From positions 1,154,501 to 1,218,500 of the forward strand of contig NZ_CP121694.1 in the NCBI RefSeq assembly GCF_035573695.1: a DNA stretch of 64,000 nt, written 5' to 3'. The notes beneath the pieces were generated by a model. It was not told the origin of the DNA, did no database searches, and saw only the letters and a list, made by a program, of their open reading frames with translations. Below, in pieces: positions 1 through 64,000 of the stretch. The stretch is from Metallumcola ferriviriculae. Lineage in GTDB: Bacteria; Bacillota; JADQBR01. The translations under genes and the position numbers were made by a program. Positions within the stretch are counted from its first letter, which is position 1. Each line of letters starts with the position of its first letter.

Positions 1-54
1 TAAGGATATTGGCTAAGGGAGTAGTATAGGCAAAAGATTCAGTAACATTATGGG

Positions 55-1539
55 GTGATAGGTGTGCTTCAGCAAATTGCCGTAAATGAATTCAAAAAGC
101 ATTTAAAGCAGGCTGAGGAAGCTGGGAAGATTAATGACACAAATAGACAAGCGCAGGAGTTGGAAAAGGCTATAGGGAAATTTTTAGAGATGGAAAAGAC
201 AACACAACGCCAATTACAAGTATATATATATAGACCATATCGTGACTTAGGAAGATTAAAGTTTATTGCTAATAGTTTTGAAGAGGCCCGTACATATCTT
301 GACAAAGCGCAAAGGTTAGCTAGGACAATCGATGATGCTGACAATTTTGACAATATATGTAACATAAAAAGAATGCTTGCCCATTGTTTCATTGTTTTAG
401 GATTGAACACCAAATCAAAAACTGATATTGAGGTCGCAAAGGAAATTATTTCAAATTTAAAAAAGATACTACATAAAATATCACTTGAGTCGCTTGTTGA
501 TGAAATAGAAAAAGAGGAACAGATAATTAAGGGTATAGAAAGTAACGAGGTATACACAACTATTGAGTGCGACTTACCTTTTCCGATAATAGCGAAAGAA
601 AATGAAAAAATAACATTCGTATATAAAGAATATGAGTGTTTTATAGAAATTTCAATGAAGAAAAGTCCGTTATGTCCCTGGATTGTGGACGATCACGGTT
701 ATTTAGAGTTAATCGAAGATAAATACGGAATAGCCAATCATTCTCATGTTACCTTGACAATGCAAGGTTATATAAATCCTAATGAAACAGTAGTGATGAA
801 CGACTCTTCAATTTTTTTACCACTATATTTTGGAATAGAAGCTTTAAACAAGTTCATAGAAGTCTATCGTGTATCTACAAAACATTATTGGGTAAGTAGA
901 TTATCGGATAAAATGATAACAAATTTTTCATGCAAAATAATGGTGGGACAAATTGAATTACGCAATGTCCCATTTAGCGGTCACGGAACCTATAGAATGA
1001 GTTCTGATCCCCCGCAACTTAGGGAGGAACAATTTAGTAGGCTGGTAAAGTATTTAGAGAAAGACCAATTGCCGCTTTGGGAATCATTATTAATGGATGC
1101 AAAAGAATACTTGGTTATTAAACGGTATAGAGAGGCCATTTTCGCTATAAACGGTGCATTTGAAAATTTCCTAAAAATTAAGGTTAAAGAACGATTAAGT
1201 AGAGTTTTAGATCCAGAGGTTGTTAAATCATATATGAATGGTCATCCAACATATGACGAATTCTTTTTAAAGGACTATGTAAATGAGATGCAATTTAATG
1301 AAGCATTTAAAAAAGGCATAATAAAATACATCCCACCTTCAACATTCCATATGATAAAAAAATGCCATAAATTTGTCCCGTTTAAGGTGAGTTATAACAA
1401 AATATCTTCTATGATCGCAAGAATTAGAGGAAATAGAAATGAGATATTTCATGGGGAAGATATTATAGATAATTTAGAGTATATAGTAAAACAATCGATT
1501 AATAGTTTTGAAGAGTTAGTAACATTATTTGACGACTAG
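55..1539 (+). CDS. HEPN-like domain protein, hypothetical
   Basis: 494-residue soluble protein that I cannot assign to a named family. The N-terminal third is helical and TPR-like (about residues 55-110, with an RPYRDLG...F..A..YLDKAQ pattern). The middle is beta-rich. The C-terminal quarter is helical and carries RNEIFH near residue 464, an R-x4-H motif like the catalytic signature of HEPN ribonucleases, preceded by a helix with AINGAFENFLK. It has no signal peptide or membrane segment. The start is GTG at 55 or GTG at 64, both behind a GGGGTGATAG stretch. It sits upstream of a GTPase conflict operon on the same strand but is separated from it by an insertion sequence, so membership in that system is inference. 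HEPN proteins often act as RNA-cleaving effectors; activity here is not shown. Confidence 0.6.
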   Translation: MIGVLQQIAVNEFKKHLKQAEEAGKINDTNRQAQELEKAIGKFLEMEKTTQRQLQVYIYRPYRDLGRLKFIANSFEEARTYLDKAQRLARTIDDADNFDNICNIKRMLAHCFIVLGLNTKSKTDIEVAKEIISNLKKILHKISLESLVDEIEKEEQIIKGIESNEVYTTIECDLPFPIIAKENEKITFVYKEYECFIEISMKKSPLCPWIVDDHGYLELIEDKYGIANHSHVTLTMQGYINPNETVVMNDSSIFLPLYFGIEALNKFIEVYRVSTKHYWVSRLSDKMITNFSCKIMVGQIELRNVPFSGHGTYRMSSDPPQLREEQFSRLVKYLEKDQLPLWESLLMDAKEYLVIKRYREAIFAINGAFENFLKIKVKERLSRVLDPEVVKSYMNGHPTYDEFFLKDYVNEMQFNEAFKKGIIKYIPPSTFHMIKKCHKFVPFKVSYNKISSMIARIRGNRNEIFHGEDIIDNLEYIVKQSINSFEELVTLFDD

Positions 1540-1759
1540 TATCAGAACAGAAATAGGAATAAGCGGTTTATTAGGACTCGGTCTAATCATAAAGATGCTC
1601 CATATACCAATTATTCTGGTTCGGCTAAGTAGGCGAAGTTGATAAGATTAAAGATGATTATTTTTATGTCCTGGTGGCTAGCCATTATTATAACCATATA
1701 CGAGCCACTTGTAAGGGCTGCAGCCAGTAAATCCACAACTATCGATTGCTTAAAAACCT

Positions 1760-3100
1760 AAAAAATGAGACACCTCCAGAATTCATCGCTAACAGTTGGT
1801 TCTTGAGTTATAGTCTAAGCTGCTGAGTTGATTTCTGCGTTCTTATGTTTCTTAATAGCGAGCGCTGAAGCGAGCAAAACTATGGCATTAAGATATAAGT
1901 GCGTTTTAACTTTCTCTACTCCTCCTACATGGAGGTCATTAGCAGTTAAATACTCCTTTAGCCTTGAGTTACAGCGCTCTACGCTGGTACGCTCTTTATA
2001 CAGTCCCTTCCATCGTTGTGAATCTCGATGGGGAGTAGAAAATCTGCGCAGATCATCTTTGACATTGATTTTTCGCACCATACCATAGTTTGAGGATGAA
2101 CACCACTCCATGCCGTTTGGGCAATCGACTTTACCAAGAGCATGAGGGCAGCGAAATTTTAAATAGTTCCCTTGACTGCCCCAGTAAACCATATCGTACC
2201 CCATTGAGCATCGGGGTGTGCCGTTTGAAGCAAACCCTGCTGGTGGTTCCTTTTCATTACGCAGGTTTAAAGGAATAATTGCTTGTGCTCCGTAGTAATC
2301 AGCTATTTCGTAGTTTTTTAACTGGTCATAGCCGCCGTCTTCGAGGATAAAGTCTACTTTATCAATGGAACCTCGGGATGCGATATCTTTTACCAAAGGC
2401 GGTCCCATATCACCGTCATTAACATGGGCGGGTGTTACTTCTAAAGCAATAGGCAGTTCGCTCTCAGTGTCAACGGCTAGGTGCAGTTTGTAACCAAACC
2501 AGGTAAGTTTGTTCTTAAAAGAGTCAAACTTAGCACCCCATCTGGCGTTGATGCCGTCTTGCTGGGACTTGGGTCTTTTTTTCTCGTAAGCGTCAATAGC
2601 TGTGCTGTCAATGGCTATCTTATCACCAGCAATGATGCCCTCGTCATAGCACTGCTTGACTAAATCATGGAATAAGTGCTCCGCCAACCGCTTTTCTGTA
2701 ATCAGCGTGAATACCCGACTTAGTGTAGCAATTGACGGGGCTCTTTGAGAAATATCAAAACCACATTGGTAGCGAAACCTTAGGTTTGTATCCAGTCTTT
2801 TATGCAGTGCAGTAAATGTATCAATATCCTCAAACGGAGCTGCCAACAGAGCTCGTAAAATGGCTTCTCTGTTATGTCCTATGGCACCCTGGGGTGATGA
2901 AGATCTTAATTGTTTTGCATACGGTTCTAGATCTAAGGCACCGAAGAATATGGGCAGACGATTTTCTAACTCAATTTTTTGCAGTTCTTCAAGGGAAAAC
3001 AAGGTTTCTTGGAGAATATACAAGTGACTTCACTCCTTTGGGATCTTTAGGTTTCGTCACTTGAAAGATTCTCCATTTTTGGGGTGAAGTCCTTTCTTTT
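1760..3100 (-). mobile_element. IS5/IS1182-like insertion sequence, copy 1 (approximate limits)
   Basis: One transposase gene with a conserved leader. The leader, read on the minus strand, runs from CTTCACCCC near 3090 to the start codon and matches the leader of the 43.2-44.6 kb element block by block. The 3' boundary near 1760 is a guess because no convincing terminal inverted repeat was found. The 275 bases between the HEPN-like gene and this element's transposase hold nothing else recognisable. Confidence 0.6.
1815..3023 (-). CDS. IS5/IS1182-like DDE transposase, copy 1
   Basis: 402-residue transposase of the DUF772 plus DDE_Tnp_1 type. The N-terminal part contains the GHNREAILRALLAAPFE block. 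The catalytic core has IAIDSTAIDAY (first Asp), then LEDGGYDQ (second Asp) and a C-terminal RTSVERCNSRLKEYL segment with the Glu. It is clearly homologous to the transposase at 43323-44534: both begin MYI.QE and share the noncoding stretch upstream of the start (TTCACCCC, GAATCTTT, AAACC, TGAAGTCACT). The frame is intact, so the copy may be functional. It lies between the HEPN-like gene and the phosphoesterase operon. The outer ends are not resolved. Confidence 0.9.
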   Translation of the reverse strand: MYILQETLFSLEELQKIELENRLPIFFGALDLEPYAKQLRSSSPQGAIGHNREAILRALLAAPFEDIDTFTALHKRLDTNLRFRYQCGFDISQRAPSIATLSRVFTLITEKRLAEHLFHDLVKQCYDEGIIAGDKIAIDSTAIDAYEKKRPKSQQDGINARWGAKFDSFKNKLTWFGYKLHLAVDTESELPIALEVTPAHVNDGDMGPPLVKDIASRGSIDKVDFILEDGGYDQLKNYEIADYYGAQAIIPLNLRNEKEPPAGFASNGTPRCSMGYDMVYWGSQGNYLKFRCPHALGKVDCPNGMEWCSSSNYGMVRKINVKDDLRRFSTPHRDSQRWKGLYKERTSVERCNSRLKEYLTANDLHVGGVEKVKTHLYLNAIVLLASALAIKKHKNAEINSAA

Positions 3101-3340
3101 GTCCTTCAACCCCTTGACCTACAAGGGTTAAAAATTATGCAAAATGCTCATATATCTATTGACGATTAAGTTTGACATCATACCTAAATTCATTTGGTAA
3201 AATTTAGAGGAAAACAGAACAGTTTAGCGAATATTGACAATAACCAAAATTATCCTGAGTAAACAGAGGAAGTAATTAATTGAGAAGACGCTATTTGATA
3301 AACCACGTTGGTTTCATAAATATAATTTACGAGGTGAAGT

Positions 3341-4651
3341 ATGAGTCAAGAAGCCATTACTTTTATACACCTATCTGACATTCACTTTACTAAGTACAGC
3401 GGTGACAGGCTTGATCTTGATGCAGACTTAAGGAATGAGATATTGATAGATATTAAAAATAATGCAAAAAGAGAAATTGGTAAAGTAGATGGGATACTAG
3501 TTTGTGGCGATATAGCGTTTAGCGGAAAGTCTGATGAATATTCTAGGGCAAATCAATTTTTAAAGGAAGTTTGTAGCGCATTAGATATTCCCGAAACTTC
3601 AGTTTTTTGCGTACCTGGTAACCATGATGTTGACCAATCAGTAATGAAAAATAGTGAAGGGCTTTTTAATATTCAAGAAAAGATCGAAGAGGATAATACT
3701 GATTCATCATTAACTGCATATCTACGCGACCCAATATTTAATAAAACGCTATTTTTACATATACATCAATATAATACCAAGTTCGCCGGTAAATTTATGT
3801 GTCACATAAATGAAAACCAATTTTTTTGGAACAAATATTTTACACTAAACGATAATTCAATTTTACGCCTTGTAGGTCTAAACTCTATTGTTATTTCAAG
3901 TAGTAACGACACAAATGAGCGGCTTATGGTAGTAGGCGAATATCAAATTCCAGAGCGACAAGAAGGTATAACATATCTTTCATTGTGTCATCATCCTCCC
4001 GAATGTTGGAAAGACCCTGATGACATCCTAAAAAATAAGATGAATGAACGTGTACGTGTCCAACTTTATGGTCATAAGCACGTTCAACAAGTAAGACATA
4101 ACAACAATAGCTTGATAATTGGTTCTGGGGCAACGCATCCCCATCGTTCGGAAAGGGAATGGAAACCACGTTATAATTGGTTATCAGTTAGTGTTGAAGG
4201 GACAAAGGACCACCGTAAACTTAAAGTAATTCTATACCCACGCATACTCAATGAGACTAATGACCACTTTATATCAGATAGCAGTAATTGCTCTGAGAAA
4301 AATTATACTGAATATTTTCTGACTCTTGATTATTGGAAAGACAATGTAAAGATACCATCTGAGGGTACTGAGCCCTCTAAGCTTTTAAAGGTACCAGATA
4401 ATCACGATGAAGAAAACTTGAACACCAAAGATAACTGTATTCCCCTTAGAACTTTAGTTTATCGCTTTTTGGAACTTTCTTTTATTAAGCGATCTTCCAT
4501 TTTAACTAAACTAAATTTAATTGACGAAGCAGATGAGGGTATAGATCATGTGGATATAATAGAAAAAACCATTCAAAAGGCAATGGAGGGTGGGACCATA
4601 CAATTATTGTGGGATGAAATTAATGCCTTATATGACGCCGACTATAAATAG
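3341..4651 (+). CDS. Calcineurin-like metallophosphoesterase, predicted effector
   Basis: 436-residue cytosolic protein. Residues about 5-250 are a metallophosphoesterase fold with all metal-binding blocks: HLSDIHF (D-x-H), VCGDIAFSG (GD), PGNHDVD (GNHD), CHHPPE and YGHKHVQQ (GH-x-H). Such enzymes hydrolyse phosphodi- or monoesters with two metal ions. A linker follows, then a separate C-terminal helical segment (about 365-436, RTLVYRFLELSF...IIEKTIQKAMEGG), which I read as a small adaptor domain that could couple the enzyme to the downstream GTPase proteins (inference). The start ATG at 3341 follows an AGGTGAAG ribosome site. It is the first gene of the operon 3341-9585. The catalytic head plus adaptor tail suggests an effector; the substrate (nucleic acid, nucleotide or lipid) is unknown. 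Confidence 0.85.
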   Translation: MSQEAITFIHLSDIHFTKYSGDRLDLDADLRNEILIDIKNNAKREIGKVDGILVCGDIAFSGKSDEYSRANQFLKEVCSALDIPETSVFCVPGNHDVDQSVMKNSEGLFNIQEKIEEDNTDSSLTAYLRDPIFNKTLFLHIHQYNTKFAGKFMCHINENQFFWNKYFTLNDNSILRLVGLNSIVISSSNDTNERLMVVGEYQIPERQEGITYLSLCHHPPECWKDPDDILKNKMNERVRVQLYGHKHVQQVRHNNNSLIIGSGATHPHRSEREWKPRYNWLSVSVEGTKDHRKLKVILYPRILNETNDHFISDSSNCSEKNYTEYFLTLDYWKDNVKIPSEGTEPSKLLKVPDNHDEENLNTKDNCIPLRTLVYRFLELSFIKRSSILTKLNLIDEADEGIDHVDIIEKTIQKAMEGGTIQLLWDEINALYDADYK

Positions 4652-4712
4652 GGTCTGCCTATAGTGTGCAGTTAGTGCTTTACCTTAGAAGACGGGAAGG
4701 AGTTATTTTAAT

Positions 4713-5803
4713 ATGAATCTAAACTTTTCTGAATGGTATAGGTCAGTAAAACTTGAACCCAATGATACGATACTAAAGAATAGGTGGTCGGGGATTGAAA
4801 ATTATACTGAAAATCTGACTGACTATACCAACGTGCTTGAGTTAGTACGATTGTTTTATAATTTGCCTGTTAGTGAGAATTTTCGCGACGAATTTTGTAA
4901 CGTTTTTATTGAAACAGATAGTGCTTTTTCGAAAAATAATAGCTTTGAACTTTCTGTTTTAGCAGGAGCATCTCTCGTTAACATAATTGAAGAGGGGGGG
5001 GGCTTGAAGATCTTTCGCTTCTTGCAATGAAGACTTTAGCTTTTAATGAACGTAAATATCCAGTTCCTGAGATATTTGACGAGGTCCAAAAACGTTTCGA
5101 CATTAAAACTGCTAAGATACGAGAAAACCTTTCACCAGTCAAAATTAATACATCAATTTCAAGGAAAATTTTAAAAAGCCTAAAAGGGGCTAAGGACACT
5201 GAAGAATGGAACTCCCAAGTGATGGCAGAAGAGTTCTATGATTATATTTCTAACTTAAACAAATGGAAGACTGAAATCAATTTAAAAATCATCAAAAATG
5301 AAAGGCAACAAAAAATATATTTGGAAGACTCACAAATTTTATGGTGGATGACTGGAGAATGGAGCAGAGACTTAAAAAAACCGTTTAACCAAATGCAAGT
5401 GACAGAAAGCTCTATCGTTATAGGCAAAGAGCTCGCCGATTTGGTTAATATTTTACCTGGGCCATATGCTTCTGAAGCTGTTATAAACAAGACATTGAGC
5501 AGTCTTGGGGATAGCAACGCGCGTTGTACTATGGCAGAAATAATAGACAAACAAAGTAATGATTGGAAACAAATATTAGCAGAGAATTATCCAAGCGAAA
5601 AAACAAAAGAAATTACCCCTCTATTATTAGCGATAGATAAATCGAACGAAGTAGAAGGTGCTAAAGAGTGGTTGCCAGCGTTTAAAAAATTGACAGGTTT
5701 CAATGCTGATGAAATTGAACTATCTGCATTTAGTTTTGCATACCAAATATATTTAGAATGTCTAGTTGTAAAATGTCTTAAAGATGATGAGGGAGCAGCA
5801 TGA
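4713..5803 (+). pseudogene. GASH-like all-helical protein, split by frameshift at G9 tract
   Basis: Two ORFs make one protein. The first frame (ATG 4713, AAGGAG upstream) reads 97 residues to ...VNIIEEGGG and then runs out at TGA 5028-5030. The second frame contains the rest and is open upstream of its ATG 5027 back into the G tract, adding LEDLSLLA before MKTLAFNERK. The switch lies in nine consecutive G at 4994-5002. Ten G, or a -1 ribosomal slip, would give one protein of about 363 residues. The combined sequence is rich in predicted helix and has no catalytic motif. Its place before two GTPases and a GAP1-type protein fits the GTPase-associated system helical protein (GASH). The name is recalled from family annotation and not verified. 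The gene may be broken, phase-variable or a sequencing error. Confidence 0.65.
4994..5002 (+). repeat. G9 homopolymer at the frameshift point
   Basis: Nine consecutive G inside the GASH-like gene. The upstream reading frame enters as GAG GGG GGG GGC and the downstream frame leaves as GGG CTT GAA GAT. Adding one G, or removing two, joins the frames. Long G tracts are typical slipped-strand contingency sites and also typical assembly errors. Confidence 0.95.
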
Positions 5804-6771
5804 GCGAAGAAACAAGTATCCACATTGAAGAGACTGCCGAAAGAGATATCGTTGAGCAAATAGATACTCAAACAGAAGTGTTGGATGCTCATGATGATAT
5901 TTTTGAGCTTCCTCATGGCAATGCCTTAGAACTAGACGAAACATATGAAATTACGGCTGCAAACAAAACCAATTTTATTGTATTAATTGGGCCAGCTGGT
6001 TGTGGTAAGACTACTTTAGTAACGACCGTATACCAAATGTTTCAGAAAAACCCAATGGAGGACTATTATTTTGCTGGATCGCGAACCCTTTTAGGCTTCG
6101 AGCAAAGGGCTTTCCTTACTAGGACTACTTCAGGACATGCGTTTCCAGACACGCCTAAAACACGTCGTGGTATTTCAGATTCTATTTTACATTTAAAGCT
6201 TTATAGTGTAATAAGAGATTCATTTAAGGAGCTTTTAATAACTGATTTTTCAGGTGAGGATTATAAAGCTATTATTGCTAATGTTAATTTAGCCAAGGAA
6301 GAGTTTGGGGTTATTAAAAGAGCAGATAATCTAGTTCTTCTGATTGATGGTGAACTGGTTTCTAACAAGAAACGTAGAAACGGGGCGGTTCAAGAAACGC
6401 TTGAATTGTTAAAGACTATTATTGATGCCGGTCTTTTTAGCAACAGAACCTGCCTTGATATCGTTATTAGTAAATATGACATTGTGAAGGAAAGGTCCAT
6501 TGAAGATTCAGCAATTAAAGATTTTCTGTCTAACGTTCAGCAAAAATTCATAAATAAGTTTGGTAATGAAGTTATGAAACTGAACTTTTATTATGTGTCG
6601 GCTATGCCTAAAGATAAAAACCAACTAAATATCGGATATGGCTTAGACAAGTTAATAAATTCTTGGGTTGAACGGAAGATGGGGTCTGTAGGCGTAATTC
6701 AATCTAACTTATTGAAGCAGGATTTCAAGTCAGAGTTTAACCTGTTCAAAATTAGAACCTATGGGGTATGA
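5800..6771 (+). CDS. TRAFAC-type GTPase, first of a GTPase pair
   Basis: 323-residue P-loop NTPase. After an acidic N-terminal tail (about 1-50) come GPAGCGKTT (Walker A/G1, about 64-72), a Thr-rich switch region (LTRTTSGHAF), DFSGEDY as G3 (DxxG) and SKYDIV as G4 (an NKxD variant). This set indicates a GTPase rather than a AAA+ ATPase. It overlaps the preceding GASH frame by 4 bases and the next GTPase by 4 bases (ATGA), so translation is probably coupled. In related GTPase-centred conflict loci two adjacent GTPases (or one double GTPase) act as the switch that licenses the effector. That role is known from comparative genomics only and is inferred here. No membrane segment. Confidence 0.8.
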   Translation: MSEETSIHIEETAERDIVEQIDTQTEVLDAHDDIFELPHGNALELDETYEITAANKTNFIVLIGPAGCGKTTLVTTVYQMFQKNPMEDYYFAGSRTLLGFEQRAFLTRTTSGHAFPDTPKTRRGISDSILHLKLYSVIRDSFKELLITDFSGEDYKAIIANVNLAKEEFGVIKRADNLVLLIDGELVSNKKRRNGAVQETLELLKTIIDAGLFSNRTCLDIVISKYDIVKERSIEDSAIKDFLSNVQQKFINKFGNEVMKLNFYYVSAMPKDKNQLNIGYGLDKLINSWVERKMGSVGVIQSNLLKQDFKSEFNLFKIRTYGV

Positions 6772-7634
6772 TTACTATGGATGGAAAAAAATGCTTTATA
6801 ATGGGATTGCCTGAAGCAGGGAAAACCACATATTTGGCTGCTCTTTGGCATTGTTTAAATAACAAAGAAAATTTAAGTTTAAGGATAAAAACTTATACAG
6901 AAGACCATAGCTATTTGTCTGGAATAAGTGCTAAATGGGCAGACGCAGAGGAAGTTTCCCGAACGAAACCAGAGTTTGAAAAAAAGGCAATCACATTATC
7001 ATTGGAAAATAATAAAGAAGATGAGATTACGCTTGCATTCACAGATTTATCTGGAGAATCCTTTCAACATCAATATGAAAACAGGGAAGCTAAGAAAGAA
7101 CATGTGGAATTTGTGCAGGATTGCCTTGGTATTTGTCTTTTTGTTCACCCAGAAAAAATAAAAGAGCCATACTTTATTTCAGAAGTACCTGCTAGCGTGA
7201 GAGAAGAAAATATTGAGGGTGCCATAGAGCATGAACCGCGAAATCCGCGTGAAAATGATCCTACACAGGTACAACTCGTGGACCTTTTACAATTTATAAC
7301 GCATATGAGAGGTAATAAATCTGTAAACTTATGTATAATGATATCTGCATGGGATTTATTAAAAGAAACCTGTCAGAAAGAAATGGGACCCGAAAATTAC
7401 ATAAAAACAAGAATGCCTTTGCTTTGGCAATATCTCAAATCTAATTCAAATGTTTTTTTGCTAGAATATTATGGTGTTAGCGCACAGGGTGGTCAACTAG
7501 AGGATCAGGAAAAACTACTGGAAATCAACGATCCTTGTGATAGAATAATGGTTGTAGACAATGATGGAAATCTTTTGAACGACATAACATTACCATTAAA
7601 TAGGATAGTGAGTAAGTCCAATGAAAAAAAATAA
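6768..7634 (+). CDS. TRAFAC-type GTPase, second of the pair
   Basis: 288-residue P-loop protein: GLPEAGKTT at about 13-21 (G1), TDLSGESF (G3, DxxG) and SAWDLL (G4-like) near residue 200. It shares architecture with the preceding GTPase, including the DLSG/DFSG switch, but is diverged, so the pair probably arose by old duplication and may heterodimerise (inference). The start ATG 6768 overlaps the upstream stop as ATGA; a second ATG at 6777 is possible. The gene overlaps the next one by 14 bases. Both GTPases lack an obvious GTPase-activating residue partner, consistent with the downstream GAP1-like protein working with them. Confidence 0.8.
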   Translation: MITMDGKKCFIMGLPEAGKTTYLAALWHCLNNKENLSLRIKTYTEDHSYLSGISAKWADAEEVSRTKPEFEKKAITLSLENNKEDEITLAFTDLSGESFQHQYENREAKKEHVEFVQDCLGICLFVHPEKIKEPYFISEVPASVREENIEGAIEHEPRNPRENDPTQVQLVDLLQFITHMRGNKSVNLCIMISAWDLLKETCQKEMGPENYIKTRMPLLWQYLKSNSNVFLLEYYGVSAQGGQLEDQEKLLEINDPCDRIMVVDNDGNLLNDITLPLNRIVSKSNEKK

Positions 7635-9585
7635 CAGGAATCTAATAATTGAACAAACGTTGCACGGTTATTCTCAAGGGCATCACTTGCTTGCATCTTC
7701 GAAGAGGTTGTCGGATGGTTCATTAAGAATCATGTCTACTTTAAGTGACTTATCTGGTCCGGAGGTATACAAGGGATTTTCTGAATATATAACTGGGTAT
7801 CCTCTCAAGGATGATAAGTGCTATGCTTTGGGAAAAACGTGGTACGCTTCCGAGATGAAACGCCCCGGTTGCGTATGGACACATAGTCTTTTGTTGAGTT
7901 TTGATGATTTAGAAAGATTCAATAATTATAGTAAACTATTGGAATTATTCATTAGACCAGAGAAAGATTTTGACTTTGACAAGGAAATTTATAGCCAATC
8001 AATAGAACTGCCTTCAGACTTTGAGAATGACCATTTTGAATTACATAAATCGCTTGCTAATATTTCGCTAGAAGTACTTAAGTACTTGTTATGGTCCATT
8101 CATAATAATTCACAACCTGTTATTTTACCAGTTGTCAATCCTGGCCAATATTTGAGAGAAGTTTTAATTCTGTGGCAAAATCAGAATTTAAACTTAAGGA
8201 GGAAATTTACTTTTTGTACCGGATCACTCGCAAATCGAAAGATCGGCAAAGAGACTTTTGATTTTCAAATAGTTCCACACGTTTTGACAAAAAGTATAGG
8301 ACGTTCAGAGCGCCAAATAAAGGTATTAGACAATTTAAATACAACACTATTAAACTACCCTAAATGGGTGATCAATATTTCAGAAGAATTATTAGTAATC
8401 GATGGTAGACTTAAATTTAAAGATTTCGTAAGGCATTTTGGAATAGACTCCGAGAGGAAAGAGCTTTTTGGCAAAATTGCCCGGTTGTATACTGAAGCTA
8501 ACATTGGAACATCGGGAATAAAAATAAATACGTATTTAGAAGTTGGAAAAAGCATGTTTGAATCCGATGATTACGATATACTTGTTAGTAAATTAATTTA
8601 TCGAGTTCTTAGCTTTTCACCAGACAATAGGTGGTTTATGTTCGATGAATTGCCGAAACTCATTCTTGAATTATCAACGACGTCAAACATTAAGAACTCT
8701 TGTAAACAATTACAAGTTAGAACTAGATTAGAGTCATTGTGGTCAAAAGATAAAAATATAATTAGACGTTTATTTCATAAGTTAATATCACAAAGAAAAC
8801 TAAACAAATTTGGGGAAAACTTGATAAAGGAATTTTCTTTACTAGTTGAACAAAAGGAATTACCGAAATTTACTAACATGGATTTAGGGGCTTGTAATGT
8901 ATTGGTAACTTTAAACCCTGAATTTGCATTATGCCCACAAATCTGGCAGCAATCTCGAAATTTTCAATGCGAACTAATTGATTGCATTGACGCAAGGAGT
9001 ATAAGTGAAGAATTAATTGCTGAGATTATTGAGCTTATTATAGAAAATAGCAGAGAAAGTATTTCGGAAAAAGTCTATAATACCTTTGGAAGCGTTTCAA
9101 CAAGAATTTTTTTAGATTGGTGCCTTAGTACAGGTAAGCAAAAAGATAACTGGATGCAGTTATGTAATAATAGTCCCGAAGAGTGTATCAATTGGTTATT
9201 AGCAGTCAAGTCATTGGATGATGTAAGCTTGTTTGTTTCAATTGCATCTAGGTTAGACCCATATTCCAAAGCTATAAGTCAATACGGTATAAAACCATGG
9301 CTTAGGATTTTTGATAAACTTGATTTTAAAAAAATCAATGAGGACTCACGATTCTTATTGGCCCAATTTTTCCTACCAATAATGCTAATGAGTAAAGATG
9401 ATGTAACAAAAGAATTTGCTGAATTTGTATTTTATCCAATTGATGCTAAACTGGCAAACCAACAGTTTGATTACGACCAGTGGCAAAAGTTAGATAAATT
9501 GTTACCTAGACTTTCGTGGTACAATAGTTGGGACAAATCAAAGAGACTGAGAAAAGCCATGAAGCGGAAGGGGTACCAGTTTTAA
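7621..9585 (+). CDS. GAP1-N1 domain protein (GTPase-associated protein)
   Basis: 654-residue protein with the hallmark N-terminal block of GAP1-N1: LHGYSQGHHLLASS at about residues 14-27, followed by SDLSGPEVYKGF and a CVWTHSLLL segment. The remaining 450 residues are mostly helical, without catalytic motifs or membrane segments, and match the expected middle and C-terminal scaffold regions. Proteins of this type are found almost always beside TRAFAC GTPase pairs and are thought to be partners or scaffolds of the GTPase switch; direct biochemistry is unknown to me. It is the last gene of the operon, ending just before a clear terminator at 9614-9650. Confidence 0.8.
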   Translation: MKKNNRNLIIEQTLHGYSQGHHLLASSKRLSDGSLRIMSTLSDLSGPEVYKGFSEYITGYPLKDDKCYALGKTWYASEMKRPGCVWTHSLLLSFDDLERFNNYSKLLELFIRPEKDFDFDKEIYSQSIELPSDFENDHFELHKSLANISLEVLKYLLWSIHNNSQPVILPVVNPGQYLREVLILWQNQNLNLRRKFTFCTGSLANRKIGKETFDFQIVPHVLTKSIGRSERQIKVLDNLNTTLLNYPKWVINISEELLVIDGRLKFKDFVRHFGIDSERKELFGKIARLYTEANIGTSGIKINTYLEVGKSMFESDDYDILVSKLIYRVLSFSPDNRWFMFDELPKLILELSTTSNIKNSCKQLQVRTRLESLWSKDKNIIRRLFHKLISQRKLNKFGENLIKEFSLLVEQKELPKFTNMDLGACNVLVTLNPEFALCPQIWQQSRNFQCELIDCIDARSISEELIAEIIELIIENSRESISEKVYNTFGSVSTRIFLDWCLSTGKQKDNWMQLCNNSPEECINWLLAVKSLDDVSLFVSIASRLDPYSKAISQYGIKPWLRIFDKLDFKKINEDSRFLLAQFFLPIMLMSKDDVTKEFAEFVFYPIDAKLANQQFDYDQWQKLDKLLPRLSWYNSWDKSKRLRKAMKRKGYQF

Positions 9586-9613
9586 ATTGGAATCATCTTA
9601 CTATAGCTAATAG

Positions 9614-9650
9614 AAAGACAAGCCGCGTTTGTGGCTTGTCTTTCGGTTTT
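9614..9650 (+). terminator. Rho-independent terminator after GTPase operon
   Basis: An 11-bp perfect stem, AAAGACAAGCC with GGCTTGTCTTT, around an 8-base loop, followed by CGGTTTTAC. It ends the 3341-9585 operon. Confidence 0.85.
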
Positions 9651-9654
9651 ACTT

Positions 9655-9946
9655 TACTAATCTAGTTTTTTTATCGCATTTCTCTTTTTACGTGAATCTG
9701 TATGCGTATAAACAATTGTGGATCCTGGATCTAGATGCCTAACAATTCTTGGATAGTAACCATATCCACACCTTTATCCAATAAATTAGCTGCAAAAGTG
9801 TGCCTAAGTTTTATGGAGCGTTACTATTTCGGAGTCCAAAGCAGCTTTTGCTACACAACGATCAAACCGCTCTCTAAACGCATAGTTGCCCATCCTCTCA
9901 CCTGTTGTATTTAAGAACATTGCTCGGTTTGTTAATGGAATGCGAA
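9655..9946 (-). pseudogene. XerC-like tyrosine recombinase, C-terminal fragment (frameshifted)
   Basis: The minus strand, read in shifting frames, gives IRIPLTNRAMFLNTTGERM, then NYAFRERFDRCVAKAALD, then KLRHTFAANLLDKGVDM, IQELLGH and STIVYTHTDS. These are the box II H-x-x-R, LGH and Tyr motifs of a XerC/D-type recombinase. At least two single-base shifts break it (near CATAAAACTTAGG and near TTAGGCATCTAG). It abuts the IS21 end at about 9947. The missing upstream part matches the fragment at 20810-20986, suggesting one gene split by the nested insertions. Confidence 0.8.
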
Positions 9947-10140
9947 TGTCAATGAATTTGTTTACCACGCGCTACTGAATTTGTTTACCAGTTGCGCTAA
10001 TGAATAAATTTACCACTTTGGTAGTTTTGATACTGAAAAAGTTTACCACTTAAGTGCTTAATATAGGGAAACACCTATACCACCGGCGCTTCCCTGAATT
10101 TCTTTGCTTAGAATGGTTCCTCTAGTTCTATCTTTGGACT

Positions 10141-10896
10141 TTATTCACTGTGCTCCATCTCCTTTGAATGGTTTCTGGACTCACTTCGAAATGATGGACC
10201 ATTCATATTCAGTACATGTGATCGAAATGTTAGCCTGTCAATTAGTGCAGCAACCATAGTCTCATTCTCAAAAAGGCTTGTCCAATCAGAGAACTTTAAG
10301 TTTGTAGATATAACAACACTCCTTTTTTCTGCTCTATCAGCTATTATTTTGAAAAGTAGTTCTGATTGATGCCTATTAAAAGTGATGTATGATGCCTCAT
10401 CGATAATTAGTAAATCAACCTTTGCTAGTTGCCGTTCAAGCTTTAGAATTCTTTTGTATTCCATGGCTTCTATAAGCTCATTAGAAAGGTTGGCTGCCGT
10501 ATAAAACTTAACTTTCATGCCTTGCATACATGCTTTAATACCAAGGGCTATTGAGCAGTGCGTTTTGCCCCGGCCTGTGTTACCTATCATAACTACATTT
10601 TGCCGTTTGCTTACGAAATCACAGCTGGCTAATTCATGAAAAGTTGCCTCTGACACGTGTTCATATCGACTAAGATCCATTTCGTCAAATGTTTTTATGT
10701 AAGGGAATTTAGCTGCATTAATTCTACGCTTTTGGCTACTTTCCATCCTTGAGGCAGTCTCAAGCTTCAGGAGTTCTATTAGGAACTGCTCATAGCTTTT
10801 ATCATTATCTAATTGGCGTATAACATCTTCGTATCTATTGAAGGAAGGTGTTTTTAGCTGCTTTGAATATAAGGCAATTGTTTCTGCATTTAGCAT
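10141..10896 (-). CDS. istB: IS21 helper ATPase IstB
   Basis: 251-residue AAA+ ATPase that helps the IstA transposase select and engage target DNA. It has Walker A GNTGRGKTH (about 104-112), Walker B LLIIDEASY, and the family segment LFKIIADRAEKRSVVISTNL. An N-terminal helical domain precedes the ATPase core. The start codon overlaps the istA stop by one base, the normal IS21 arrangement. The frame is complete. With istA interrupted by an IS3 element, the element probably cannot move by itself, although IstB could still be made from a promoter inside the disrupted istA. Confidence 0.92.
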   Translation of the reverse strand: MLNAETIALYSKQLKTPSFNRYEDVIRQLDNDKSYEQFLIELLKLETASRMESSQKRRINAAKFPYIKTFDEMDLSRYEHVSEATFHELASCDFVSKRQNVVMIGNTGRGKTHCSIALGIKACMQGMKVKFYTAANLSNELIEAMEYKRILKLERQLAKVDLLIIDEASYITFNRHQSELLFKIIADRAEKRSVVISTNLKFSDWTSLFENETMVAALIDRLTFRSHVLNMNGPSFRSESRNHSKEMEHSE

Positions 10897-12267
10897 TATT
10901 GCACCACCATCCCGTATTTCTTATCATATGCTGTAAGGTCAACTGCTTCTACGGGCACTTCATTAGGAGAGAGATAAATAACTGTTGATTCTGTTGGCTC
11001 ATTTAAGTGTGTTCTTACCATATCAACTGTAGGAACTACATGGCCGGGAATTAGATCTTTCAACTTAAGAATTCTCTCTTCACCATAATCGACGCATAGT
11101 CGTAACAGTTTAACCATTTCTTTATTACCACCTGGTAGCTGTCTGCCCCAGTCTAAGAGAGCTTTGGCAACATTATCTTTTACTGGTTTTGCATTAAATA
11201 CAGAACGTGGTTTTCGCTCCAGCAAATCAATGTAATGCTCTAACTTGTACTCGGTCCTACCATGGAAGTAACAGCGAGTATAATTTGCTATTTCAACATT
11301 TTGATACAGAATGCGGATGTAATTTCCATAACCTTTTACAGTAACGTCTTTTCTTAAATGTTTGGTGGGTACTGAATAATTATTCTTTTCAAAACGAACA
11401 GTAGAATAGTCATCAACACTAGCAACTACTGTTTTACTTGTATCAAATCTAAATCTAGGAATTGCATTTAAGAAACGTAATTCTTCTTGGTACATAACAT
11501 TTACTGAATTATTTCTGTTTTGCACTTTGTGAGTCTCACGGTATTTTAGGCAATCATTCCAGAGCTTTTGGTTTAGTTCATCTATACTGGATACTCTTGG
11601 AATTGGAACAATAAAATTTCTTCTTGAGTATCCCACAAGATTCTCGACTAGTGATTTTTCATTGCCTTTCCCTGGATTACAGAAATCCAGACTAAAAGCA
11701 TAGTGAGCACTAAATGAAAGATACTTATTTTGGGGCTTGGCATAAAGGCCAAACCCTTCTTTGACGGCTACCTTGGCGTTATCAAAAATGAGGCGTTTAG
11801 AAATGCCACCAAAGAAATCAAACATAAGTTGTTGGGCTTCTAGAAAAGCTTCTTGGTTGGGTGATTTAAATGCCATAACGAATATATCGCAGCTATAGCA
11901 GAGTCTGCCACAGAATATATACAGCTTAGTCTTTTCGCCATTAATATAACTAGTAGCTTCACCCCAATCGATTTGAATTGCTTCGCCTGGTTCATACGAT
12001 AGAGGCATAATAGCCCCAGGCGGAACAGTTTGTTCTGCTTTTAATTCCTTTACAGCTTTGCGAATGGTAGATTCTCCACCAGTAAAACTTTTTTCTTCTA
12101 CCAGTCGATTATATATACGCTTTGCAGTATGTTTTTGCTTTTTAATGTTCTCTTCCTTGTCTGCTTTAAAGCAGTCAAGGATAAACTGTTTTACGCCCTT
12201 TGTAACTGTGTCTGGTGATCTTTCATAAGGTTTACGTACATCAGGATGTGCGTCACCTTCACAGTAC
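10896..12267 (-). pseudogene. istA: IS21 transposase IstA, 3' part
   Basis: Main part of the IS21 transposase, open in this frame up to the IS3 insertion point. It carries the rve/DDE catalytic core: IQIDWGEA (Asp1), RLIFDNAKVAV (Asp2) and GKGNEKSLVEN (Glu). The segment from 12009 to 12267 is also coding (GDAHPDVRKPYERSP...). The N-terminal helix-turn-helix is on the other side of the IS3 element (13696-13814). Removing the IS3 and one copy of GTAC gives a continuous reading frame of 496 codons, a normal length for IstA. The gene is therefore freshly interrupted rather than decayed. Confidence 0.9.
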
Positions 12268-12334
12268 TAACCCTAACCCACTTTGATGGACACAGCAAAT
12301 GGCTGGTATAATAAAGCCATTGGAGGTATCCGTC

Positions 12335-12619
12335 ATGAATCAATATGACAAAAACTTTAAAGAAGAAGCCGTGAAGCTGGTTCTGGATTTGGATCGTCCA
12401 GTAAGGAAAGTAGCTCAAGAACTGGGTATTCATGAAAATACCCTCTATAAGTGGATACGCCAGTACAAAGAGCACAAAGGCGACGCTTTCCCTGGCAGCG
12501 GCAACCAAAGGACAGAAGACGAAGAAATCAAACGTCTAAAGAAAATAATCGATGATCTGCAAGAGGAAAACGCTATTCTAAAAAAGGCCACGGCCATCTT
12601 CGCAAAGCGCCAGAAATAA
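12335..12619 (+). CDS. IS3-family OrfA
   Basis: 94-residue DNA-binding subunit. It has the helix-turn-helix of HTH_Tnp_1 ([12 protein letters not shown]...[18 protein letters not shown]) followed by a leucine-zipper-like coiled coil ([23 protein letters not shown]). I chose ATG 12335, preceded by GGAGG and standard for this family, over the ATG at 12299. A slippery AAAAAAG at 12580-12586 precedes the end of the frame. Confidence 0.9.
12580..12586 (+). promoter_or_regulatory. A6G slippery site for -1 frameshift in IS3 orfAB
   Basis: AAAAAAG within orfA. The -1 frame after it reads [16 protein letters not shown] and leads without a stop into orfB. This is the classic IS3-family arrangement. 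Confidence 0.75.
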
Positions 12620-12657
12620 TATATGAGTTCATTTATCAGCACCGCTTCAAGTTTCGG

Positions 12658-13485
12658 GTGCAGAAGATGTGCCGAGTACTAGAGGTTTCTAGAAGCGGTT
12701 ATTATGCTTGGCTCAAACGACCAGAAAGTGACCGAAAACGTCGGGATAAATATTTGCTAAAAAAGATCCGTGAAATACACAAAGACTCTCGAGGTACTTA
12801 CGGCAGCCCCAGGATAACCAGGGTACTTCAAAAACAGGGCGTTAGATGTAGCCCAAAGCGTGTTGCCCGCCTCATGCGGGAAAATGGAATTGTCGCTAAA
12901 ACCAAAAGGAGATTCAAGGCTACGACTAATTCCAAACACAATTATCCTGTTGCCGGAAACTTACTCAACCAAGACTTCAATGTGGATAGGCCGAACAACG
13001 TCTGGGTTGCTGATATTACCTATATCCCTACAAACGAAGGATGGCTTTATCTTGCAACCATACAAGACCTGTTTAACCGTAAGATTGTTGGTTGGGCTAT
13101 GGATAAGACTATGACTCGAAAGCTAGTACTGGGTGCGCTAAGACAAGCACATCGTCGATATCGCCCTCAAGCAGGGTTAATCCATCATTCAGACAGGGGT
13201 AGTCAGTATGCCAGTTACGAATACCAACAAGCCCTTAAAGATTATCATATGGTACCTAGCATGAGCCGTAAGGGTAACTGCTATGATAATGCATGCATGG
13301 AATCATTCTTTGGTACACTCAAACAGGAATTAATCTATGGCATCCGCTTCAGAACAAGGGCTGAAGCTCGCCAAGCAATATTTGAATACATCGAAGTTTT
13401 TTACAACCGTAGCCGGCTACATTCCGCCCTTGGGTATATGTCACCAGTTGAATATGAGCAGTTGTTTTCACAAACTGCCGCGTAA
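12658..13485 (+). CDS. IS3-family OrfB transposase
   Basis: Catalytic subunit with HTH_21 ([10 protein letters not shown]) and the rve core: WVADITYIP (Asp1), [11 protein letters not shown] (Asp2), [17 protein letters not shown] (Glu), plus the C-terminal [16 protein letters not shown] block. The frame is open upstream of the first ATG through [17 protein letters not shown] back to the A6G slippery site in orfA. The working product is probably an OrfAB fusion made by -1 frameshifting. The frame is intact, so this copy may be active. Confidence 0.92.
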
Positions 13486-13695
13486 TCCTGAGCATGTTTT
13501 TGGACGCTTGCGCAGCCCTTTACATGGAGAAGGGCCTGTGTTAGCCTCTCCGGCAAGAGGGCAGCATTATTGGCCTGCCTCCGTCCTCTCAGAAACATAG
13601 GCCCAGAGGCTCCATGTCAAGGGCGGCCAAAAACTCTGTGAACGGGAGAATATCCGCCATTTTCGGTGTCTATTTTAGCGGGAGAAGGTCAGTAC

Positions 13696-13814
13696 TTTTT
13701 GACTGTGGGTCTTGATATTCCTAATCTTTGGGCTATATGCCGTTGGGATTCACCATTAAGAAAACTTTGTCGTATTTCTTTATACATATCCACTTCAACC
13801 TTCACACCTTTCAT
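13696..13814 (-). pseudogene. istA: IS21 transposase IstA, 5' part with HTH
   Basis: Starts at ATG (13814-13812) after a GGAGGGG site. The N-terminus reads MKGVKVEVDMYKEIRQSF, then RHIAQRLGISRPTVKK, a clear helix-turn-helix. It continues as YCEGDAHPDV in the 10896-12267 part once the IS3 element is removed. Confidence 0.88.
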
Positions 13815-13913
13815 CCCCTCCTGTAAAATATTTAATGCTATTTTACAGGAATTTTAATGTTAGGTGGTAAACTAATTCAATAGCAAAATGGGGTAAAGTG
13901 GTATACTTTTACA

Positions 13914-14089
13914 ATATCATTTACAAATGGAAGGCGGGTCTGGAGTAGTTCCCATAATACTGTTCGCAGCCAACCTAAATGTCGGATGCCTAGCCAGCGG
14001 CACTGACGTGGCAGCGTAAGTACGGTCACCCACACTGCCACTGGCATTACCGGTTTGCCACTTTTGTTGTCAGTAATATCAGAGTTCAT
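13914..14089 (-). CDS. Possible small transposon ORF, 3' end cut by IS21
   Basis: ATG at 14089 overlaps the ATPase stop by 11 bases. The frame reads MNSDITDNKSGKPV and remains open into the IS21 end near 13913, giving about 58 residues of transposon origin. The codon pattern is not decisive: another frame of the same DNA also gives a plausible peptide (GDRTYAATSVPLARHP). I do not recognise either. It might be the start of a third transposition gene truncated by the IS21 insertion. Confidence 0.3.
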
Positions 14090-14870
14090 TTATCACTCGA
14101 TTAACATGAGCCTCGCCCACAATTTTTTCACCCTGAATATAGGCATCTAAAAGGGCCTGACTAGCCAGGGTATTGATTTTACGGGGAACCCCTTGGGTAT
14201 AGTTGTAGATGGCCTGGATAGCTTCCCCGGAGAAGATATCACTTGGCGTTTCAGATATCTTTTCTTGATGCCTGATAAACTCCTCCGTCTCCTTTTCACT
14301 TAAAGCTCCCATCTGGAATCTAACCTGTATCCGCTGATCAATAGCCTCTAAATGCCGCACTTTGAGCTGGTTTCTTAGTGTTGTCTGGCCTATCAAAACC
14401 AGTGCCAATGGAGACATAGAATCTTCTTTAAAGTTTAGTAGAAATCGAATTTCTTCAAGCATGGTTTCTGAAAAACGATGCGCTTCATCTAGGACAATTA
14501 CTGGAACTTTCTTGTCCTGTTCATACATATCAAGCATCAAAGTCCGGTACTGACGCTTCATTTCTGTAGGCCTCGTGGAACAAGGTACCCCGAAACGCTC
14601 TAAAATTTCTCTGTAAAATAGCTTTGGTGTCAGCGACGAGTCACAGATGTATTCATAGCGGTAATGCATGGTGTCAAGCTTATGCAAAAGGGAACGGACA
14701 ATGGTGGTTTTCCCCATACCCGGCTCTCCAGTTAAAAGAAACACCAGCCGGTTCTTCACTGTATACTCCAGGCGGGCTTTTGCTTCCTTGTGGCTTAGAG
14801 AAACGAAGCATTGGTTAGTATCAATTTCCCGGGTGAAAGGGACTGTCTTCATACCAAAAAAGTCTAACAT
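14079..14870 (-). CDS. ExeA/TniB-like AAA ATPase of the transposon
   Basis: 263-residue ATPase: Walker A GEPGMGKTT (about 47-55), Walker B VPVIVLDEAHRF, sensor-type IGQTTLRNQL, and a C-terminal lid region (YNYTQGVPRKINTLASQALL) typical of the ExeA/TniB group. In transposons of this type the ATPase binds DNA and directs the DDE transposase to targets. Its start (ATG 14870) overlaps the transposase stop (WGETPC-stop), indicating translational coupling. The frame is complete. Confidence 0.85.
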   Translation of the reverse strand: MLDFFGMKTVPFTREIDTNQCFVSLSHKEAKARLEYTVKNRLVFLLTGEPGMGKTTIVRSLLHKLDTMHYRYEYICDSSLTPKLFYREILERFGVPCSTRPTEMKRQYRTLMLDMYEQDKKVPVIVLDEAHRFSETMLEEIRFLLNFKEDSMSPLALVLIGQTTLRNQLKVRHLEAIDQRIQVRFQMGALSEKETEEFIRHQEKISETPSDIFSGEAIQAIYNYTQGVPRKINTLASQALLDAYIQGEKIVGEAHVNRVINEL

Positions 14871-15558
14871 GGTGTCTCACCCCAGGTCTTATCTTCAAGC
14901 TTTACGAAGCTGGTGGTGCCAAGCTCTTTTCGCTGTTTTTCTTCCTGCTCTTTTTTGAGGTTTTCTAAATAACTAGAGATAAAACCCGGCGATTGCTCCT
15001 CTAATTCATCGGGCATCTTTGGGTGACGCTTGTTGTTAATTACAGCTGCCTTAGCATCGTCATAGCGCGTGCCGTCTTTGTAGACACGGATCAGGGATAA
15101 ATCAAAAGGGTTATAGCGTATCTGAATTCTTTTGCCGCGTAGGAACGAATCTACCTCATAAAGGTTACCTTCTACCTCAATCACCGAGGTTTTACGTACT
15201 GTCCGTTCTCCCTCCCAGAGAAAGATTTCTTAAGTTCGTTCGGTGTCAGATGACGGATATGGGAGGTATTTTCTTCATACCTTTGTTTTGGTGTCTGTTT
15301 GGTGCTGCGGTGGACTCGGTTATCGTAAGTTTCAAGCCAGGAGCGAAGATAGGTATTAAGCTGTTTTAAATCGAAAAGCTTTCCGTGATTAATCAACAGA
15401 TTGGCCTCGTTGGTGAAGCTTGAATCAACGTATCTGAAGAATTTTTCTACCTTGCCTTTTGACTCTGGACTGTAGGGCCTTGCGTGCAAAAGTTTTGTGC
15501 CCATATGGGCACAGATTACCTGGAACTGCTTAGCACTGTAAACCGAACCATTATCGAC
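14864..15558 (-). pseudogene. Transposon DDE transposase, C-terminal part (frameshifted)
   Basis: Continues the transposase beyond the RIT insertion: DNGSVYSAKQFQ (catalytic Asp2), PYSPESKGKVEKFFRYVD (catalytic Glu), then RVHRSTKQTPKQRYEE. Near 15225-15235 the original frame (ELKKSFSGRENG, stopping at 15181) is out of register with the family-like reading EIFLWEGERTVRKTS, which continues as VIEVEGNLYEVDSFLRGKR down to the stop at 14864. So a one-base indel, or a recoding event, separates the catalytic domain from the C-terminal beta-barrel-like domain. The ORF 15184-14864 is the end of this protein, not a separate gene. Confidence 0.8.
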
Positions 15559-15585
15559 ACTATTCCGAATTCGGAATAGTGTCGA
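15554..15585. repeat. 32-bp perfect palindrome at left RIT junction
   Basis: TCGACACTATTCCGAA followed immediately by its reverse complement. It lies just outside the 89-bp left repeat and has no counterpart at the right end. Its half-site ACTATTCCGAA resembles ACTATACCGAA and ACTATGCCGAA inside both long repeats, so it may be a recombinase-binding or crossover site. Confidence 0.9.
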
Positions 15586-15670
15586 CTATACCGAAGAAAA
15601 AACTATGCCGAAAAAACCCGGGAATACGCTCCATATCTGCGTTTCCAGCTGAAACTTCGGCATAGTTTGG
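15582..15670 (+). repeat. RIT left inverted repeat (89 bp)
   Basis: Nearly identical to the reverse complement of 18942-19030; one C/T difference is seen near the inner end. It contains CTATACCGAAG, ACTATGCCGAA and an inverted TTCGGCATAGT, repeats of one short motif. Confidence 0.95.
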
Positions 15671-15726
15671 TACTGCTATTTTGTGTTAACATCATCCTGT
15701 AATCAAACTTTTCAGGAGGTGTAGTA

Positions 15727-16971
15727 ATGCACAAAATCAGGACGAATAACCTAAAAGAACTGACCATCGCGGTACTGACCGAAATGGAAAAAGCCCATTA
15801 TTGCGACAAGTATATCCAACAAGTTAGAAGCACCTGCACACTATTGGAAAATATGGCTGACAGGATGGGCAAAGACACGCTTGACGATGAGCTTTCGCAA
15901 GCGTTTATCGACGATTCGTCGCATTTCAGAACAGGTGCGTACAGCAAATCCAGATTCAAGAGGCACAGTCGATGTATACACATTTTAAAAACATATCGTG
16001 ACACAGGCATATCGGATTGGCCTTCGCTCCCCCGTGCGCCAGTTCTTGACGAGTTGACCGCACCGCAGCTCATTGAGGCCTATACTTCATTCATCCACCA
16101 CATGAGGGAAGAAATTGGGCTAAATAAGAATACGATCGACGGATACAAACGCTTCGTTCATCACTTTCTTCTCTACTGTGAAGAGAACAGGTGCCGCACA
16201 ACAGGGGAAATACAAAGCGGGGACGTCCCATCCTTTTTGGAAGTGCTGTGCAGGGATCGCTATCAACCCACGAGCATAGGCGCTCATCTTCCGGGCTAAA
16301 AGCTATTTTTTGAAGTGAGCGAGTCAACACGCCAACTCCTGGCGACCTTCCCCAAGGCACCAAAACGGAAAAGGGAAATCATACCCGTGCTGGGAAAATG
16401 CGAGCATGAGGCATTTACAGAGTATCTGAAAACAGCTAGCCTTTCAGCAAGGGACAGAGCTATCTGCTGGCTCGCGTTTGAAACCGGAATGCGCTCCGTG
16501 GACATATACAATTTAAAAATCACCGATATCGACTGGGCAAACGATAGAATACATGTCACGCAACAAAAGACATCGAAGCCGTTGGAACTCCCGTTGCGGG
16601 CCACATACGGCAACGCAATAGCGGATTACCTGCTGCACGAGCGCCCATCGTCAAACTCAACACAACTCTTTCTTTCCACGCAGGCTCCGTTCAGACCTCT
16701 CTCCAGCCACACCGGATACCGGGCAATCCTGTCGAACGCATTTCGCAACGCTGGTATTCTTAAACAGGGCAGAATATGTGGTACAAGGTTCACCCGCCAT
16801 AACGCGGCGTCTCATATGTTAAAAAGCGGCGTCCCTCTTTACGACATATCGACCGCACTCGGCCATTGTAACCCTAACAGCGTGGATGTGTATTTAGCTA
16901 CTGACGAGCATATGATGGCCCAGTGCTGCCTCCCAGTTCCTTTTGTGGAAGGGGGCGTGAGCAATGAATGA
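15727..16971 (+). pseudogene. ritA: RIT tyrosine recombinase A, interrupted by an in-frame TAA
   Basis: Start ATG 15727 follows CAGGAGGTG. The N-terminal SAM-like DNA-binding part ends at TAA 16297-16299 (...IGAHLPG-stop). The same frame continues at once as KLFFEVSESTRQLLATF and runs to 16971, giving about 414 codons in all. The C-terminal catalytic domain has Arg in ETGMRSVDIYNL, the H/R box in GTRFTRHNAASHML, LGHCNPNSV, and Tyr in VDVYLATD. The single ochre codon is the only defect seen, so it is a recent nonsense mutation or a sequencing error. The 3' end overlaps ritB by 8 bases. Confidence 0.85.
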
Positions 16972-17929
16972 CATATCTGCATCCATGGACCGTTTGGCTG
17001 AGCAATTCCTCACGTACAAAAGGGCATTGGGGGTTAAGTACGAAACAGGTGAATATTATCTAAGAAACTTTTTGACGTATGCTAAATCGAATAATCCAAC
17101 TATCCAAGTCCCTGACAGGGAGCTTGTATCCGGCTGGTATGCCAGGGCGGTGGACAACCCCGGCTGCCTGTACAACATGGCAGCCGTTATTAGGGAGTTT
17201 GGTAAGTACCTTGGCATGAACGGATACGACAACGCGTATATCCTTCCGCCCAAGCGGGGTGGGAAGCTGGAACCTCATTTGCCCCATTTTTTCACAGCGA
17301 CCGAGATCAGGGCATTTTTTAACTGTTGCGACAAAATCCAAAAAAGAAAGGAATGGCCTGGGAGAGAATTGGTCATCCCGGCGGTATTCCGTCTGTTATA
17401 TTGTTGCGGTCTCCGGTGCAGGGAAGCGCGTATGCTTCTGCACAGTGACGTATGTCTTGACGACAAGTACATTGATATCAAAGCATCCAAAGGCCGCAGC
17501 AGGCGCATTTTCATCAGCGACGAGCTGACCGAGGTTTTATATAGATATGACAAGCGAATGTCCTGCATTATTCCTGACCGGGCATATTTCTTTCCACGAA
17601 ATCAGCGCGAACCATACAAAGAAAGCTTTATCTCTGCAAATTTCAACAGAATTTGGAGGGGGGCACTCCCACATTTTCGCTCGCCAATCAAGCCTCGCGC
17701 ATTTGATTTTCGACATCACTTCGCATATGCAAACCTGAACCGCTGGGCTGAGCAAGGCAAAGACGTCAATGTAATGTTGGCGTTCTTGATGAGGTATATG
17801 GGGCACGCCCATATTCAGAGTACACTGTACTATTTCCATTTTGTGCCCGAATATTTTGGTGCCTTCTCGCAAAAAGCGCGAGCTTTGGAATCCCTTGTGC
17901 CGGAGGTGCCACATGAAGAACAGAGCTGA
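16964..17929 (+). CDS. ritB: RIT tyrosine recombinase B
   Basis: 321-residue recombinase. The N-terminal core-binding domain (LAEQFLTYKRALGVKYET) is followed by a catalytic domain: Arg1 in CCGLRCREARML, a Lys-containing beta hairpin (DIKASKGRSRRIFI), the box II FDFRHHFAYANL, MGHAHIQST and the Tyr in TLYYFHFV. It starts inside the end of ritA, and the ritC start lies inside its own 3' end, so all three are coupled. In RIT elements the three recombinases are thought to act together; the single roles are unknown. Confidence 0.9.
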   Translation: MNDISASMDRLAEQFLTYKRALGVKYETGEYYLRNFLTYAKSNNPTIQVPDRELVSGWYARAVDNPGCLYNMAAVIREFGKYLGMNGYDNAYILPPKRGGKLEPHLPHFFTATEIRAFFNCCDKIQKRKEWPGRELVIPAVFRLLYCCGLRCREARMLLHSDVCLDDKYIDIKASKGRSRRIFISDELTEVLYRYDKRMSCIIPDRAYFFPRNQREPYKESFISANFNRIWRGALPHFRSPIKPRAFDFRHHFAYANLNRWAEQGKDVNVMLAFLMRYMGHAHIQSTLYYFHFVPEYFGAFSQKARALESLVPEVPHEEQS

Positions 17930-18941
17930 AGACAACGCTTTCTTTTGGAGCATTGCGGCTGAGTTTCTTAACAACTATCTACCAGACATCAGGAGGGCAA
18001 GTGCCAACACTGTAGCATCCTACAGGAATTGCCTAAACCGTTATATTGATTACCTTGAGTCAGAGAAGGGCGCCAAGCGCAAAGACATCAGCTTTAAGAT
18101 GCTTGATAGGGAAAACATCAAGGGATACATGTTGTGGATGCACAAAACCGCGCAACTAGCCCCAAAAACCTGCAACCTTAGGCTGACGGCATTGCGCTCC
18201 CTTTTGGAATACGCATCACAGGAATGTATAGATATCATGCCTATCTGCATAAGTTCAGGCACGATCAAAGGGATAAGGCTGACGCAGGCGCCCATTGAAT
18301 TCTTCGAACGTGAAGCCATGTCTGCTTTGATGGCAGCACCGGACACACATAAAAAGCTAGAACGTAGAAACCAGATGCTGCTCATTTTTTTGTACGACAC
18401 CGCAGCGCGGGTTTCGGAAGCACTAAAGGTAAGGTTGTGCGACCTGCACATGGATGCGTCCATACCCCATGTGACATTCTTTGGTAAAGGCCGGAAATAC
18501 AGGAATGTCCCTCTGATGGATAGCACGCTGGCACATCTAAAGCGCTATCTTCGAGAGTTTCATGGATCAGAGTATGAAAGCACTGACGCGCCATTATTTT
18601 ATGCTAAGACGCACGGGAAAGCGCATGGGCTATCCATTGACACCCCTGAAAAAATGATAAAAAGATATGCAAAAAAGTTGTCGGATACATGCCTGTCAAT
18701 GCCGGGAAACGTTCACTGCCATATGATCAGAAAAACCAGAGCCATGCATCTGTACCAGGAAGGTGTCCCACTGACCCATATACAGCAGCTTTTAGGACAT
18801 GAGGTTCTCTCCACGACGTCAGGTTTTTATGCTTTCGCTACGCTGGAGACGCTTTCGAAGTCGTTGGAAAGGGCGAACCCTTCTGACATGGAAAAATCAT
18901 GGAAAAGCAAAGAGTATTCAGAGAGACTTTACAAACTATAG
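17913..18941 (+). CDS. ritC: RIT tyrosine recombinase C
   Basis: 342-residue recombinase from ATG 17913 (MKNRAEDNAFFW), which follows CGGAGGTG at the right distance; the longer frame from 17841 lies mostly within ritB. The core-binding domain has ASANTVASYRNCLNRYIDYL. The catalytic residues sit in YDTAARVSEALKV (Arg1), FFGKGRKYRNVPL (Lys), CHMIRKTRAMHLYQ (His/Arg), LLGHEVLSTT and the Tyr of SGFYAFAT. It ends 1 base before the right inverted repeat. Confidence 0.92.
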   Translation: MKNRAEDNAFFWSIAAEFLNNYLPDIRRASANTVASYRNCLNRYIDYLESEKGAKRKDISFKMLDRENIKGYMLWMHKTAQLAPKTCNLRLTALRSLLEYASQECIDIMPICISSGTIKGIRLTQAPIEFFEREAMSALMAAPDTHKKLERRNQMLLIFLYDTAARVSEALKVRLCDLHMDASIPHVTFFGKGRKYRNVPLMDSTLAHLKRYLREFHGSEYESTDAPLFYAKTHGKAHGLSIDTPEKMIKRYAKKLSDTCLSMPGNVHCHMIRKTRAMHLYQEGVPLTHIQQLLGHEVLSTTSGFYAFATLETLSKSLERANPSDMEKSWKSKEYSERLYKL

Positions 18942-19030
18942 CCAAACTATGCCGAAATTTCAGCTGGAAACGCAGATATGGAGCGTATTCCCGGGTTTTT
19001 TCGGCATAGTTTTTTCTTCGGTATAGTCGA
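18942..19030 (-). repeat. RIT right inverted repeat (89 bp)
   Basis: Partner of 15582-15670. It begins 1 base after the ritC stop codon. It contains ACTATGCCGAA, TTCGGCATAGT and TTCGGTATAGT. Confidence 0.95.
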
Positions 19031-19721
19031 CATAAAGAATTCGCGGTACTCCAAACTTTAACACCGCTTTTTGAACGCAACGTTCAAGCCGGGGATAGCG
19101 TTCTTCAAAGAAGAATTCAGCGTGCATAATGCGCCGACTATGATCATCTATGATGGCTATTAAGTACGCTTTTTTACGTTTGTCAGGATCTTTAGGGTCG
19201 GGTAGATACAGAGTATGTTGGGTATCTGCCTGCCAGCAATCGTTGGGTTCATCATGCTCAAAGTGTCGAAATGCTTTGGCTACCTTACCTTCTAAATCTT
19301 TCTTCCCCCAGCCCTGTTCTTGAAAGTACCGAGACAAGGTTCTTGCTTTGATAATACCGGGGGCCACATGACCTTCTAATTCTAAAAGCCGGATGATGGT
19401 ATCTACACTCCGGCTAGGGAGTTCTTTCCTAAAGTCTAAAGCCTTTTTTAATATCTTAGGGTCAAGATTTTTAAGACTGCCCTTTTTGTCTCGTTTTTGA
19501 GGCTTTAATGCTTCAAATCCTCCACTTTCGTAAGCTTGAAGATACCTTTCTAAAGACCGAATACTAATGGTAGTCTTATCGCTGTAGGGAATGGTGTAAC
19601 TTTTCTGTGCAATGTCCCGTAACAGGGCATACCTCTCCCCGGGGTGGAGGTTTCGCTGTACTACCGGGGCAATTAGGCCAAACCGGAAGGCAGCGATCTC
19701 ATTTCGCTTGCTTTCATCCAT
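19027..19721 (-). pseudogene. Transposon DDE transposase, N-terminal part
   Basis: ATG at 19721 starts MDESKRNEIAAFRFGLI. It contains a helix-turn-helix (SIRSLERYLQAYESGG), a second HTH-like region (IKARTLSRYFQEQGW) and the first catalytic Asp in CWQADTQHTLYLPD. It stops being coding at ILYVD, where the RIT element enters. Joined to 14864-15558 after removing one TCGAC, the frame continues DNGSVY, so the insertion cuts exactly at the second catalytic Asp. The family is Mu/IS481-like rve transposases with a partner ATPase. Confidence 0.88.
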
Positions 19722-19868
19722 CGTTTATCTTCCTTTCCGCGCATAAATTTAGTAACTATCTCATGATGACATAGAAAAGGGCGATGGATAAGTAGACATT
19801 TTATGTTGAGGGAACCGCTTGCATTTTTACCTGAAACTACCAGTGCCGTGGCATCTGTTTTGGCTTTG

Positions 19869-20474
19869 CTACCAGTAATCTTGTGGCGGAAGATTGAGAT
19901 TAAGAGCTGTAAGCAACTTGCCTGGTTGTGGGATAGCTTTCGCTTTCCCTAAAAGTGATAACAAAAGAATTTTAAGTTCTTCTCTTGCAGTAAGGCCTTT
20001 ACGGTACTGTAGTAGGATACTATCTGCTGTGGCATCATCATTTGCGATTTTTCGGCGCTGTCGAATGAGTTGCCGATTAAGTTGCTTATGGAATTTTTGC
20101 TTCCACCGCTGCAGTGTCCGGCGGCTAATGCCGCTTTTTGAAAGACTGGCTGTTATTCTATTAAGTGACCTGCCGGTTAAATGCCACCTGCCGGCAATCT
20201 CTCTAAAATGATTGGCAAATCTTTGCCAAGGTTTTAGAAAACTTGGTAGTAGAGATATGGTTATGTTACAGGGTTTACAGCGTCGGCGAAGTATTACTAT
20301 GGTATGTGTTTCATTCTTAGAGATTACTTCCCGTTCATATTTGGTATGCCTTCGTGTCAATGTATTGCACAAAGGGCACTTAATATCTCCGTCATACTTT
20401 TGCCAATTCTTTAAATATTGCTTGATAGATACGCTGGTTTCGAGTAAAATTATCATAGGTTTTGGGAGAGCCAT
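19869..20474 (-). CDS. DUF6431-type zinc-ribbon protein of the transposon
   Basis: 201-residue protein with an N-terminal zinc ribbon (IKCPLCNTLTRRH and RRRCKPCNITISLLP) followed by an HTH-like helical part (LTGRSLNRITASLSKSGISRRTLQRWKQKF) and a basic tail. The pattern CPLC...RH..Y.R...I.ILRRRC..C matches what I recall of DUF6431. These proteins are repeatedly found next to DDE/ATPase transposons and may be DNA-binding accessory factors; this is inference. A 9-bp inverted repeat (AGAGCCATT 20467-20475, AATGGCTCT 20506-20514) overlaps its start and may regulate it or mark the element end. Confidence 0.7.
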   Translation of the reverse strand: MALPKPMIILLETSVSIKQYLKNWQKYDGDIKCPLCNTLTRRHTKYEREVISKNETHTIVILRRRCKPCNITISLLPSFLKPWQRFANHFREIAGRWHLTGRSLNRITASLSKSGISRRTLQRWKQKFHKQLNRQLIRQRRKIANDDATADSILLQYRKGLTAREELKILLLSLLGKAKAIPQPGKLLTALNLNLPPQDYW

Positions 20475-20809
20475 TTGCCTGTAGCTGGCGAGCTAACAAG
20501 GGGGCAATGGCTCTTTCCTTTCTTTAAAGTCGATTTATCTACATCGAGGAGGCTATGTATAGTGCCGCCATGTGGACAACCCTCCGCTACGCTCCAGGTT
20601 GACGCACAAGGCTTGGACAACGAAAACCGTGTTGTCCACACTCTCCACAGCCTCGGCGACTGTAATTTGATCACTACGATGATGAAAACCTTTTAATCAC
20701 TAAAGCCGACAGGTAACTTGACGACTCTTTTAAGTCAATTACACCGTCGGCTTTCTTTTTCCTTTTTATCCGTCATGGAATCTGGCGATAATTTATGTAA
20801 TTTCGTCAT
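20475..20809. other. Non-coding right part of the transposon
   Basis: No convincing gene. Contents: the inverted repeat AGAGCCATT/AATGGCTCT around the DUF6431 start, and a possible hairpin of AAAGCCGAC (20702-20710) with GTCGGCTTT (20746-20754) followed by CTTTTTCC, which may be a terminator or the end structure of the transposon. Confidence 0.45.
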
Positions 20810-20986
20810 TTAACTAGGCTGCGGACATAATACCTGCTCTGTCTTATCATTAAGAGGGACAATTCTTTCAAGGTCACCTTTCCCTAAAAACCTTAATTGT
20901 TTAGCTTTAAAATCTGATTGGTCCCAAACGAGTGACAGGAGTTCAGCTCGTCGCAAACCACAATATGCCAGAACATGGTATAAACG
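20810..20986 (-). pseudogene. XerC-like tyrosine recombinase, internal fragment
   Basis: Reads RLYHVLAYCGLRRAELLSLV, then DQSDFKAKQLRFLGKGDLERIVPLNDKTEQV. This is the Arg box and the beta-hairpin Lys region of a XerC-type recombinase. It breaks at the right border of the transposon and lacks its N-terminal domain. The C-terminal remainder, with H-x-x-R and Tyr boxes, is at 9655-9946 on the same strand. The two pieces join with only a few residues missing, so they are most likely one ancestral gene split by the mobile cluster. Confidence 0.75.
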
Positions 20987-21074
20987 CTAGAATAAAAGTG
21001 AGCCACTTCTACTAAAAATCCTGTATATTCAGAGAAGGACATAATCTGATATTCAGGAGGCTGCGGACATTATG
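20816..21074 (+). repeat. Short direct repeats AGGCTGCGGACATNAT
   Basis: AGGCTGCGGACATAAT at 20816 and AGGCTGCGGACATTAT at 21059, with a partial GGACATAAT at 21038. They bracket the recombinase fragment and look like remnants of element ends. Apart from these and the fragment, 20987-21161 shows nothing recognisable. Confidence 0.55.
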
Positions 21075-21161
21075 GTGATGATAAACTAAATGCGTAGAAT
21101 TCTCCTGCGTATTTTTCGGTTTTACTTCTATGTAAACACTCGTTTGTAGTGGGGTGAAATC

Positions 21162-21551
21162 GTGAAAAAAGTTACTGCAGCTATAATTGAAAAAGATGGC
21201 AAAGTACTTATTGCACAGAGACCGAAAAACGACAAACTGTCATTGAAGTGGGAATTTCCCGGTGGCAAAGTCGAGAACGACGAAACGCCGCAAGAATGTC
21301 TTGTACGAGAGATTAAAGAAGAACTAAACCTTAGCATCAAAATTTCCGGTTATTTTATGAAGAACGTCTATTATTACGAGACCGGCGGTATTGAACTAAT
21401 GAGCTATTTTGCAGAAATTACCGACGGTGAACTAGAATTAAACGCTCATGAAGCGGTGGAATGGGTCGAAAAAAGTAAGCTAAAGCAGTTTGATTTTGCT
21501 CCGGCAGATATTAAAATATTGAACTGTTTTTTACATGATTTTCAAAATTAG
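21162..21551 (+). CDS. NUDIX hydrolase, MutT-like
   Basis: 129-residue (deoxy)nucleoside triphosphate pyrophosphohydrolase. The Nudix box GGKVENDETPQECLVREIKEELNL (about 33-56) has the full G-x5-E-x7-RE-x2-EE pattern that binds Mg2+. The EFPGGK lead-in and the short length suit the MutT/CTP pyrophosphohydrolase group, which removes oxidised or non-canonical nucleotides. The GTG start at 21162 follows GTGGGGTGAA. It is the first intact gene to the right of the mobile cluster and seems to stand alone. Confidence 0.9.
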   Translation: MKKVTAAIIEKDGKVLIAQRPKNDKLSLKWEFPGGKVENDETPQECLVREIKEELNLSIKISGYFMKNVYYYETGGIELMSYFAEITDGELELNAHEAVEWVEKSKLKQFDFAPADIKILNCFLHDFQN

Positions 21552-21792
21552 AGGTAAGGAGCTCGAATCACCCAAAGGCAAATGGATATGGCGGGTTACT
21601 TTATGACAAGTGGTGTCTCGCTGAGTTTTCTAAAAGTACGAACAGAAAAGGATTAACTTTATTTCTAAAGAATTGAAGAGTATGGTGCTTTATTCTCATA
21701 CATATTTAAATTTGACGGTAACCTGAGTAAGTAGGACATGAGCAAATATTGCTTTAGAAGGCTAGGCATATTAGGTGGGGGGGTGCTTCCTA

Positions 21793-22866
21793 TTGTATGA
21801 TGTGGCAATCGTTGGCGGAGGGCCTGCTGGTGCGACATTAGCACGGTTATTAGCCAAAGATTATAAGGTGCTGGTTATAGATAAGAGACGACTGGATTCT
21901 GACCCCCAAAAAGGGCAGTTCACTAAATGCTGCGGTGGACTTATCGCCCCGGATGCCCAAAAAATGCTGGCAAAGATGGGCTTGGCCCTACCTCAGAACG
22001 TGTTGGTAAGTCCGCAAATATTTGCTGTTAGGACTATTGATATTAATAACAAACTGGAAAGATTCTATCAGAGATTCTACTTTAATATGGATCGGGAGAA
22101 ATTTGACCGCTGGTTAATATCTTTGCTTCCGGACGAGGTTGATTTGCGTTGCGGCAGTCAATTCAAACATTTTGAACAGGAAGAAGACGCTGTTCGCATT
22201 GTTTTAACCCAAAACAACAAAACTCATATTGAGCATGCCAAAATTCTGGTAGGGGCAGACGGAGCCCACTCTTTAGTGAGAAAACAATTAGGAATCCGAG
22301 GACTTGTCCCAAGAGAATATATATCTGTTCAAGCAAAGTTTACAGCGAAGGAAATTATGCCCTACTTCACGGCTATTTTTGATAAAGAGATCACCGATTA
22401 CTATTCTTGGATTATACCCAAAGAGCAGCATTTACTACTGGGGACGGCGTTAAAGCCAAGGGAGAATGTTTCCTCTAAGTTTGAACTATTACAAGAGAAA
22501 ATGAAGCGATATGGAATTAAATTAAATAAGCAGGTTGAGAAGGAAGGAGCTTTTATTTTACGGCCGATGAGAGTCCGCCAACTTTCCGTAGGCCAGTCCC
22601 CAATTGCGTTAATTGGTGAAGCAGGAGGTTGGATTAGCCCAAGTTCAGCGGAAGGTTTGAGCTATGCTTTCAGAAGTGCCTCATATCTTGCCCAAGCAAT
22701 AAAGTCTGATTTTAAAAACTATCATAAGCATTATTTAGATAATATTACACCCCTAAGAAGGAACATTCGATTAAAGAATTTAAAAGCACCGTTTATGTAT
22801 AACTCCCAAATGAGAAAGTGGGTAATGTTATCAGGTCTGCAAAGCATGCAAATAGATGAAAACTAG
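21793..22866 (+). CDS. FAD-dependent oxidoreductase, geranylgeranyl-reductase-like
   Basis: About 357 residues. The N-terminal Rossmann motif DVAIVGGGPAGATLARLLA binds FAD; FTKCCGGLIAPDAQ is a conserved patch of the family; VGADGAHSLVRKQL is the second FAD contact (GD-type); LIGEAGGWISPSSAEGLSYA is the third. This is the group that reduces isoprenoid double bonds or acts as an electron-transfer flavoprotein. I prefer the TTG start at 21793 (YDVAIVGGG follows) over GTG 21775, because the G-rich stretch AGGTGGGGGGG before it is the ribosome site. No partner gene adjoins it; the substrate is unknown. Confidence 0.8.
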   Translation: MYDVAIVGGGPAGATLARLLAKDYKVLVIDKRRLDSDPQKGQFTKCCGGLIAPDAQKMLAKMGLALPQNVLVSPQIFAVRTIDINNKLERFYQRFYFNMDREKFDRWLISLLPDEVDLRCGSQFKHFEQEEDAVRIVLTQNNKTHIEHAKILVGADGAHSLVRKQLGIRGLVPREYISVQAKFTAKEIMPYFTAIFDKEITDYYSWIIPKEQHLLLGTALKPRENVSSKFELLQEKMKRYGIKLNKQVEKEGAFILRPMRVRQLSVGQSPIALIGEAGGWISPSSAEGLSYAFRSASYLAQAIKSDFKNYHKHYLDNITPLRRNIRLKNLKAPFMYNSQMRKWVMLSGLQSMQIDEN

Positions 22867-23039
22867 GTGCCTGAGCACAATAATAGATTTATTCTTGTGA
22901 CAAGGCTATAGGCGAGTTTCCTTCAGGTAGGGAATAGTTTCCATGATTTTGCGCAAATGCCTGACTGTCGCAGTTGACATTTTAATAGGTATATTTTCTC
23001 CTATTTATGTGGTATAATAATGACACGGAGGTGGAAAGA

Positions 23040-23282
23040 ATGTTAATTAATCCGAAAAGTCAAGTCAGCATTACAGAGGCTAATCAAAACTTCTCAAAAG
23101 TTGCAAAAATTGTAGATGAAGAAAAGATGGTTATTATTTTGAAGCAAAATAAGCCAAAGTACCTCATAATAGATTTTGAGGAAATTTCTCAAATGAACAG
23201 TGGAGAGGAGCGGGCTTGGGAAGATATAAGCAGAAAAATGTTACTTGAGAATTTTGAAGCTTATAAGGCACTTGCTAAATGA
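23040..23282 (+). CDS. Phd/YefM-family antitoxin, no adjacent toxin
   Basis: 80-residue protein from ATG 23040, preceded by GGAGGTGG. The N-terminal INPKSQVSITEANQNFSKV and VIILKQNKPKYLIIDFEEI segments are the DNA-binding fold of Phd/YefM antitoxins. No RelE/Doc/PIN-type toxin ORF lies downstream; a terminator follows directly (23319-23364). It may be an orphan antitoxin left after toxin loss, or an autonomous regulator. ATG 23007 would add 11 residues upstream but lacks a ribosome site. Confidence 0.8.
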   Translation: MLINPKSQVSITEANQNFSKVAKIVDEEKMVIILKQNKPKYLIIDFEEISQMNSGEERAWEDISRKMLLENFEAYKALAK

Positions 23283-23318
23283 TTTACCCATCTTTAGCGC
23301 AAATTATTAATGACCAAG

Positions 23319-23364
23319 AAAAACCCCTTGCCACTTATTCGACCAGCCAGGGGGTTATTTTTTT
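23319..23364 (+). terminator. Terminator after the antitoxin gene
   Basis: AAACCCCTTG pairs with CAGGGGGTT (one G-T wobble), followed by ATTTTTTT. Confidence 0.8.
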
Positions 23365-23578
23365 CCTTGAAGGATTGAGAATGGTATAGACTGGGAGAAT
23401 TACGGCCACAGGCAGTCGCTGGTTAGGGTAATGAAATTCCTGCAAAACCAAACATTTCAATATTACATAGTGTTTAACAAGTTGCGGTTGTCCGGGGAAG
23501 AAGATTTATTACTTTATGTATGCAAAACATCCTGTACAGATGTTGATCAGATATTGTACGCCAGTGGGAGGTCTGAAA

Positions 23579-24508
23579 ATGAAAGAAAAAACTTTTACTT
23601 TCCATGACAAAGAAGATGTAGAAATATTTGTGTATAAGTGGATGTCAGATAAACCAATCAAAGGTATCGTTCAAGTTGCCCACGGAATGGCAGAAACGGC
23701 ATCACGTTATCGATACTTTGCTGAAGAACTCACAAAACAAGGATTTTTAGTTTATGCAAATGATCACAGGGGGCACGGAAACACGGCCAAGGAGCACGAC
23801 AATTTAGGCTATTGTGGCGAAGACGGATTTAATAAAATGGTGGAGAATTTGTATGACCTAAATCAAATTATTTCCAAGGAACAGCCCCATTGCCCATTAT
23901 TCTTGTTTGGGCATAGCATGGGTTCCTTTTTGGTTCAAAAATATATCTTTACCTATCCGACAGATCAATTAGCCGGTGTGATATTATCCGGATCCAACGG
24001 CAAAAAGGCACCTCTTCTATTGAACGTAGCGGAAATGATAGCAAAAAGGCGTTTGAAGAAATTGGGGCCTAAACATAGGGATGAATTTCTAAATAGTCTT
24101 ATGTTTAGCGATTTTAACAAGAAATTTAGGCCAAACAAAACGCCGTTTGACTGGCTAAGTCGCAATGATGAAGAGGTACAAAAGTATGCGAACAACCCAC
24201 AATGCGGCTTTGTGTCGTCAACAGGATATTTCTATGATTTATTGCGGGCCCTTAAAGGCTTACATACCTATCAAAACATGTCACAAATAAGAAAAGAACT
24301 CCCAATATATATTTTTTCTGGAGACAAAGACCCAGTTGGGAACTTCGGAAAAGGAATTAAGAACCTGGTCTCTTCATATCATCGACACGGGCTACAGGAT
24401 GTTACCTACAAGCTATATCCCGAGGGAAGACACGAAATGCTCAACGAAACCAACAAAGACGAGGTAATTGAAGACACCTTAGCCTGGTTAAGAAAATATT
24501 GCGAATAA
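23579..24508 (+). CDS. Alpha/beta hydrolase, monoacylglycerol lipase/lysophospholipase-like
   Basis: 309-residue serine hydrolase (S33/Hydrolase_4 type) from ATG 23579 behind GGGAGG. The oxyanion region is VAHGMAETASRY; the nucleophile elbow is GHSMGS; the acid is in FSGDKDPVGN; the His is in PEGRHEML. It is cytosolic with no signal peptide. It likely cleaves acylglycerol or lysophospholipid esters. The last 110 codons are duplicated at 39648-39980 at about 95% nucleotide identity, 15.5 kb away on the same strand. Confidence 0.88.
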   Translation: MKEKTFTFHDKEDVEIFVYKWMSDKPIKGIVQVAHGMAETASRYRYFAEELTKQGFLVYANDHRGHGNTAKEHDNLGYCGEDGFNKMVENLYDLNQIISKEQPHCPLFLFGHSMGSFLVQKYIFTYPTDQLAGVILSGSNGKKAPLLLNVAEMIAKRRLKKLGPKHRDEFLNSLMFSDFNKKFRPNKTPFDWLSRNDEEVQKYANNPQCGFVSSTGYFYDLLRALKGLHTYQNMSQIRKELPIYIFSGDKDPVGNFGKGIKNLVSSYHRHGLQDVTYKLYPEGRHEMLNETNKDEVIEDTLAWLRKYCE

Positions 24509-24525
24509 GATGTGCTTTAATATTA
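24176..24525 (+). repeat. Direct repeat copy 1: 3' third of hydrolase gene
   Basis: Begins near TACAAAAGTATG and ends just past the stop codon (TGTGCTTTAAT). Matches 39649-39995 with roughly one difference per 20 bases by eye. Confidence 0.9.
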
Positions 24526-24712
24526 TTTTAGTAGACTAAATAAGAGGTTTTTAAAAGGCCATTATTATGTTAACGAAAAACAGGAATTGGTGGAGTAACC
24601 TCGAAATGGAAACTATCTACAAAGCAGCTTAAAGCAAAGGCGATAACAATATGGTACACTGGAGGAATAATTTTCTGAATCTTAAGAATATGGCTGGGGG
24701 GTATTCAAAGAT

Positions 24713-26821
24713 ATGACTTATAAATTTAAAGTTGCGTTAATAGCAGGAGCCAAGAGTACAAGTGAAGTAATTCAAAATCAATTAGATCAATTATTGGGTG
24801 AATTTTTGGATATTTCATCCTTTTCAATTGAAGAATGGATGAACAGTAAGGTTGATATTAACTTGGCACTAGTTAGTACTCATACACTCGCCCGCCAAGT
24901 TGCCCAGAATATAAAATCTGGAACGAAAATCATAGTTATTCGACGTACACTGCTTAAAAAACATTGGGAAAAAGTTTTAACTATACCTCCTCGAGAGAAG
25001 CTTATGTTGGTAAATGATGAACGGGATTCTGCCGTCGAGACAATTGCACTTTTGTATGAATTAGGAGCTAGACACATAGACTTGGCCCCTTACTATCCAG
25101 CTATAGAAGATGTACCCCATATTAAAAAATCGATAACTCCGGGAGAGCTTCAGTTGGTTCCCAAACATGTAAAAGAAATTATCGATATTGGACATCGAGT
25201 TATTGACGTAAATACAATTGCAGATATCCTAACCTTTTTTGGTGTTTTAAATGAAGAAACCCAGAGTATTTTAATGGCATATACTGAACAAATCATTCCA
25301 AGAAGCCAAGGATTGCAATTTACCATGGAAGGCTTATCCCACATGAATACTCTCTTACATAAGACATTAGATACAGTTCATGTCGGGGTAATTGCATACG
25401 AAATTAATGGCATTATAACCATATTTAATAGAGCAGCGGAGAATATTTTTAGCAGGAATTCTTGGGAAATAGTGGGGCAAAAGATAGATAAATTCTTAAA
25501 ACATGAAAATATAGGATTGCTCAGTACCGAAGACGAAATAAAAGACATTTTAATAAAGGTTGGGCAGCAAAATATTATTTTTAATAAATTAGACCTATCA
25601 AGCGGGGGCCAAATTACTGGAGGGGTAATGACTCTGCAAGTTGCAACCAAGGTCGAGGAATTAGGTCAAAAGCTTAGGTCTGAGCTTAGAAGCAGGGGGC
25701 ATCAATCAAAATATTCATTTAGGGATTTAATATTTAAGAGTGACAAAATGAAACATTGTGTTAGCAGAGCGTTAAAAATGTCAGGTTCTAATTCAAACAT
25801 TTTGATTCTCGGCGAAACCGGGACTGGAAAGGAACTATTTGCCCATGCTATTCATAACTCCTCACCACGGTCAAAGTTTTCATTCGTAGCAATAAACTGT
25901 AGTGCATTACCGGATAATCTTTTAGAGAGTGAATTATTTGGTTATGAAGACGGGGCTTTTACTGGAGCAAAAAAAGGGGGGAAACCAGGACTTTTTGAGC
26001 AGGCTCACCATGGAACAATTTTTTTAGACGAAATAGGTGATGTTTCTCAAAATTTGCAACGGAGATTTCTTCGGGTGCTTCAACAAAAGGAAGTTTTAAA
26101 AGTAGGTGGTACTAAAGTTGTTACGGTAGATGTGCGTGTCATAGCAGCTACAAATCGTAACCTAGCTAAATTAGTTAGGGAGGGTGAATTTCGTGATGAT
26201 CTCTATTACCGTCTTAAAGTATTGCAACTGGAGGTGCCTCCCCTTAGAGAAAGAATTGAAGACATACCCATGTTGACAGCACAATTTTTAAAACGATTCG
26301 GTGCAAACAATAGTATCTCTAAAGATGTTATGCAATCTTTAATGGATTATAAATGGCCGGGAAACGTACGAGAGTTAGAAAACGTAATAGAACATTTGGT
26401 TGTTATGAGTGATGGAAATTTTAAAGTTGCGGACATTCCATTTGTCAATGGCAACACTGGTAAGCTCACAAAATCCCAAAGCGCAGAAAATTTATTTGGA
26501 CAGGTATTGAGAGGCTTAAATGAATCGCATGAGGAACTGCCAGAAACAAACGAAAAAGCCCGTTTTCTTCTAAAAGAATGTTCTAATATAGATGTTGAAG
26601 CATTTATACTAAATAGTATTTATAACGAAAGGGTTAGCGGCAAAACTGTGGGCAGAAGGACCTTGGTAGCTTTGGCAAAAGCAGAAGGGTTGATTTTAGC
26701 CGAGAACGAAGTTCGAGTAATCATTGAGAAACTAAGAAAAACGGGCTTAATTACGGTCCATCGTGGAAGAGCCGGCTGTAAATTAACCGTTAAGGGGTAT
26801 GAATACCTTAATAATATTTAA
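24713..26821 (+). CDS. Sigma-54-dependent transcriptional activator with PrpR_N-like sensor
   Basis: 702-residue enhancer-binding protein. Residues about 5-170 resemble the PrpR_N sensor. About 215-315 is a PAS domain (DTVHVGVIAYEINGIITIFNRAA). About 335-575 is the AAA+ sigma-54 interaction domain with GETGTGKE (Walker A), GAFTGAKKGGKPG (sigma-54 contact), GTIFLDEIGD (Walker B) and the R-finger region DDLYYRLKVLQ. The end is not a Fis-type helix-turn-helix but a winged-helix-like segment (TLVALAKAEGL...IIEKLRKTGLITVHRGRAG), as in some Clostridia regulators. It lies directly upstream of two sigma-54 promoters (26936 and 30836) and very likely controls them. A terminator follows. Confidence 0.92.
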   Translation: MTYKFKVALIAGAKSTSEVIQNQLDQLLGEFLDISSFSIEEWMNSKVDINLALVSTHTLARQVAQNIKSGTKIIVIRRTLLKKHWEKVLTIPPREKLMLVNDERDSAVETIALLYELGARHIDLAPYYPAIEDVPHIKKSITPGELQLVPKHVKEIIDIGHRVIDVNTIADILTFFGVLNEETQSILMAYTEQIIPRSQGLQFTMEGLSHMNTLLHKTLDTVHVGVIAYEINGIITIFNRAAENIFSRNSWEIVGQKIDKFLKHENIGLLSTEDEIKDILIKVGQQNIIFNKLDLSSGGQITGGVMTLQVATKVEELGQKLRSELRSRGHQSKYSFRDLIFKSDKMKHCVSRALKMSGSNSNILILGETGTGKELFAHAIHNSSPRSKFSFVAINCSALPDNLLESELFGYEDGAFTGAKKGGKPGLFEQAHHGTIFLDEIGDVSQNLQRRFLRVLQQKEVLKVGGTKVVTVDVRVIAATNRNLAKLVREGEFRDDLYYRLKVLQLEVPPLRERIEDIPMLTAQFLKRFGANNSISKDVMQSLMDYKWPGNVRELENVIEHLVVMSDGNFKVADIPFVNGNTGKLTKSQSAENLFGQVLRGLNESHEELPETNEKARFLLKECSNIDVEAFILNSIYNERVSGKTVGRRTLVALAKAEGLILAENEVRVIIEKLRKTGLITVHRGRAGCKLTVKGYEYLNNI

Positions 26822-26849
26822 CAACTTAATTTGGCTAATTGGATTATTT

Positions 26850-26890
26850 GGGATAAATGGTGTAAAACCACCATTTATCCCTTTTTGTTT
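26850..26890 (+). terminator. Terminator after the sigma-54 activator gene
   Basis: GGGATAAATGGTG pairs perfectly with CACCATTTATCCC around TAAAAC, followed by TTTTTGTTTTT. Confidence 0.92.
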
Positions 26891-26935
26891 TTGAAACCAT
26901 CCCATGGAACTACTGGTACGTTCATTCTTTTTGGC

Positions 26936-26950
26936 TGGCATAATTTTTGC
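26936..26950 (+). promoter_or_regulatory. Sigma-54 promoter for leucine dehydrogenase/VOR operon
   Basis: TGGCATAATTTTTGC has the -24 GG and -12 GC elements with the required 10-base gap. It lies 142 bases before the leucine dehydrogenase start and just after the activator gene. Confidence 0.85.
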
Positions 26951-27091
26951 GACTAGTATTGTTAAGTATATTAAGCAATTTTCTTATCCTTTTGGTGATG
27001 AATAAGTTTTTATGTGGAGGTGAAGCAAAAAAATGACTTAATGTTAACAGTCGAGTGTTGAACCTTAGATTTCAAAAAGGAGATGTTCTCT

Positions 27092-28144
27092 ATGGAAATA
27101 TTTGAATGTTTAGAAAAATATGACTATGAACAGCTAGTTTACGCATATGACCAGTACACGGGGTTAAAAGCCATAATAGCCATTCATGATACTACCTTGG
27201 GGCCAGCGTTAGGTGGCACCAGAATGTGGCCGTATATTTCTGAAGAAGAAGCATTAGATGATGTACTACGATTATCCCGTGGGATGACTTATAAGGCGGC
27301 AGCAGCCGGATTAAACCTGGGTGGTGGAAAGGCTGTAATTATTGGCCATCCACAAAAGGATAAAAATGAAAAATTATTTAGGTCATATGCGCGTTATATT
27401 GACAGTCTTGGTGGTCGCTACATTACGGCTGAAGACGTAGGTACTTGTCAATCAGATATGAATATTATCAAACAAGAAACTAGGCATGTAGTTGGGGTCA
27501 CCAGGGATCCATCGACTTTTACTGCTTTTGGGGTATTACAGGGAATAAAGGCTGCAGTCAAAGAAGTATATGGTAGAGATTCGTTAGAAGGTCTTACCGT
27601 TGCTATACAAGGGCTTGGTAATGTAGGCTTTAAACTTTGTGATTACCTAAATAAAGAGGGTGCTGCGCTTGTTGTCACAGATATTAATCAGGCGGCAATA
27701 AAGAAAGCGGTTGCAGAGTTTGGAGCCAAGGCTGTCGAACCCCACAAAATATATGGTGTCAATTGTAATATATTTGCCCCTTGTGCTTTAGGGGCTGTGG
27801 TAAGCGATATTACTATTCCGAGTTTAAAGTGTGAAATCATCGCTGGTGCCGCAAATAATGTGCTTGAAAGTAATCATAATGGAGACTTTATTCAGCAGCT
27901 TGGTATTCTATATGTGCCTGATTACATTATAAACGCAGGCGGGGTAATTAATGTCGAAGAGGAGCTGATAGGAAACAACGAAAAACAGACATTGCAAAAA
28001 GTCGCTAAGATTTACGATACTACCCGGAAAGTCATTAATTTAGCAAAAACCCAAGGAATACCCACATATCGGGCGGCAGATTTGCTTGCGACAAAACGTA
28101 TCCAACAAGCCAAGCAGGGTCAAGGGGGAGACGTAGTTGGCTAA
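27092..28144 (+). CDS. Leucine/branched-chain amino acid dehydrogenase
   Basis: 350-residue Glu/Leu/Phe/Val dehydrogenase: oxidative deamination of leucine, valine or isoleucine to the 2-oxoacid with NAD+. [11 protein letters not shown] and [17 protein letters not shown] (catalytic Lys and glycine loop) form the substrate domain; [16 protein letters not shown] is the NAD-binding Rossmann motif; [11 protein letters not shown] is the family C-terminal block. The length fits leucine dehydrogenase (about 360). ATG 27092 is preferred over 27083 because AAGGAGA lies 8 bases ahead of it. It is the first gene of the sigma-54 operon; its oxoacid product is the natural substrate of the oxidoreductase encoded next. 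Confidence 0.92.
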
Positions 28145-28358
28145 AAAAGGTGTAATAATCCTATTTAAAGATAATTGTAAAGGCTGTGGTATATGCACTG
28201 TTTTTTGTCCTCAAAACCTTTTAACCCTAAGTGATGAATTAAATGTCCTGGGCTACCACCCGGTACAGGTGACAGATATGGAGAAGTGTACAGGTTGTGC
28301 GTTTTGTGCCAGGATGTGTCCGGATGTAGTGATTCAAGTGGAAAGGGTGAGTCGATGA
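28137..28358 (+). CDS. 2-oxoacid:ferredoxin oxidoreductase, delta (ferredoxin) subunit
   Basis: 73-residue polyferredoxin with two 4Fe-4S motifs, [12 protein letters not shown] and [12 protein letters not shown]. It is the electron-carrying subunit of the four-subunit ketoisovalerate (VOR) or 2-oxoglutarate (KOR) type enzymes. It starts at TTG 28137 inside the end of the dehydrogenase gene and its stop overlaps the next start (ATGA), so the subunits are translationally coupled. Confidence 0.92.
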
Positions 28359-29446
28359 CGCGCAAATTGATGAAAGGTAACGAGGCAATTGGGGAAGCAG
28401 CTATTGCCGCTGGATGCCGGTATTTCTTTGGGTACCCTATCACACCACAGTCCGAATTACCTGAATATCTAGCCCGGCGTTTACCGGAGGAGGGCGGGAT
28501 ATTTCTTCAGGCAGAAAGTGAAATCGGAGCTATCAATATGGTTTACGGTGCTGCAGGCGCTGGGGCGAGAGTAATGACGTCCTCTTCAAGTCCAGGCATT
28601 AGTCTCAAAATGGAGGGGATATCTTATATTGCTGCAGCAGAATTACCATGTGTTATCGTTAATATGATGCGCGGAGGCCCTGGTTTGGGGGGGATTCACC
28701 CTTCGCAAGCCGATTATTTTCAAGCGGTCAAAGGGGGTGGGCATGGAGATTATCGGATGATTGTACTGGCGCCTGCTTCTGTCCAGGAAATCGTTGATTT
28801 GACTAGATTAGCCTTTGAATTAGCTGATTGTTACCGTACCCCGGTGATGATTTTAGGAGATGGGCTGCTTGGGCAAATGATGGAAACGGTTGAGTTTAAT
28901 AAACAACCTGAAAATGTAGCACCTAAACCGTGGGTAACTAAAGGATGTCGTGGTCGAAATAAAAATATCATTAGCACACTTCACCTTGAACCTGCAAATC
29001 TTGAACGGCATAATTTAAGTCTCCAAGAAAAATATAAGAAAATAATAAGGAAAGAACAACGTGCTGAGCACTATCTAACCGATGATGCTGAGTTAGTCGT
29101 AGCAGCATTTGGAACAGCTGCAAGGATTGCCAAAGAGGCAGTCAATTTGGCCCGGGATCAAGGTATAAAAGCGGGATTATTTAGACCAATTAGTTTGTAT
29201 CCATTTCCGTCAATGTTATTAAAGAAGAATATACCTCATGCAAAAGCAATTTTAACGGTGGAGATGAATGCCGGTCAAATGGTAGACGATGTGAAGTTAT
29301 CAGTTGATGGAAAGGTAAAAGTTCACTTTTATGGCCGAATGGGAGGTATGCTACCAGACTCATTAAGCATATTAAAGCACCTTAAACGAATTGGGGGGTA
29401 TGAAAATGAAGACAGTCTTTCAGAGACCAAAAGCCTTAATGCCTGA
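28355..29446 (+). CDS. vorB: 2-oxoacid:ferredoxin oxidoreductase, alpha subunit (VorB-like)
   Basis: 363 residues from ATG 28355, which overlaps the ferredoxin stop. It has the pyrimidine-binding fold of the alpha subunit: GNEAIGEAAIAAGCRYFFGYPITPQSELPEYL at the N-terminus, SSSPGISLKMEGISY and GPGLGGIHPSQADYF, then the domain II/III region ending in FYGRMGGMLPD. The complex converts branched-chain 2-oxoacids plus CoA to acyl-CoA, CO2 and reduced ferredoxin. The leucine dehydrogenase partner favours ketoisovalerate over 2-oxoglutarate as substrate; sequence alone does not settle this. Confidence 0.9.
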   Translation: MTRKLMKGNEAIGEAAIAAGCRYFFGYPITPQSELPEYLARRLPEEGGIFLQAESEIGAINMVYGAAGAGARVMTSSSSPGISLKMEGISYIAAAELPCVIVNMMRGGPGLGGIHPSQADYFQAVKGGGHGDYRMIVLAPASVQEIVDLTRLAFELADCYRTPVMILGDGLLGQMMETVEFNKQPENVAPKPWVTKGCRGRNKNIISTLHLEPANLERHNLSLQEKYKKIIRKEQRAEHYLTDDAELVVAAFGTAARIAKEAVNLARDQGIKAGLFRPISLYPFPSMLLKKNIPHAKAILTVEMNAGQMVDDVKLSVDGKVKVHFYGRMGGMLPDSLSILKHLKRIGGYENEDSLSETKSLNA

Positions 29447-30152
29447 TAACTTTCATTACTGTTCTGGTTGTACCCATGGTTTAGTTCACCGTTTGATAGC
29501 AGAAACCATTGATGAATTAGATGTTAGAGAAAGTAGTGTCGGTGTTGCTTCTGTAGGATGCTCAGTATTAACTTATGAGTATTTTAATATGGACATGCAA
29601 CAGGCCTCTCATGGACGGGCACCGGCAGTAGCCACAGGTATAAAACGAGTTTCACCCGAAACTTTAGTGTTTACTTACCAGGGGGATGGAGACTTGGCTG
29701 CAATTGGTACTTCAGAAACAATCCATGCTGCCGCCAGAGGAGAAAATATTACCATAATATTCATAAATAATTCCTGTTTTGGCATGACCGGCGGGCAGAT
29801 GGCTCCCACTACTTTAGTAGGACAAAAAACAACAACCTCTCCCCAAGGCCGTAATGCAATGACTGACGGGTATCCGTTAAAAATCCCGGAAATGCTGGCT
29901 GCTATGGAGGGGGCTGCTTATATTAGTCGAGTGTCTGTTCACAACCCTAAAAGTGTAAAACAAGCAAAGAAAGCTATTACCAAGGCATTTACCACTCAGC
30001 TCCAGGGTTTAGGATTTTCTTTGGTGGAAGTACTTTCTACCTGCCCCACCAACTGGCGAAAAACTCCATTGGATTCATTGAAATGGTTGGAAGATAATAT
30101 GATTCCTAATTTCCCCTTGGGAGAATTCAAAGTAGACCAGGAGGTGTCGTAA
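29406..30152 (+). CDS. vorA: 2-oxoacid:ferredoxin oxidoreductase, beta (TPP) subunit
   Basis: 248 residues from ATG 29406, 7 bases after GGGGGG. It carries the thiamine diphosphate fold: HYCSGCTHGLVHRLI at the N-terminus, SHGRAPAVATGIKRV, the TPP/Mg motif TYQGDGDLAAIGTSETIHAA...NNSCFGMTGGQMAPTT, and the C-terminal VLSTCPTNWR. It pairs with the preceding alpha subunit, whose 3' end it overlaps by about 40 bases. The order ferredoxin-alpha-beta-gamma is typical for VOR/KOR of anaerobes. Confidence 0.9.
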   Translation: MKTVFQRPKALMPDNFHYCSGCTHGLVHRLIAETIDELDVRESSVGVASVGCSVLTYEYFNMDMQQASHGRAPAVATGIKRVSPETLVFTYQGDGDLAAIGTSETIHAAARGENITIIFINNSCFGMTGGQMAPTTLVGQKTTTSPQGRNAMTDGYPLKIPEMLAAMEGAAYISRVSVHNPKSVKQAKKAITKAFTTQLQGLGFSLVEVLSTCPTNWRKTPLDSLKWLEDNMIPNFPLGEFKVDQEVS

Positions 30153-30704
30153 ATGAAGAAAAAATTTGGCATAATAGTAGCCGGATTTGGCGGCCAAGGA
30201 GTATTATTTGTGGGGCAGTTACTAGCCTATGCCGGTATGCTGGAAGGTAAGCAGGTAGCGTGGGTCCCGTCATATGGGCCGGAAATGCGGGGGGGCACAG
30301 CTTATTGTGCCGTAACTATTGCAGATAGTGAAATTAGTTCTCCTTTGGTTGAATATCCTGACGCTTTAATAGCGTTTAATGGCCCTTCAGTAATAAAATT
30401 TGAGCCAATAATAGCTGAAGGAGGTTTATTATTGACCAATAGTTCCGTCATCAAGCAAGCACCCAAACGAAGTAGCATTCATGTATATTCTATTGAAGCC
30501 AACAGTTTTGCAAATAAGTTAGGAAATAGTAAGGTAAGTAACCTCATAGTGCTGGGTGCGTTAGTTAAGCTTTCTAACGTTGTTGCGATTAGTAGTATTT
30601 TGCAGGCACTCAAAGATGTGCTGCCGAAGCATCATCAAAATTTATTGAAACTTAACAAAGATGCTTTGGAAATGGGATTCCAGAACATTAATGTGTCTTA
30701 TTAG
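30153..30704 (+). CDS. vorC: 2-oxoacid:ferredoxin oxidoreductase, gamma subunit
   Basis: 183 residues. The pattern GFGGQGVLFVGQLLAYAG at the N-terminus, VPSYGPEMRGGTAYCAVTIAD and the VSNLIVLGALVKLSN block are those of the gamma (catalytic domain) subunit. It starts immediately after the beta subunit stop and completes the four-subunit enzyme. A 240-base gap with the second sigma-54 promoter follows. Confidence 0.9.
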   Translation: MKKKFGIIVAGFGGQGVLFVGQLLAYAGMLEGKQVAWVPSYGPEMRGGTAYCAVTIADSEISSPLVEYPDALIAFNGPSVIKFEPIIAEGGLLLTNSSVIKQAPKRSSIHVYSIEANSFANKLGNSKVSNLIVLGALVKLSNVVAISSILQALKDVLPKHHQNLLKLNKDALEMGFQNINVSY

Positions 30705-30835
30705 TTATTATCCAGGGGTTTCATTATATTAATAAGGCTGAATGGGATGAAAGGGATATATAGGGCACTCGTACCAATCATCCCAATAAATACTGCCGAA
30801 CCTTCGAAAAACAAGTTCTTTAGGATGATATTTAT

Positions 30836-30850
30836 TGGCTTGATTTTTGC
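30836..30850 (+). promoter_or_regulatory. Sigma-54 promoter upstream of the M20-AOR gene block
   Basis: TGGCTTGATTTTTGC has GG and GC at the right 10-base gap. It is close in sequence to the 26936 site and 130 bases before the M20 gene start. Confidence 0.82.
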
Positions 30851-30979
30851 ATTATATTTGTCTCAACGGGGAGGTGAGAAAGTTATAACTTTGATTAATG
30901 GCACCGAGTAATTTTTGAAGCAAAGCTTTAACGAAATTAACATTCTATGTTTGGTATATTTTATAAAGGGTGTGTCACG

Positions 30980-32077
30980 ATGGATAATATTTTAGTTGAT
31001 CTAACCAGTCAGCTAATTCGTTTTAAAACTACTACCAAAGATAATGTAAATATTGCAGCAGAATATTGTGCCAATTGGCTAAATCGAAACGAAGTGAAAG
31101 CGGAAATTTTAGAGAACCAGGGCCTAAAAATTGTTTTAGCTACTATTGGAGATAAAGGTCCAACAATTATACTAAACGGTCATTTAGATGTTGTGCCAGG
31201 ACAAACGAGTGATTTCTATCCACGGGTAATAGGTAACAAACTTTTTGGCCGCGGGAGTTACGATATGTTAGGTGCCAACGCTGCCTTGCTTCTGTTAATT
31301 TCTGAACTTTCTAAATTAACTTTAGGGTGTAAAGTAATTCTAACTTTAGTACCGGATGAAGAAGTAGGCGGTAAGCTGGGAACTGGTTTTTTAGTTCGCA
31401 AGGGTATACGTGGAGACATTGCAATTTGTGCTGAACCTACCAACCTTAATATTGCATTACAAGCTAAAGGTGTTTTGCAAGTAAATCTTGAAATTGAAGG
31501 CATTGCTGCCCACGGAAGTCGGCCATGGTTGGGCGAAAATGCTATTTTAAAGGGACTAAATGTTTATAAAAACATTGAAACATTAGATTTCCTGAAAGCA
31601 AGCAGCCAGTATTTTTTAAAGCCCTCCCTAAATTTAGCTAAGATACATGGTGGAGGGGTGGTTAATCAGGTTCCGGATAGTTGTAATCTAACATTAGACA
31701 TTCGATATTTACCTGGTCAGAATCCGCAACATATTTTAGAGAACATAAAAACGGAAACACCTCACACTAAAGTAACAGTAATTAGTAATGCTGCTCCGGT
31801 AAAAACAAATAAAAATAATATTTATCTATCGCAATTGAGAAAGGACGCAGAAACTATTCTTGGTCGACCTATTAAGTTTTTTGGCCAAGACGGGTCAGCT
31901 GATACGCGGTACTTTTTCGAAGTAGGAATTCCAGCTGTAGAGTTTGGTCCCTTAGGAGCTAACCATCATGGGCCGGATGAATATGTGGAAATTGATTCTT
32001 TGATAAGCTTTAAGGATATTTTAAAGCGGTTTGTCATGAATTTAAATAGAAAGGGTGATGAAAATGAAGCTCAATAA
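30980..32077 (+). CDS. M20-family metallohydrolase (ArgE/DapE-like deacylase)
   Basis: 365 residues from ATG 30980 behind AAAGGGTG. Metal ligands: LNGHLDVVPG (His/Asp), GRGSYDMLGANAALL (Asp), VPDEEVGGKLGT (Glu-Glu), ICAEPTN (Asp/Glu position), and C-terminal GANHHGPDEYVEID (His). The dimerisation lid domain is present (AAHGSRPWLGENAI). These zinc enzymes remove N-acyl groups or cleave dipeptides. The N-acylamino-acid-racemase-like gene in the same cluster makes an N-acyl amino acid a good substrate guess. Confidence 0.85.
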   Translation: MDNILVDLTSQLIRFKTTTKDNVNIAAEYCANWLNRNEVKAEILENQGLKIVLATIGDKGPTIILNGHLDVVPGQTSDFYPRVIGNKLFGRGSYDMLGANAALLLLISELSKLTLGCKVILTLVPDEEVGGKLGTGFLVRKGIRGDIAICAEPTNLNIALQAKGVLQVNLEIEGIAAHGSRPWLGENAILKGLNVYKNIETLDFLKASSQYFLKPSLNLAKIHGGGVVNQVPDSCNLTLDIRYLPGQNPQHILENIKTETPHTKVTVISNAAPVKTNKNNIYLSQLRKDAETILGRPIKFFGQDGSADTRYFFEVGIPAVEFGPLGANHHGPDEYVEIDSLISFKDILKRFVMNLNRKGDENEAQ

Positions 32078-32825
32078 TAAGGTTGCAGTTGTGACAGGAG
32101 CAGGTTCAGGTAATGGTAGGGGAATAGCATTGAGTTATTTGCGGGAAGGTGCTGCAGTCGTTGTAGCTGATATTAATGAGGATGGAGGTAAAGAGACCGT
32201 ATCACTAGCGCCTGAGGACAGCCGAGTAATTTCTATAAGAACGGACGTAACAAAAAAGGACGAAGTGGAAAATATGGTTGCTCAGACAATTAAGGAGTTT
32301 GGTAGAATCGATATTCTAGTTAATAACGCCGGCATCGTTTCTTTTACTCCGTTTTTAGAATTGTCTGAAGAAGAGTGGGATAGAGTCCATGATATCAACC
32401 TTAAAGGGCCTTTCTTATGTTCTCAGGTCGTAGCTAAAGAAATGTTAAAGCAAAATAATGGGGGCAGGATTATTAACATGACTTCAGTAGAAGCTCATGT
32501 AGTAGTTTCCAGCAGCGGCAACTGTCAACCTCATTATAACTCGTCCAAAGGCGGGTTAACCATGCTGACTAAAGCCCTTGCATCGGAATTGGCTTCTTAT
32601 GGTATTACAGTGAACAGTATCGCTCCGGGGCCGATTGAAACTCCGTTTACTGAAATGGGGTTGAAAAACCCGGCCATTAAAAAATGGATTTTAGAGCAAG
32701 TTCCGGTGGGAAGGGTGGGTCAGCCGCGTGACATTGCAAATGCAGCTATTTTTCTAGCCCTGGATGAATCTGATTTTATAACGGGTACTACATTGTTTGT
32801 GGACGGAGGGTGGACTGTAAAGTAA
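32064..32825 (+). CDS. Short-chain dehydrogenase/reductase
   Basis: 253-residue classical SDR: NAD(P)-binding TGAGSGNGRGIALSYL, NNAGIV, catalytic Ser in MTSVEAH, Tyr/Lys in HYNSSKGG, PGPIETPF, and a C-terminal ITGTTLFVDGGW. An Asp at the end of beta-2 (VVADINEDGG) suggests NAD rather than NADP. It begins inside the end of the M20 gene; ATG 32064 follows GGGTGATG, with 32058 as an alternative. The substrate is unknown; oxidation of a hydroxy- or amino-acid-derived alcohol fits the cluster. Confidence 0.88.
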   Translation: MKLNNKVAVVTGAGSGNGRGIALSYLREGAAVVVADINEDGGKETVSLAPEDSRVISIRTDVTKKDEVENMVAQTIKEFGRIDILVNNAGIVSFTPFLELSEEEWDRVHDINLKGPFLCSQVVAKEMLKQNNGGRIINMTSVEAHVVVSSSGNCQPHYNSSKGGLTMLTKALASELASYGITVNSIAPGPIETPFTEMGLKNPAIKKWILEQVPVGRVGQPRDIANAAIFLALDESDFITGTTLFVDGGWTVK

Positions 32826-32884
32826 TATCACCATGCCGCTAAGGTTCGAATTATTCAGAATATTAAATAATTGGAGGGAGACCA

Positions 32885-34429
32885 ATGAGTAACTTAACGT
32901 CTGAGAATAAAGCTGGATTAGAACATTCACCGCCGCAGCTAAAACGAGAGTTAAACCTTACTGGTGCCGTGGTTATGAGTGCCGGTTTGGTTATTGGTGT
33001 TGGTTTATTTACCGTTTCAACAAATGCAGTTGGCTTCTTGGGTCCTAGTCTGCTGTTGGGGAACTTAATTGCATTAGTGGTTAGTGTACTTACTTCACTG
33101 GTTTACGCAGAACTGGCGGCTGCTTGGCCTTTTTCAGGAGGAAGCTACGCTTACGCATATGAATCATGGGGTAAGTACGGGCCTTTTGCCGGTTTTATGA
33201 TGTCAATGACCATTATTGGTATATATTTTGCAGTTGGTGCTGAAGCCTTAGCATTTGCCAATTATTTTTTGAGTACCGTTGATTTTCTTGGGATATGGAA
33301 TGTTCTACAAGGGGGAGAAATTCCGTTTGGAACGGCCTCTGTTATTGCTTCTCTGCTCATTCTTGTATACACGGTAGTTAACTGGCGGGGTACTAAGGAA
33401 GTCGGTTTGTCACAAAAAGTTATAATGTTTTCAATGTGGGCAATGATGGCAATTTCTATTATTGTAGCTGCGTTTACTACAATAGATTTTAGTAACTATC
33501 ATCCGTTTATACCAACTTGGTTTGATCCAGGTATGTTTCCATTGGCTGCAACTTTGATTTGGTGGGCTTATGCCGGACAAGAAGTTATTGGGACAATGGG
33601 CGAGGAAATAGAACATCCCACCGTCAATATACCTCGTGCTTTGATATTAGTTCCCTTTGTTGTATTTGCCGTAACCACCACTATGCAATGGGCGATTGTT
33701 GGGATCATTCCCGATGTGCGCATCTTACAGGATGCTGGGGCACCATTCGCTCTTGCTCTTAAAGCAGCCGGCGTTGGTTCAATTATCTTCATTTTGTTTA
33801 TGCTGGCGGAATTTTTAGGCAACTTCTCAACAGTGAATCCAATTCTGATGGGAGGTTCGCGAGTCCTTTTTGCACTAGGCCGTGATGGGTACTTACCTCC
33901 CATAATCGGTAAACTTTCAAAACGTAGTGTGCCGGGACTAGCAGTTTGGATTTACGGTATAAGCGTAATAATTCTTGTTATTACCAAAGGATTACTCTAC
34001 CTTGCACAATTTACTGCATTTTTACTCCTATTTTTGTATGGGTTTATCGCGCTAACTGTAATTGTAGCCCGTTTCACGCGGCCCGAAGTGAATAGACCGT
34101 TTAAAACTCCACTTTTTCCACTTATTCCTCTATTAGTAATTGCATTTGCTGTATGGATGGTTCTTAGTCTGCCAGCAGAAGTTATTGTTTCAGCTTTTAT
34201 CTGGCTCGGGTCAACAACAGTATTTTTCCTGATTTGGATCAACCTTCCTTGGGGCAAAGAAGAACGTGAGAAATCAAAATACTTCAGAGTGGAATCCTCC
34301 CTACCCCCTGAACCAAATAAAGAAGAAAAAGAGAAGTTAGATCAAGAATTTCGCGGGTTTTCCATTAAACTGGGTGTAGTAATTTTTGTATGTCTAATCT
34401 TCTATGGAATAACTTATATTCTTGGATAA
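32885..34429 (+). CDS. APC-superfamily amino acid/amine permease
   Basis: 514-residue integral membrane protein with about 12 hydrophobic segments, first helix motif SAGLVIGVGLFTVS (the substrate-binding G-x-G break of APC transporters), and YAELAAAWPFSGGSYAYAYESWG at TM3. A hydrophilic C-terminal tail (VESSLPPEPNKEEKEKLDQEF) precedes a final helix. The start ATG 32885 follows TGGAGGGAG. The cluster suggests import of the amino acid or amine that the flanking enzymes degrade, similar to PuuP beside PuuA/PuuD in enterobacteria. Confidence 0.88.
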   Translation: MSNLTSENKAGLEHSPPQLKRELNLTGAVVMSAGLVIGVGLFTVSTNAVGFLGPSLLLGNLIALVVSVLTSLVYAELAAAWPFSGGSYAYAYESWGKYGPFAGFMMSMTIIGIYFAVGAEALAFANYFLSTVDFLGIWNVLQGGEIPFGTASVIASLLILVYTVVNWRGTKEVGLSQKVIMFSMWAMMAISIIVAAFTTIDFSNYHPFIPTWFDPGMFPLAATLIWWAYAGQEVIGTMGEEIEHPTVNIPRALILVPFVVFAVTTTMQWAIVGIIPDVRILQDAGAPFALALKAAGVGSIIFILFMLAEFLGNFSTVNPILMGGSRVLFALGRDGYLPPIIGKLSKRSVPGLAVWIYGISVIILVITKGLLYLAQFTAFLLLFLYGFIALTVIVARFTRPEVNRPFKTPLFPLIPLLVIAFAVWMVLSLPAEVIVSAFIWLGSTTVFFLIWINLPWGKEEREKSKYFRVESSLPPEPNKEEKEKLDQEFRGFSIKLGVVIFVCLIFYGITYILG

Positions 34430-34443
34430 GGAGTTGAAAGGTT

Positions 34444-35808
34444 ATGGATAAATTGGAATTTAATAAGTTTGAAGAACTTGTGAGAATAGGGGAAATAGAT
34501 ACAGTAATAGTCGCTGCTGTGGATATGCAGGGTAAACTTTTTGGCAAAAGAATTCCCGCTGGTTATTTTATCGAAGAGGCCAAAAATGGAATTCACACCT
34601 GCTCAATAAACATGATTTGGGATGTGGAATTAGACATTGGTGATAATTTCGAATTTTCCAACTGGGACACCGGCTTTCAAGACATGAAAGCTGTGCCTGA
34701 TTTATCTACGATGCGGCTGTGCCCATGGTGTGATAAGACGGTTTTGGTTTTGGCTGATCTTCATAATGCTGAGGGCGATACCATATTGGAAATTGCACCA
34801 CGTAATATACTAAAAAAACAGCTAGAAAAAGCGAAGCAAATGGGTTACCAGAGCTTTGCGGCCTCAGAAATTGAATTTTACATTTTCCGTGAAACTCCTG
34901 ATTCCATCAGAGAAAAGAGTTTTGCTAACTTAAAGCCTTTGTTTGGTTACCCAGACGACTACTCTATTTACCGCCTGACTGTTGACGATTGGTTTCTCAG
35001 TCAACTGGTTCGTAATTTAGAGGCAGCAGCCATACCCGTCGAAGCACTCAAAGGGGAATGGGGTATGGGACAAATAGAGTTAAACCTCAGGTATTCCGAA
35101 GCTTTGGAAATGGCGGATAGAACGGCAATTTATAAAAATGGCATTAAAGAAATGGCTGTCTTAAATGAGTTAATGGCAACCTTTATGGCTCGTCCTCATA
35201 CCAATGATTCGGGGAGCAGTTGTCATACTCACTTTAGCTTCTGGGATAAAGACGGTAAACAAAACTTATTCTGGGATCCGGAGGATGAATACCAACTTTC
35301 AACGGTTGGACGTCATTTTTTAGGGGGCATAATGGCTTTGGCCCCGGAGTTTATGATATTTTATGCACCTTACATCAATTCCTATAAAAGACTAAAAGAC
35401 ACCGCGGGGGCTCCAAACACACTTACATGGGGATTTGATAATCGCACTGTATCAATTCGATGTGCCGGTAAAGAAGGTGGACGGCGAATAGAGAATAGAA
35501 TTCCAGGAGCAGATGCAAATTTATACTTAGTTTTAGCTGCGATGCTTGCCTCGGGATTGTATGGAATTGAAGAAAAAATTGATATCCCAAACCCATATTT
35601 GAATAATGCTTACGCAGATCCTAACGTGAAGAAATTACCCTCTAACTTGGTTGAGGCAGTAAGCCTACTGGAAAAAAGCGAACTAGCGCCAAAACTAATG
35701 GGTGAAGCGGTTATTAATCATTATCTCACCGCAGCTAAGAATGAAATAAACCGGTTTTTCTCATCTGTTACAGACTGGGAGAGAAAGAAGTATTTCGAGT
35801 TTATCTAG
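34444..35808 (+). CDS. Glutamine-synthetase-family enzyme, probable gamma-glutamyl-amine ligase
   Basis: 454 residues. Catalytic domain patterns: FAASEIEFYIF (metal Glu), GEWGMGQIELNL, SGSSCHTHFSFWD (the His/Asn ATP-ammonia loop, altered from classic GlnA) and GRRIENRIPGADANLYL (Arg/Glu signature). It lacks the strict GlnA adenylylation and ammonia-site sequences, and resembles the GlnA3/PuuA-like group that glutamylates amines or amino acids using ATP. With the gamma-glutamyl hydrolase at 37762 and a permease this gives a glutamylation/deglutamylation pair. The start follows AAGGAGTTG. Confidence 0.85.
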   Translation: MDKLEFNKFEELVRIGEIDTVIVAAVDMQGKLFGKRIPAGYFIEEAKNGIHTCSINMIWDVELDIGDNFEFSNWDTGFQDMKAVPDLSTMRLCPWCDKTVLVLADLHNAEGDTILEIAPRNILKKQLEKAKQMGYQSFAASEIEFYIFRETPDSIREKSFANLKPLFGYPDDYSIYRLTVDDWFLSQLVRNLEAAAIPVEALKGEWGMGQIELNLRYSEALEMADRTAIYKNGIKEMAVLNELMATFMARPHTNDSGSSCHTHFSFWDKDGKQNLFWDPEDEYQLSTVGRHFLGGIMALAPEFMIFYAPYINSYKRLKDTAGAPNTLTWGFDNRTVSIRCAGKEGGRRIENRIPGADANLYLVLAAMLASGLYGIEEKIDIPNPYLNNAYADPNVKKLPSNLVEAVSLLEKSELAPKLMGEAVINHYLTAAKNEINRFFSSVTDWERKKYFEFI

Positions 35809-35819
35809 GAGGGGAAACC

Positions 35820-37703
35820 ATGGATTTATGCAGCAAAATCTTAAAAATTGACCTTAGCACAAAAGAAGTTACAATCGAAACTAAAGACGAAGAATTTATG
35901 CGTATGTATCTTGGCGGAGGGGCTTTAGGTGTTTATTATTTATTAACTGAAATGCCCCCTGGAGCAGACGCCTTAGGCACTGAAAATAGGTTGGTATTTT
36001 CGGCAAGTGTAGTTGCTGGAGCCCCGATATCGGGGCTCAGCCGCTATACGGTAACAGCCCGTTCTCCGCTAACTGGATTAATTGGAGACTCCCAAGCAGG
36101 GGGAGACTTTGCGGTTGAACTACGGTCAACCGGTTATGTTGCAGTTGTTATAAAAGGTAAATCTGAAAACCCCGTATATATTATAATAACTGATGAAGGT
36201 GTAGAAATACGGGATGCGTCAAACTTATGGGGGCTAGAGCCCGCCCAATGTCAAAAAAACATTAAAGAACAATTAAATGATGATAAAGTAGTGGTTGCTC
36301 AAATAGGTGTTGGTGGTGAAAAACTTGTTCGTTTTGCCTGCATTGTAAGTGAACTCACTCATTTCAATGGGCGTACCGGAATGGGTGCAGTAATGGGATC
36401 GAAGAACCTTAAAGCGGTAGTAGTTCGCGGCAGAAACCGCCCTTCGTTTGATAATTCAGAAGCAATCAACGCTATAGCTAAGATGGGTGTGCAGAAATCC
36501 AAAGTTAATGATGGAGTCCAATTTTTAAGAAAATTGGGAACAGCTGGGGCTGTGGCAATACAAAACAGTACCGGGGGTTTACCAAGTAAGAATTTTTCCA
36601 ATTGTCAGCTAGAAGGTGCTGAGAGAATTTCCGGTGAAGAACTTTTCAAGTCCTTTCCGGTAAAAAGTGAAAGTTGTTATCGATGCGCCATTGCCTGCAA
36701 AAAGAAGTGGCAAAACCAAAATGAGCATGAAATTAACCTTGAATACGGAGCGCCGGAATATGAAAGTTTAGCTTCTTTAGGGGCCTACACAGGAGTTATT
36801 GACCCACTTGCTGTCATTAAGGCTAATGAACTTTGTTCAAAATTCACTTTGGACACCATATCCACCGGGGCCATAGTAGCCATGGCTATGGAATGTTATG
36901 AAAAAGGGATATTAACAAACAAACAAACTAATGGGCTTTCTCTTAAATTCGGAGATAGTGATGCATTGATTGAAATTATCAATATGATTGCAAAACGCCA
37001 GGGGATAGGGGATGAATTGGCGGAAGGTACACAAAGGGCGGCGGCTTTGTGGGGGAAAGGTGCTGAAGACTGTGTGATTGCAGTTAAAGGACTTGATTTG
37101 CCAGCACATATGCCAAGGATTAAAAAGTCATTATCTTTAGCATATGCGATTAATCCCTTTGGAGCGGATCATATGTCCAGTGAACATGATGGTATTTATT
37201 CAGTAGGTTCTGGCGAAAGTTGGGATATTTTAGCAAGCATAGGACTTTATGGGAGAACTCCTATTGAAAAACTAAACTCTGATAAGACCCGGTTCTATTT
37301 GTTTACTCAAAGATTTTATAGTTTATTAGATACTCTTAATCTTTGTGCTTTTTGTTTTGCTCCGGGGTGGTTATATGCGCCGGCAGAGTTAGTTGAAGTT
37401 GTTAAGGCTGTTACCGGTTGGAACGTTACCCTGCATGAACTGATGTTAGCTGGGGAAAGGCGTATTAATATGCAGCGCGTCTTTAACTCGATACATGGTG
37501 CTTCTCCGGCAGACGATACATTACCCAAAAGATTATTTATGCCTTTAGAATCAGGCCCTAGCGAAGGATATTCAGTGGATGAAGATGAGTTCAATCAGGC
37601 TAAGGATCTTTATTATTCTATGGCTGGTTGGGATAAGAGCACCGGTTGGCCTACGCATTCAAAGTTAACTGAACTGTCGTTAGATTGGTTAATATCTGGT
37701 TAA
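35820..37703 (+). CDS. aor: Aldehyde:ferredoxin oxidoreductase (tungsten-type AOR)
   Basis: 627 residues, full family length. The N-terminal domain (ILKIDLSTKEVTIE, YLGGGALGVYYLL) and FNGRTGMGAVMGSKNLKAV form the bis-pterin-binding part. The 4Fe-4S cluster is bound by CYRCAIACKKKW plus Cys in LNLCAFCFAPGW. The enzyme oxidises aldehydes to acids with ferredoxin, or the reverse. It sits 11 bases after the glutamine-synthetase-like gene and in the same operon. In an anaerobe it could perform the aldehyde step that an NAD-linked dehydrogenase (PuuC) performs in the aerobic Puu pathway. No pterin or tungstate genes lie in the window. Confidence 0.92.
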   Translation: MDLCSKILKIDLSTKEVTIETKDEEFMRMYLGGGALGVYYLLTEMPPGADALGTENRLVFSASVVAGAPISGLSRYTVTARSPLTGLIGDSQAGGDFAVELRSTGYVAVVIKGKSENPVYIIITDEGVEIRDASNLWGLEPAQCQKNIKEQLNDDKVVVAQIGVGGEKLVRFACIVSELTHFNGRTGMGAVMGSKNLKAVVVRGRNRPSFDNSEAINAIAKMGVQKSKVNDGVQFLRKLGTAGAVAIQNSTGGLPSKNFSNCQLEGAERISGEELFKSFPVKSESCYRCAIACKKKWQNQNEHEINLEYGAPEYESLASLGAYTGVIDPLAVIKANELCSKFTLDTISTGAIVAMAMECYEKGILTNKQTNGLSLKFGDSDALIEIINMIAKRQGIGDELAEGTQRAAALWGKGAEDCVIAVKGLDLPAHMPRIKKSLSLAYAINPFGADHMSSEHDGIYSVGSGESWDILASIGLYGRTPIEKLNSDKTRFYLFTQRFYSLLDTLNLCAFCFAPGWLYAPAELVEVVKAVTGWNVTLHELMLAGERRINMQRVFNSIHGASPADDTLPKRLFMPLESGPSEGYSVDEDEFNQAKDLYYSMAGWDKSTGWPTHSKLTELSLDWLISG

Positions 37704-37761
37704 GTATTAATACTTGAGAGGGATAAACTAAAAATTTTTTGGCCTAACTGGGGGGATGTAG

Positions 37762-38496
37762 ATGAAACCAATTATAGGCATTTCATGTGGCATACAAAAT
37801 ATCAAATATTATCAAAATTGCCAAGAAAAAGATACCTGCTGGATATTACCAACTCATTATGTTAAAGCGGTAATCAGTGCAGGAGGCATCCCAATAATTT
37901 TACCTTATGTCCGCGAGAAAGAGGAAATTATTTATGCAATTAATGGCTTAATCATCAGTGGTGGAGGCGACATTTCCCCAGAAGTTTATTGTAAAGAAAG
38001 GCACCTTAAAACTTACGATTGCAACATAGAACGAGATACTTTTGAAATTGATTTGGTCAAATTGGCCATTGAATATAATATTCCTACTTTGGCAATCTGT
38101 AGAGGTATGCAAATTTTAAATGTTACATTGGGTGGAACTTTAAATCAGCATATTCCTGAACAGATGCCATCTACCGTTTGTCATTGGCAGAAAGACTCTG
38201 AGCAATCGGGAACACATCAAATAGATATTTTATCAGACAAACTAGCAAAAGCTATGCATGTTAATCCAGGTGAAAGTGTAAAGGTGAATTCTTTTCATCA
38301 TCAGTCAGTTGCCCGAATTGGTAGTAATTTGACCGTTGCCGCAAAATCAAAAGATGGTATTATTGAAGGCTTAGAAAATGAGCATCATGATTGGATGTTG
38401 GGAGTACAATGGCATCCAGAGTTGATAGGAAACGGTAATACTACTCAGAAACACTTATTTGAAACACTTATTGAACAAGCTAGTCAACAAAAATAG
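37762..38496 (+). CDS. Gamma-glutamyl hydrolase, class I glutamine amidotransferase (PuuD-like)
   Basis: 244 residues. Nucleophile Cys in AICRGMQILNV; oxyanion strand LIISGGGDISPEVY; catalytic His-Glu in GVQWHPEL; NSFHHQSV is a further family patch. This is the peptidase C26 type that hydrolyses gamma-glutamyl-GABA and related conjugates. The start ATG 37762 follows GGGGGGATG. Its companion glutamine-synthetase-like ligase is two genes upstream. Confidence 0.9.
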   Translation: MKPIIGISCGIQNIKYYQNCQEKDTCWILPTHYVKAVISAGGIPIILPYVREKEEIIYAINGLIISGGGDISPEVYCKERHLKTYDCNIERDTFEIDLVKLAIEYNIPTLAICRGMQILNVTLGGTLNQHIPEQMPSTVCHWQKDSEQSGTHQIDILSDKLAKAMHVNPGESVKVNSFHHQSVARIGSNLTVAAKSKDGIIEGLENEHHDWMLGVQWHPELIGNGNTTQKHLFETLIEQASQQK

Positions 38497-38517
38497 TTGT
38501 ACGAGGAGTGGGTTATA

Positions 38518-39636
38518 ATGTATATTTCGGATATTAGTATTTATATTCTGCAGTTACCCCTGACAAATCCGTTTCAAACAGGGTTTGGTAGAGTGGACAG
38601 TAAAAGAACCGTATTAATTAAGATGAGGACTAATAGCGGGCTTATTGGTTTCGGTGAAGCAGCTGCCTTTGAAGCCCCGCTTTATAATCATGAGACTATA
38701 GACACTTGCGTTTATATTATTGAAAAAATACTGGCTCCAGTACTTTTGGATAATAAAATTTGCGAAATAGAAGATTTAAACAAGTTGTTTAGAAAATTCA
38801 AAGGACATAATATAGCGAAATGCAGTTTGGAAATGGCCCTGTGGGATATAAAATCTCAAGAGGCTAATCTATCTTTAGCCCAGAAACTAGGGGGTATAAA
38901 AGACAAAATAGGTGTGGGAGAAAGCATCGGGCTAAAGACTTCAATTAAAGCTACATTAGAGGAAGTAGATGAACGATTAGACAGTGGTTTTCAAAGAATA
39001 AAATTAAAAATAACACCAGGTTGGGATATTCAAATTGTTGATGCAGTTAGGAATCATTTTGGGAATATACCGTTAATGGTAGACGCTAACTCCTCGTATT
39101 CTTTAAAAGAATTTCCAGTGTTAAAACAGTTAGATGAATATGATTTAATGATGATTGAACAGCCTTTAAATAGTGATGATCTTTGGGATCATGCCAAAAT
39201 TCAAAGAAAGTTGAATACGCCTATTTGTCTGGATGAAAGTATAAAAAGCATAGAACATGCCCGTAAAGCAATTGAAATGGGAAGTTGCAAAGTAATTAAT
39301 ATAAAGCCTAGCAGGGTAGGTGGTATTCTAGAAGCGAAAATAATTCATGACTTGTGTCAAGAAAATGACGTGCCGGTCTGGTGTGGTGGAATGCTTGAGA
39401 CGGGTATTGGTCGTGCTTTTTGTATCGCCCTGTCGTCATTACCCAACTTTAGGCTTCCGGGCGATATATCTCCCAGTAATTTTTTTTATGAGGCTGATGT
39501 ATTAGCAGACTCTTATCAAGTAGATAGTGAGGGGTTTATAAAAGTTAGCACCAATAAAGGTTTGGGATATGAAATAGAAACTGATATGATTGAAAGGTAT
39601 AAGGTTAGTCAAATAGATCTTACTACAAAGCTATAG
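38518..39636 (+). CDS. Enolase-superfamily N-acylamino-acid racemase/OSBS-like enzyme
   Basis: 372 residues from ATG 38518 behind GAGGAG. Catalytic residues typical of the MLE/NSAR-OSBS subgroup: Lys pair in IKLKITPG, Asp in MVDANSS, Glu in MIEQPL, Asp in CLDESI, Lys in INIKPSRVGG, and the marker WCGGMLETGIGRAF. The subgroup either makes o-succinylbenzoate in menaquinone synthesis or racemises N-acyl amino acids. No men genes are nearby, while an M20 deacylase and amino-acid catabolic genes are, which favours racemisation. The operon appears to end here. Confidence 0.85.
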   Translation: MYISDISIYILQLPLTNPFQTGFGRVDSKRTVLIKMRTNSGLIGFGEAAAFEAPLYNHETIDTCVYIIEKILAPVLLDNKICEIEDLNKLFRKFKGHNIAKCSLEMALWDIKSQEANLSLAQKLGGIKDKIGVGESIGLKTSIKATLEEVDERLDSGFQRIKLKITPGWDIQIVDAVRNHFGNIPLMVDANSSYSLKEFPVLKQLDEYDLMMIEQPLNSDDLWDHAKIQRKLNTPICLDESIKSIEHARKAIEMGSCKVINIKPSRVGGILEAKIIHDLCQENDVPVWCGGMLETGIGRAFCIALSSLPNFRLPGDISPSNFFYEADVLADSYQVDSEGFIKVSTNKGLGYEIETDMIERYKVSQIDLTTKL

Positions 39637-39647
39637 AAATGAACAAG

Positions 39648-39980
39648 CTACAAAAGTATGTAAACAACTCACAATGTGGATTTGTGTCGTCAACAGGATA
39701 TTTCTATGATTTATTGCGGGCCCTTAAAGGCTTACATACCTATCAAAACATGTCACAAATAAGACAAGAACTCCCTATATATATTTTTTCTGGAGACAAA
39801 GACCCTGTTGGGAACTTCGGAAAAGGAATCAAAAACCTGGTCTCTTCATATCATCAACACGGGCTGCAGGATGTTACCTACAAGCTATATCCCGAGGGAA
39901 GACACGAAATGCTGAACGAAACCAACAAAGACGAGGTAATTGAAGACACCTTAGCCTGGTTAAGAAAACATTGCGAATAA
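39648..39980 (+). pseudogene. Truncated duplicate of the alpha/beta hydrolase C-terminus
   Basis: Encodes the last ~110 residues of the hydrolase at 23579-24508 (YVNNSQCGFVSSTGYFYDLL to the terminal LRKHCE) with the acid and His but no nucleophile. It lacks the N-terminal two thirds, so it cannot be an active enzyme. It starts right after the racemase-like gene, where a short frame MNKLQK precedes the duplicated part. It is the second arm of a direct repeat that brackets the 24.5-39.6 kb catabolic block. Confidence 0.88.
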
Positions 39981-39995
39981 ACTGTGCTTTAATTA
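39649..39995 (+). repeat. Direct repeat copy 2: 3' third of hydrolase gene
   Basis: Nearly identical to 24176-24525; both end with TGTGCTTTAAT. Copy 1 is the full gene; copy 2 is the duplicate. Confidence 0.9.
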
Positions 39996-40014
39996 TTTGA
40001 GGGGGAGCAACACT

Positions 40015-40266
40015 CTAGTCTGCCCCAAACCGTTGGTAAGCCCGTGCAGCCTGTTTGATGGTACTCCTACATTCCGGGTATTCCATGAATTTACCATGCA
40101 CCCGAGCAAAGGCTTCTCGTAACTCTGCGCTTTCCTCTAACACTTCGGTAGTTATATCAAGAAAGCTTATTATGCTATTTACTAAATGATCTCTTTGTCT
40201 TGGTTCGCTTTCCTTAATTTCCTCAGCTAATTTTTCAAAAACCCGCATACCCTGGTCTAATATCAT
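40015..40266 (-). CDS. Small hypothetical helical protein
   Basis: 83 residues, predicted all-helical and acidic (FEKLAEEIKESEPRQRDHLV, AFARVHGKFMEYPECRS). A strong GGAGG lies 7 bases before ATG 40266, so it is probably expressed. I do not recognise the family. It stands alone between the duplicated hydrolase fragment and a symporter remnant. Confidence 0.6.
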   Translation of the reverse strand: MILDQGMRVFEKLAEEIKESEPRQRDHLVNSIISFLDITTEVLEESAELREAFARVHGKFMEYPECRSTIKQAARAYQRFGAD

Positions 40267-40318
40267 ATTCTAGCCTCCAATCTTTTTGTTTAGTTTAACC
40301 GTGATTGGCAAGCCTTAG

Positions 40319-40465
40319 CCGGCGGTCGCTTGGATAGGTCTCTCTGGTATTTCTCGTACCAGTGTAAATGTCGCCGGAGACCTGACTGCCAGCATGGTGA
40401 TGGACCGTTGGCTGCAGCTAGATAAAAATGCAGCTAGCGCTGCCAAAGAAACACATGGAGCGTAA
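40319..40465 (+). pseudogene. SLC1-type dicarboxylate/cation symporter, C-terminal remnant
   Basis: Reads PAVAWIGLSGISRTSVNVAG, then DLTASMVMDRWLQLDKNA, to TAA at 40463. This corresponds to the R-T-x-x-N-V-x-GD motif near the end of GltP/DctA transporters. An in-frame TAG directly precedes it and the remaining gene is missing. It is a decayed gene end, not a working transporter. Confidence 0.75.
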
Positions 40466-40700
40466 ACTTTATTGAGCAATGGTATTATAAGTTCAGAATA
40501 ATAAAAAAGGGATATTGCGGTCAATAATTTAATAAGTGCTTTAAGGGGGGACAAGCATTGGGGTAAGCAGGGGACTAAATTAGATGTTTATGCCAAGTGG
40601 GTTAAGTAAAATATTTTACAGTTTTTTCCCGGCATTCAACTTATAATGAATACATCTAAGAGAAGGAGGAGTTAAAATTGTTCAGGGAGGGGAAAATGAA

Positions 40701-41345
40701 ATGATACTAGGGATAAGTGCAAGCGGTAGAAAAGAGGGAATTACCAGTAAGGCAGTAAAAGCTATCTTAGAAACTACCGGTTTAGAAACCGAATATATAT
40801 CCTTGGCCGGCAAAAAAATTAATGGCTGCATCGGTTGTACAGGGTGTGCTGCCGATAATCAGTGTCGGGTCAAAGATGATTGGATTGAAATAGGGGAAAA
40901 AATGTTAAAGGCGGACGCAATTGTTTTTGGGGCACCCAATTATTACGGAACAATTAATGCACTTGGCCATGCGTGTTTGGAGCGAACATTTTGCTTCCGT
41001 CATCGAGAAGCATTTAATTTAGCGGGTAAATTGGGTATTGCGGTTAGTACAAGCTACGGCAGAGAGAAAGAAGACCCAGTGCATTTAATTATTAAGAACT
41101 TCATGATAGCTAATATGATGCCAGTAATTGATACTGTCTCTGCCCAGGGGTATTCACAATGTTACACGTGTGGATATGGTCATGATTGTGGGGTAGGAAG
41201 TGTTGTTAAAAAACATGGATTCATAGAAAAAATTGAAGAAAAACATTACCCTCCTTGTTTTAAAGAACAGGAAGACGCAGTATTACAAACATACAAAAGT
41301 GGTAAACTGTTAGGTTCCATATTACAGAACAGGGATAAAGTATAG
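40701..41345 (+). CDS. Flavodoxin-family (NADPH-dependent FMN reductase-like) protein
   Basis: 214 residues. The N-terminal flavodoxin-like fold (ILGISASGRKEGITSKAVKA) binds FMN phosphate; INGCIGCTGCAADNQC is a Cys-rich patch common in iron-sulfur flavoproteins of anaerobes; APNYYGTINA is the second flavin contact; a further Cys group occurs at CYTCGYGHDCGVG. It could bind FMN and an Fe-S cluster and transfer electrons from ferredoxin. The start at 40701 has GGAGGGG 8 bases upstream. No partner gene adjoins it. Confidence 0.82.
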   Translation: MILGISASGRKEGITSKAVKAILETTGLETEYISLAGKKINGCIGCTGCAADNQCRVKDDWIEIGEKMLKADAIVFGAPNYYGTINALGHACLERTFCFRHREAFNLAGKLGIAVSTSYGREKEDPVHLIIKNFMIANMMPVIDTVSAQGYSQCYTCGYGHDCGVGSVVKKHGFIEKIEEKHYPPCFKEQEDAVLQTYKSGKLLGSILQNRDKV

Positions 41346-41423
41346 TCGCCATCAACCAAGCGTCGCCGAGTATTGGCCACAAAAGCTCCTTAGAGAAGAA
41401 TATCAAAGGCGGAAAGCCCAGCA

Positions 41424-42062
41424 TTACTTGTCCAATTTCCTTATAATACTGGTAACCTCTTCGTCGGTGGTCTGTCCAAAGTTATAATAAAACTGCCCCA
41501 CGGCAAAGAAAGGCTCCGGCGTTGCCAGGCATATCACATGGTCCACTGTCGTGCTGACCAATTCAACCGCTTCCTTGGTGGCAACCGGCACGGCAAGTAT
41601 AAGGCGGGCCGGCCTCTTATTTTTTACTGCCTGCAGGGATGCCAGCACCGTCAAACCTGTAGCCATCCCGTCGTCCACCACAATTACAGTCTTGCCGGCG
41701 AGTTCCTTACTGCGCAAATCCTTACGGTAGACTTGGTCACGACGCTTTAGTTCGGCCATTTCTTTACCAATGATTGGTTTGAGGTCCGCGGTTGTTATCT
41801 GTCTTCTGAAAAGCAGCTGTTCGTTGTAAATTATTGTTCCGTCGGGAGTAATAGCGCCAGCTGCCACTTCCGGATCGTTTGCTGTTCCCACCTTTCTGGG
41901 AATTATTAAATCCAACGCTGCACCCAGTTTTTTAACAATAGGCGCCGCAACCATAATTCCTCCCCGAGGAATAGCCACAACTACGGTGTCTTTTCCATGG
42001 TAAGCTTTCAATTCTTGAGCCAACTTTTCACCTGCGTCTGTTCGATCCTGATATATTATCAT
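41424..42062 (-). CDS. Phosphoribosyltransferase-family protein
   Basis: About 212 residues. VIVVDDGMATG is the PRPP-binding motif; VAIPRGGIMVAAPIV and DLIIPRKVGTANDPEVAAGA are conserved in the erythromycin-esterase-neighbour/ComF-like PRTase group of unknown substrate. ATG 42062 (MIIYQDRTDAG) has AGGTGGGG upstream and is preferred to the longer frame from 42113. It is downstream of the cation exchanger on the same strand and may be co-transcribed. Confidence 0.82.
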   Translation of the reverse strand: MIIYQDRTDAGEKLAQELKAYHGKDTVVVAIPRGGIMVAAPIVKKLGAALDLIIPRKVGTANDPEVAAGAITPDGTIIYNEQLLFRRQITTADLKPIIGKEMAELKRRDQVYRKDLRSKELAGKTVIVVDDGMATGLTVLASLQAVKNKRPARLILAVPVATKEAVELVSTTVDHVICLATPEPFFAVGQFYYNFGQTTDEEVTSIIRKLDK

Positions 42063-42146
42063 TTCATAACCCCACCTGTTTGCCATCCCCTTATCTGTAA
42101 TTATTTTCCCCAACGGCCTTTTTCCAATACGAATATAGCGGTGTAT

Positions 42147-43148
42147 TTAATGGCCGCCTCCTGTTAATACAACGGCAATTATAAATACGAAATATAATGA
42201 GCTCACGCCAATTAAAGTTTTAGGACTAATGCTGCGCTTAAAATATAAGGTTCCGTAAACAATTGCCGCGGATAACAACGCTAAAACTGCACTTACTACA
42301 GCAAGGGTACTTAATTCCCACGGTGTGAAGGCAATTCCTAAAGCAGGTATAAGTGAGCTCTGAAACACCATTGCTCCGGTTATATTTCCTAGAGCTAAAG
42401 TATCTTTTCCTTTTCTTATCCAAATTAAGCTGTTGAACTTCTCCGGTAATTCCGTAGCAACAGGGGCAATAATGATTGATAGTACAAATGCCGGGAGACC
42501 TATTACTTGGGATAAATATTTAATAGAATCTACGAATAGATGTGCACCCAGCACGATAATGCCCAAAGCGAAGGCCGCCTGCAGCAGAATTATGCCAAGA
42601 GATGGGTCGGTGCTTTTTTTAGCAAATTTTAAGGGATGTAGTTCAGCATCTGTATCAGCTTTAGTATCATCCTTGACAGTGAGGTATACATAAACAACAT
42701 AGGCAGCCACTAAACCAAATACTATGACTTGTTTAAAGCCTGGCGGCATAAAGGCAGCAGCTATTGCTATGGAAAAAACAATCAAAAAGAAGAGTAAATC
42801 TCTGCGCATGACGCCTTCATTAATAAGCATGTGTTCTCGCCGTTTACCTCCAACTTTAAATAATGTTCCGGCTATACCAACTACACCCAAAGCTAATGTT
42901 GCTAACATAAAGGGGGCACCTAATATAGCCCCAATTCCGATATGACTTGCTTCATCGCCGGTACCAAATAATATTGCGATCACCGGTATCATTGTTTCCG
43001 GAAGGGCAGTTCCTACCGCTGCCAGTACACTTCCTACAGTTCCCTCGGAAAGGTTTAACTTCTTTCCCAACCACTCAATACCATTAGTAAAAACCTCTGC
43101 ACCAAAAAGAATTACTCCAAGGCTAAATATTAAAATAATTATTTCCAT
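42147..43148 (-). CDS. CaCA-family cation exchanger (Na/Ca or Mn/H type)
   Basis: 333-residue membrane protein with about 10 helices and the two alpha repeats of CaCA antiporters: GTVGSVLAAVGTALPETMIPV (alpha-1) and LSIIIAPVATELPEKFNSL (alpha-2). It exports divalent cations in exchange for Na+ or H+. A yybP-ykoY (manganese) riboswitch on the same strand (44845-44705) points to Mn2+ efflux, but an insertion sequence now lies between riboswitch and gene. ATG 43148 follows AAAGGGGATC. Confidence 0.88.
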   Translation of the reverse strand: MEIIILIFSLGVILFGAEVFTNGIEWLGKKLNLSEGTVGSVLAAVGTALPETMIPVIAILFGTGDEASHIGIGAILGAPFMLATLALGVVGIAGTLFKVGGKRREHMLINEGVMRRDLLFFLIVFSIAIAAAFMPPGFKQVIVFGLVAAYVVYVYLTVKDDTKADTDAELHPLKFAKKSTDPSLGIILLQAAFALGIIVLGAHLFVDSIKYLSQVIGLPAFVLSIIIAPVATELPEKFNSLIWIRKGKDTLALGNITGAMVFQSSLIPALGIAFTPWELSTLAVVSAVLALLSAAIVYGTLYFKRSISPKTLIGVSSLYFVFIIAVVLTGGGH

Positions 43149-43237
43149 GTTAGATCCCCTTTCTTTTGATAGCTTTTAATATAGTTAGTTGAGTAAATTT
43201 CATAACTCTAAACCATTGGTATATCAGTAAAAATTCG

Positions 43238-44618
43238 TGCAATAAAAAAGATTTCACCCCATCCTTGTTGAATATCTTTAGTGACCAAACCAAAATTATC
43301 CACAAGGTAGGTGAAATCACTAATGTATATTCGCCAAGAATGCTTATTATCCTTTGAAGAAATTTTAAATCTTCAGCCCCAAACAAAGTTGGAATTGGTT
43401 TTGTCACAAATTGACCTAAGTGATTTTGAAATAGCCTTTAAGAGAAGTAGGTTTGGTCCCAAAGGCTATGACCCAACACCAATGCTATATGCTTTAATTG
43501 CTGCGCAGCTAGAGCAAATAAGAACTGTTAAAGCTTTAGTGCAAAGGTTAAAGCAAGACCCTGTTTTTCGTTACTGCTGCTGTTTTGAAGTATGTGGCCA
43601 GGTACCTTCAGAGGCCACATTCAGCCGGTTTCTAACTAAGATTTCAGAAAGTGAGGATCTGCAAAAGCTATTTCATAAATTAGTTATCCGCGCAAAGGAA
43701 CTGAATATTATCGACGGTGAAACTGTAGCCATTGATTCAACCAAAATGGATGCTTTTGAGAGCCCTAAACCTCATAGTAAACTTACGGATAACGGTTTAA
43801 CGCCTAACTGGGGCGCCAAGCGAGATACAAACGGCAATCAAGTAAAATGGTTTGGCTGGAAACTTCATATCCTGAGTGATACCAAAAGTGAGCTGCCACT
43901 AGAAATATCCGTTACTCCGGCAAACGTATATGACGGAACTGTTGCCTTGCCGCTGATTGAAAAATTATTTGAGAGTTTTGGAGACCTCTTTAAACCCCGA
44001 TACTATGCCATGGACTCTGGATATGACTTTAATTACATCTATGATGCTATAGTAAATGACTATCAGGCTAAACCAGTTATAGCTTATAATCCACGAGGAA
44101 GCAAAAGCGCCCCCGAAGGGTTAGATAATGATTTGCAACCCATTTGTTCCGCAGGCTATAAGATGGTTTACTGGGGTACAGATGGTGACTATATCAAACT
44201 AAGATGTCCTCATGTATGCGGGAAAGTCGATTGTGTCCACGGATCTAACTGGTGTTCCAACTCTAACTACGGTTATGTTAGAAAGGTCAACTATAAAAAG
44301 GAACCCAGGTTTTATAGCTATCCGTTCAGAGGTACAGAAAAATGGCAAAGCATCTACAATCAAAGAACAGCAGTTGAACGATGTAACAGTAGACTTAAAG
44401 AATATCTCAATCTAGGAAATATCAGGGCTAAAGGGATTAAAAAAGCTCTAACCCACTGCCTCTTAAACTCAATTGCTTTAGTTGCTGGGACAATAGCAGC
44501 AAACTCAGGCCAAAGCAAACTAAAAGTTGCTTAGCACTACCTGTGGATAATTCAGTACTTTAAAAAAGAAAATATTTTAGTTATCCACAGATTAAAAGTG
44601 GGTTTAGTATTTATTGCA
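43238..44618 (+). mobile_element. IS5/IS1182-like insertion sequence, copy 2 (tentative ends)
   Basis: One transposase gene. Possible imperfect ends: TGCAATAAA...CACCC at 43238-43260 and its inverse (GTGGG...TTTATTGCA) ending 44618. The leader shares TTCACCCC, GAATATCTTTAGTGAC, AAACC and TGAAATCACT with copy 1. CTGTGGATAA (44541) and TTATCCACAG (44581) form an inverted repeat after the gene. It separates the Mn riboswitch from the exchanger gene. Confidence 0.75.
43323..44534 (+). CDS. IS5/IS1182-like DDE transposase, copy 2
   Basis: 403 residues from ATG 43323 (MYIRQECLLSFEE), which aligns with the start of copy 1 (MYILQETLFSLEE); GTG 43311 would add four residues. It has the DUF772-type N-terminal half and a DDE core: VAIDSTKMDAF (Asp1), AMDSGYDFNYI (Asp2), RTAVERCNSRLKEYLNL (Glu). 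Overall similarity to the 1815-3023 transposase is clear but far from identical, so these are two related elements and not a recent duplication. Confidence 0.92.
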   Translation: MYIRQECLLSFEEILNLQPQTKLELVLSQIDLSDFEIAFKRSRFGPKGYDPTPMLYALIAAQLEQIRTVKALVQRLKQDPVFRYCCCFEVCGQVPSEATFSRFLTKISESEDLQKLFHKLVIRAKELNIIDGETVAIDSTKMDAFESPKPHSKLTDNGLTPNWGAKRDTNGNQVKWFGWKLHILSDTKSELPLEISVTPANVYDGTVALPLIEKLFESFGDLFKPRYYAMDSGYDFNYIYDAIVNDYQAKPVIAYNPRGSKSAPEGLDNDLQPICSAGYKMVYWGTDGDYIKLRCPHVCGKVDCVHGSNWCSNSNYGYVRKVNYKKEPRFYSYPFRGTEKWQSIYNQRTAVERCNSRLKEYLNLGNIRAKGIKKALTHCLLNSIALVAGTIAANSGQSKLKVA

Positions 44619-44704
44619 TTTTTTGAACTATTTTTGAGAAGTTGCAAAAAGTTAATTATGCAATTTCCTCAGTTAGAAACAAAACCTCTTATTTGGCCAA
44701 GTAA

Positions 44705-44760
44705 GGTACAAAAAAAGAGACCTTTTACCTTGACATTATCCCTATCAAGGTAAAGGTCTC
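44705..44760 (-). terminator. Riboswitch expression-platform terminator
   Basis: Read on the minus strand, GAGACCTTTACCTTGA pairs with TCAAGGTAAAAGGTCTC, followed by TTTTTTTG. It overlaps the conserved GAGACCTTTACC part of the aptamer, the usual mutually exclusive arrangement. Confidence 0.85.
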
Positions 44761-44845
44761 GCTTTAGCTAAGCTAAGGTAGCACCGGGCTTTCCAGCCGC
44801 AATGTCGACACTACCACCAGTCTTGGTGAGCTACTCCCCTTTACA
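44748..44845 (-). ncRNA. yybP-ykoY manganese riboswitch
   Basis: On the minus strand: AAAGGGGAGTAGC, then a stem, AAGCCCGGTGCTACC, and finally GAGACCTTTACC. These are the conserved 5' and 3' segments of the yybP-ykoY aptamer, which senses Mn2+ and turns on Mn exporters. The terminator at 44705-44760 follows. The nearest downstream gene on this strand is the cation exchanger at 43148-42147, beyond the inserted element. Confidence 0.88.
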
Positions 44846-44999
44846 AACCAATATTAACTTTTCTGAACAATAATGATTATAGCATGCTCAATAAACTCTG
44901 GCAATAAAAATAACCCGAGGCAGCATAGCTAAATATGGAAATATCGGGCTCAAAGTAGATAGCAGGGCCCATCTATATTCCATTTTTCACACGAAACTA

Positions 45000-45028
45000 T
45001 TGACATTAACCTTATCTTTTGGTATATA
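45000..45028 (+). promoter_or_regulatory. Sigma-A-type promoter of htpG
   Basis: TTGACA (45000-45005), a 17-base spacer, and TATATA (45023-45028). The transcript would begin about 45035. Confidence 0.8.
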
Positions 45029-45037
45029 AAAATAGTG

Positions 45038-45064
45038 TTAGCACTCAGAAGAAGAGAATGATAG
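45038..45064 (+). promoter_or_regulatory. Degenerate CIRCE (HrcA operator) before htpG
   Basis: A perfect left arm TTAGCACTC, 9 bases, then GAATGATAG in place of GAGTGCTAA (6 of 9 match). It lies at the predicted transcription start. HrcA binding is plausible but may be weak. Confidence 0.55.
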
Positions 45065-45104
45065 AATTAAAGGAACTGCTGAAAATTAAGAGGAGGAGAT
45101 TCAT

Positions 45105-46982
45105 TTGACTAAAAAACAGTTTAGAGCTGAATCTAAAAGATTGTTGGATTTGATGGTCAACTCTATTTATACCAACAAGGAAATCTTTTTAAGGGAACTA
45201 ATTTCCAATGCCAGTGACGCCATCGATAAAATTTATTACAAGGCTTTAACAGATGATTCTTTAAGCTTTAATAAAGAAGACTATTACATCGAAGTAGCTG
45301 CCGATAAGGATAACAGAATATTGAAGGTATCCGATACTGGTATTGGCATGACAAAACAAGAACTGGAGGAAAATCTGGGAGTAATTGCAAACAGTGGCTC
45401 ATTGGCATTTAAAGCAGAAAACGCAGGAAAAGATGGCCATGACATTATCGGACAGTTTGGAGTGGGATTTTATTCGGTTTTTATGGTTGCAGAAGTGGTA
45501 ACTGTGATAAGCAGAGCATTGGGCAGTAATGAGGCTTATAAATGGGAATCAAAGGGTGCGGACGGTTACAACATTGAGCAGTGTGAAAAGAGCACAGTGG
45601 GCACCGATGTTATTCTTAAGATTAAAGAGACTACGGCAGATGAGAATTTTGACGAGTATTTAGAGGAATATCAGTTAAAATCCACTATTAAGAAATATTC
45701 CGATTTTATCAGGTACCCGATAAGAATGGAAGTTAGTGGGACAAGATTGAAGGAAGGCAGTGACAAGGAATACGAGGAATACAGCGAAGAGCAGGTCATC
45801 AATAGTATGGTACCTCTTTGGAAAAAGAACAAAAACGAGCTTAGTCAGGAAGATTATGACAACTTCTATGCAGAAAAACGCTATGGCTTTGACAAGCCGA
45901 TAACACATATTCACATAAGTGCCGAAGGTACGGTCAGTTACAAAGCAATTTTATATATTCCGGAAACAATGCCATACGATTTCTACACAAAAGAATATGA
46001 AAAAGGCTTGGAGTTATATGCAAACGGTGTTTTGATTATGAATAAGTGTGCAGATCTGCTGCCTGACTATTTTAGCTTCGTCAAAGGAATGGTGGATTCA
46101 GAAGATTTGTCTCTTAACATTTCCAGGGAGATGCTGCAGCACGACAGACAGTTGAAACTTATCGCTAAAAATATCAAGACTAAAATCAAGAATGAATTAG
46201 AAAAGATTTTACAAAATGATAGAGAGAAGTATGAAGAGTTCTACAAATCCTTTGGCAGACAGCTAAAATATGGAGTCTACAGTGAATTTGGGAGCAACAA
46301 GGATATTTTGCAGGACTTACTGATGTTTCATTCGTCAAAAGAACAAAAACTTGTCACTTTAGACGAATATGTATCCAGAATGTCTGAAGAACAAAAATAC
46401 ATTTACTATGCCTCGGGAGAATCAATTGAAAGAATTGAGAAACTGCCACAAACAGAACTTGTTTCAGATAAAGGCTATGAAATCTTATACTTTGCTGATG
46501 ATATTGACGAATTTGCTATCAGTATTTTAAGTTCCTATAAAGACAAGGAATTTAGATCGGTTTCTAGCGGTGACTTGGGTCTTGACACCGAGCAAGACAT
46601 AGATCCCTCTGACGCGGATAAGGGCAACGAAAAATTATTTGATCAGATGAAAGATATCCTGTCAAACAAAATAAAGGCTGTTAGGGCCTCAAAAAGATTA
46701 AAGAATCATCCGGTATGTCTCTCAAACGATGGTGAACTAAGCATAGAAATGGAGAAAGTATTAAAATCTATGCCCAATAATCAAAATGTGCAAGCAGACA
46801 AGGTTTTGGAAATTAATCTAAATCACGAAGTGTTTCAAATACTAGAGGAAGCTTACGAAAAAGATGAGGATAAGTTTAAGCTGTATACAGGTCTGCTGTA
46901 TAATCAAGCATTACTTATTGAAGGGTTGCCGATAGATGATCCGGTGGAATTTACAAACAATATCTGTAAAATAATGGTCTAG
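45105..46982 (+). CDS. htpG: Chaperone HtpG (bacterial Hsp90)
   Basis: 625-residue ATP-dependent chaperone. The N-terminal GHKL ATPase includes [27 protein letters not shown] and [16 protein letters not shown]. The middle domain has [16 protein letters not shown] and the catalytic-loop Arg region [15 protein letters not shown]. The C-terminal dimerisation domain ends [15 protein letters not shown]... It starts at TTG 45105, behind AGGAGGAGA. The gene is monocistronic with its own promoter and terminator; the operator-like sequence suggests heat-shock control. Confidence 0.97.
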
Positions 46983-46984
46983 GC

Positions 46985-47028
46985 AAAAGCCGCTTTCAAG
47001 CCTTAGTGCTTGAAAGCGGCTTTTCCTT
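46985..47028 (+). terminator. Terminator after htpG
   Basis: AAAAGCCGCTTTCAAG pairs with CTTGAAAGCGGCTTTT (16 bp). The 270 bases from here to the next gene hold nothing else recognisable. Confidence 0.93.
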
Positions 47029-47300
47029 CTTCTGAGACATCGGTGGGTCATACCGCCATATAAGAATTATCTTCTAGCCTTGTTACTCGTCACGAGACAA
47101 CTCCTAGGGAAGGGAAATTAATCCAGGATAAATTGAAGGAATATTGTGAAAATTGTAGAATTGTGTAGAAGAAAAAGGAATGATTTGCGTAGCTAAGTAA
47201 CGCTCGGGTTAGCTGAATAGCGCCTTAAGTGGTATTAATAAAATACCAGTAATTAATCAGGGAGCTAAGTATTAGGCGAAAGCATGAATGGGGGTATAGA

Positions 47301-48707
47301 ATGAATGTTGCTATTTGCATTTACTTATTGCTAGTGGTTCTTTTGGGAATAGTGGGTATTTTAAAAACAAAGACATTTGAGGACCACGTGGTTGCCAACA
47401 GGGAGCTGCCTTGGGGAATTGCAGCCTTAAGCATAGCTGCTACTTTAATTGGGACGGGAGCGACCTTGGGTGTAGGAGAAATGGCCTACAAAATAGGGAT
47501 TTCCTCCATGTTATATCCGACAATTTTAGGTGTCTCGTTATTAGTTTCGATGTTTGTCGCGGCTGCTCGTTTTCGAGCATCAAACTGTTACACGATACCT
47601 GAACTTCTGTCTGCGGATTATGGTGAAACCTCACGTTACGTGTTGGCTGTAGCGACAATCTTGCGTTGGGTTGGGCCGACAGCAGCTCAATTTCTCGCCG
47701 CCGGGGTAGTATTAACAAGTATCACGGGCTGGGATTTAACTATTACAATTATAGTTAGTGCTTGTGTTATTCTCTTTTATACAATATTGGGAGGCATGTG
47801 GTCGGCCTCAATTACGGATGCACTTCAAGTGATTGTAATTTATATAGCCTTAGTATTGCTGTCTACGTTGACTATAAAAGAGTTTGGCGGAATGTCGCAA
47901 CTATTAAGTAAACTACCATCAGAGTTCTCATCTTGGACTAACGTCGGAATTGTGCCACTGACGTCCTGGCTGGGAGGACTTATTTCTCTTGGTTTTGTCA
48001 GCCAGCCATGGTTACAACGTTGTGCATCTGTGACAACGCCTAAGAATGCAGTAAAAGCGGGGATTTTAGCAGGACTCTTAGTGTTGCCGGTAGGTTTACT
48101 ATCAGCCTATGTTGGAGTGTTGGCTAGGGTTCAGTTACCTGGCTTAGATGCAAAAGCTGCAGTGCCAGCGGTGATTATGAATACCTTTTCTCCTTTTGTT
48201 GCGGGTATTTTTGTGGCATCTATCATTGCTGCTGCTATGTCGTGCGCCGATTCTTGGATCCATTCCTCCGCAACGTTAATGGTAAAAGACATCTATTTGA
48301 GGATTAAGCCTAATGCCTCTTCAAAGGAAGTTTATAGAATGACGGTTTATTCGACAATTTTTGTCGGTATTCTTGCTTTGGTTTTGGCCTTGATGTGGAA
48401 GGGTGGTATTATCATGTTGGTAATGTTTACTGGTGTATGGTCATCTGTAATTTACATTGGTCCATTATTGGTATCTTGGTTCCTTCCTATTAAATTAAAG
48501 CCGAGAGTAGGTTTAGGTATTATGCTGTTTTTATTAGTGTTGGGACCAGTTTTACTATTTTCGCCGAATTATATCTTTAAAGTTCACCCTAACTTTTCAT
48601 TAGCTATCATTGCTTTAGCTGTCACAGTTATTTCCTTATTAATCCCCGGTGCCACATATTCAGATCATAAAGAAACAGTCTACGATCAAAGTGAAGTTGA
48701 AGCATAA
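47301..48707 (+). CDS. Sodium:solute symporter (SSS family)
   Basis: 468-residue membrane protein with about 13 hydrophobic segments. It starts with a short helix and then FEDHVVANRELPWGIAALSIAATLIGTGATLGVGEMAY, the Na+-site region of SSS transporters. WVGPTAAQFLAAGVVL and YTILGGMWSASITDALQ are family motifs; FVSQPWLQRCASVTTPKNA and AAAMSCADSWIHSSATLMVKDIY form the later conserved blocks. The substrate is unknown (proline, pantothenate, acetate or other). ATG 47301 follows GGGGGTATAGA. It appears monocistronic, with a terminator at 48838. Confidence 0.9.
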   Translation: MNVAICIYLLLVVLLGIVGILKTKTFEDHVVANRELPWGIAALSIAATLIGTGATLGVGEMAYKIGISSMLYPTILGVSLLVSMFVAAARFRASNCYTIPELLSADYGETSRYVLAVATILRWVGPTAAQFLAAGVVLTSITGWDLTITIIVSACVILFYTILGGMWSASITDALQVIVIYIALVLLSTLTIKEFGGMSQLLSKLPSEFSSWTNVGIVPLTSWLGGLISLGFVSQPWLQRCASVTTPKNAVKAGILAGLLVLPVGLLSAYVGVLARVQLPGLDAKAAVPAVIMNTFSPFVAGIFVASIIAAAMSCADSWIHSSATLMVKDIYLRIKPNASSKEVYRMTVYSTIFVGILALVLALMWKGGIIMLVMFTGVWSSVIYIGPLLVSWFLPIKLKPRVGLGIMLFLLVLGPVLLFSPNYIFKVHPNFSLAIIALAVTVISLLIPGATYSDHKETVYDQSEVEA

Positions 48708-48837
48708 GTTACTTACTTGAACAGAGAGTCCCATGGCTGGCTAAAAAGCTAAATCCGGATTAACAATAAAATATTACCCGAATGTCCCAACAAGGGGGAC
48801 GGTTCCTTTCTAGCTATGAATTAGGCGGATGCTTTTA

Positions 48838-48876
48838 GGCCATTAATATTTTGTTAAATATTAATGGCCTTTTTTA
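48838..48876 (+). terminator. Terminator after the SSS symporter gene
   Basis: GGCCATTAATATTT pairs with AAATATTAATGGCC around TTGT, followed by TTTTTTT. Confidence 0.93.
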
Positions 48877-49032
48877 GTCACCCGGCATGGCTCAGTCTGA
48901 TCATATTCATAAAAAACGACCTAATACGACAAATTTTTAGCAAATAATAGCAGGTATACCTAATAATGTGTTGAATAAAATACTTGTTTGTTAATTTTTG
49001 TCGTAGTTTCCAAGGTGTACTTACTTTGTAAA

Positions 49033-49122
49033 ACGATAAGGCAAACCTGCTGAAAGGCAGGGGCGCAAAACCGAGGGCCTAAGACTTCTATCATGGGGTT
49101 ATGGTAGCCGGCTGCCAAGGAG
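49033..49122 (+). ncRNA. c-di-GMP-I (GEMM) riboswitch
   Basis: Conserved pieces in order: AAGGCAAACC, a CCTGC/GCAGG hairpin with a GAAA-containing loop, GGGGCGCAAAACC, GGGCCTAAG, and the final GGTAGCCGGCTGCC. Together they match the GEMM-I aptamer. It lies 130 bases upstream of the giant SLH surface protein, with a T8 run at 49130-49137. The ligand could instead be cGAMP (a GEMM-Ib variant); the default reading is c-di-GMP. Confidence 0.87.
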
Positions 49123-49253
49123 GTACTGTTTTTTTTATGCTTTTTTTACACCATTAATTTTTTACCTAGGCTAAACAATCGAAGCGATTTTTGCTATCGG
49201 AAATGCATCACTACATTATGACAGCATAACTAATCATATTTGGGGGTATCAAC

Positions 49254-52200
49254 ATGAAAAAATGGACAGGGACAAGAATCTTAGCTGTGGCGCTATGTGT
49301 TGCGTTGCTATTGCCGTACACCGCTTTTGCTATCAATAGTGGCGATGGCGATTTATCGAAAGGGACGACGGTTATTACCGAATTGCTGCCGCTTGATGAT
49401 ACGGTACTGAAGCAAACCGTCGCGTATGACACCCCGGTAGAGGCCTTGGCCCTGCCCGATACACTAAACGTCAAGGGTTATGTCTATGATGGAACGGTGA
49501 CTGAACCTGTGTCTGAGACCATGACCATTGAAAGTGTAGGCTGGACGTCAAAACCAAAATATGATGGTGCTGCGGGAGAATATCTGTTTTTGCCTGAGCT
49601 AACGGCCTATTCCGTTGACACTGATACCGTGCCAAGCATTTTACTAACGGTAGCCAACCAGGAAGTAAAATCGGTCGCTGGCGATATCTATAACATTGAA
49701 AACAATGTAGAATCGGTTACTAGCGATACATATAACACTGAAGATAATGTGGAAACGGTCATTGATGAGATATATAACATAAAAGATACTATTGACTTGG
49801 AAGCCATGAAAGCAGGTTTGGAGGAAAACCCCAAACCGATGACCTTAGATGATGCAATGGCAAGCTATGAAGTGCAGCCTATGCTAGATACCAAAGAGCA
49901 GACCTTTAAATCCACTGCGTTTATGACCCAAAGCTTCTTTACTATTAATTCAGTGCCGGTTACCACTTATCCGGATACCATTGTGGTAGGAAATGATAAC
50001 GATAATAATGCTCATACCGGTGTGTCCGATGGCGATATGGATTCAATTATGTTTGGCTGGACGACAAACTATCCGATAGAGTTTTCCTTTACCCTGAATA
50101 ATCTGCCTACGGAAAGTGCCTATATTGCTATTAAGGCTTATGATGTAGACGAGGAGTCCGGTGAGAAGGATTATGTGTTTATCAATGACGCCCCTGCCGG
50201 GTCGGGTTCAGCAGGAGCATCCATTGGGAATTTGTCCGGTAACAATGGTATTTGGAATACTACTGTGCTGCAAATTCCATTGTCCAAGCTGAGATTAGGC
50301 GAAAACTACGTTTCTATTAACATTTCCCCCGGCTGGATTGTCATTGTTGACTGGGCCCAGCTAATACTGGACGGTGGTGCGGTGGATACAAATATCTCCA
50401 ACTATTCTATCCAGTTGGACGATGCGGTGCAAAACGGCAGCAACGTGGAAATTGCTTCAACAGTTAACATTGAACAAAGTGGATCGACAGATTACTACAC
50501 AGAGTATACGCTGAATAATGAGGCCGGAGATAACCTTGACACCTATTTCGGCAGTGCCGTCAGTGAGGAATCCGCTTCCCTGGCCATGCCGCTAAATTCA
50601 CCTACTGGTACTTACACTGTCACCGGGTTAATTAAGGACAAGGCAACTGAAACCATCAAAGCCAGCGATAGAATTACCTTTGAATTTGAAAGCGGTAAGG
50701 TGCCGGTATTTGGAGTAAGGATTGACCATACACTTTCGCCGTCCACTTTGACTAACGGGAGTGTCGCTATCCAGCTTGCAGTGGAAAATGTTGACCCCAC
50801 GGTTATCAAGGATGTACAGGTATGGTATGGAAGCGCCAATATTACCGGCAGCACCAACGGCAGCATTACTACGGCGCATCAGACTGTTGGCGAAAACGGG
50901 ACTTATGCCTTTGCAGCGAAATATATATTGAATGGTGAGCCGCGAATAACTAATTACAAGGTTACGGTATCAAATATCGACAAGGTCGCACCTACTATTA
51001 ACGCTAGTGATGTTTCCGTTATGGAGGATGTGGAGGACGCTACTGTAACTGCTGCTATTAATAGCGCCATTACCGTCAGTGATGACGTTTCGCTTCCAAA
51101 GGATCCTTACACTATATCATCCATTAGCGGTTTTTCATCAACTCTGGCAGATAAAACTGTCACCATTACCGCGCAGGATACGGCGGGTAACGAAACGACC
51201 AGTAGCATTACCCTCTCGGTTGTACCCAAGCCGCTGCAGCTTACCCAGCATGACGTAACTGTAAATGAGGCGGCACTGACTGCCTCCCTGTCTGGGGTGC
51301 TCGATTATACCGGCGGACTTAATATTACCGAAAGCGGCTTTGTCTGGGGGATTTCTCAAAAACCCACCTACGAAGTGAACAGCGGCAAAACATCCGTGGC
51401 CGGAGCATTGAATAAGGGGGGCAGCATTAGTGCTGTGGCAGCAAGTCTTGTCCCAGGCGTGAATTATTATGTTCGTGTTTTTGTTAAAGCGGATGGTATC
51501 TATTACTACAGCGACCAGAAGAGCTTTGGCATCGGCGCGCCGCAGTACGGCAGTTTCAGCGTGAGTGCTGATGCAGGGGTTATACCTGCCGGCGGCGGCA
51601 CCGCGGTATTTACCGTCAGCCGCCCTTCCAATCAAACTGAAGGCAGCCAAGTTGTTTATTTCCGCACTGCTAACGGTACGGCTATCGGCGGCGTACATTT
51701 TGCGCATAAAAATGGTACTTTGACCTTTGCGGAAGGCGAATATTCGAAGTCGGTTGAGGTAACTGTCAGTGGCGTTTCTAGGGAGTATGGGGGTAACCCT
51801 GCCACTACCTATCAAAATGCAGCACGTAGTTTCTATTTGGAACTATATAAAGTAGCAGGCGGGGCGACTGTTCAGACAAACCGGGCGAAAAAAACTATTG
51901 CTTTGGACAGCTCTAAGCAGGTTGCTGCAGAATCCTTTAATCAATATAACGCAGTTGGTGAAATAAACGGCGGAGATTATTTTATCCGAGACGACGGATA
52001 CACATCAAATGCAGGTGCAAAAGATACCGTTAGTTTTACTAAAGTAAATAATACAGGTACCGCTTATTTAGATGCCGTAGCAGACCATTACGCACTGAAG
52101 TTTGACCTGACACTTTCTGAAGATGACGACGGCTACCAGTGGATACAAGTGTTTGAGGATTCTGAGTTATATTTCGGTAAACTTGAACATAATGCAGGGA

Positions 52201-55200
52201 GCTGGGATTCGACAACCGAAACCTATACATTTCCTATGACTACCGATGGCGAAGCGATGGCGGTTTATCCAAGCTCATGTCTGACCGAGTACCGCGGGAC
52301 ACTGACCGATGGAAACAAAGCTGTTAACATCGGTAAAAGAAAAACTGTCTATGTGCAGTATGATGCTGAAGGCGACGGTGATGATGATTGGTATAAGAAA
52401 CATTTTGCACCCTCCATCCGTGCCATTGACACCACAGAGCCGCAGCTTATCGCAATTGCACCGATGGCGGGCGGCACGTACAGTTATGGGGATGAGGTTT
52501 ACGTGAGCCTTATCTTTAATGAAGTAATCGGCAGTGCTTCCGGCGTAACCATCAATACAAACCTTTCAGATACACCCTTTAGCTACGTGGAAGGTGTCGG
52601 TACCAATGTACTGGTATTTAAGGGCACCGTGGACAAAGACGACCAAAACTTCACGTCTGTTGACGTAACTGCTGTTAATAACAGCAGCAGTATTAGGGAT
52701 TTGGCGGATTATGCCGGGGCGGCTTCGGGAGGCACAGCCGGCGGCACAGGGATTGACGCCAATACCATTCGCCCGACTATCAGCTTCTCAGGCAGCAGCA
52801 CAGGCACTTTGCCTAAACATACTGCTGTAACCACCATTGGCTCCGCTGTTTCTGCTAAGTACGCTTGGTCGAGCAGCACGACGATGCCGGTTTCCGGTTG
52901 GATGGATTTTTCCAGTGCGGCAGGCGGCACCTTATCGGAAAGCTTGGCGAATGGAACACTCTACCTTCATGTATTGGCAACGCACTCAAACGGCAACACT
53001 CGCTGGGAATATCAAGCATTTAGTTTCCAACAGCCAACCATAGAGGTAACGGTTGATAACAGTGCATGGGCGCAGGTCCGTAATATTAATCTGGTAGTTT
53101 CAAACAGTGCCAATGCACAGGTGAATATTTCTATGACCGGTGCCGGAACAGGTACTTATACCGGCAGCCAAACCGTTAATGTGACCGCTAACGGCACTTA
53201 CGCATTTACGCTAACTGACGATTACGGCAGCAAAATCGTTGAAAGAGTGGATGTGTCTAGACTGGATCGCACACAGCCAGTTATAACTATCGATGAATAT
53301 GGCAATACCGGAACAAGCTATAACTCACTGGATTTCGGCACTTCTGTCACGGATGAAGCTGGTGGGTCCGGGATTGCTGACCTACAGTACGTCTGGACGA
53401 ATAGTACAACTGTGCCGTCAACCGGTTGGAAATCAATGGATGTTGGTGGTGGAGCAATTCCCACTTATAACACAGTGGGAACGGCTTATCTTCATGTAAA
53501 GGCTGTGGATAATGCTGGGAATATCGCTTATGCCCACTCGCAAGGGAATACAGTGGCGGATAACACGCCACCGGTTATTGAAGCAACGGGTGCTACTTTG
53601 TCCGCATGGCAGCAGGGAGATGTAACGTTAGACTATACTGTAAAACAGGCTAGTGCGGATATTAGCTTTATAGATGCCGCGGGAACAGTGATGCAGGGTG
53701 CGAACTTGCCTACCGGCTATCCGCACACCGGCAGTGTCAGTGTTAGTAAAAATGGTCTCTACACGTTTACAGTGATAGACAAAAACGGCTTAAGCGATAC
53801 ACAAAATATTGTGGTAAATTTCATAGATAACGAAGCTCCTGATGTATCGTTCGGTTACGATGCCGGTAATACCGCTGCCAGCTGGGCACAGAACAAAACA
53901 GTGACGGTAACCGCCAACGATAAAACAAGTCCTGTAGTGGACGCAAGTGGAACTGTCACGGGCTACGACGGCAGCGGAGTGGCTGCAGTGCAATGGAAAA
54001 GAGGTGCTGATGGCACCTATGCGGCAATTACCAACGGCGGCAGCTTTGTTGCAGACCAAAATGCCACCTATTATATTAAAGTGACTGATGCAGTGGGTAA
54101 CAGTACGCAGTATGCCCTGCCCATCAGCGGCATTGACTCATTAGCCCCTGCGGTTAGTGTTACAACACCGGCAGGATGGCAGGACACCGTATATAATGCT
54201 ATAGTGGTTTATTCTGATGACTATAGCGGCATTGCTTCAGCAAAATATGCCATCGCGGACAACACGGACGTAACCCCCGCCGGGCTTTCGGACTTGCCGG
54301 CAAGCGGCGGCACTGTAATGGTATCAGCTGAAGGAAGCAACTATATCTATTATCAGGTGACGGATAAAGCGGGCAACGTAACTTCCGCATGGGCGGATGC
54401 AATCAATATTGACACCGCCGCCCCGGTCCTCACCGTGTCCGCTAACCAAGGCACGGCAGACGGGGATGCATATAATTCCGGGGACTGGACAAACGAGGAT
54501 GTAGTATTCACTTTAGGAAACAGTGTGACGCAGCTTTCAGGAACCACATATCAGGTAAGCATCGGCGGCGGCACGTGGCAGCCTGTCACTGGAAATACCT
54601 TTACAATTTCTAGCGACACCAACACCACCTATCAGTTCAAGGCGGTGAGCGGCAGCGGCATAGAAAGCGGGGCCAGCGGCTATACAGTCAAAATTGACAA
54701 ATCAGCACCGGTGGACGTATCTATCAACGGGGCTTCGGACATATGGCAAAACCAGGATGTTACGCTTACGGTTTCTGGAGATGATATTGAAAGCGAGATT
54801 AGGGAGTATTATTTTTCCATAGATGGCGGTATGAACTGGAGTACGGCTCAAGCATGGGGTGCGGGCGGCACAAATCAGTTTACTATTTCTACAGACGGTG
54901 ACTATACTAATAAAGTAAAAGTAAAGCTGATAAATCATGCCGGCATAGAAACAGAAAGTAGCGTATACACCGTGAAACTTGATAAGATAACGCCCGTCTT
55001 CACCGTGTCTGCTAACCAAGGTGCGGCAAATGGTGAAACTTATAATTCCGGGGACTGGACAAACGAGGATGTAGTATTCACTTTAGGAAACAGCGTGACG
55101 CAGCTTTCAGGAACCACATACCAGGTAAACATCGGTGGCGGGGCTTGGCAGCCCGTTACTGGAAATGTCTACACAATCTCTGCCGACACCAATACTACCT

Positions 55201-58200
55201 ATAAGTTCAAGGCGGTGAGTGGCGCAAACCTATTTGACCAAAGCAGCGAAACTACCGTTAGAGTGCAGAAATCGCTGGATAAGGCTATGGGTGCTTCCAT
55301 GCTGTTTCCGGCGCCAAACACAGACAGCACGTGGTACAACACTGATACCACCATTCAGGTGACTAAGCCGGCGGCAGAAGCAAATAAACCTGCAATCACC
55401 GTGAAATATAACGTATGGAATGATACGGATGCCGAGCCGATTGGCAGCAGCGTTCTTGCCGGCAGCAGCATTGCTATCCCGGCGGATGGTAAGTGGAATT
55501 TAAAGATATGGACCGAAGATGAAGCCGGAAACTTCACCGACCCAATCCAGGAAAGCTATTACGTAGATACCACTGAACCGGTTATTGCCGATGTATACTA
55601 TCAAACAATCTACGACGATGGTATCATAGGAGCGGCCACAGACTTTAATGTGGATAGGAATTTCTTTAACAAACCCATCCGTGTCACCGTAGAGGTTTCC
55701 GACGCACTGTCCGGTCCTGACACAGTCAGCTATTCTATGGATAGCTTAACCCATTCTGTAGCTATAAACGACAACGGATTGGCAACTTTTGACCTTGCTG
55801 CAAATACCGAGGGAAATTTAGTGATCGGTGCGGCGGATAAGGCCGGAAATACTATCGCTGCCGGCGATAAGATGACTTACGCTATCATCATAGACAACCA
55901 CCCGCCGGTTATTGTTTTTAGCGGCGCGGACACTAGCGCTGATGCAGGCGATGCATGGTTGGCCGGCTCACAAACCGTAACCATGAATGTATATGATGCT
56001 GTCAATGACGAAGTTACTGCTTCTTTAGATAATTTGCATATTAGTGTGAAAAGATGGGATGGCACTGGCTACTCCGAGGATATGGCCGAGTTTAGTCAGT
56101 TGTTTACGGGCATTAGCGATGCAACGGATGTTGCCGCGAAATCTCATAACGTTACATTTAACGTCAGCGGCAAATATGAAGTCACCGTTAAGGCCTCAGA
56201 CCGGGCAGGCAATGCCGCCGTTCAGCAGACCCGTTATATTAATGTAGATACAGACAGCCCGATTGATAACCCAACGCTGATGCTCAGTGGAGCAGAGGTA
56301 GATAATTCGGCATACTATCAGGCTGGGAACTACAGCATTGCCCCAGCTAAAGAAAATGATGTAAAACAAAGCCCGATTAAAGCCCAGTATAAGCTAAACA
56401 ACACTGTCAACCCGGCAAATGATGTAGTCAAGTGGACGGATGTTCCAGAAGAAAACGTCCTTAGTGTGCTGGAGGGAGCAAATACCGTACAGCTTCGCAC
56501 AATTGACGCGGCTGGAAATGTAAGCTTGGGTGTGACCTATACAGTCAACCGCGACATTACGCTGCCAACACTAAGCGGCTATACTCCGCTAAACGGGTCA
56601 ATTGATACTAGTATCACCCCTACCATCAGTTTCACAGCGGATGAGCCGTTGGTAAAGGGCGACGGCTACCTCGCCATTTACAACGGGCGTATGCAGCAAA
56701 AGGTGATGGATGTTCACAGCGGCAACAATCGTGTCAAGCTGTCAAACGAAAACAAAACGGCCAACGTAACTCTGCCCGAGACACTGAACCAAAATACGCG
56801 ATACTATATCGTTGTGGATAAAGGATTTTTCACTGACCGGGCCGGAAATAAAATGGCTGCCTTTGGCGGGCTAGATGCATGGAGTTTCAAGACCATTGCC
56901 GACTCTATTATTCCCGACAGCGAAATTACTGTACTCGGTTACACTGTAGAATTAATCACTAAAGACGGTGCAGATGGGGAGGAAACTAGTCAAACCCTTA
57001 CTGCCGTTGTTGATAAAGAGGCTGAAAGGCAGCATAATATTATTGCTAAAGCCAGCTACAGTGAAAACGGAACAGATTACTTTGTTAAACTTAAGGTTAG
57101 ACCGACAATGAGCGCCACACCGCGGGAAATCAGGGTATCAACTACGGCGGGCACAGCTGGGCTTTCCAGCAATGAGAAATATACTGATGTGCTTATTCCT
57201 CAGGATGCAAGCGAAGCTGTAGTTACAATTTCCCTGGGTAGTGGTACCAACAATCAATTTGCTATTAAAATAATCAATTCCAGTTATCAGGGAGTGGTAG
57301 AAACCGATGGTGCTGTCACTGCTACGGTAGAAGAGGGCAATCTGCTGAATTCGGTGGATTTAAGCAAGGAAATCGAGACGGCAAAGCTGCCGGGCACTAC
57401 AGTTGATGTTACGGTGAAATTAGTTATTGAGCAGAAAGAGGAAACAGAGATACCTGACATTGCAGGGATTCAAGCAGCAGCGCCCAGAGCTTCGCTGCGG
57501 TTCTTTGACATATCCATGGAAAAAGTGGTTACAACAGCCAGTGAAGCGGGGGTCCCTACAACAGAAACTGAAGTAATCAGTACCACGCAACAGCCGGTGG
57601 TAATAACCATTGACCTTCCCGAAGAATTGCGGGGTAGATATACCTATCGAATTGTCCGGGAACATAACGGTGTGGTTGATATTCTGCCGGCGACAGTTGT
57701 TAACCGTGGTACCGCACTTCAGTTCCAGGCAGACCGTTTTTCCACTTATTCCATCGCGTATAAGCGCAGGTCCAGCAGTTTAGAAACTATATCAAGTGTA
57801 CTTGCTGACACGGAGCATATGTCGGTGGACGTGGTAAAGCTTAATTTAGACACCGGCGCTGGCGTAGACTTGAATACCTTGCTGCCGTATTTCAAGGAGG
57901 ATGACGTGGAAAACATTGTGGGATTTTCCACTGTAGTTGACGGGCAGGTGAAATGGATTGCGAAAGACGGCAGGACATATTGGTTTAAGGATAACGTAAA
58001 GAACTTTGACGATATTCAGGAGCATTGGGCGGCGAACGACATTCAATTTACTTCGGCAAGAGAACTGTTCAATGGAACGGAGCCGGGCATATTCTCTCCC
58101 GATATGAGTATGACCAGAGCAATGTTTGTCACTGTTCTTGGGAGAATGTGGGATGCTGAGGTAACTGGTTTCACCGTTTCAAGCTTTAAGGATGTGTCGG

Positions 58201-58550
58201 CGGACGCATGGTACGCCCCCTATGTTGAGTGGGCGGCGGAAGTCAATGTTGTTAATGGCTATGGCAACGAACTTTTTAGGCCAGATGATGCAATTACCCG
58301 CGAACAGATGGCGGTGATGGTTGCCAAATTTGCTGAATACACTGGACTTGCTCTTGCCGTAGAGAATGAAGCAGCAAATTTTGCCGATGATGACACTATC
58401 AGCATATGGGCGGCAGATGCGGTAAAGGCAATGCAGCAATCCGGCATCATCAACGGTAAGCTAAACAACCTCTTTGATGCGAAAGACACAGCCACCCGCG
58501 CTGAAGTTGCGGCAGTTCTAAAAAGATTTATTGAGAATGTTGTCGAGTAA
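49254..58550 (+). CDS. Giant secreted SLH-domain surface protein/adhesin
   Basis: 3098 residues. Residues 1-26 are a Sec signal peptide (MKKWTG...ALLLPYTAFA). The rest is a chain of beta-sandwich modules: a Calx-beta-like domain near 765-850 (SADAGVIPAGGGTAVFTVSR), many Ig-like repeats marked by DKAGN/DTAGN and V.NGTY.F motifs, and a Big_5/SbsA-like module near 2435-2550 (LSGYTPLNGSIDTSITPT). A nearly exact repeat sits at about 1724-1795 and 1915-1987. Three SLH domains (about 2917-3095; WAANDIQF, AWYAPYVEWAAE, ADAVKAMQ) anchor it to cell-wall polysaccharide. GC content and codon use are higher than in neighbours, which may reflect transfer. The c-di-GMP riboswitch upstream suggests control with the motile/sessile switch. 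ATG follows TTGGGGGTATC. Confidence 0.93.
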   Translation: MKKWTGTRILAVALCVALLLPYTAFAINSGDGDLSKGTTVITELLPLDDTVLKQTVAYDTPVEALALPDTLNVKGYVYDGTVTEPVSETMTIESVGWTSKPKYDGAAGEYLFLPELTAYSVDTDTVPSILLTVANQEVKSVAGDIYNIENNVESVTSDTYNTEDNVETVIDEIYNIKDTIDLEAMKAGLEENPKPMTLDDAMASYEVQPMLDTKEQTFKSTAFMTQSFFTINSVPVTTYPDTIVVGNDNDNNAHTGVSDGDMDSIMFGWTTNYPIEFSFTLNNLPTESAYIAIKAYDVDEESGEKDYVFINDAPAGSGSAGASIGNLSGNNGIWNTTVLQIPLSKLRLGENYVSINISPGWIVIVDWAQLILDGGAVDTNISNYSIQLDDAVQNGSNVEIASTVNIEQSGSTDYYTEYTLNNEAGDNLDTYFGSAVSEESASLAMPLNSPTGTYTVTGLIKDKATETIKASDRITFEFESGKVPVFGVRIDHTLSPSTLTNGSVAIQLAVENVDPTVIKDVQVWYGSANITGSTNGSITTAHQTVGENGTYAFAAKYILNGEPRITNYKVTVSNIDKVAPTINASDVSVMEDVEDATVTAAINSAITVSDDVSLPKDPYTISSISGFSSTLADKTVTITAQDTAGNETTSSITLSVVPKPLQLTQHDVTVNEAALTASLSGVLDYTGGLNITESGFVWGISQKPTYEVNSGKTSVAGALNKGGSISAVAASLVPGVNYYVRVFVKADGIYYYSDQKSFGIGAPQYGSFSVSADAGVIPAGGGTAVFTVSRPSNQTEGSQVVYFRTANGTAIGGVHFAHKNGTLTFAEGEYSKSVEVTVSGVSREYGGNPATTYQNAARSFYLELYKVAGGATVQTNRAKKTIALDSSKQVAAESFNQYNAVGEINGGDYFIRDDGYTSNAGAKDTVSFTKVNNTGTAYLDAVADHYALKFDLTLSEDDDGYQWIQVFEDSELYFGKLEHNAGSWDSTTETYTFPMTTDGEAMAVYPSSCLTEYRGTLTDGNKAVNIGKRKTVYVQYDAEGDGDDDWYKKHFAPSIRAIDTTEPQLIAIAPMAGGTYSYGDEVYVSLIFNEVIGSASGVTINTNLSDTPFSYVEGVGTNVLVFKGTVDKDDQNFTSVDVTAVNNSSSIRDLADYAGAASGGTAGGTGIDANTIRPTISFSGSSTGTLPKHTAVTTIGSAVSAKYAWSSSTTMPVSGWMDFSSAAGGTLSESLANGTLYLHVLATHSNGNTRWEYQAFSFQQPTIEVTVDNSAWAQVRNINLVVSNSANAQVNISMTGAGTGTYTGSQTVNVTANGTYAFTLTDDYGSKIVERVDVSRLDRTQPVITIDEYGNTGTSYNSLDFGTSVTDEAGGSGIADLQYVWTNSTTVPSTGWKSMDVGGGAIPTYNTVGTAYLHVKAVDNAGNIAYAHSQGNTVADNTPPVIEATGATLSAWQQGDVTLDYTVKQASADISFIDAAGTVMQGANLPTGYPHTGSVSVSKNGLYTFTVIDKNGLSDTQNIVVNFIDNEAPDVSFGYDAGNTAASWAQNKTVTVTANDKTSPVVDASGTVTGYDGSGVAAVQWKRGADGTYAAITNGGSFVADQNATYYIKVTDAVGNSTQYALPISGIDSLAPAVSVTTPAGWQDTVYNAIVVYSDDYSGIASAKYAIADNTDVTPAGLSDLPASGGTVMVSAEGSNYIYYQVTDKAGNVTSAWADAINIDTAAPVLTVSANQGTADGDAYNSGDWTNEDVVFTLGNSVTQLSGTTYQVSIGGGTWQPVTGNTFTISSDTNTTYQFKAVSGSGIESGASGYTVKIDKSAPVDVSINGASDIWQNQDVTLTVSGDDIESEIREYYFSIDGGMNWSTAQAWGAGGTNQFTISTDGDYTNKVKVKLINHAGIETESSVYTVKLDKITPVFTVSANQGAANGETYNSGDWTNEDVVFTLGNSVTQLSGTTYQVNIGGGAWQPVTGNVYTISADTNTTYKFKAVSGANLFDQSSETTVRVQKSLDKAMGASMLFPAPNTDSTWYNTDTTIQVTKPAAEANKPAITVKYNVWNDTDAEPIGSSVLAGSSIAIPADGKWNLKIWTEDEAGNFTDPIQESYYVDTTEPVIADVYYQTIYDDGIIGAATDFNVDRNFFNKPIRVTVEVSDALSGPDTVSYSMDSLTHSVAINDNGLATFDLAANTEGNLVIGAADKAGNTIAAGDKMTYAIIIDNHPPVIVFSGADTSADAGDAWLAGSQTVTMNVYDAVNDEVTASLDNLHISVKRWDGTGYSEDMAEFSQLFTGISDATDVAAKSHNVTFNVSGKYEVTVKASDRAGNAAVQQTRYINVDTDSPIDNPTLMLSGAEVDNSAYYQAGNYSIAPAKENDVKQSPIKAQYKLNNTVNPANDVVKWTDVPEENVLSVLEGANTVQLRTIDAAGNVSLGVTYTVNRDITLPTLSGYTPLNGSIDTSITPTISFTADEPLVKGDGYLAIYNGRMQQKVMDVHSGNNRVKLSNENKTANVTLPETLNQNTRYYIVVDKGFFTDRAGNKMAAFGGLDAWSFKTIADSIIPDSEITVLGYTVELITKDGADGEETSQTLTAVVDKEAERQHNIIAKASYSENGTDYFVKLKVRPTMSATPREIRVSTTAGTAGLSSNEKYTDVLIPQDASEAVVTISLGSGTNNQFAIKIINSSYQGVVETDGAVTATVEEGNLLNSVDLSKEIETAKLPGTTVDVTVKLVIEQKEETEIPDIAGIQAAAPRASLRFFDISMEKVVTTASEAGVPTTETEVISTTQQPVVITIDLPEELRGRYTYRIVREHNGVVDILPATVVNRGTALQFQADRFSTYSIAYKRRSSSLETISSVLADTEHMSVDVVKLNLDTGAGVDLNTLLPYFKEDDVENIVGFSTVVDGQVKWIAKDGRTYWFKDNVKNFDDIQEHWAANDIQFTSARELFNGTEPGIFSPDMSMTRAMFVTVLGRMWDAEVTGFTVSSFKDVSADAWYAPYVEWAAEVNVVNGYGNELFRPDDAITREQMAVMVAKFAEYTGLALAVENEAANFADDDTISIWAADAVKAMQQSGIINGKLNNLFDAKDTATRAEVAAVLKRFIENVVE
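54471..55215 (+). repeat. 570-bp-period direct repeat inside the adhesin gene
   Basis: TATAATTCCGGGGACTGGAC begins at 54471 and again at 55041. The next ~90 bases differ at only about two positions, and homology extends over roughly 200 bases. The period is 190 codons, two Ig-like modules. Confidence 0.9.
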
Positions 58551-58620
58551 GAACCAATACAAAACGTCAGCTTAGGCTGTATGCAGATGATATAAAATAT
58601 CAAAATGAATTAATGAATAA

Positions 58621-58666
58621 ACAGGTGGCCTTTACCAGCAAGATTGAACCGGGCCACCTGTTTTTC
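58621..58666 (+). terminator. Terminator after the adhesin gene
   Basis: ACAGGTGGCC pairs with GGCCACCTGT, followed by TTTTCTT. Confidence 0.88.
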
Positions 58667-58703
58667 TTAAGAAGATAAGCTGATATTTTTAGATGAAGGG
58701 GGT

Positions 58704-58922
58704 TTAAATGGTCATATCATTTATCGTTAATTTTGCCTCATTAACCAAATTAAATATTTTATCAGCATATTCATAGAGCTTTTTGCCGTCTTCCGTTAAA
58801 TAGATTTTCTTACCGATCTGTTCGAATAGGACGGCATCTAATTGTTCTTCCAACTTCCTTACCTGTACAGACACAGTCGGTTGACTAATATAAAGATTTT
58901 CTGCTGCTTTGGAGAAGCTCAA
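58704..58922 (-). pseudogene. LysR-family regulator remnant (HTH only)
   Basis: 72 codons containing FSKAAENLYISQPTVSVQVR, then KLEEQLDAVLFEQIGKKIYL, the winged helix-turn-helix of a LysR regulator. The first ~18 residues expected (M.L..L..F..V) are missing, with stops upstream. The whole effector-binding domain (about 220 residues) is absent after a stop at 58704. It is a gene fragment left between the adhesin and the dipeptidase. Confidence 0.8.
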
Positions 58923-59058
58923 GTGTTAATTTTATATGTTCGGATGCTATTTTCGTTTTGGGTAGGCAGGTAATTATCCGACTAATAACCAATACATAAG
59001 TACAACATTGATATCTATCAAAGCCTTGAATTAGAAGAGAAATGGGGGATCAACAATA

Positions 59059-60384
59059 ATGTGCGACACTTTAGTGGCATTAGGTAACTCTACTAGTGAT
59101 GGTTCAGTAATCTTTGCAAAGAACAGCGACAGACAGCCAAACGAACCTCATATAATGGTTAGAGTTCCTAGAAAAAAGTATCAACAAGGGACCAAAGTTA
59201 AGTGCACCTACATTGAAGTTGACCAAGTGGAAGAAACCTACGAAGTATTTCTATTGAAACCTTCTTGGATCTGGGGCTGTGAGATGGGGGCTAATGAGTT
59301 TGGCGTTAATGTCGGAAACGAGGCGGTCTTTACCAAAGAAAAATATGCTAAGACCGGTCTCCTCGGCATGGATTTAGCAAGACTTGCTCTTGAAAGAGCT
59401 CAAACCAGTGAAGAGGCGTTACATCTAATTACCGACCTGTTAGAAAAGTATAGCCAAGGTGGGAACTGTGGTTACGAAAAACCATTTACTTACCATAATT
59501 CTTTTTTAATCGCTGATAAGGATGCTGCTTGGGTGCTGGAAACTGCAGGGCAGTACTGGGCTGCGCAAAAGGTAAAAGACATTAGAACCATTTCAAACTG
59601 CCTTACTATTGAAAAGGACTTCGAGCTTTGTCATGACCAATTAATCCAACATGCCATTGATAAGGGTTGGTGTAAGAGTGAAAAGGATTTTAACTTCGCT
59701 CAATGCTATACTGACAAGTTGATTACGCGTTTAAGTGGAGCAAACCAGAGGTGTAAAACAACCCATGCCTTTTTGGATAATAACAAAGGAAATATTACAG
59801 TAGAGAAAGTAGCAAGTTTACTTCGTAGTCACGACCAGAACATTGAAGGCAAGCAATTTAAAAAACACTCTTTACAAAGTGTTTGTATGCATGGGGGCTT
59901 TTTATTTGGAGATCATACCACAGGCAGCTATATTGCCGCTCTAAACAAACACCAAAATACTTATTGGGTAACCGGGAGTTCTACACCATGTATATCTCTT
60001 TTTAAGCCGCTATGGCTGATAGAAGGAGAGCGGGTTACCTTTTCTGAAGATGAAAAAGAAAACGCGATTGAATTTTGGCAAAGGCGCGAACAGCTGCATC
60101 GAATGATTTTAGAAAACAGGATTGCTGATCTCGACGAATTTTTAACCCAACGTGATAGGTTAGAACTAGACTTACAAAGGAAAATAGCTGCACTAAGTTT
60201 GCAAGATGTGTCCCAGCAAACACTACAAGAAATTATAAAATACGGTTTTGAAAAAGAAGAGCAATTGCTTACAAAAACTATTGAGAACAACCAGCACAAT
60301 AGGTCACATATTGTGGGCAACCCGTACTTTAGATATTATTGGGGAAAGCAAAATAAGAGGTTAGCAGAGGAAATAGTGAAATAG
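59059..60384 (+). CDS. C69-family dipeptidase (PepD/secernin-like)
   Basis: 441 residues. MCDTLVALG puts the N-terminal nucleophile Cys at position 2, as in Ntn-hydrolase peptidases of family C69. FAKNSDRQPNEPH, GCEMGANEFGVNVGNEAVF and GLLGMDLARLALERA are family blocks. It has no signal peptide, so it is cytosolic and cleaves dipeptides. The start follows TGGGGGATC. A hairpin GTTGCTC/GAGCAAC (60391-60417) with a weak T run lies after it. It appears monocistronic. Confidence 0.9.
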   Translation: MCDTLVALGNSTSDGSVIFAKNSDRQPNEPHIMVRVPRKKYQQGTKVKCTYIEVDQVEETYEVFLLKPSWIWGCEMGANEFGVNVGNEAVFTKEKYAKTGLLGMDLARLALERAQTSEEALHLITDLLEKYSQGGNCGYEKPFTYHNSFLIADKDAAWVLETAGQYWAAQKVKDIRTISNCLTIEKDFELCHDQLIQHAIDKGWCKSEKDFNFAQCYTDKLITRLSGANQRCKTTHAFLDNNKGNITVEKVASLLRSHDQNIEGKQFKKHSLQSVCMHGGFLFGDHTTGSYIAALNKHQNTYWVTGSSTPCISLFKPLWLIEGERVTFSEDEKENAIEFWQRREQLHRMILENRIADLDEFLTQRDRLELDLQRKIAALSLQDVSQQTLQEIIKYGFEKEEQLLTKTIENNQHNRSHIVGNPYFRYYWGKQNKRLAEEIVK

Positions 60385-60390
60385 TTTCAA

Positions 60391-60422
60391 GTTGCTCGTG
60401 GTACAATGAAGAGCAACTTTAA
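60391..60422 (+). terminator. Weak terminator-like hairpin after the dipeptidase
   Basis: GTTGCTC pairs with GAGCAAC, then TTTAATAC. Confidence 0.5.
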
Positions 60423-60522
60423 TACAACGTTTTTCTAGATGAAGAAGGATAAAAGCTAAGGCTTATAGAATTTACAAAATTCAGAAAACAAACTTTTTCT
60501 TAAAAGATACTTCCTCGCGGCT

Positions 60523-61410
60523 TTACTGTTTAAGGAAAGTAAATTTTTTTGGAAGCTGAACAATAATTACTGCAACAACTACTAGGAAAGCACCTGCCAT
60601 TTGTACAGGCTCTAAAAGCTGTCCCAAAAAAACATAAGCAAAAAATACTGCTGCTACCGGCTCTAACGTAGCTATAATACTGGCCCGCCCAGGAGCGACG
60701 TGTTTTAGGGCGGCGTTATAACAAAGGTAAGAGAATAAAGTGGGGATGATACCGATATAGAGCAAGTAGACCCATGTCATAGGGTGTTGGGTTTCGGTAA
60801 TTATAGTTTTTGGAAAGAACATAGTGCTTAAAAAAAGTGATCCAATACCCTGGGAATATAAAATTATGGTCCATGGGTGATATTTATCCGCCACGTGTTT
60901 GCCGAAAATGGGATAGAGAGCGTAAGTTAGGCCTGCCATCAGCCCCCAGAGAATACCGGAAGTGTTTAGCTTGAGGTTGTTCAGGTCGTAACCTTTAACT
61001 ACCAAGAAACACCCGCTGATTGTTAAAGCAATACATATAAGCTTCAACTTATCAATAGGTTCTTTATATATCATACGTGATAATATCGCTGTAATGGCAG
61101 GAGCAGTGTAAAGCAATATGGCAGCGGCGGCCACTCCGGTTTTTTCTATCGCGGTTAAGTAGGATAGATAGAATAATGCAACGCTTATTAAACCATAGGC
61201 AAGAAAAAAAGGTATATCATGCCGCTTAATGCGTAAGCGAGACCTATTGGCTGTCATGGTTAAAAGCAATATACCGGCGAAAGCGATTGTTGATCGAAAC
61301 CAAACTATTTGCGTGGGAAGCAGGCCCAGTTTAAATAAATTTTCTCCAGCGATACCTAAGCTGCCCCAGGCTACAGCAGCAAGTAAAATGAGCATGTAAG
61401 CGGATGTCAT
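60523..61410 (-). CDS. EamA/DMT-superfamily exporter
   Basis: 295-residue membrane protein with about 10 helices arranged as two EamA repeats. The first includes LLAAVAWGSLGIAGENLFK at the N-terminus; the second starts at GILWGLMAGLTYALYPIFG and ends in PVAAVFFAYVFLGQ. Family members export amino acids or metabolites. It is convergent with the dipeptidase gene; the next gene, an amino-acid-type dehydrogenase, is divergent. ATG 61410 follows AGAAGGAGAAG on the minus strand. Confidence 0.9.
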   Translation of the reverse strand: MTSAYMLILLAAVAWGSLGIAGENLFKLGLLPTQIVWFRSTIAFAGILLLTMTANRSRLRIKRHDIPFFLAYGLISVALFYLSYLTAIEKTGVAAAAILLYTAPAITAILSRMIYKEPIDKLKLICIALTISGCFLVVKGYDLNNLKLNTSGILWGLMAGLTYALYPIFGKHVADKYHPWTIILYSQGIGSLFLSTMFFPKTIITETQHPMTWVYLLYIGIIPTLFSYLCYNAALKHVAPGRASIIATLEPVAAVFFAYVFLGQLLEPVQMAGAFLVVVAVIIVQLPKKFTFLKQ

Positions 61411-61608
61411 ATGGCTTCTCCTTCTCTAACGGAATTTTGAATTTCTTTGATTGAAAGCCTTGATGGCTGTATTATACAGGTCGACACGGTCGAGTGCAAT
61501 AATTTTCCAGACTAGAGGTGGATAGTTAAGAGGTAAGCATTCGATTTGTCCCAACACAATCACTTGTGTTGAAAATTAGTAAAAAAAAACGGAGAGGGGA
61601 GTGTTGTT

Positions 61609-62601
61609 ATGCTAATTTTATCAAAAGAGGATGTAAAAAAAGCGGTAACCATGCGGGAAGCTATTGATGCCGTTGAATTGGCATATAGCCACTATTATCA
61701 AAAGAAAGCTGAAACACCGCTGCGAACTAGGATTCATTGTGATCAGGTGAATGGAGACATGCTGTTTATGCCTGCTTTTATGGCCCAACAGGGGGGCGTA
61801 GGGATCAAGGTTGTATCCGTGTTTCCGGAAAATCTGAAGCAGGCTAAACCGACGATTTCTGCGGTGATGCTTTATAGTGATTCGGAGACGGGAGAACATT
61901 TATGTCTCATGGATGCCACATTTATGACGGCACTAAGGACCGGCGCCGCCTCAGGCGTGGCAACCAGGTATTTAGCAAAAGAAAGCAGCAGGAAGGCAGC
62001 TCTGTTTGGAACCGGCGGTCAGGCATTACGCCAGCTGGAAGCAGTACTAGAAGAAAGAAATATAGAAGAAGTTTTTATATTTGATATTAATGTGCAGCGG
62101 GCGACGGACTTTATAAAGCTTTGTGAAGAAGAGTTAGCAGGGTTTAGTTTTTCCGCGGTATTGGCAAACTCCCCAGCCCAAGCGGTACAAGATGCTGACA
62201 TTGTAATGACTGCAACCACTTCCAAAACACCGGTGTTTTCCGGCAATGATATTAAACCGGGAACCCATATTAATGGAATAGGGTCTTTTACCCCGGAAAT
62301 GCAGGAAATCGATGAAATAACATTGGCAAGAGCTGAAAAAATAGTGATTGATTCTTTTGACGCCTCCTTTAAGGAAGCGGGTGACCTGATTATACCGATG
62401 GAGAAAGGCGTGCTAAGTAAAGCGGATATTTATAGTGAAATCGGTAAAATTACCAGCGGTGAAATGCCCGGCAGAGAAAGTAACGAGGAAATTACCTATT
62501 TCAAATCCGTGGGTATAGCAGTGCAGGACATAGCGGTTGCAAAGATTATTTATGAAAATGCAAAGGTAAAGAGACTTGGACAGGAGATAGAAATATTTTA
62601 A
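61609..62601 (+). CDS. Ornithine cyclodeaminase/mu-crystallin family protein
   Basis: 330 residues. LSKEDVKKAVTMREAIDAVE, MPAFMAQQGGVGIKVVSVFPEN (Lys in the active site), MDATFMTALRTGAASGVAT, the NAD motif FGTGGQALRQLEAV, TATTSKTPVF and INGIGSFTPEMQEID are all typical of OCD/alanine dehydrogenase/ketimine reductase enzymes. Which amino acid or imine it handles is not clear. The start follows GAGGGGAG. The FadR-type regulator gene begins 45 bases after its end, so the two are probably co-transcribed. Confidence 0.9.
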   Translation: MLILSKEDVKKAVTMREAIDAVELAYSHYYQKKAETPLRTRIHCDQVNGDMLFMPAFMAQQGGVGIKVVSVFPENLKQAKPTISAVMLYSDSETGEHLCLMDATFMTALRTGAASGVATRYLAKESSRKAALFGTGGQALRQLEAVLEERNIEEVFIFDINVQRATDFIKLCEEELAGFSFSAVLANSPAQAVQDADIVMTATTSKTPVFSGNDIKPGTHINGIGSFTPEMQEIDEITLARAEKIVIDSFDASFKEAGDLIIPMEKGVLSKADIYSEIGKITSGEMPGRESNEEITYFKSVGIAVQDIAVAKIIYENAKVKRLGQEIEIF

Positions 62602-62646
62602 AATATTAAGTGGCATTATTATAATATCTGAGGGTTAGGTGACGAA

Positions 62647-63399
62647 ATGGATATAGCACGGAAAAAGCGAACAAGATTATACAGGGATATTGTAGCTCAA
62701 GTAAGAAAGCTGATTCAAGAAGGCACCTTGGCTCCGGGTGATCAGCTATTGCCGGAGCGGCAGCTGGCCGAAAAATTGGGAGTAAGCCGTTCGGCCCTGC
62801 GGGAAGCACTGACAGCATTGGATGCTATGGGCTTAATAGAAATTACGCCCGGTGGGGGCACATATGTCAAAAAAGTGAGTATGGAAAGTATGGTCGAACC
62901 TTTAGCCAGTATTATGCTGAAAGAAAGGGAAACAGTGTTTGATTTTTTAGAGACTCGTAAGATTTTGGAAGCAGAGATAGTTAAGTTGGCAGCAGAGAGG
63001 GCGGGTAAGTCAGACTTACAGACCATACGGGAAGCAGCTGTAGAAATGCAAAATGATGTAAATGCGGGAAGAGATGCGGACGATTCTGATGAAAGATTCC
63101 ATATTGCTTTAGCGCTAGCAACCCAGAATTCAGTTTTATACCACACCATGGTGATGTTGACAAGCTTAACCAGAGAGGCGTATGCGCCGTTAAGAAGGGA
63201 ATTGTTAAAAGGGCCGATACAGACTTGGTGCGAACAAAATTTTCAGATTTACGAGGCAATAAAAAACAATAAACCGCAAAAGGCAGCAGAGTTGGTTATA
63301 AAGCATCTGCAAATGTCAGAAGAAGAACTCCATAGTTTGATTAATGAACAATCAGATAAGAAGGATGACGGGGATTTGAACCTAAATCTGACGAAATAA
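62647..63399 (+). CDS. FadR-subfamily GntR transcriptional regulator
   Basis: 250 residues. N-terminal winged helix: QVRKLIQEGTLAPGDQLLPER, QLAEKLGVSRSALREALTAL, GGGTYVKKV. C-terminal FCD ligand-binding domain: DFLETRKILEAEIVKLAAE and DERFHIALALATQNSVLYHTM (metal-binding Asp/His pattern). These regulators usually repress genes for organic-acid or amino-acid use. Two palindromic sites with the TGGTNNNACCA core follow within 270 bases, before the next operon, and are its likely operators. Confidence 0.92.
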   Translation: MDIARKKRTRLYRDIVAQVRKLIQEGTLAPGDQLLPERQLAEKLGVSRSALREALTALDAMGLIEITPGGGTYVKKVSMESMVEPLASIMLKERETVFDFLETRKILEAEIVKLAAERAGKSDLQTIREAAVEMQNDVNAGRDADDSDERFHIALALATQNSVLYHTMVMLTSLTREAYAPLRRELLKGPIQTWCEQNFQIYEAIKNNKPQKAAELVIKHLQMSEEELHSLINEQSDKKDDGDLNLNLTK

Positions 63400-63528
63400 A
63401 GAACCACTCTTGAAAAGGAAAGAATTAATCTAATTTGCAGAACCACAGGGCACCAATGAACGAAAATTCTTAAAATTTGCGCAAACAGGAAGGATATTTG
63501 AAAAATTTACCGAAGGAATATCTTACAA

Positions 63529-63548
63529 TTGGTCCTACCATGATAAAC
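63529..63548 (+). promoter_or_regulatory. Probable FadR/GntR operator 1
   Basis: TTGGTCCTACCATGATAAAC; TGGTCCTACCA is a near-palindrome of the FCD-regulator type (TGGTNNNACCA). It matches the site at 63650 at 19 of 20 positions. Confidence 0.75.
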
Positions 63549-63649
63549 TATCTGAATTTTGCAAAATAATTAGCCGCTTTAATTATGCAGTTATTAATGA
63601 TGAGCCCAATGTCGACAATTGTCGCAATATTAGAAAAAGTATATCAAAA

Positions 63650-63669
63650 TTGGTCATACCATGATAAAC
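63650..63669 (+). promoter_or_regulatory. Probable FadR/GntR operator 2
   Basis: TTGGTCATACCATGATAAAC, 121 bases from operator 1 and just upstream of a TATACT -10-like element at 63684. The position suits repression of the lipoprotein operon. Otherwise, the stretch 63400-63879 holds no gene that I can support. Confidence 0.75.
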
Positions 63670-63879
63670 AATGCAGGTCATATTATACTGAGAGCTTATG
63701 TATATTTTACAGAAGGTGACCGCGATGGTTATTCAGATAGGAATAGCATAGAAAAGAAGACATATGATCCACTTTTAGAAAATATTGCAAAAAGAGGGGG
63801 GTGTTCACAAAAACGCTAAATGTGGGCCCGTTTGGGTTCAATGGTTTTAAATCCAGGTAGGAGAAAAAGGAGGATAAAC

Positions 63880-64000
63880 ATGGGTAAAAAATTAGTATTG
63901 TTATTACTGGTGGGTGTATTAGTGCTTGGCTTGGCCGGCTGCGGTGGCCAGCAGGCAGCTGAAGAGCCCGGTCAGGACCAGGACGCTAAGGAAGAGCCGG
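63880..64000 (+). CDS. Lipoprotein, probably solute-binding component (partial)
   Basis: Only the first 40 codons are in the window. A strong AAAGGAGGA precedes ATG 63880. The N-terminus MGKKLVLLLLVGVLVLGLAG ends in the lipobox LAGC, followed by GGQQAAEEPGQDQDAKEEP, a hydrophilic linker. This is a lipoprotein exported and lipidated at Cys21, and most often such genes begin ABC or TRAP transporter operons. The identity beyond that cannot be read. The upstream FadR-type operators suggest substrate-responsive control. Confidence 0.75.
   Translation, partial: MGKKLVLLLLVGVLVLGLAGCGGQQAAEEPGQDQDAKEEP

Follow-up and report, generated by a model that had tools for sequence, protein, structure and literature searches.

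A predicted anaerobic amino-alcohol operon with an aldehyde:ferredoxin oxidoreductase in the aldehyde dehydrogenase position beside a gamma-glutamyl ligase

A gene cluster in the window (the whole 64-kb stretch of DNA analysed) probably serves to break down an amino alcohol anaerobically via N-gamma-glutamyl intermediates, with ferredoxin-linked oxidations; we give this reading a probability of about 0.6. The substrate would most likely be an amino alcohol of hydrophobic character, for example leucinol, valinol or phenylalaninol. The cluster combines a set of families with their active-site residues, an exchange of the aldehyde dehydrogenase (ALDH) of its relatives for an aldehyde:ferredoxin oxidoreductase (AOR) in a genome whose one ALDH-family protein is ProA, and sigma-54 promoter sites.

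Results

Extent and control of the operon

Seven genes lie head to tail on the + strand with short gaps, encoding an M20 hydrolase, an SDR, an APC permease, a GS-like ligase, an AOR, a C26 (PuuD-type) hydrolase and an NSAR/MenC-family enzyme. The family calls by Pfam and NCBIfam agree, bearing out an earlier sequence-only reading that permease, ligase, AOR and gamma-glutamyl hydrolase share one operon. That reading placed the unit at 30980-39636. Its start stands, position 30980 being the ATG of the M20 gene, but the unit extends further: the sigma-54 activator (24713-26821) and the LeuDH-VorB-VorA-VorC block (27083-30704), which it left out together with the sigma-54 control, belong with the ligase operon. 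The features are as follows.

24713..26821, +, sigma-54-dependent transcriptional activator, PAS + AAA (Sigma54_activat, 228 bits)
26936..26950, +, candidate sigma-54 -24/-12 promoter TGGCATAATTTTTGC, 5' of LeuDH (TGGC-N7-TTGC pattern)
27083..28144, +, leucine dehydrogenase-type amino acid dehydrogenase, LeuDH (closest solved chains)
28286..29446, +, VorB, 2-oxoacid:ferredoxin oxidoreductase alpha subunit (NF005507 VorB, 558 bits, cut-off 399)
29391..30152, +, VorA, TPP-binding beta subunit of the same enzyme (position and sequence; resembles the genes at the VorA place in other OFOR operons)
30153..30704, +, VorC, gamma subunit of the same enzyme (position and sequence; matches the VorC-position gene of another OFOR operon)
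30836..30850, +, candidate sigma-54 -24/-12 promoter TGGCTTGATTTTTGC, 5' of M20 (TGGC-N7-TTGC pattern)
30980..32077, +, M20 amidohydrolase of ArgE/DapE type, candidate gamma-glutamyl-amino acid hydrolase (Pfam M20)
32055..32825, +, SDR dehydrogenase, candidate gamma-glutamyl-amino alcohol dehydrogenase of NAD type (Pfam; motifs)
32885..34429, +, APC-family amino acid/amine permease (AA_permease_2, 130 bits)
34444..35808, +, GS-like gamma-glutamyl-amine ligase, GlnA4/IpuC-like (Gln-synt_C, 335 bits; residues; tree)
35820..37703, +, AOR-type tungsten/molybdenum aldehyde:ferredoxin oxidoreductase (AFOR_N + AFOR_C, 236 + 383 bits)
37762..38496, +, class-I amidotransferase-like C26 hydrolase, PuuD-type, candidate gamma-glutamyl hydrolase (Peptidase_C26, 207 bits)
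38518 (or 38497)..39636, +, enolase-superfamily N-acylamino acid racemase/MenC family member (TIGR01928, 363 bits)
39646..39994, +, repeated 3'-terminal part of a lipase-like gene (95% identical to the 3' end of the gene at 23516-24508)

The TGGC-N7-TTGC pattern occurs only twice on both strands of the 64 kb, at 26936 and 30836, exactly 5' of the two units LeuDH-VorBAC and M20...NSAR. A terminator-like stem (26850-26881) lies 3' of the activator gene, and the activator likely regulates both transcription units. The closest solved chains of the LeuDH-type protein are leucine dehydrogenases, at 470 bits, compared with about 199 bits for Phe dehydrogenase. The repeat at 39646-39994 marks the edge of a 15.5-kb segment, duplicated or inserted.

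Identity of the ligase and its partner enzymes

The ligase retains the metal, glutamate and ATP residues of glutamine synthetase (E129, E131, E212, E220, H269, R321, R339, R344, E357 and R359), but E327 is replaced with Gly and S53 with Ile; position 50 is Glu, in a region of uncertain alignment. Three other GS of the genome retain E327, S53 and all the other residues. Similar changes, at E327 and D50, have been published for GlnA4 and PauA7. The best solved relatives of the ligase are 11zs (368 bits) and 5dm3 (332 bits), every other scoring 174 bits or less. In a tree from which GlnA4 itself is absent, the ligase joins Brevibacillus enzymes (100/99), within a clade that holds IpuC and others and leaves PuuA outside (98/95). 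Residues, structure matches and tree support a gamma-glutamyl-amine ligase of GlnA4/IpuC-like type, as had been suspected from the letters alone. Ordinary GlnA is ruled out by the loss of E327 and S53 and by a TIGR00653 score of 245 bits, below the cut-off of 429.

The SDR carries the TGxxxGxG, NNAG and YxxxK motifs and an Asp after beta-2. By analogy with the proposal for the GlnA4 cluster, it likely performs the first oxidation, in line with the role suggested for it earlier. The C26 hydrolase matches PuuD (6vtv) at 92 bits, with the Cys and His-Glu kept. N-acylamino acid racemases are among the best solved relatives of the NSAR/MenC protein (about 313 bits), and its KxK, DxN, EQP and DE motifs, corresponding to the catalytic Lys pair and metal ligands, fit a racemase or an o-succinylbenzoate synthase; racemase activity is thus a candidate function, MenC-family membership alone being no proof.

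An AOR in the ALDH position

The nearest relatives of the ligase, 63-65% identical, are found in Brevibacillus/Paenibacillus operons with the M20-SDR-ligase order seen here. In 12 of 12 such loci, the next gene, 12-73 bases 3' of the ligase, encodes an NAD-type ALDH; the window carries the AOR at this place, starting 11 bases 3' of the ligase. A PF00171 search of the genome, which is one complete contig, returned a single match, ProA beside ProB, and no PuuC-type ALDH, whereas AOR-family genes number eight. Since ProA is the only ALDH-family protein in the genome, the AOR is the obvious candidate for the aldehyde step, and the earlier suggestion that it takes this step gains support.

The AOR is a full-length family member with AFOR_N and AFOR_C. 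It matches the P. furiosus enzyme (1aor) at 371 bits, with the four cluster Cys and the catalytic Glu/His aligned and kept and a CxxCxxxC motif at residue 286, and is predicted to bind a W/Mo pterin and to oxidize aldehydes. The aldehyde range of AORs is broad, and members of the clade of the window AOR occur in many unrelated contexts, two points that speak against the amino-alcohol reading.

Relatives of the operon

The Brevibacillus/Paenibacillus M20-SDR-ligase-ALDH-APC operon (L005-L018), for which no published description was found, shares orthologous M20, SDR and ligase genes (52-72%) in the same order. The M20 ortholog, 52-57% identical, lies directly 5' of SDR-ligase, and the SDR ortholog, 66-72% identical, adjoins the ligase. 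As in the window, a sigma-54 activator and promoter are present: a regulator 47-53% identical stands beside the M20-SDR-ligase genes in 11 Brevibacillus loci, and, by a looser pattern, 11 of 12 loci have sigma-54-like sites 5' of M20, the sole exception being a Paenibacillus locus that also lacks the regulator. These operons differ in having the ALDH for the AOR, in lacking C26, NSAR, LeuDH and Vor genes, and in their permease, which is not orthologous (only about 23% identical). The genes lacking there and the unrelated permease count against the amino-alcohol reading. In one Paenibacillus locus (L010) the module lies between PaaX-PaaABC and an aminotransferase with E1alpha-E1beta-E2-E3, followed by PaaG and thiolases; by analogy, this aminotransferase and 2-oxoacid dehydrogenase complex may be the aerobic counterpart of LeuDH and Vor.

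Allomeiothermus has ligase-SDR-ALDH too, as do many genomes belonging to another class. Three of seven genomes of one other small phylum carry a ligase-SDR-GlnA-AOR order, with no Vor nearby; in three genomes SDR and GlnA are separated by a 1038-aa gene, an unrelated Eco57I-type methylase. FastTree placed the window AOR beside those of this phylum, but the grouping appeared in 0% of bootstrap trees in a careful analysis; the AORs do not form a clade, and a dedicated ligase-associated subfamily is therefore rejected. Nor is the AOR-ligase pairing common in anaerobes: ligases at E <= 1e-90 occurred in just 5 of 399 phylum genomes, a second phylum draw gave nothing more, and no GS-like gene lay in 17 further neighbourhoods of the nearest AORs. 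The class and family searches covered three genomes each. BMC-linked relatives in one family (L025, L027 and L028 of f12), with an octopine-dehydrogenase-like gene and a PduP-like ALDH, represent another pathway.

Discussion

Proposed pathway and alternatives

In the proposed pathway, all of whose reactions are predicted, the permease would import the amino alcohol, whose amino group the ligase would cap with glutamate at the expense of ATP. The SDR would oxidize the capped alcohol to a gamma-glutamyl aldehyde, and the AOR would convert this to a gamma-glutamyl amino acid with reduction of ferredoxin, the cap stopping the alpha-amino aldehyde from reacting. The NSAR-family enzyme may bring D and L N-acyl amino acid into balance, and the M20 hydrolase, the C26 hydrolase or both would release glutamate and the amino acid. 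LeuDH would then form the 2-oxoacid, and Vor the acyl-CoA and more reduced ferredoxin, with the sigma-54 activator controlling the LeuDH-Vor and M20...NSAR units. A more tentative proposal, less likely than not, is that the anaerobe degrades hydrophobic amino alcohols by a complete ferredoxin-linked pathway in which one N-gamma-glutamyl cap spans SDR/AOR oxidation, NSAR-type stereo-inversion and M20 or C26 release.

The AOR could instead serve the LeuDH-Vor branch, clearing aldehyde by-products of 2-oxoacid:ferredoxin oxidoreductases in branched-chain amino acid oxidation, with ligase, SDR and hydrolase in a separate role. AORs are known to remove aldehydes when peptides and amino acids are oxidized (PMC10816221), LeuDH and Vor share the sigma-54 regulon with the AOR unit, and some other genomes (L112, L118) have an AOR next to Vor genes. 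We consider this unlikely: the AOR sits within the ligase unit, in the ALDH slot and outside the Vor unit; the gene order of the other phylum recurs away from Vor; and the aldehyde formed by the SDR would be left without a partner enzyme because the genome has no ALDH.

The ethanolamine pathway proper, in which ethanolamine would yield glycine by way of gamma-glutamylglycine, the route proposed for GlnA4, appears quite improbable. The gene set of the operon matches that of the Streptomyces cluster, a point that equally favours the main reading, and distant ligase relatives occur beside an ethanolamine permease (ligase-SDR-permease in Thermomicrobium) or with SHMT and serine lyase, but LeuDH, Vor and a racemase would all be unneeded for glycine, the ligase branches apart from the Thermomicrobium and Salipiger enzymes, and its closest clade holds the Paenibacillus operon leading to phenylacetyl-CoA genes. 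A Puu-type polyamine route with the AOR acting as PuuC, the frame of the sequence-only reading, agrees with the permease and PuuD-type hydrolase but is very improbable, and both the phylogeny of the ligase and the gene set lead us to reject it: the ligase lies outside PuuA and scores 202 bits against NF045547 (gamma-glutamylputrescine synthetase; cut-off 650), no PuuB-type amine oxidase was found in the operon, as that reading had noted, the SDR would act on alcohols rather than amines, and the SDR-ligase-ALDH triad belongs to amino-alcohol (GlnA4/IpuC-like) pathways.

If amino-alcohol catabolism is correct, an AOR, from a family whose members often have no known role, would gain gamma-glutamyl aldehydes as a physiological substrate type. 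Oxygen-independent gamma-glutamylation would have been built by swapping an NAD-linked aldehyde step for a ferredoxin-linked enzyme, and a 2-oxoacid dehydrogenase complex may have been exchanged likewise. NSAR-family enzymes would be suggested to act on gamma-glutamyl amino acids, and amino alcohols would come into view as an anaerobic substrate that has received little study. No relevant paper joining AOR and gamma-glutamylation was found in the literature searched, in keeping with the earlier impression that the combination is undescribed.

Comparison with known systems

The Streptomyces coelicolor GlnA4 ethanolamine cluster (PMC6529630) comprises an SDR, an ALDH, glnA4, a transporter and an amidotransferase. 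It resembles the present operon in its SDR, aldehyde step, ligase without E327, transporter and class-I amidotransferase-type hydrolase, and differs in its NAD-type ALDH and its regulator; LeuDH, Vor, M20 and NSAR genes, all present here, are unreported there. The Ipu (isopropylamine) cluster of Paenarthrobacter pTC1 (PMC6776027) likewise has a GS-like ligase, SDR, ALDH and amidotransferases, with an alanine dehydrogenase as the amino acid dehydrogenase in its vicinity, but it is aerobic, requires a P450 to form the amino alcohol, and its ligase is just 39% identical. The E. coli Puu putrescine pathway shares gamma-glutamyl capping, aldehyde oxidation and a C26 hydrolase, whereas the present system has neither a PuuB oxidase in the operon nor a PuuC ALDH, and PuuA falls on a different branch. 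P. furiosus 1aor and other archaeal and bacterial AORs match the AOR in full length and in cluster and catalytic residues; the difference is its operon partner, here a gamma-glutamyl ligase.

Organization and control of the operon

A tight row of plus-strand genes encodes an M20 hydrolase, an SDR, an APC permease, a GS-like ligase, an AOR, a C26 hydrolase and a MenC/NSAR-family enzyme. The sequence-only reading had set the operon at 30980–39636. Its start coincides with the ATG of the M20 gene, and the unit proved to be wider, adding the first two features below:

24713–26821, sigma-54 activator, with a terminator-like stem at its end
27083–30704, LeuDH-VorB-VorA-VorC, after the activator
30980, plus strand, ATG of the M20 gene

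Only two TGGC-N7-TTGC sites occur in the 64 kb, both on the correct strand, at 26936 before LeuDH and at 30836 before M20. Base composition alone would predict about one match to this pattern in 64 kb (our own estimate), so the position of the two sites rather than their number argues for promoters. The assignment of LeuDH-Vor to the same unit as the operon rests on promoter and position.

A lipase-like gene has its 3' end duplicated as a 345-bp direct repeat (~95% identical; 24174–24520 and 39646–39994), the second copy lying after the operon. The 15.5-kb segment carrying regulator and operon lies between the intact lipase-like gene and the copy of its tail, which suggests that the whole module was inserted or duplicated.

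Elsewhere in the window, judged from translations only, three tyrosine-recombinase-like genes lie in succession (15727–18941) with transposase-like genes around them (1815–3023, 10141–12008, 12658–13485 and 43311–44534), in what appears to be a stretch rich in mobile elements; a surface protein of 3098 aa (49254–58550), likewise read from its translation, has repeated domains and an S-layer-like C-terminus. A GTPase-associated system at 3341–9585 (metallophosphoesterase with GAAD adaptor, GASH protein, DO-GTPase2 and DO-GTPase1 double-GTPases, GAP1-N1 protein) resembles predicted conflict or defence systems.

Identity of the ligase

Aligned with E. coli GlnA, the ligase retains the metal, glutamate and ATP residues, with E327 changed to Gly and S53 to Ile; position 50 is Glu, in a loosely aligned region. 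E327, D50 and S53 are retained in the three other GS genes of the genome, and E327 and D50 are the residues reported as lost in the GS-like ligases GlnA4 and PauA7 (PMC6529630). The GlnA model scored 245 bits (cut-off 429) and the gamma-glutamylputrescine synthetase model 202 bits (cut-off 650), while the best solved relatives were 11zs (368 bits) and 5dm3 (332 bits), the rest reaching ≤174 bits. In a maximum-likelihood tree, the ligase joined Brevibacillus/Paenibacillus enzymes (100/99) and then a DeMMO MAG enzyme (95/94), with PuuA and true GS outside. By the changes at E327 and S53, the GlnA score far under cut-off and the placement of true GS, the ligase is not a glutamine synthetase, and the concern that it might prove an ordinary GlnA was not borne out.

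An AOR in the aldehyde dehydrogenase position

Across the whole genome (one contig), the only ALDH-family match was ProA, adjoining ProB; there are eight AOR-family genes. The window AOR aligns with P. furiosus AOR over its whole length, with all four cysteines (three of them in the CxxCxxxC motif) and the catalytic Glu/His pair conserved; we take this pair to be E313 and H448 of the P. furiosus enzyme. The window AOR begins 11 bases 3' of the ligase. In 12/12 Brevibacillus/Paenibacillus loci an ALDH follows the ligase by 12–73 bases, and then an APC permease, which differs from that of the window. SDR and M20 precede the ligase in these loci, each called in 11 of the 12, the uncalled copies being masked by overlapping reverse ORFs in simple gene calls. 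Eleven loci have a sigma-54 activator (47–53% identity with that of the window) together with a -24/-12-like site upstream of M20; the remaining one, from Paenibacillus, has neither. Another class of the same phylum regularly shows ligase-SDR-ALDH, and Allomeiothermus has it too. AORs in general have a broad aldehyde range and can serve the Vor branch (PMC10816221). In the pathway proposed here, the window AOR would oxidize the aldehyde in place of an ALDH.

Recurrence of the AOR-ligase pairing

At E <= 1e-90 the ligase was found in 5/399 genomes drawn from the phylum, where the AOR clade is common (48/399). Of 17 newly fetched AOR neighbourhoods, none has a ligase. A small separate phylum carries it in 7/7 genomes, three of which (G544, G650 and G651) have ligase-SDR-GlnA-AOR, the G650 ligase with an internal stop. 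The AORs of window and small phylum are not sisters, so AOR and ligase probably came together on more than one occasion. Three other small-phylum genomes have an inserted methylase gene and no AOR within the neighbourhood covered; the methylase gene, Eco57I/PglX-like, lies between SDR and GlnA of the ligase operon (loci L144, L145 and L146). At L025, L027 and L028 a related ligase (44%) has an octopine-dehydrogenase-like gene and PduP/PduL/PduS-like genes beside it; together they may form a microcompartment pathway that employs gamma-glutamylation.

Substrate and downstream steps

The LeuDH resembles true leucine dehydrogenases most closely, and VorB scores above the cut-off of the VOR model; both suggest that the pathway yields a branched or hydrophobic amino acid. 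A hydrophobic substrate is tentative, at somewhat less than even odds. In Paenibacillus sp. MZ04-78.2 (L010/L141), the gamma-glutamyl module sits inside a phenylacetate (Paa) catabolic cluster, apparently an aerobic pathway to phenylacetyl-CoA: M20-SDR-ligase-ALDH-APC comes after PaaX and PaaABC, and is followed by a HisC-like aminotransferase, a 2-oxoacid dehydrogenase complex (E1alpha, E1beta, E2, E3), PaaG, thiolases and hydratases. This set, at one locus, is the aerobic way of turning an amino acid into a 2-oxoacid and then an acyl-CoA, toward phenylacetyl-CoA chemistry, which makes phenylalaninol a plausible substrate there. The NSAR-family gene fits a role in D-to-L conversion of N-acyl amino acids, a step its product would contribute to the pathway; it is possibly an o-succinylbenzoate synthase (MenC).

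Comparison with known gamma-glutamylation pathways

Our literature search, covering mainly open-access papers, returned no relevant paper linking AOR either to gamma-glutamylputrescine or to amino alcohol catabolism of the GS-like kind. The S. coelicolor ethanolamine cluster comprises an SDR, an ALDH, glnA4, a transporter and a glutamine amidotransferase, for which the order ligase, dehydrogenase, aldehyde dehydrogenase, hydrolase was proposed (PMC6529630). The window has the same gene set with an AOR where that cluster has an ALDH; by this comparison, the SDR would catalyze alcohol oxidation and the substrate would be an amino alcohol rather than a polyamine. Of the Puu-like route first suggested, with AOR acting as PuuC, the AOR keeps its place in the ALDH slot, and the polyamine gives way to an amino alcohol, given the GlnA4-type gene set and the position of PuuA in the tree. 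Judging from these gene-level comparisons, we assign a probability of about 0.6 to an amino-alcohol route via gamma-glutamylation, laid out as in S. coelicolor and with an AOR for the aldehyde step.
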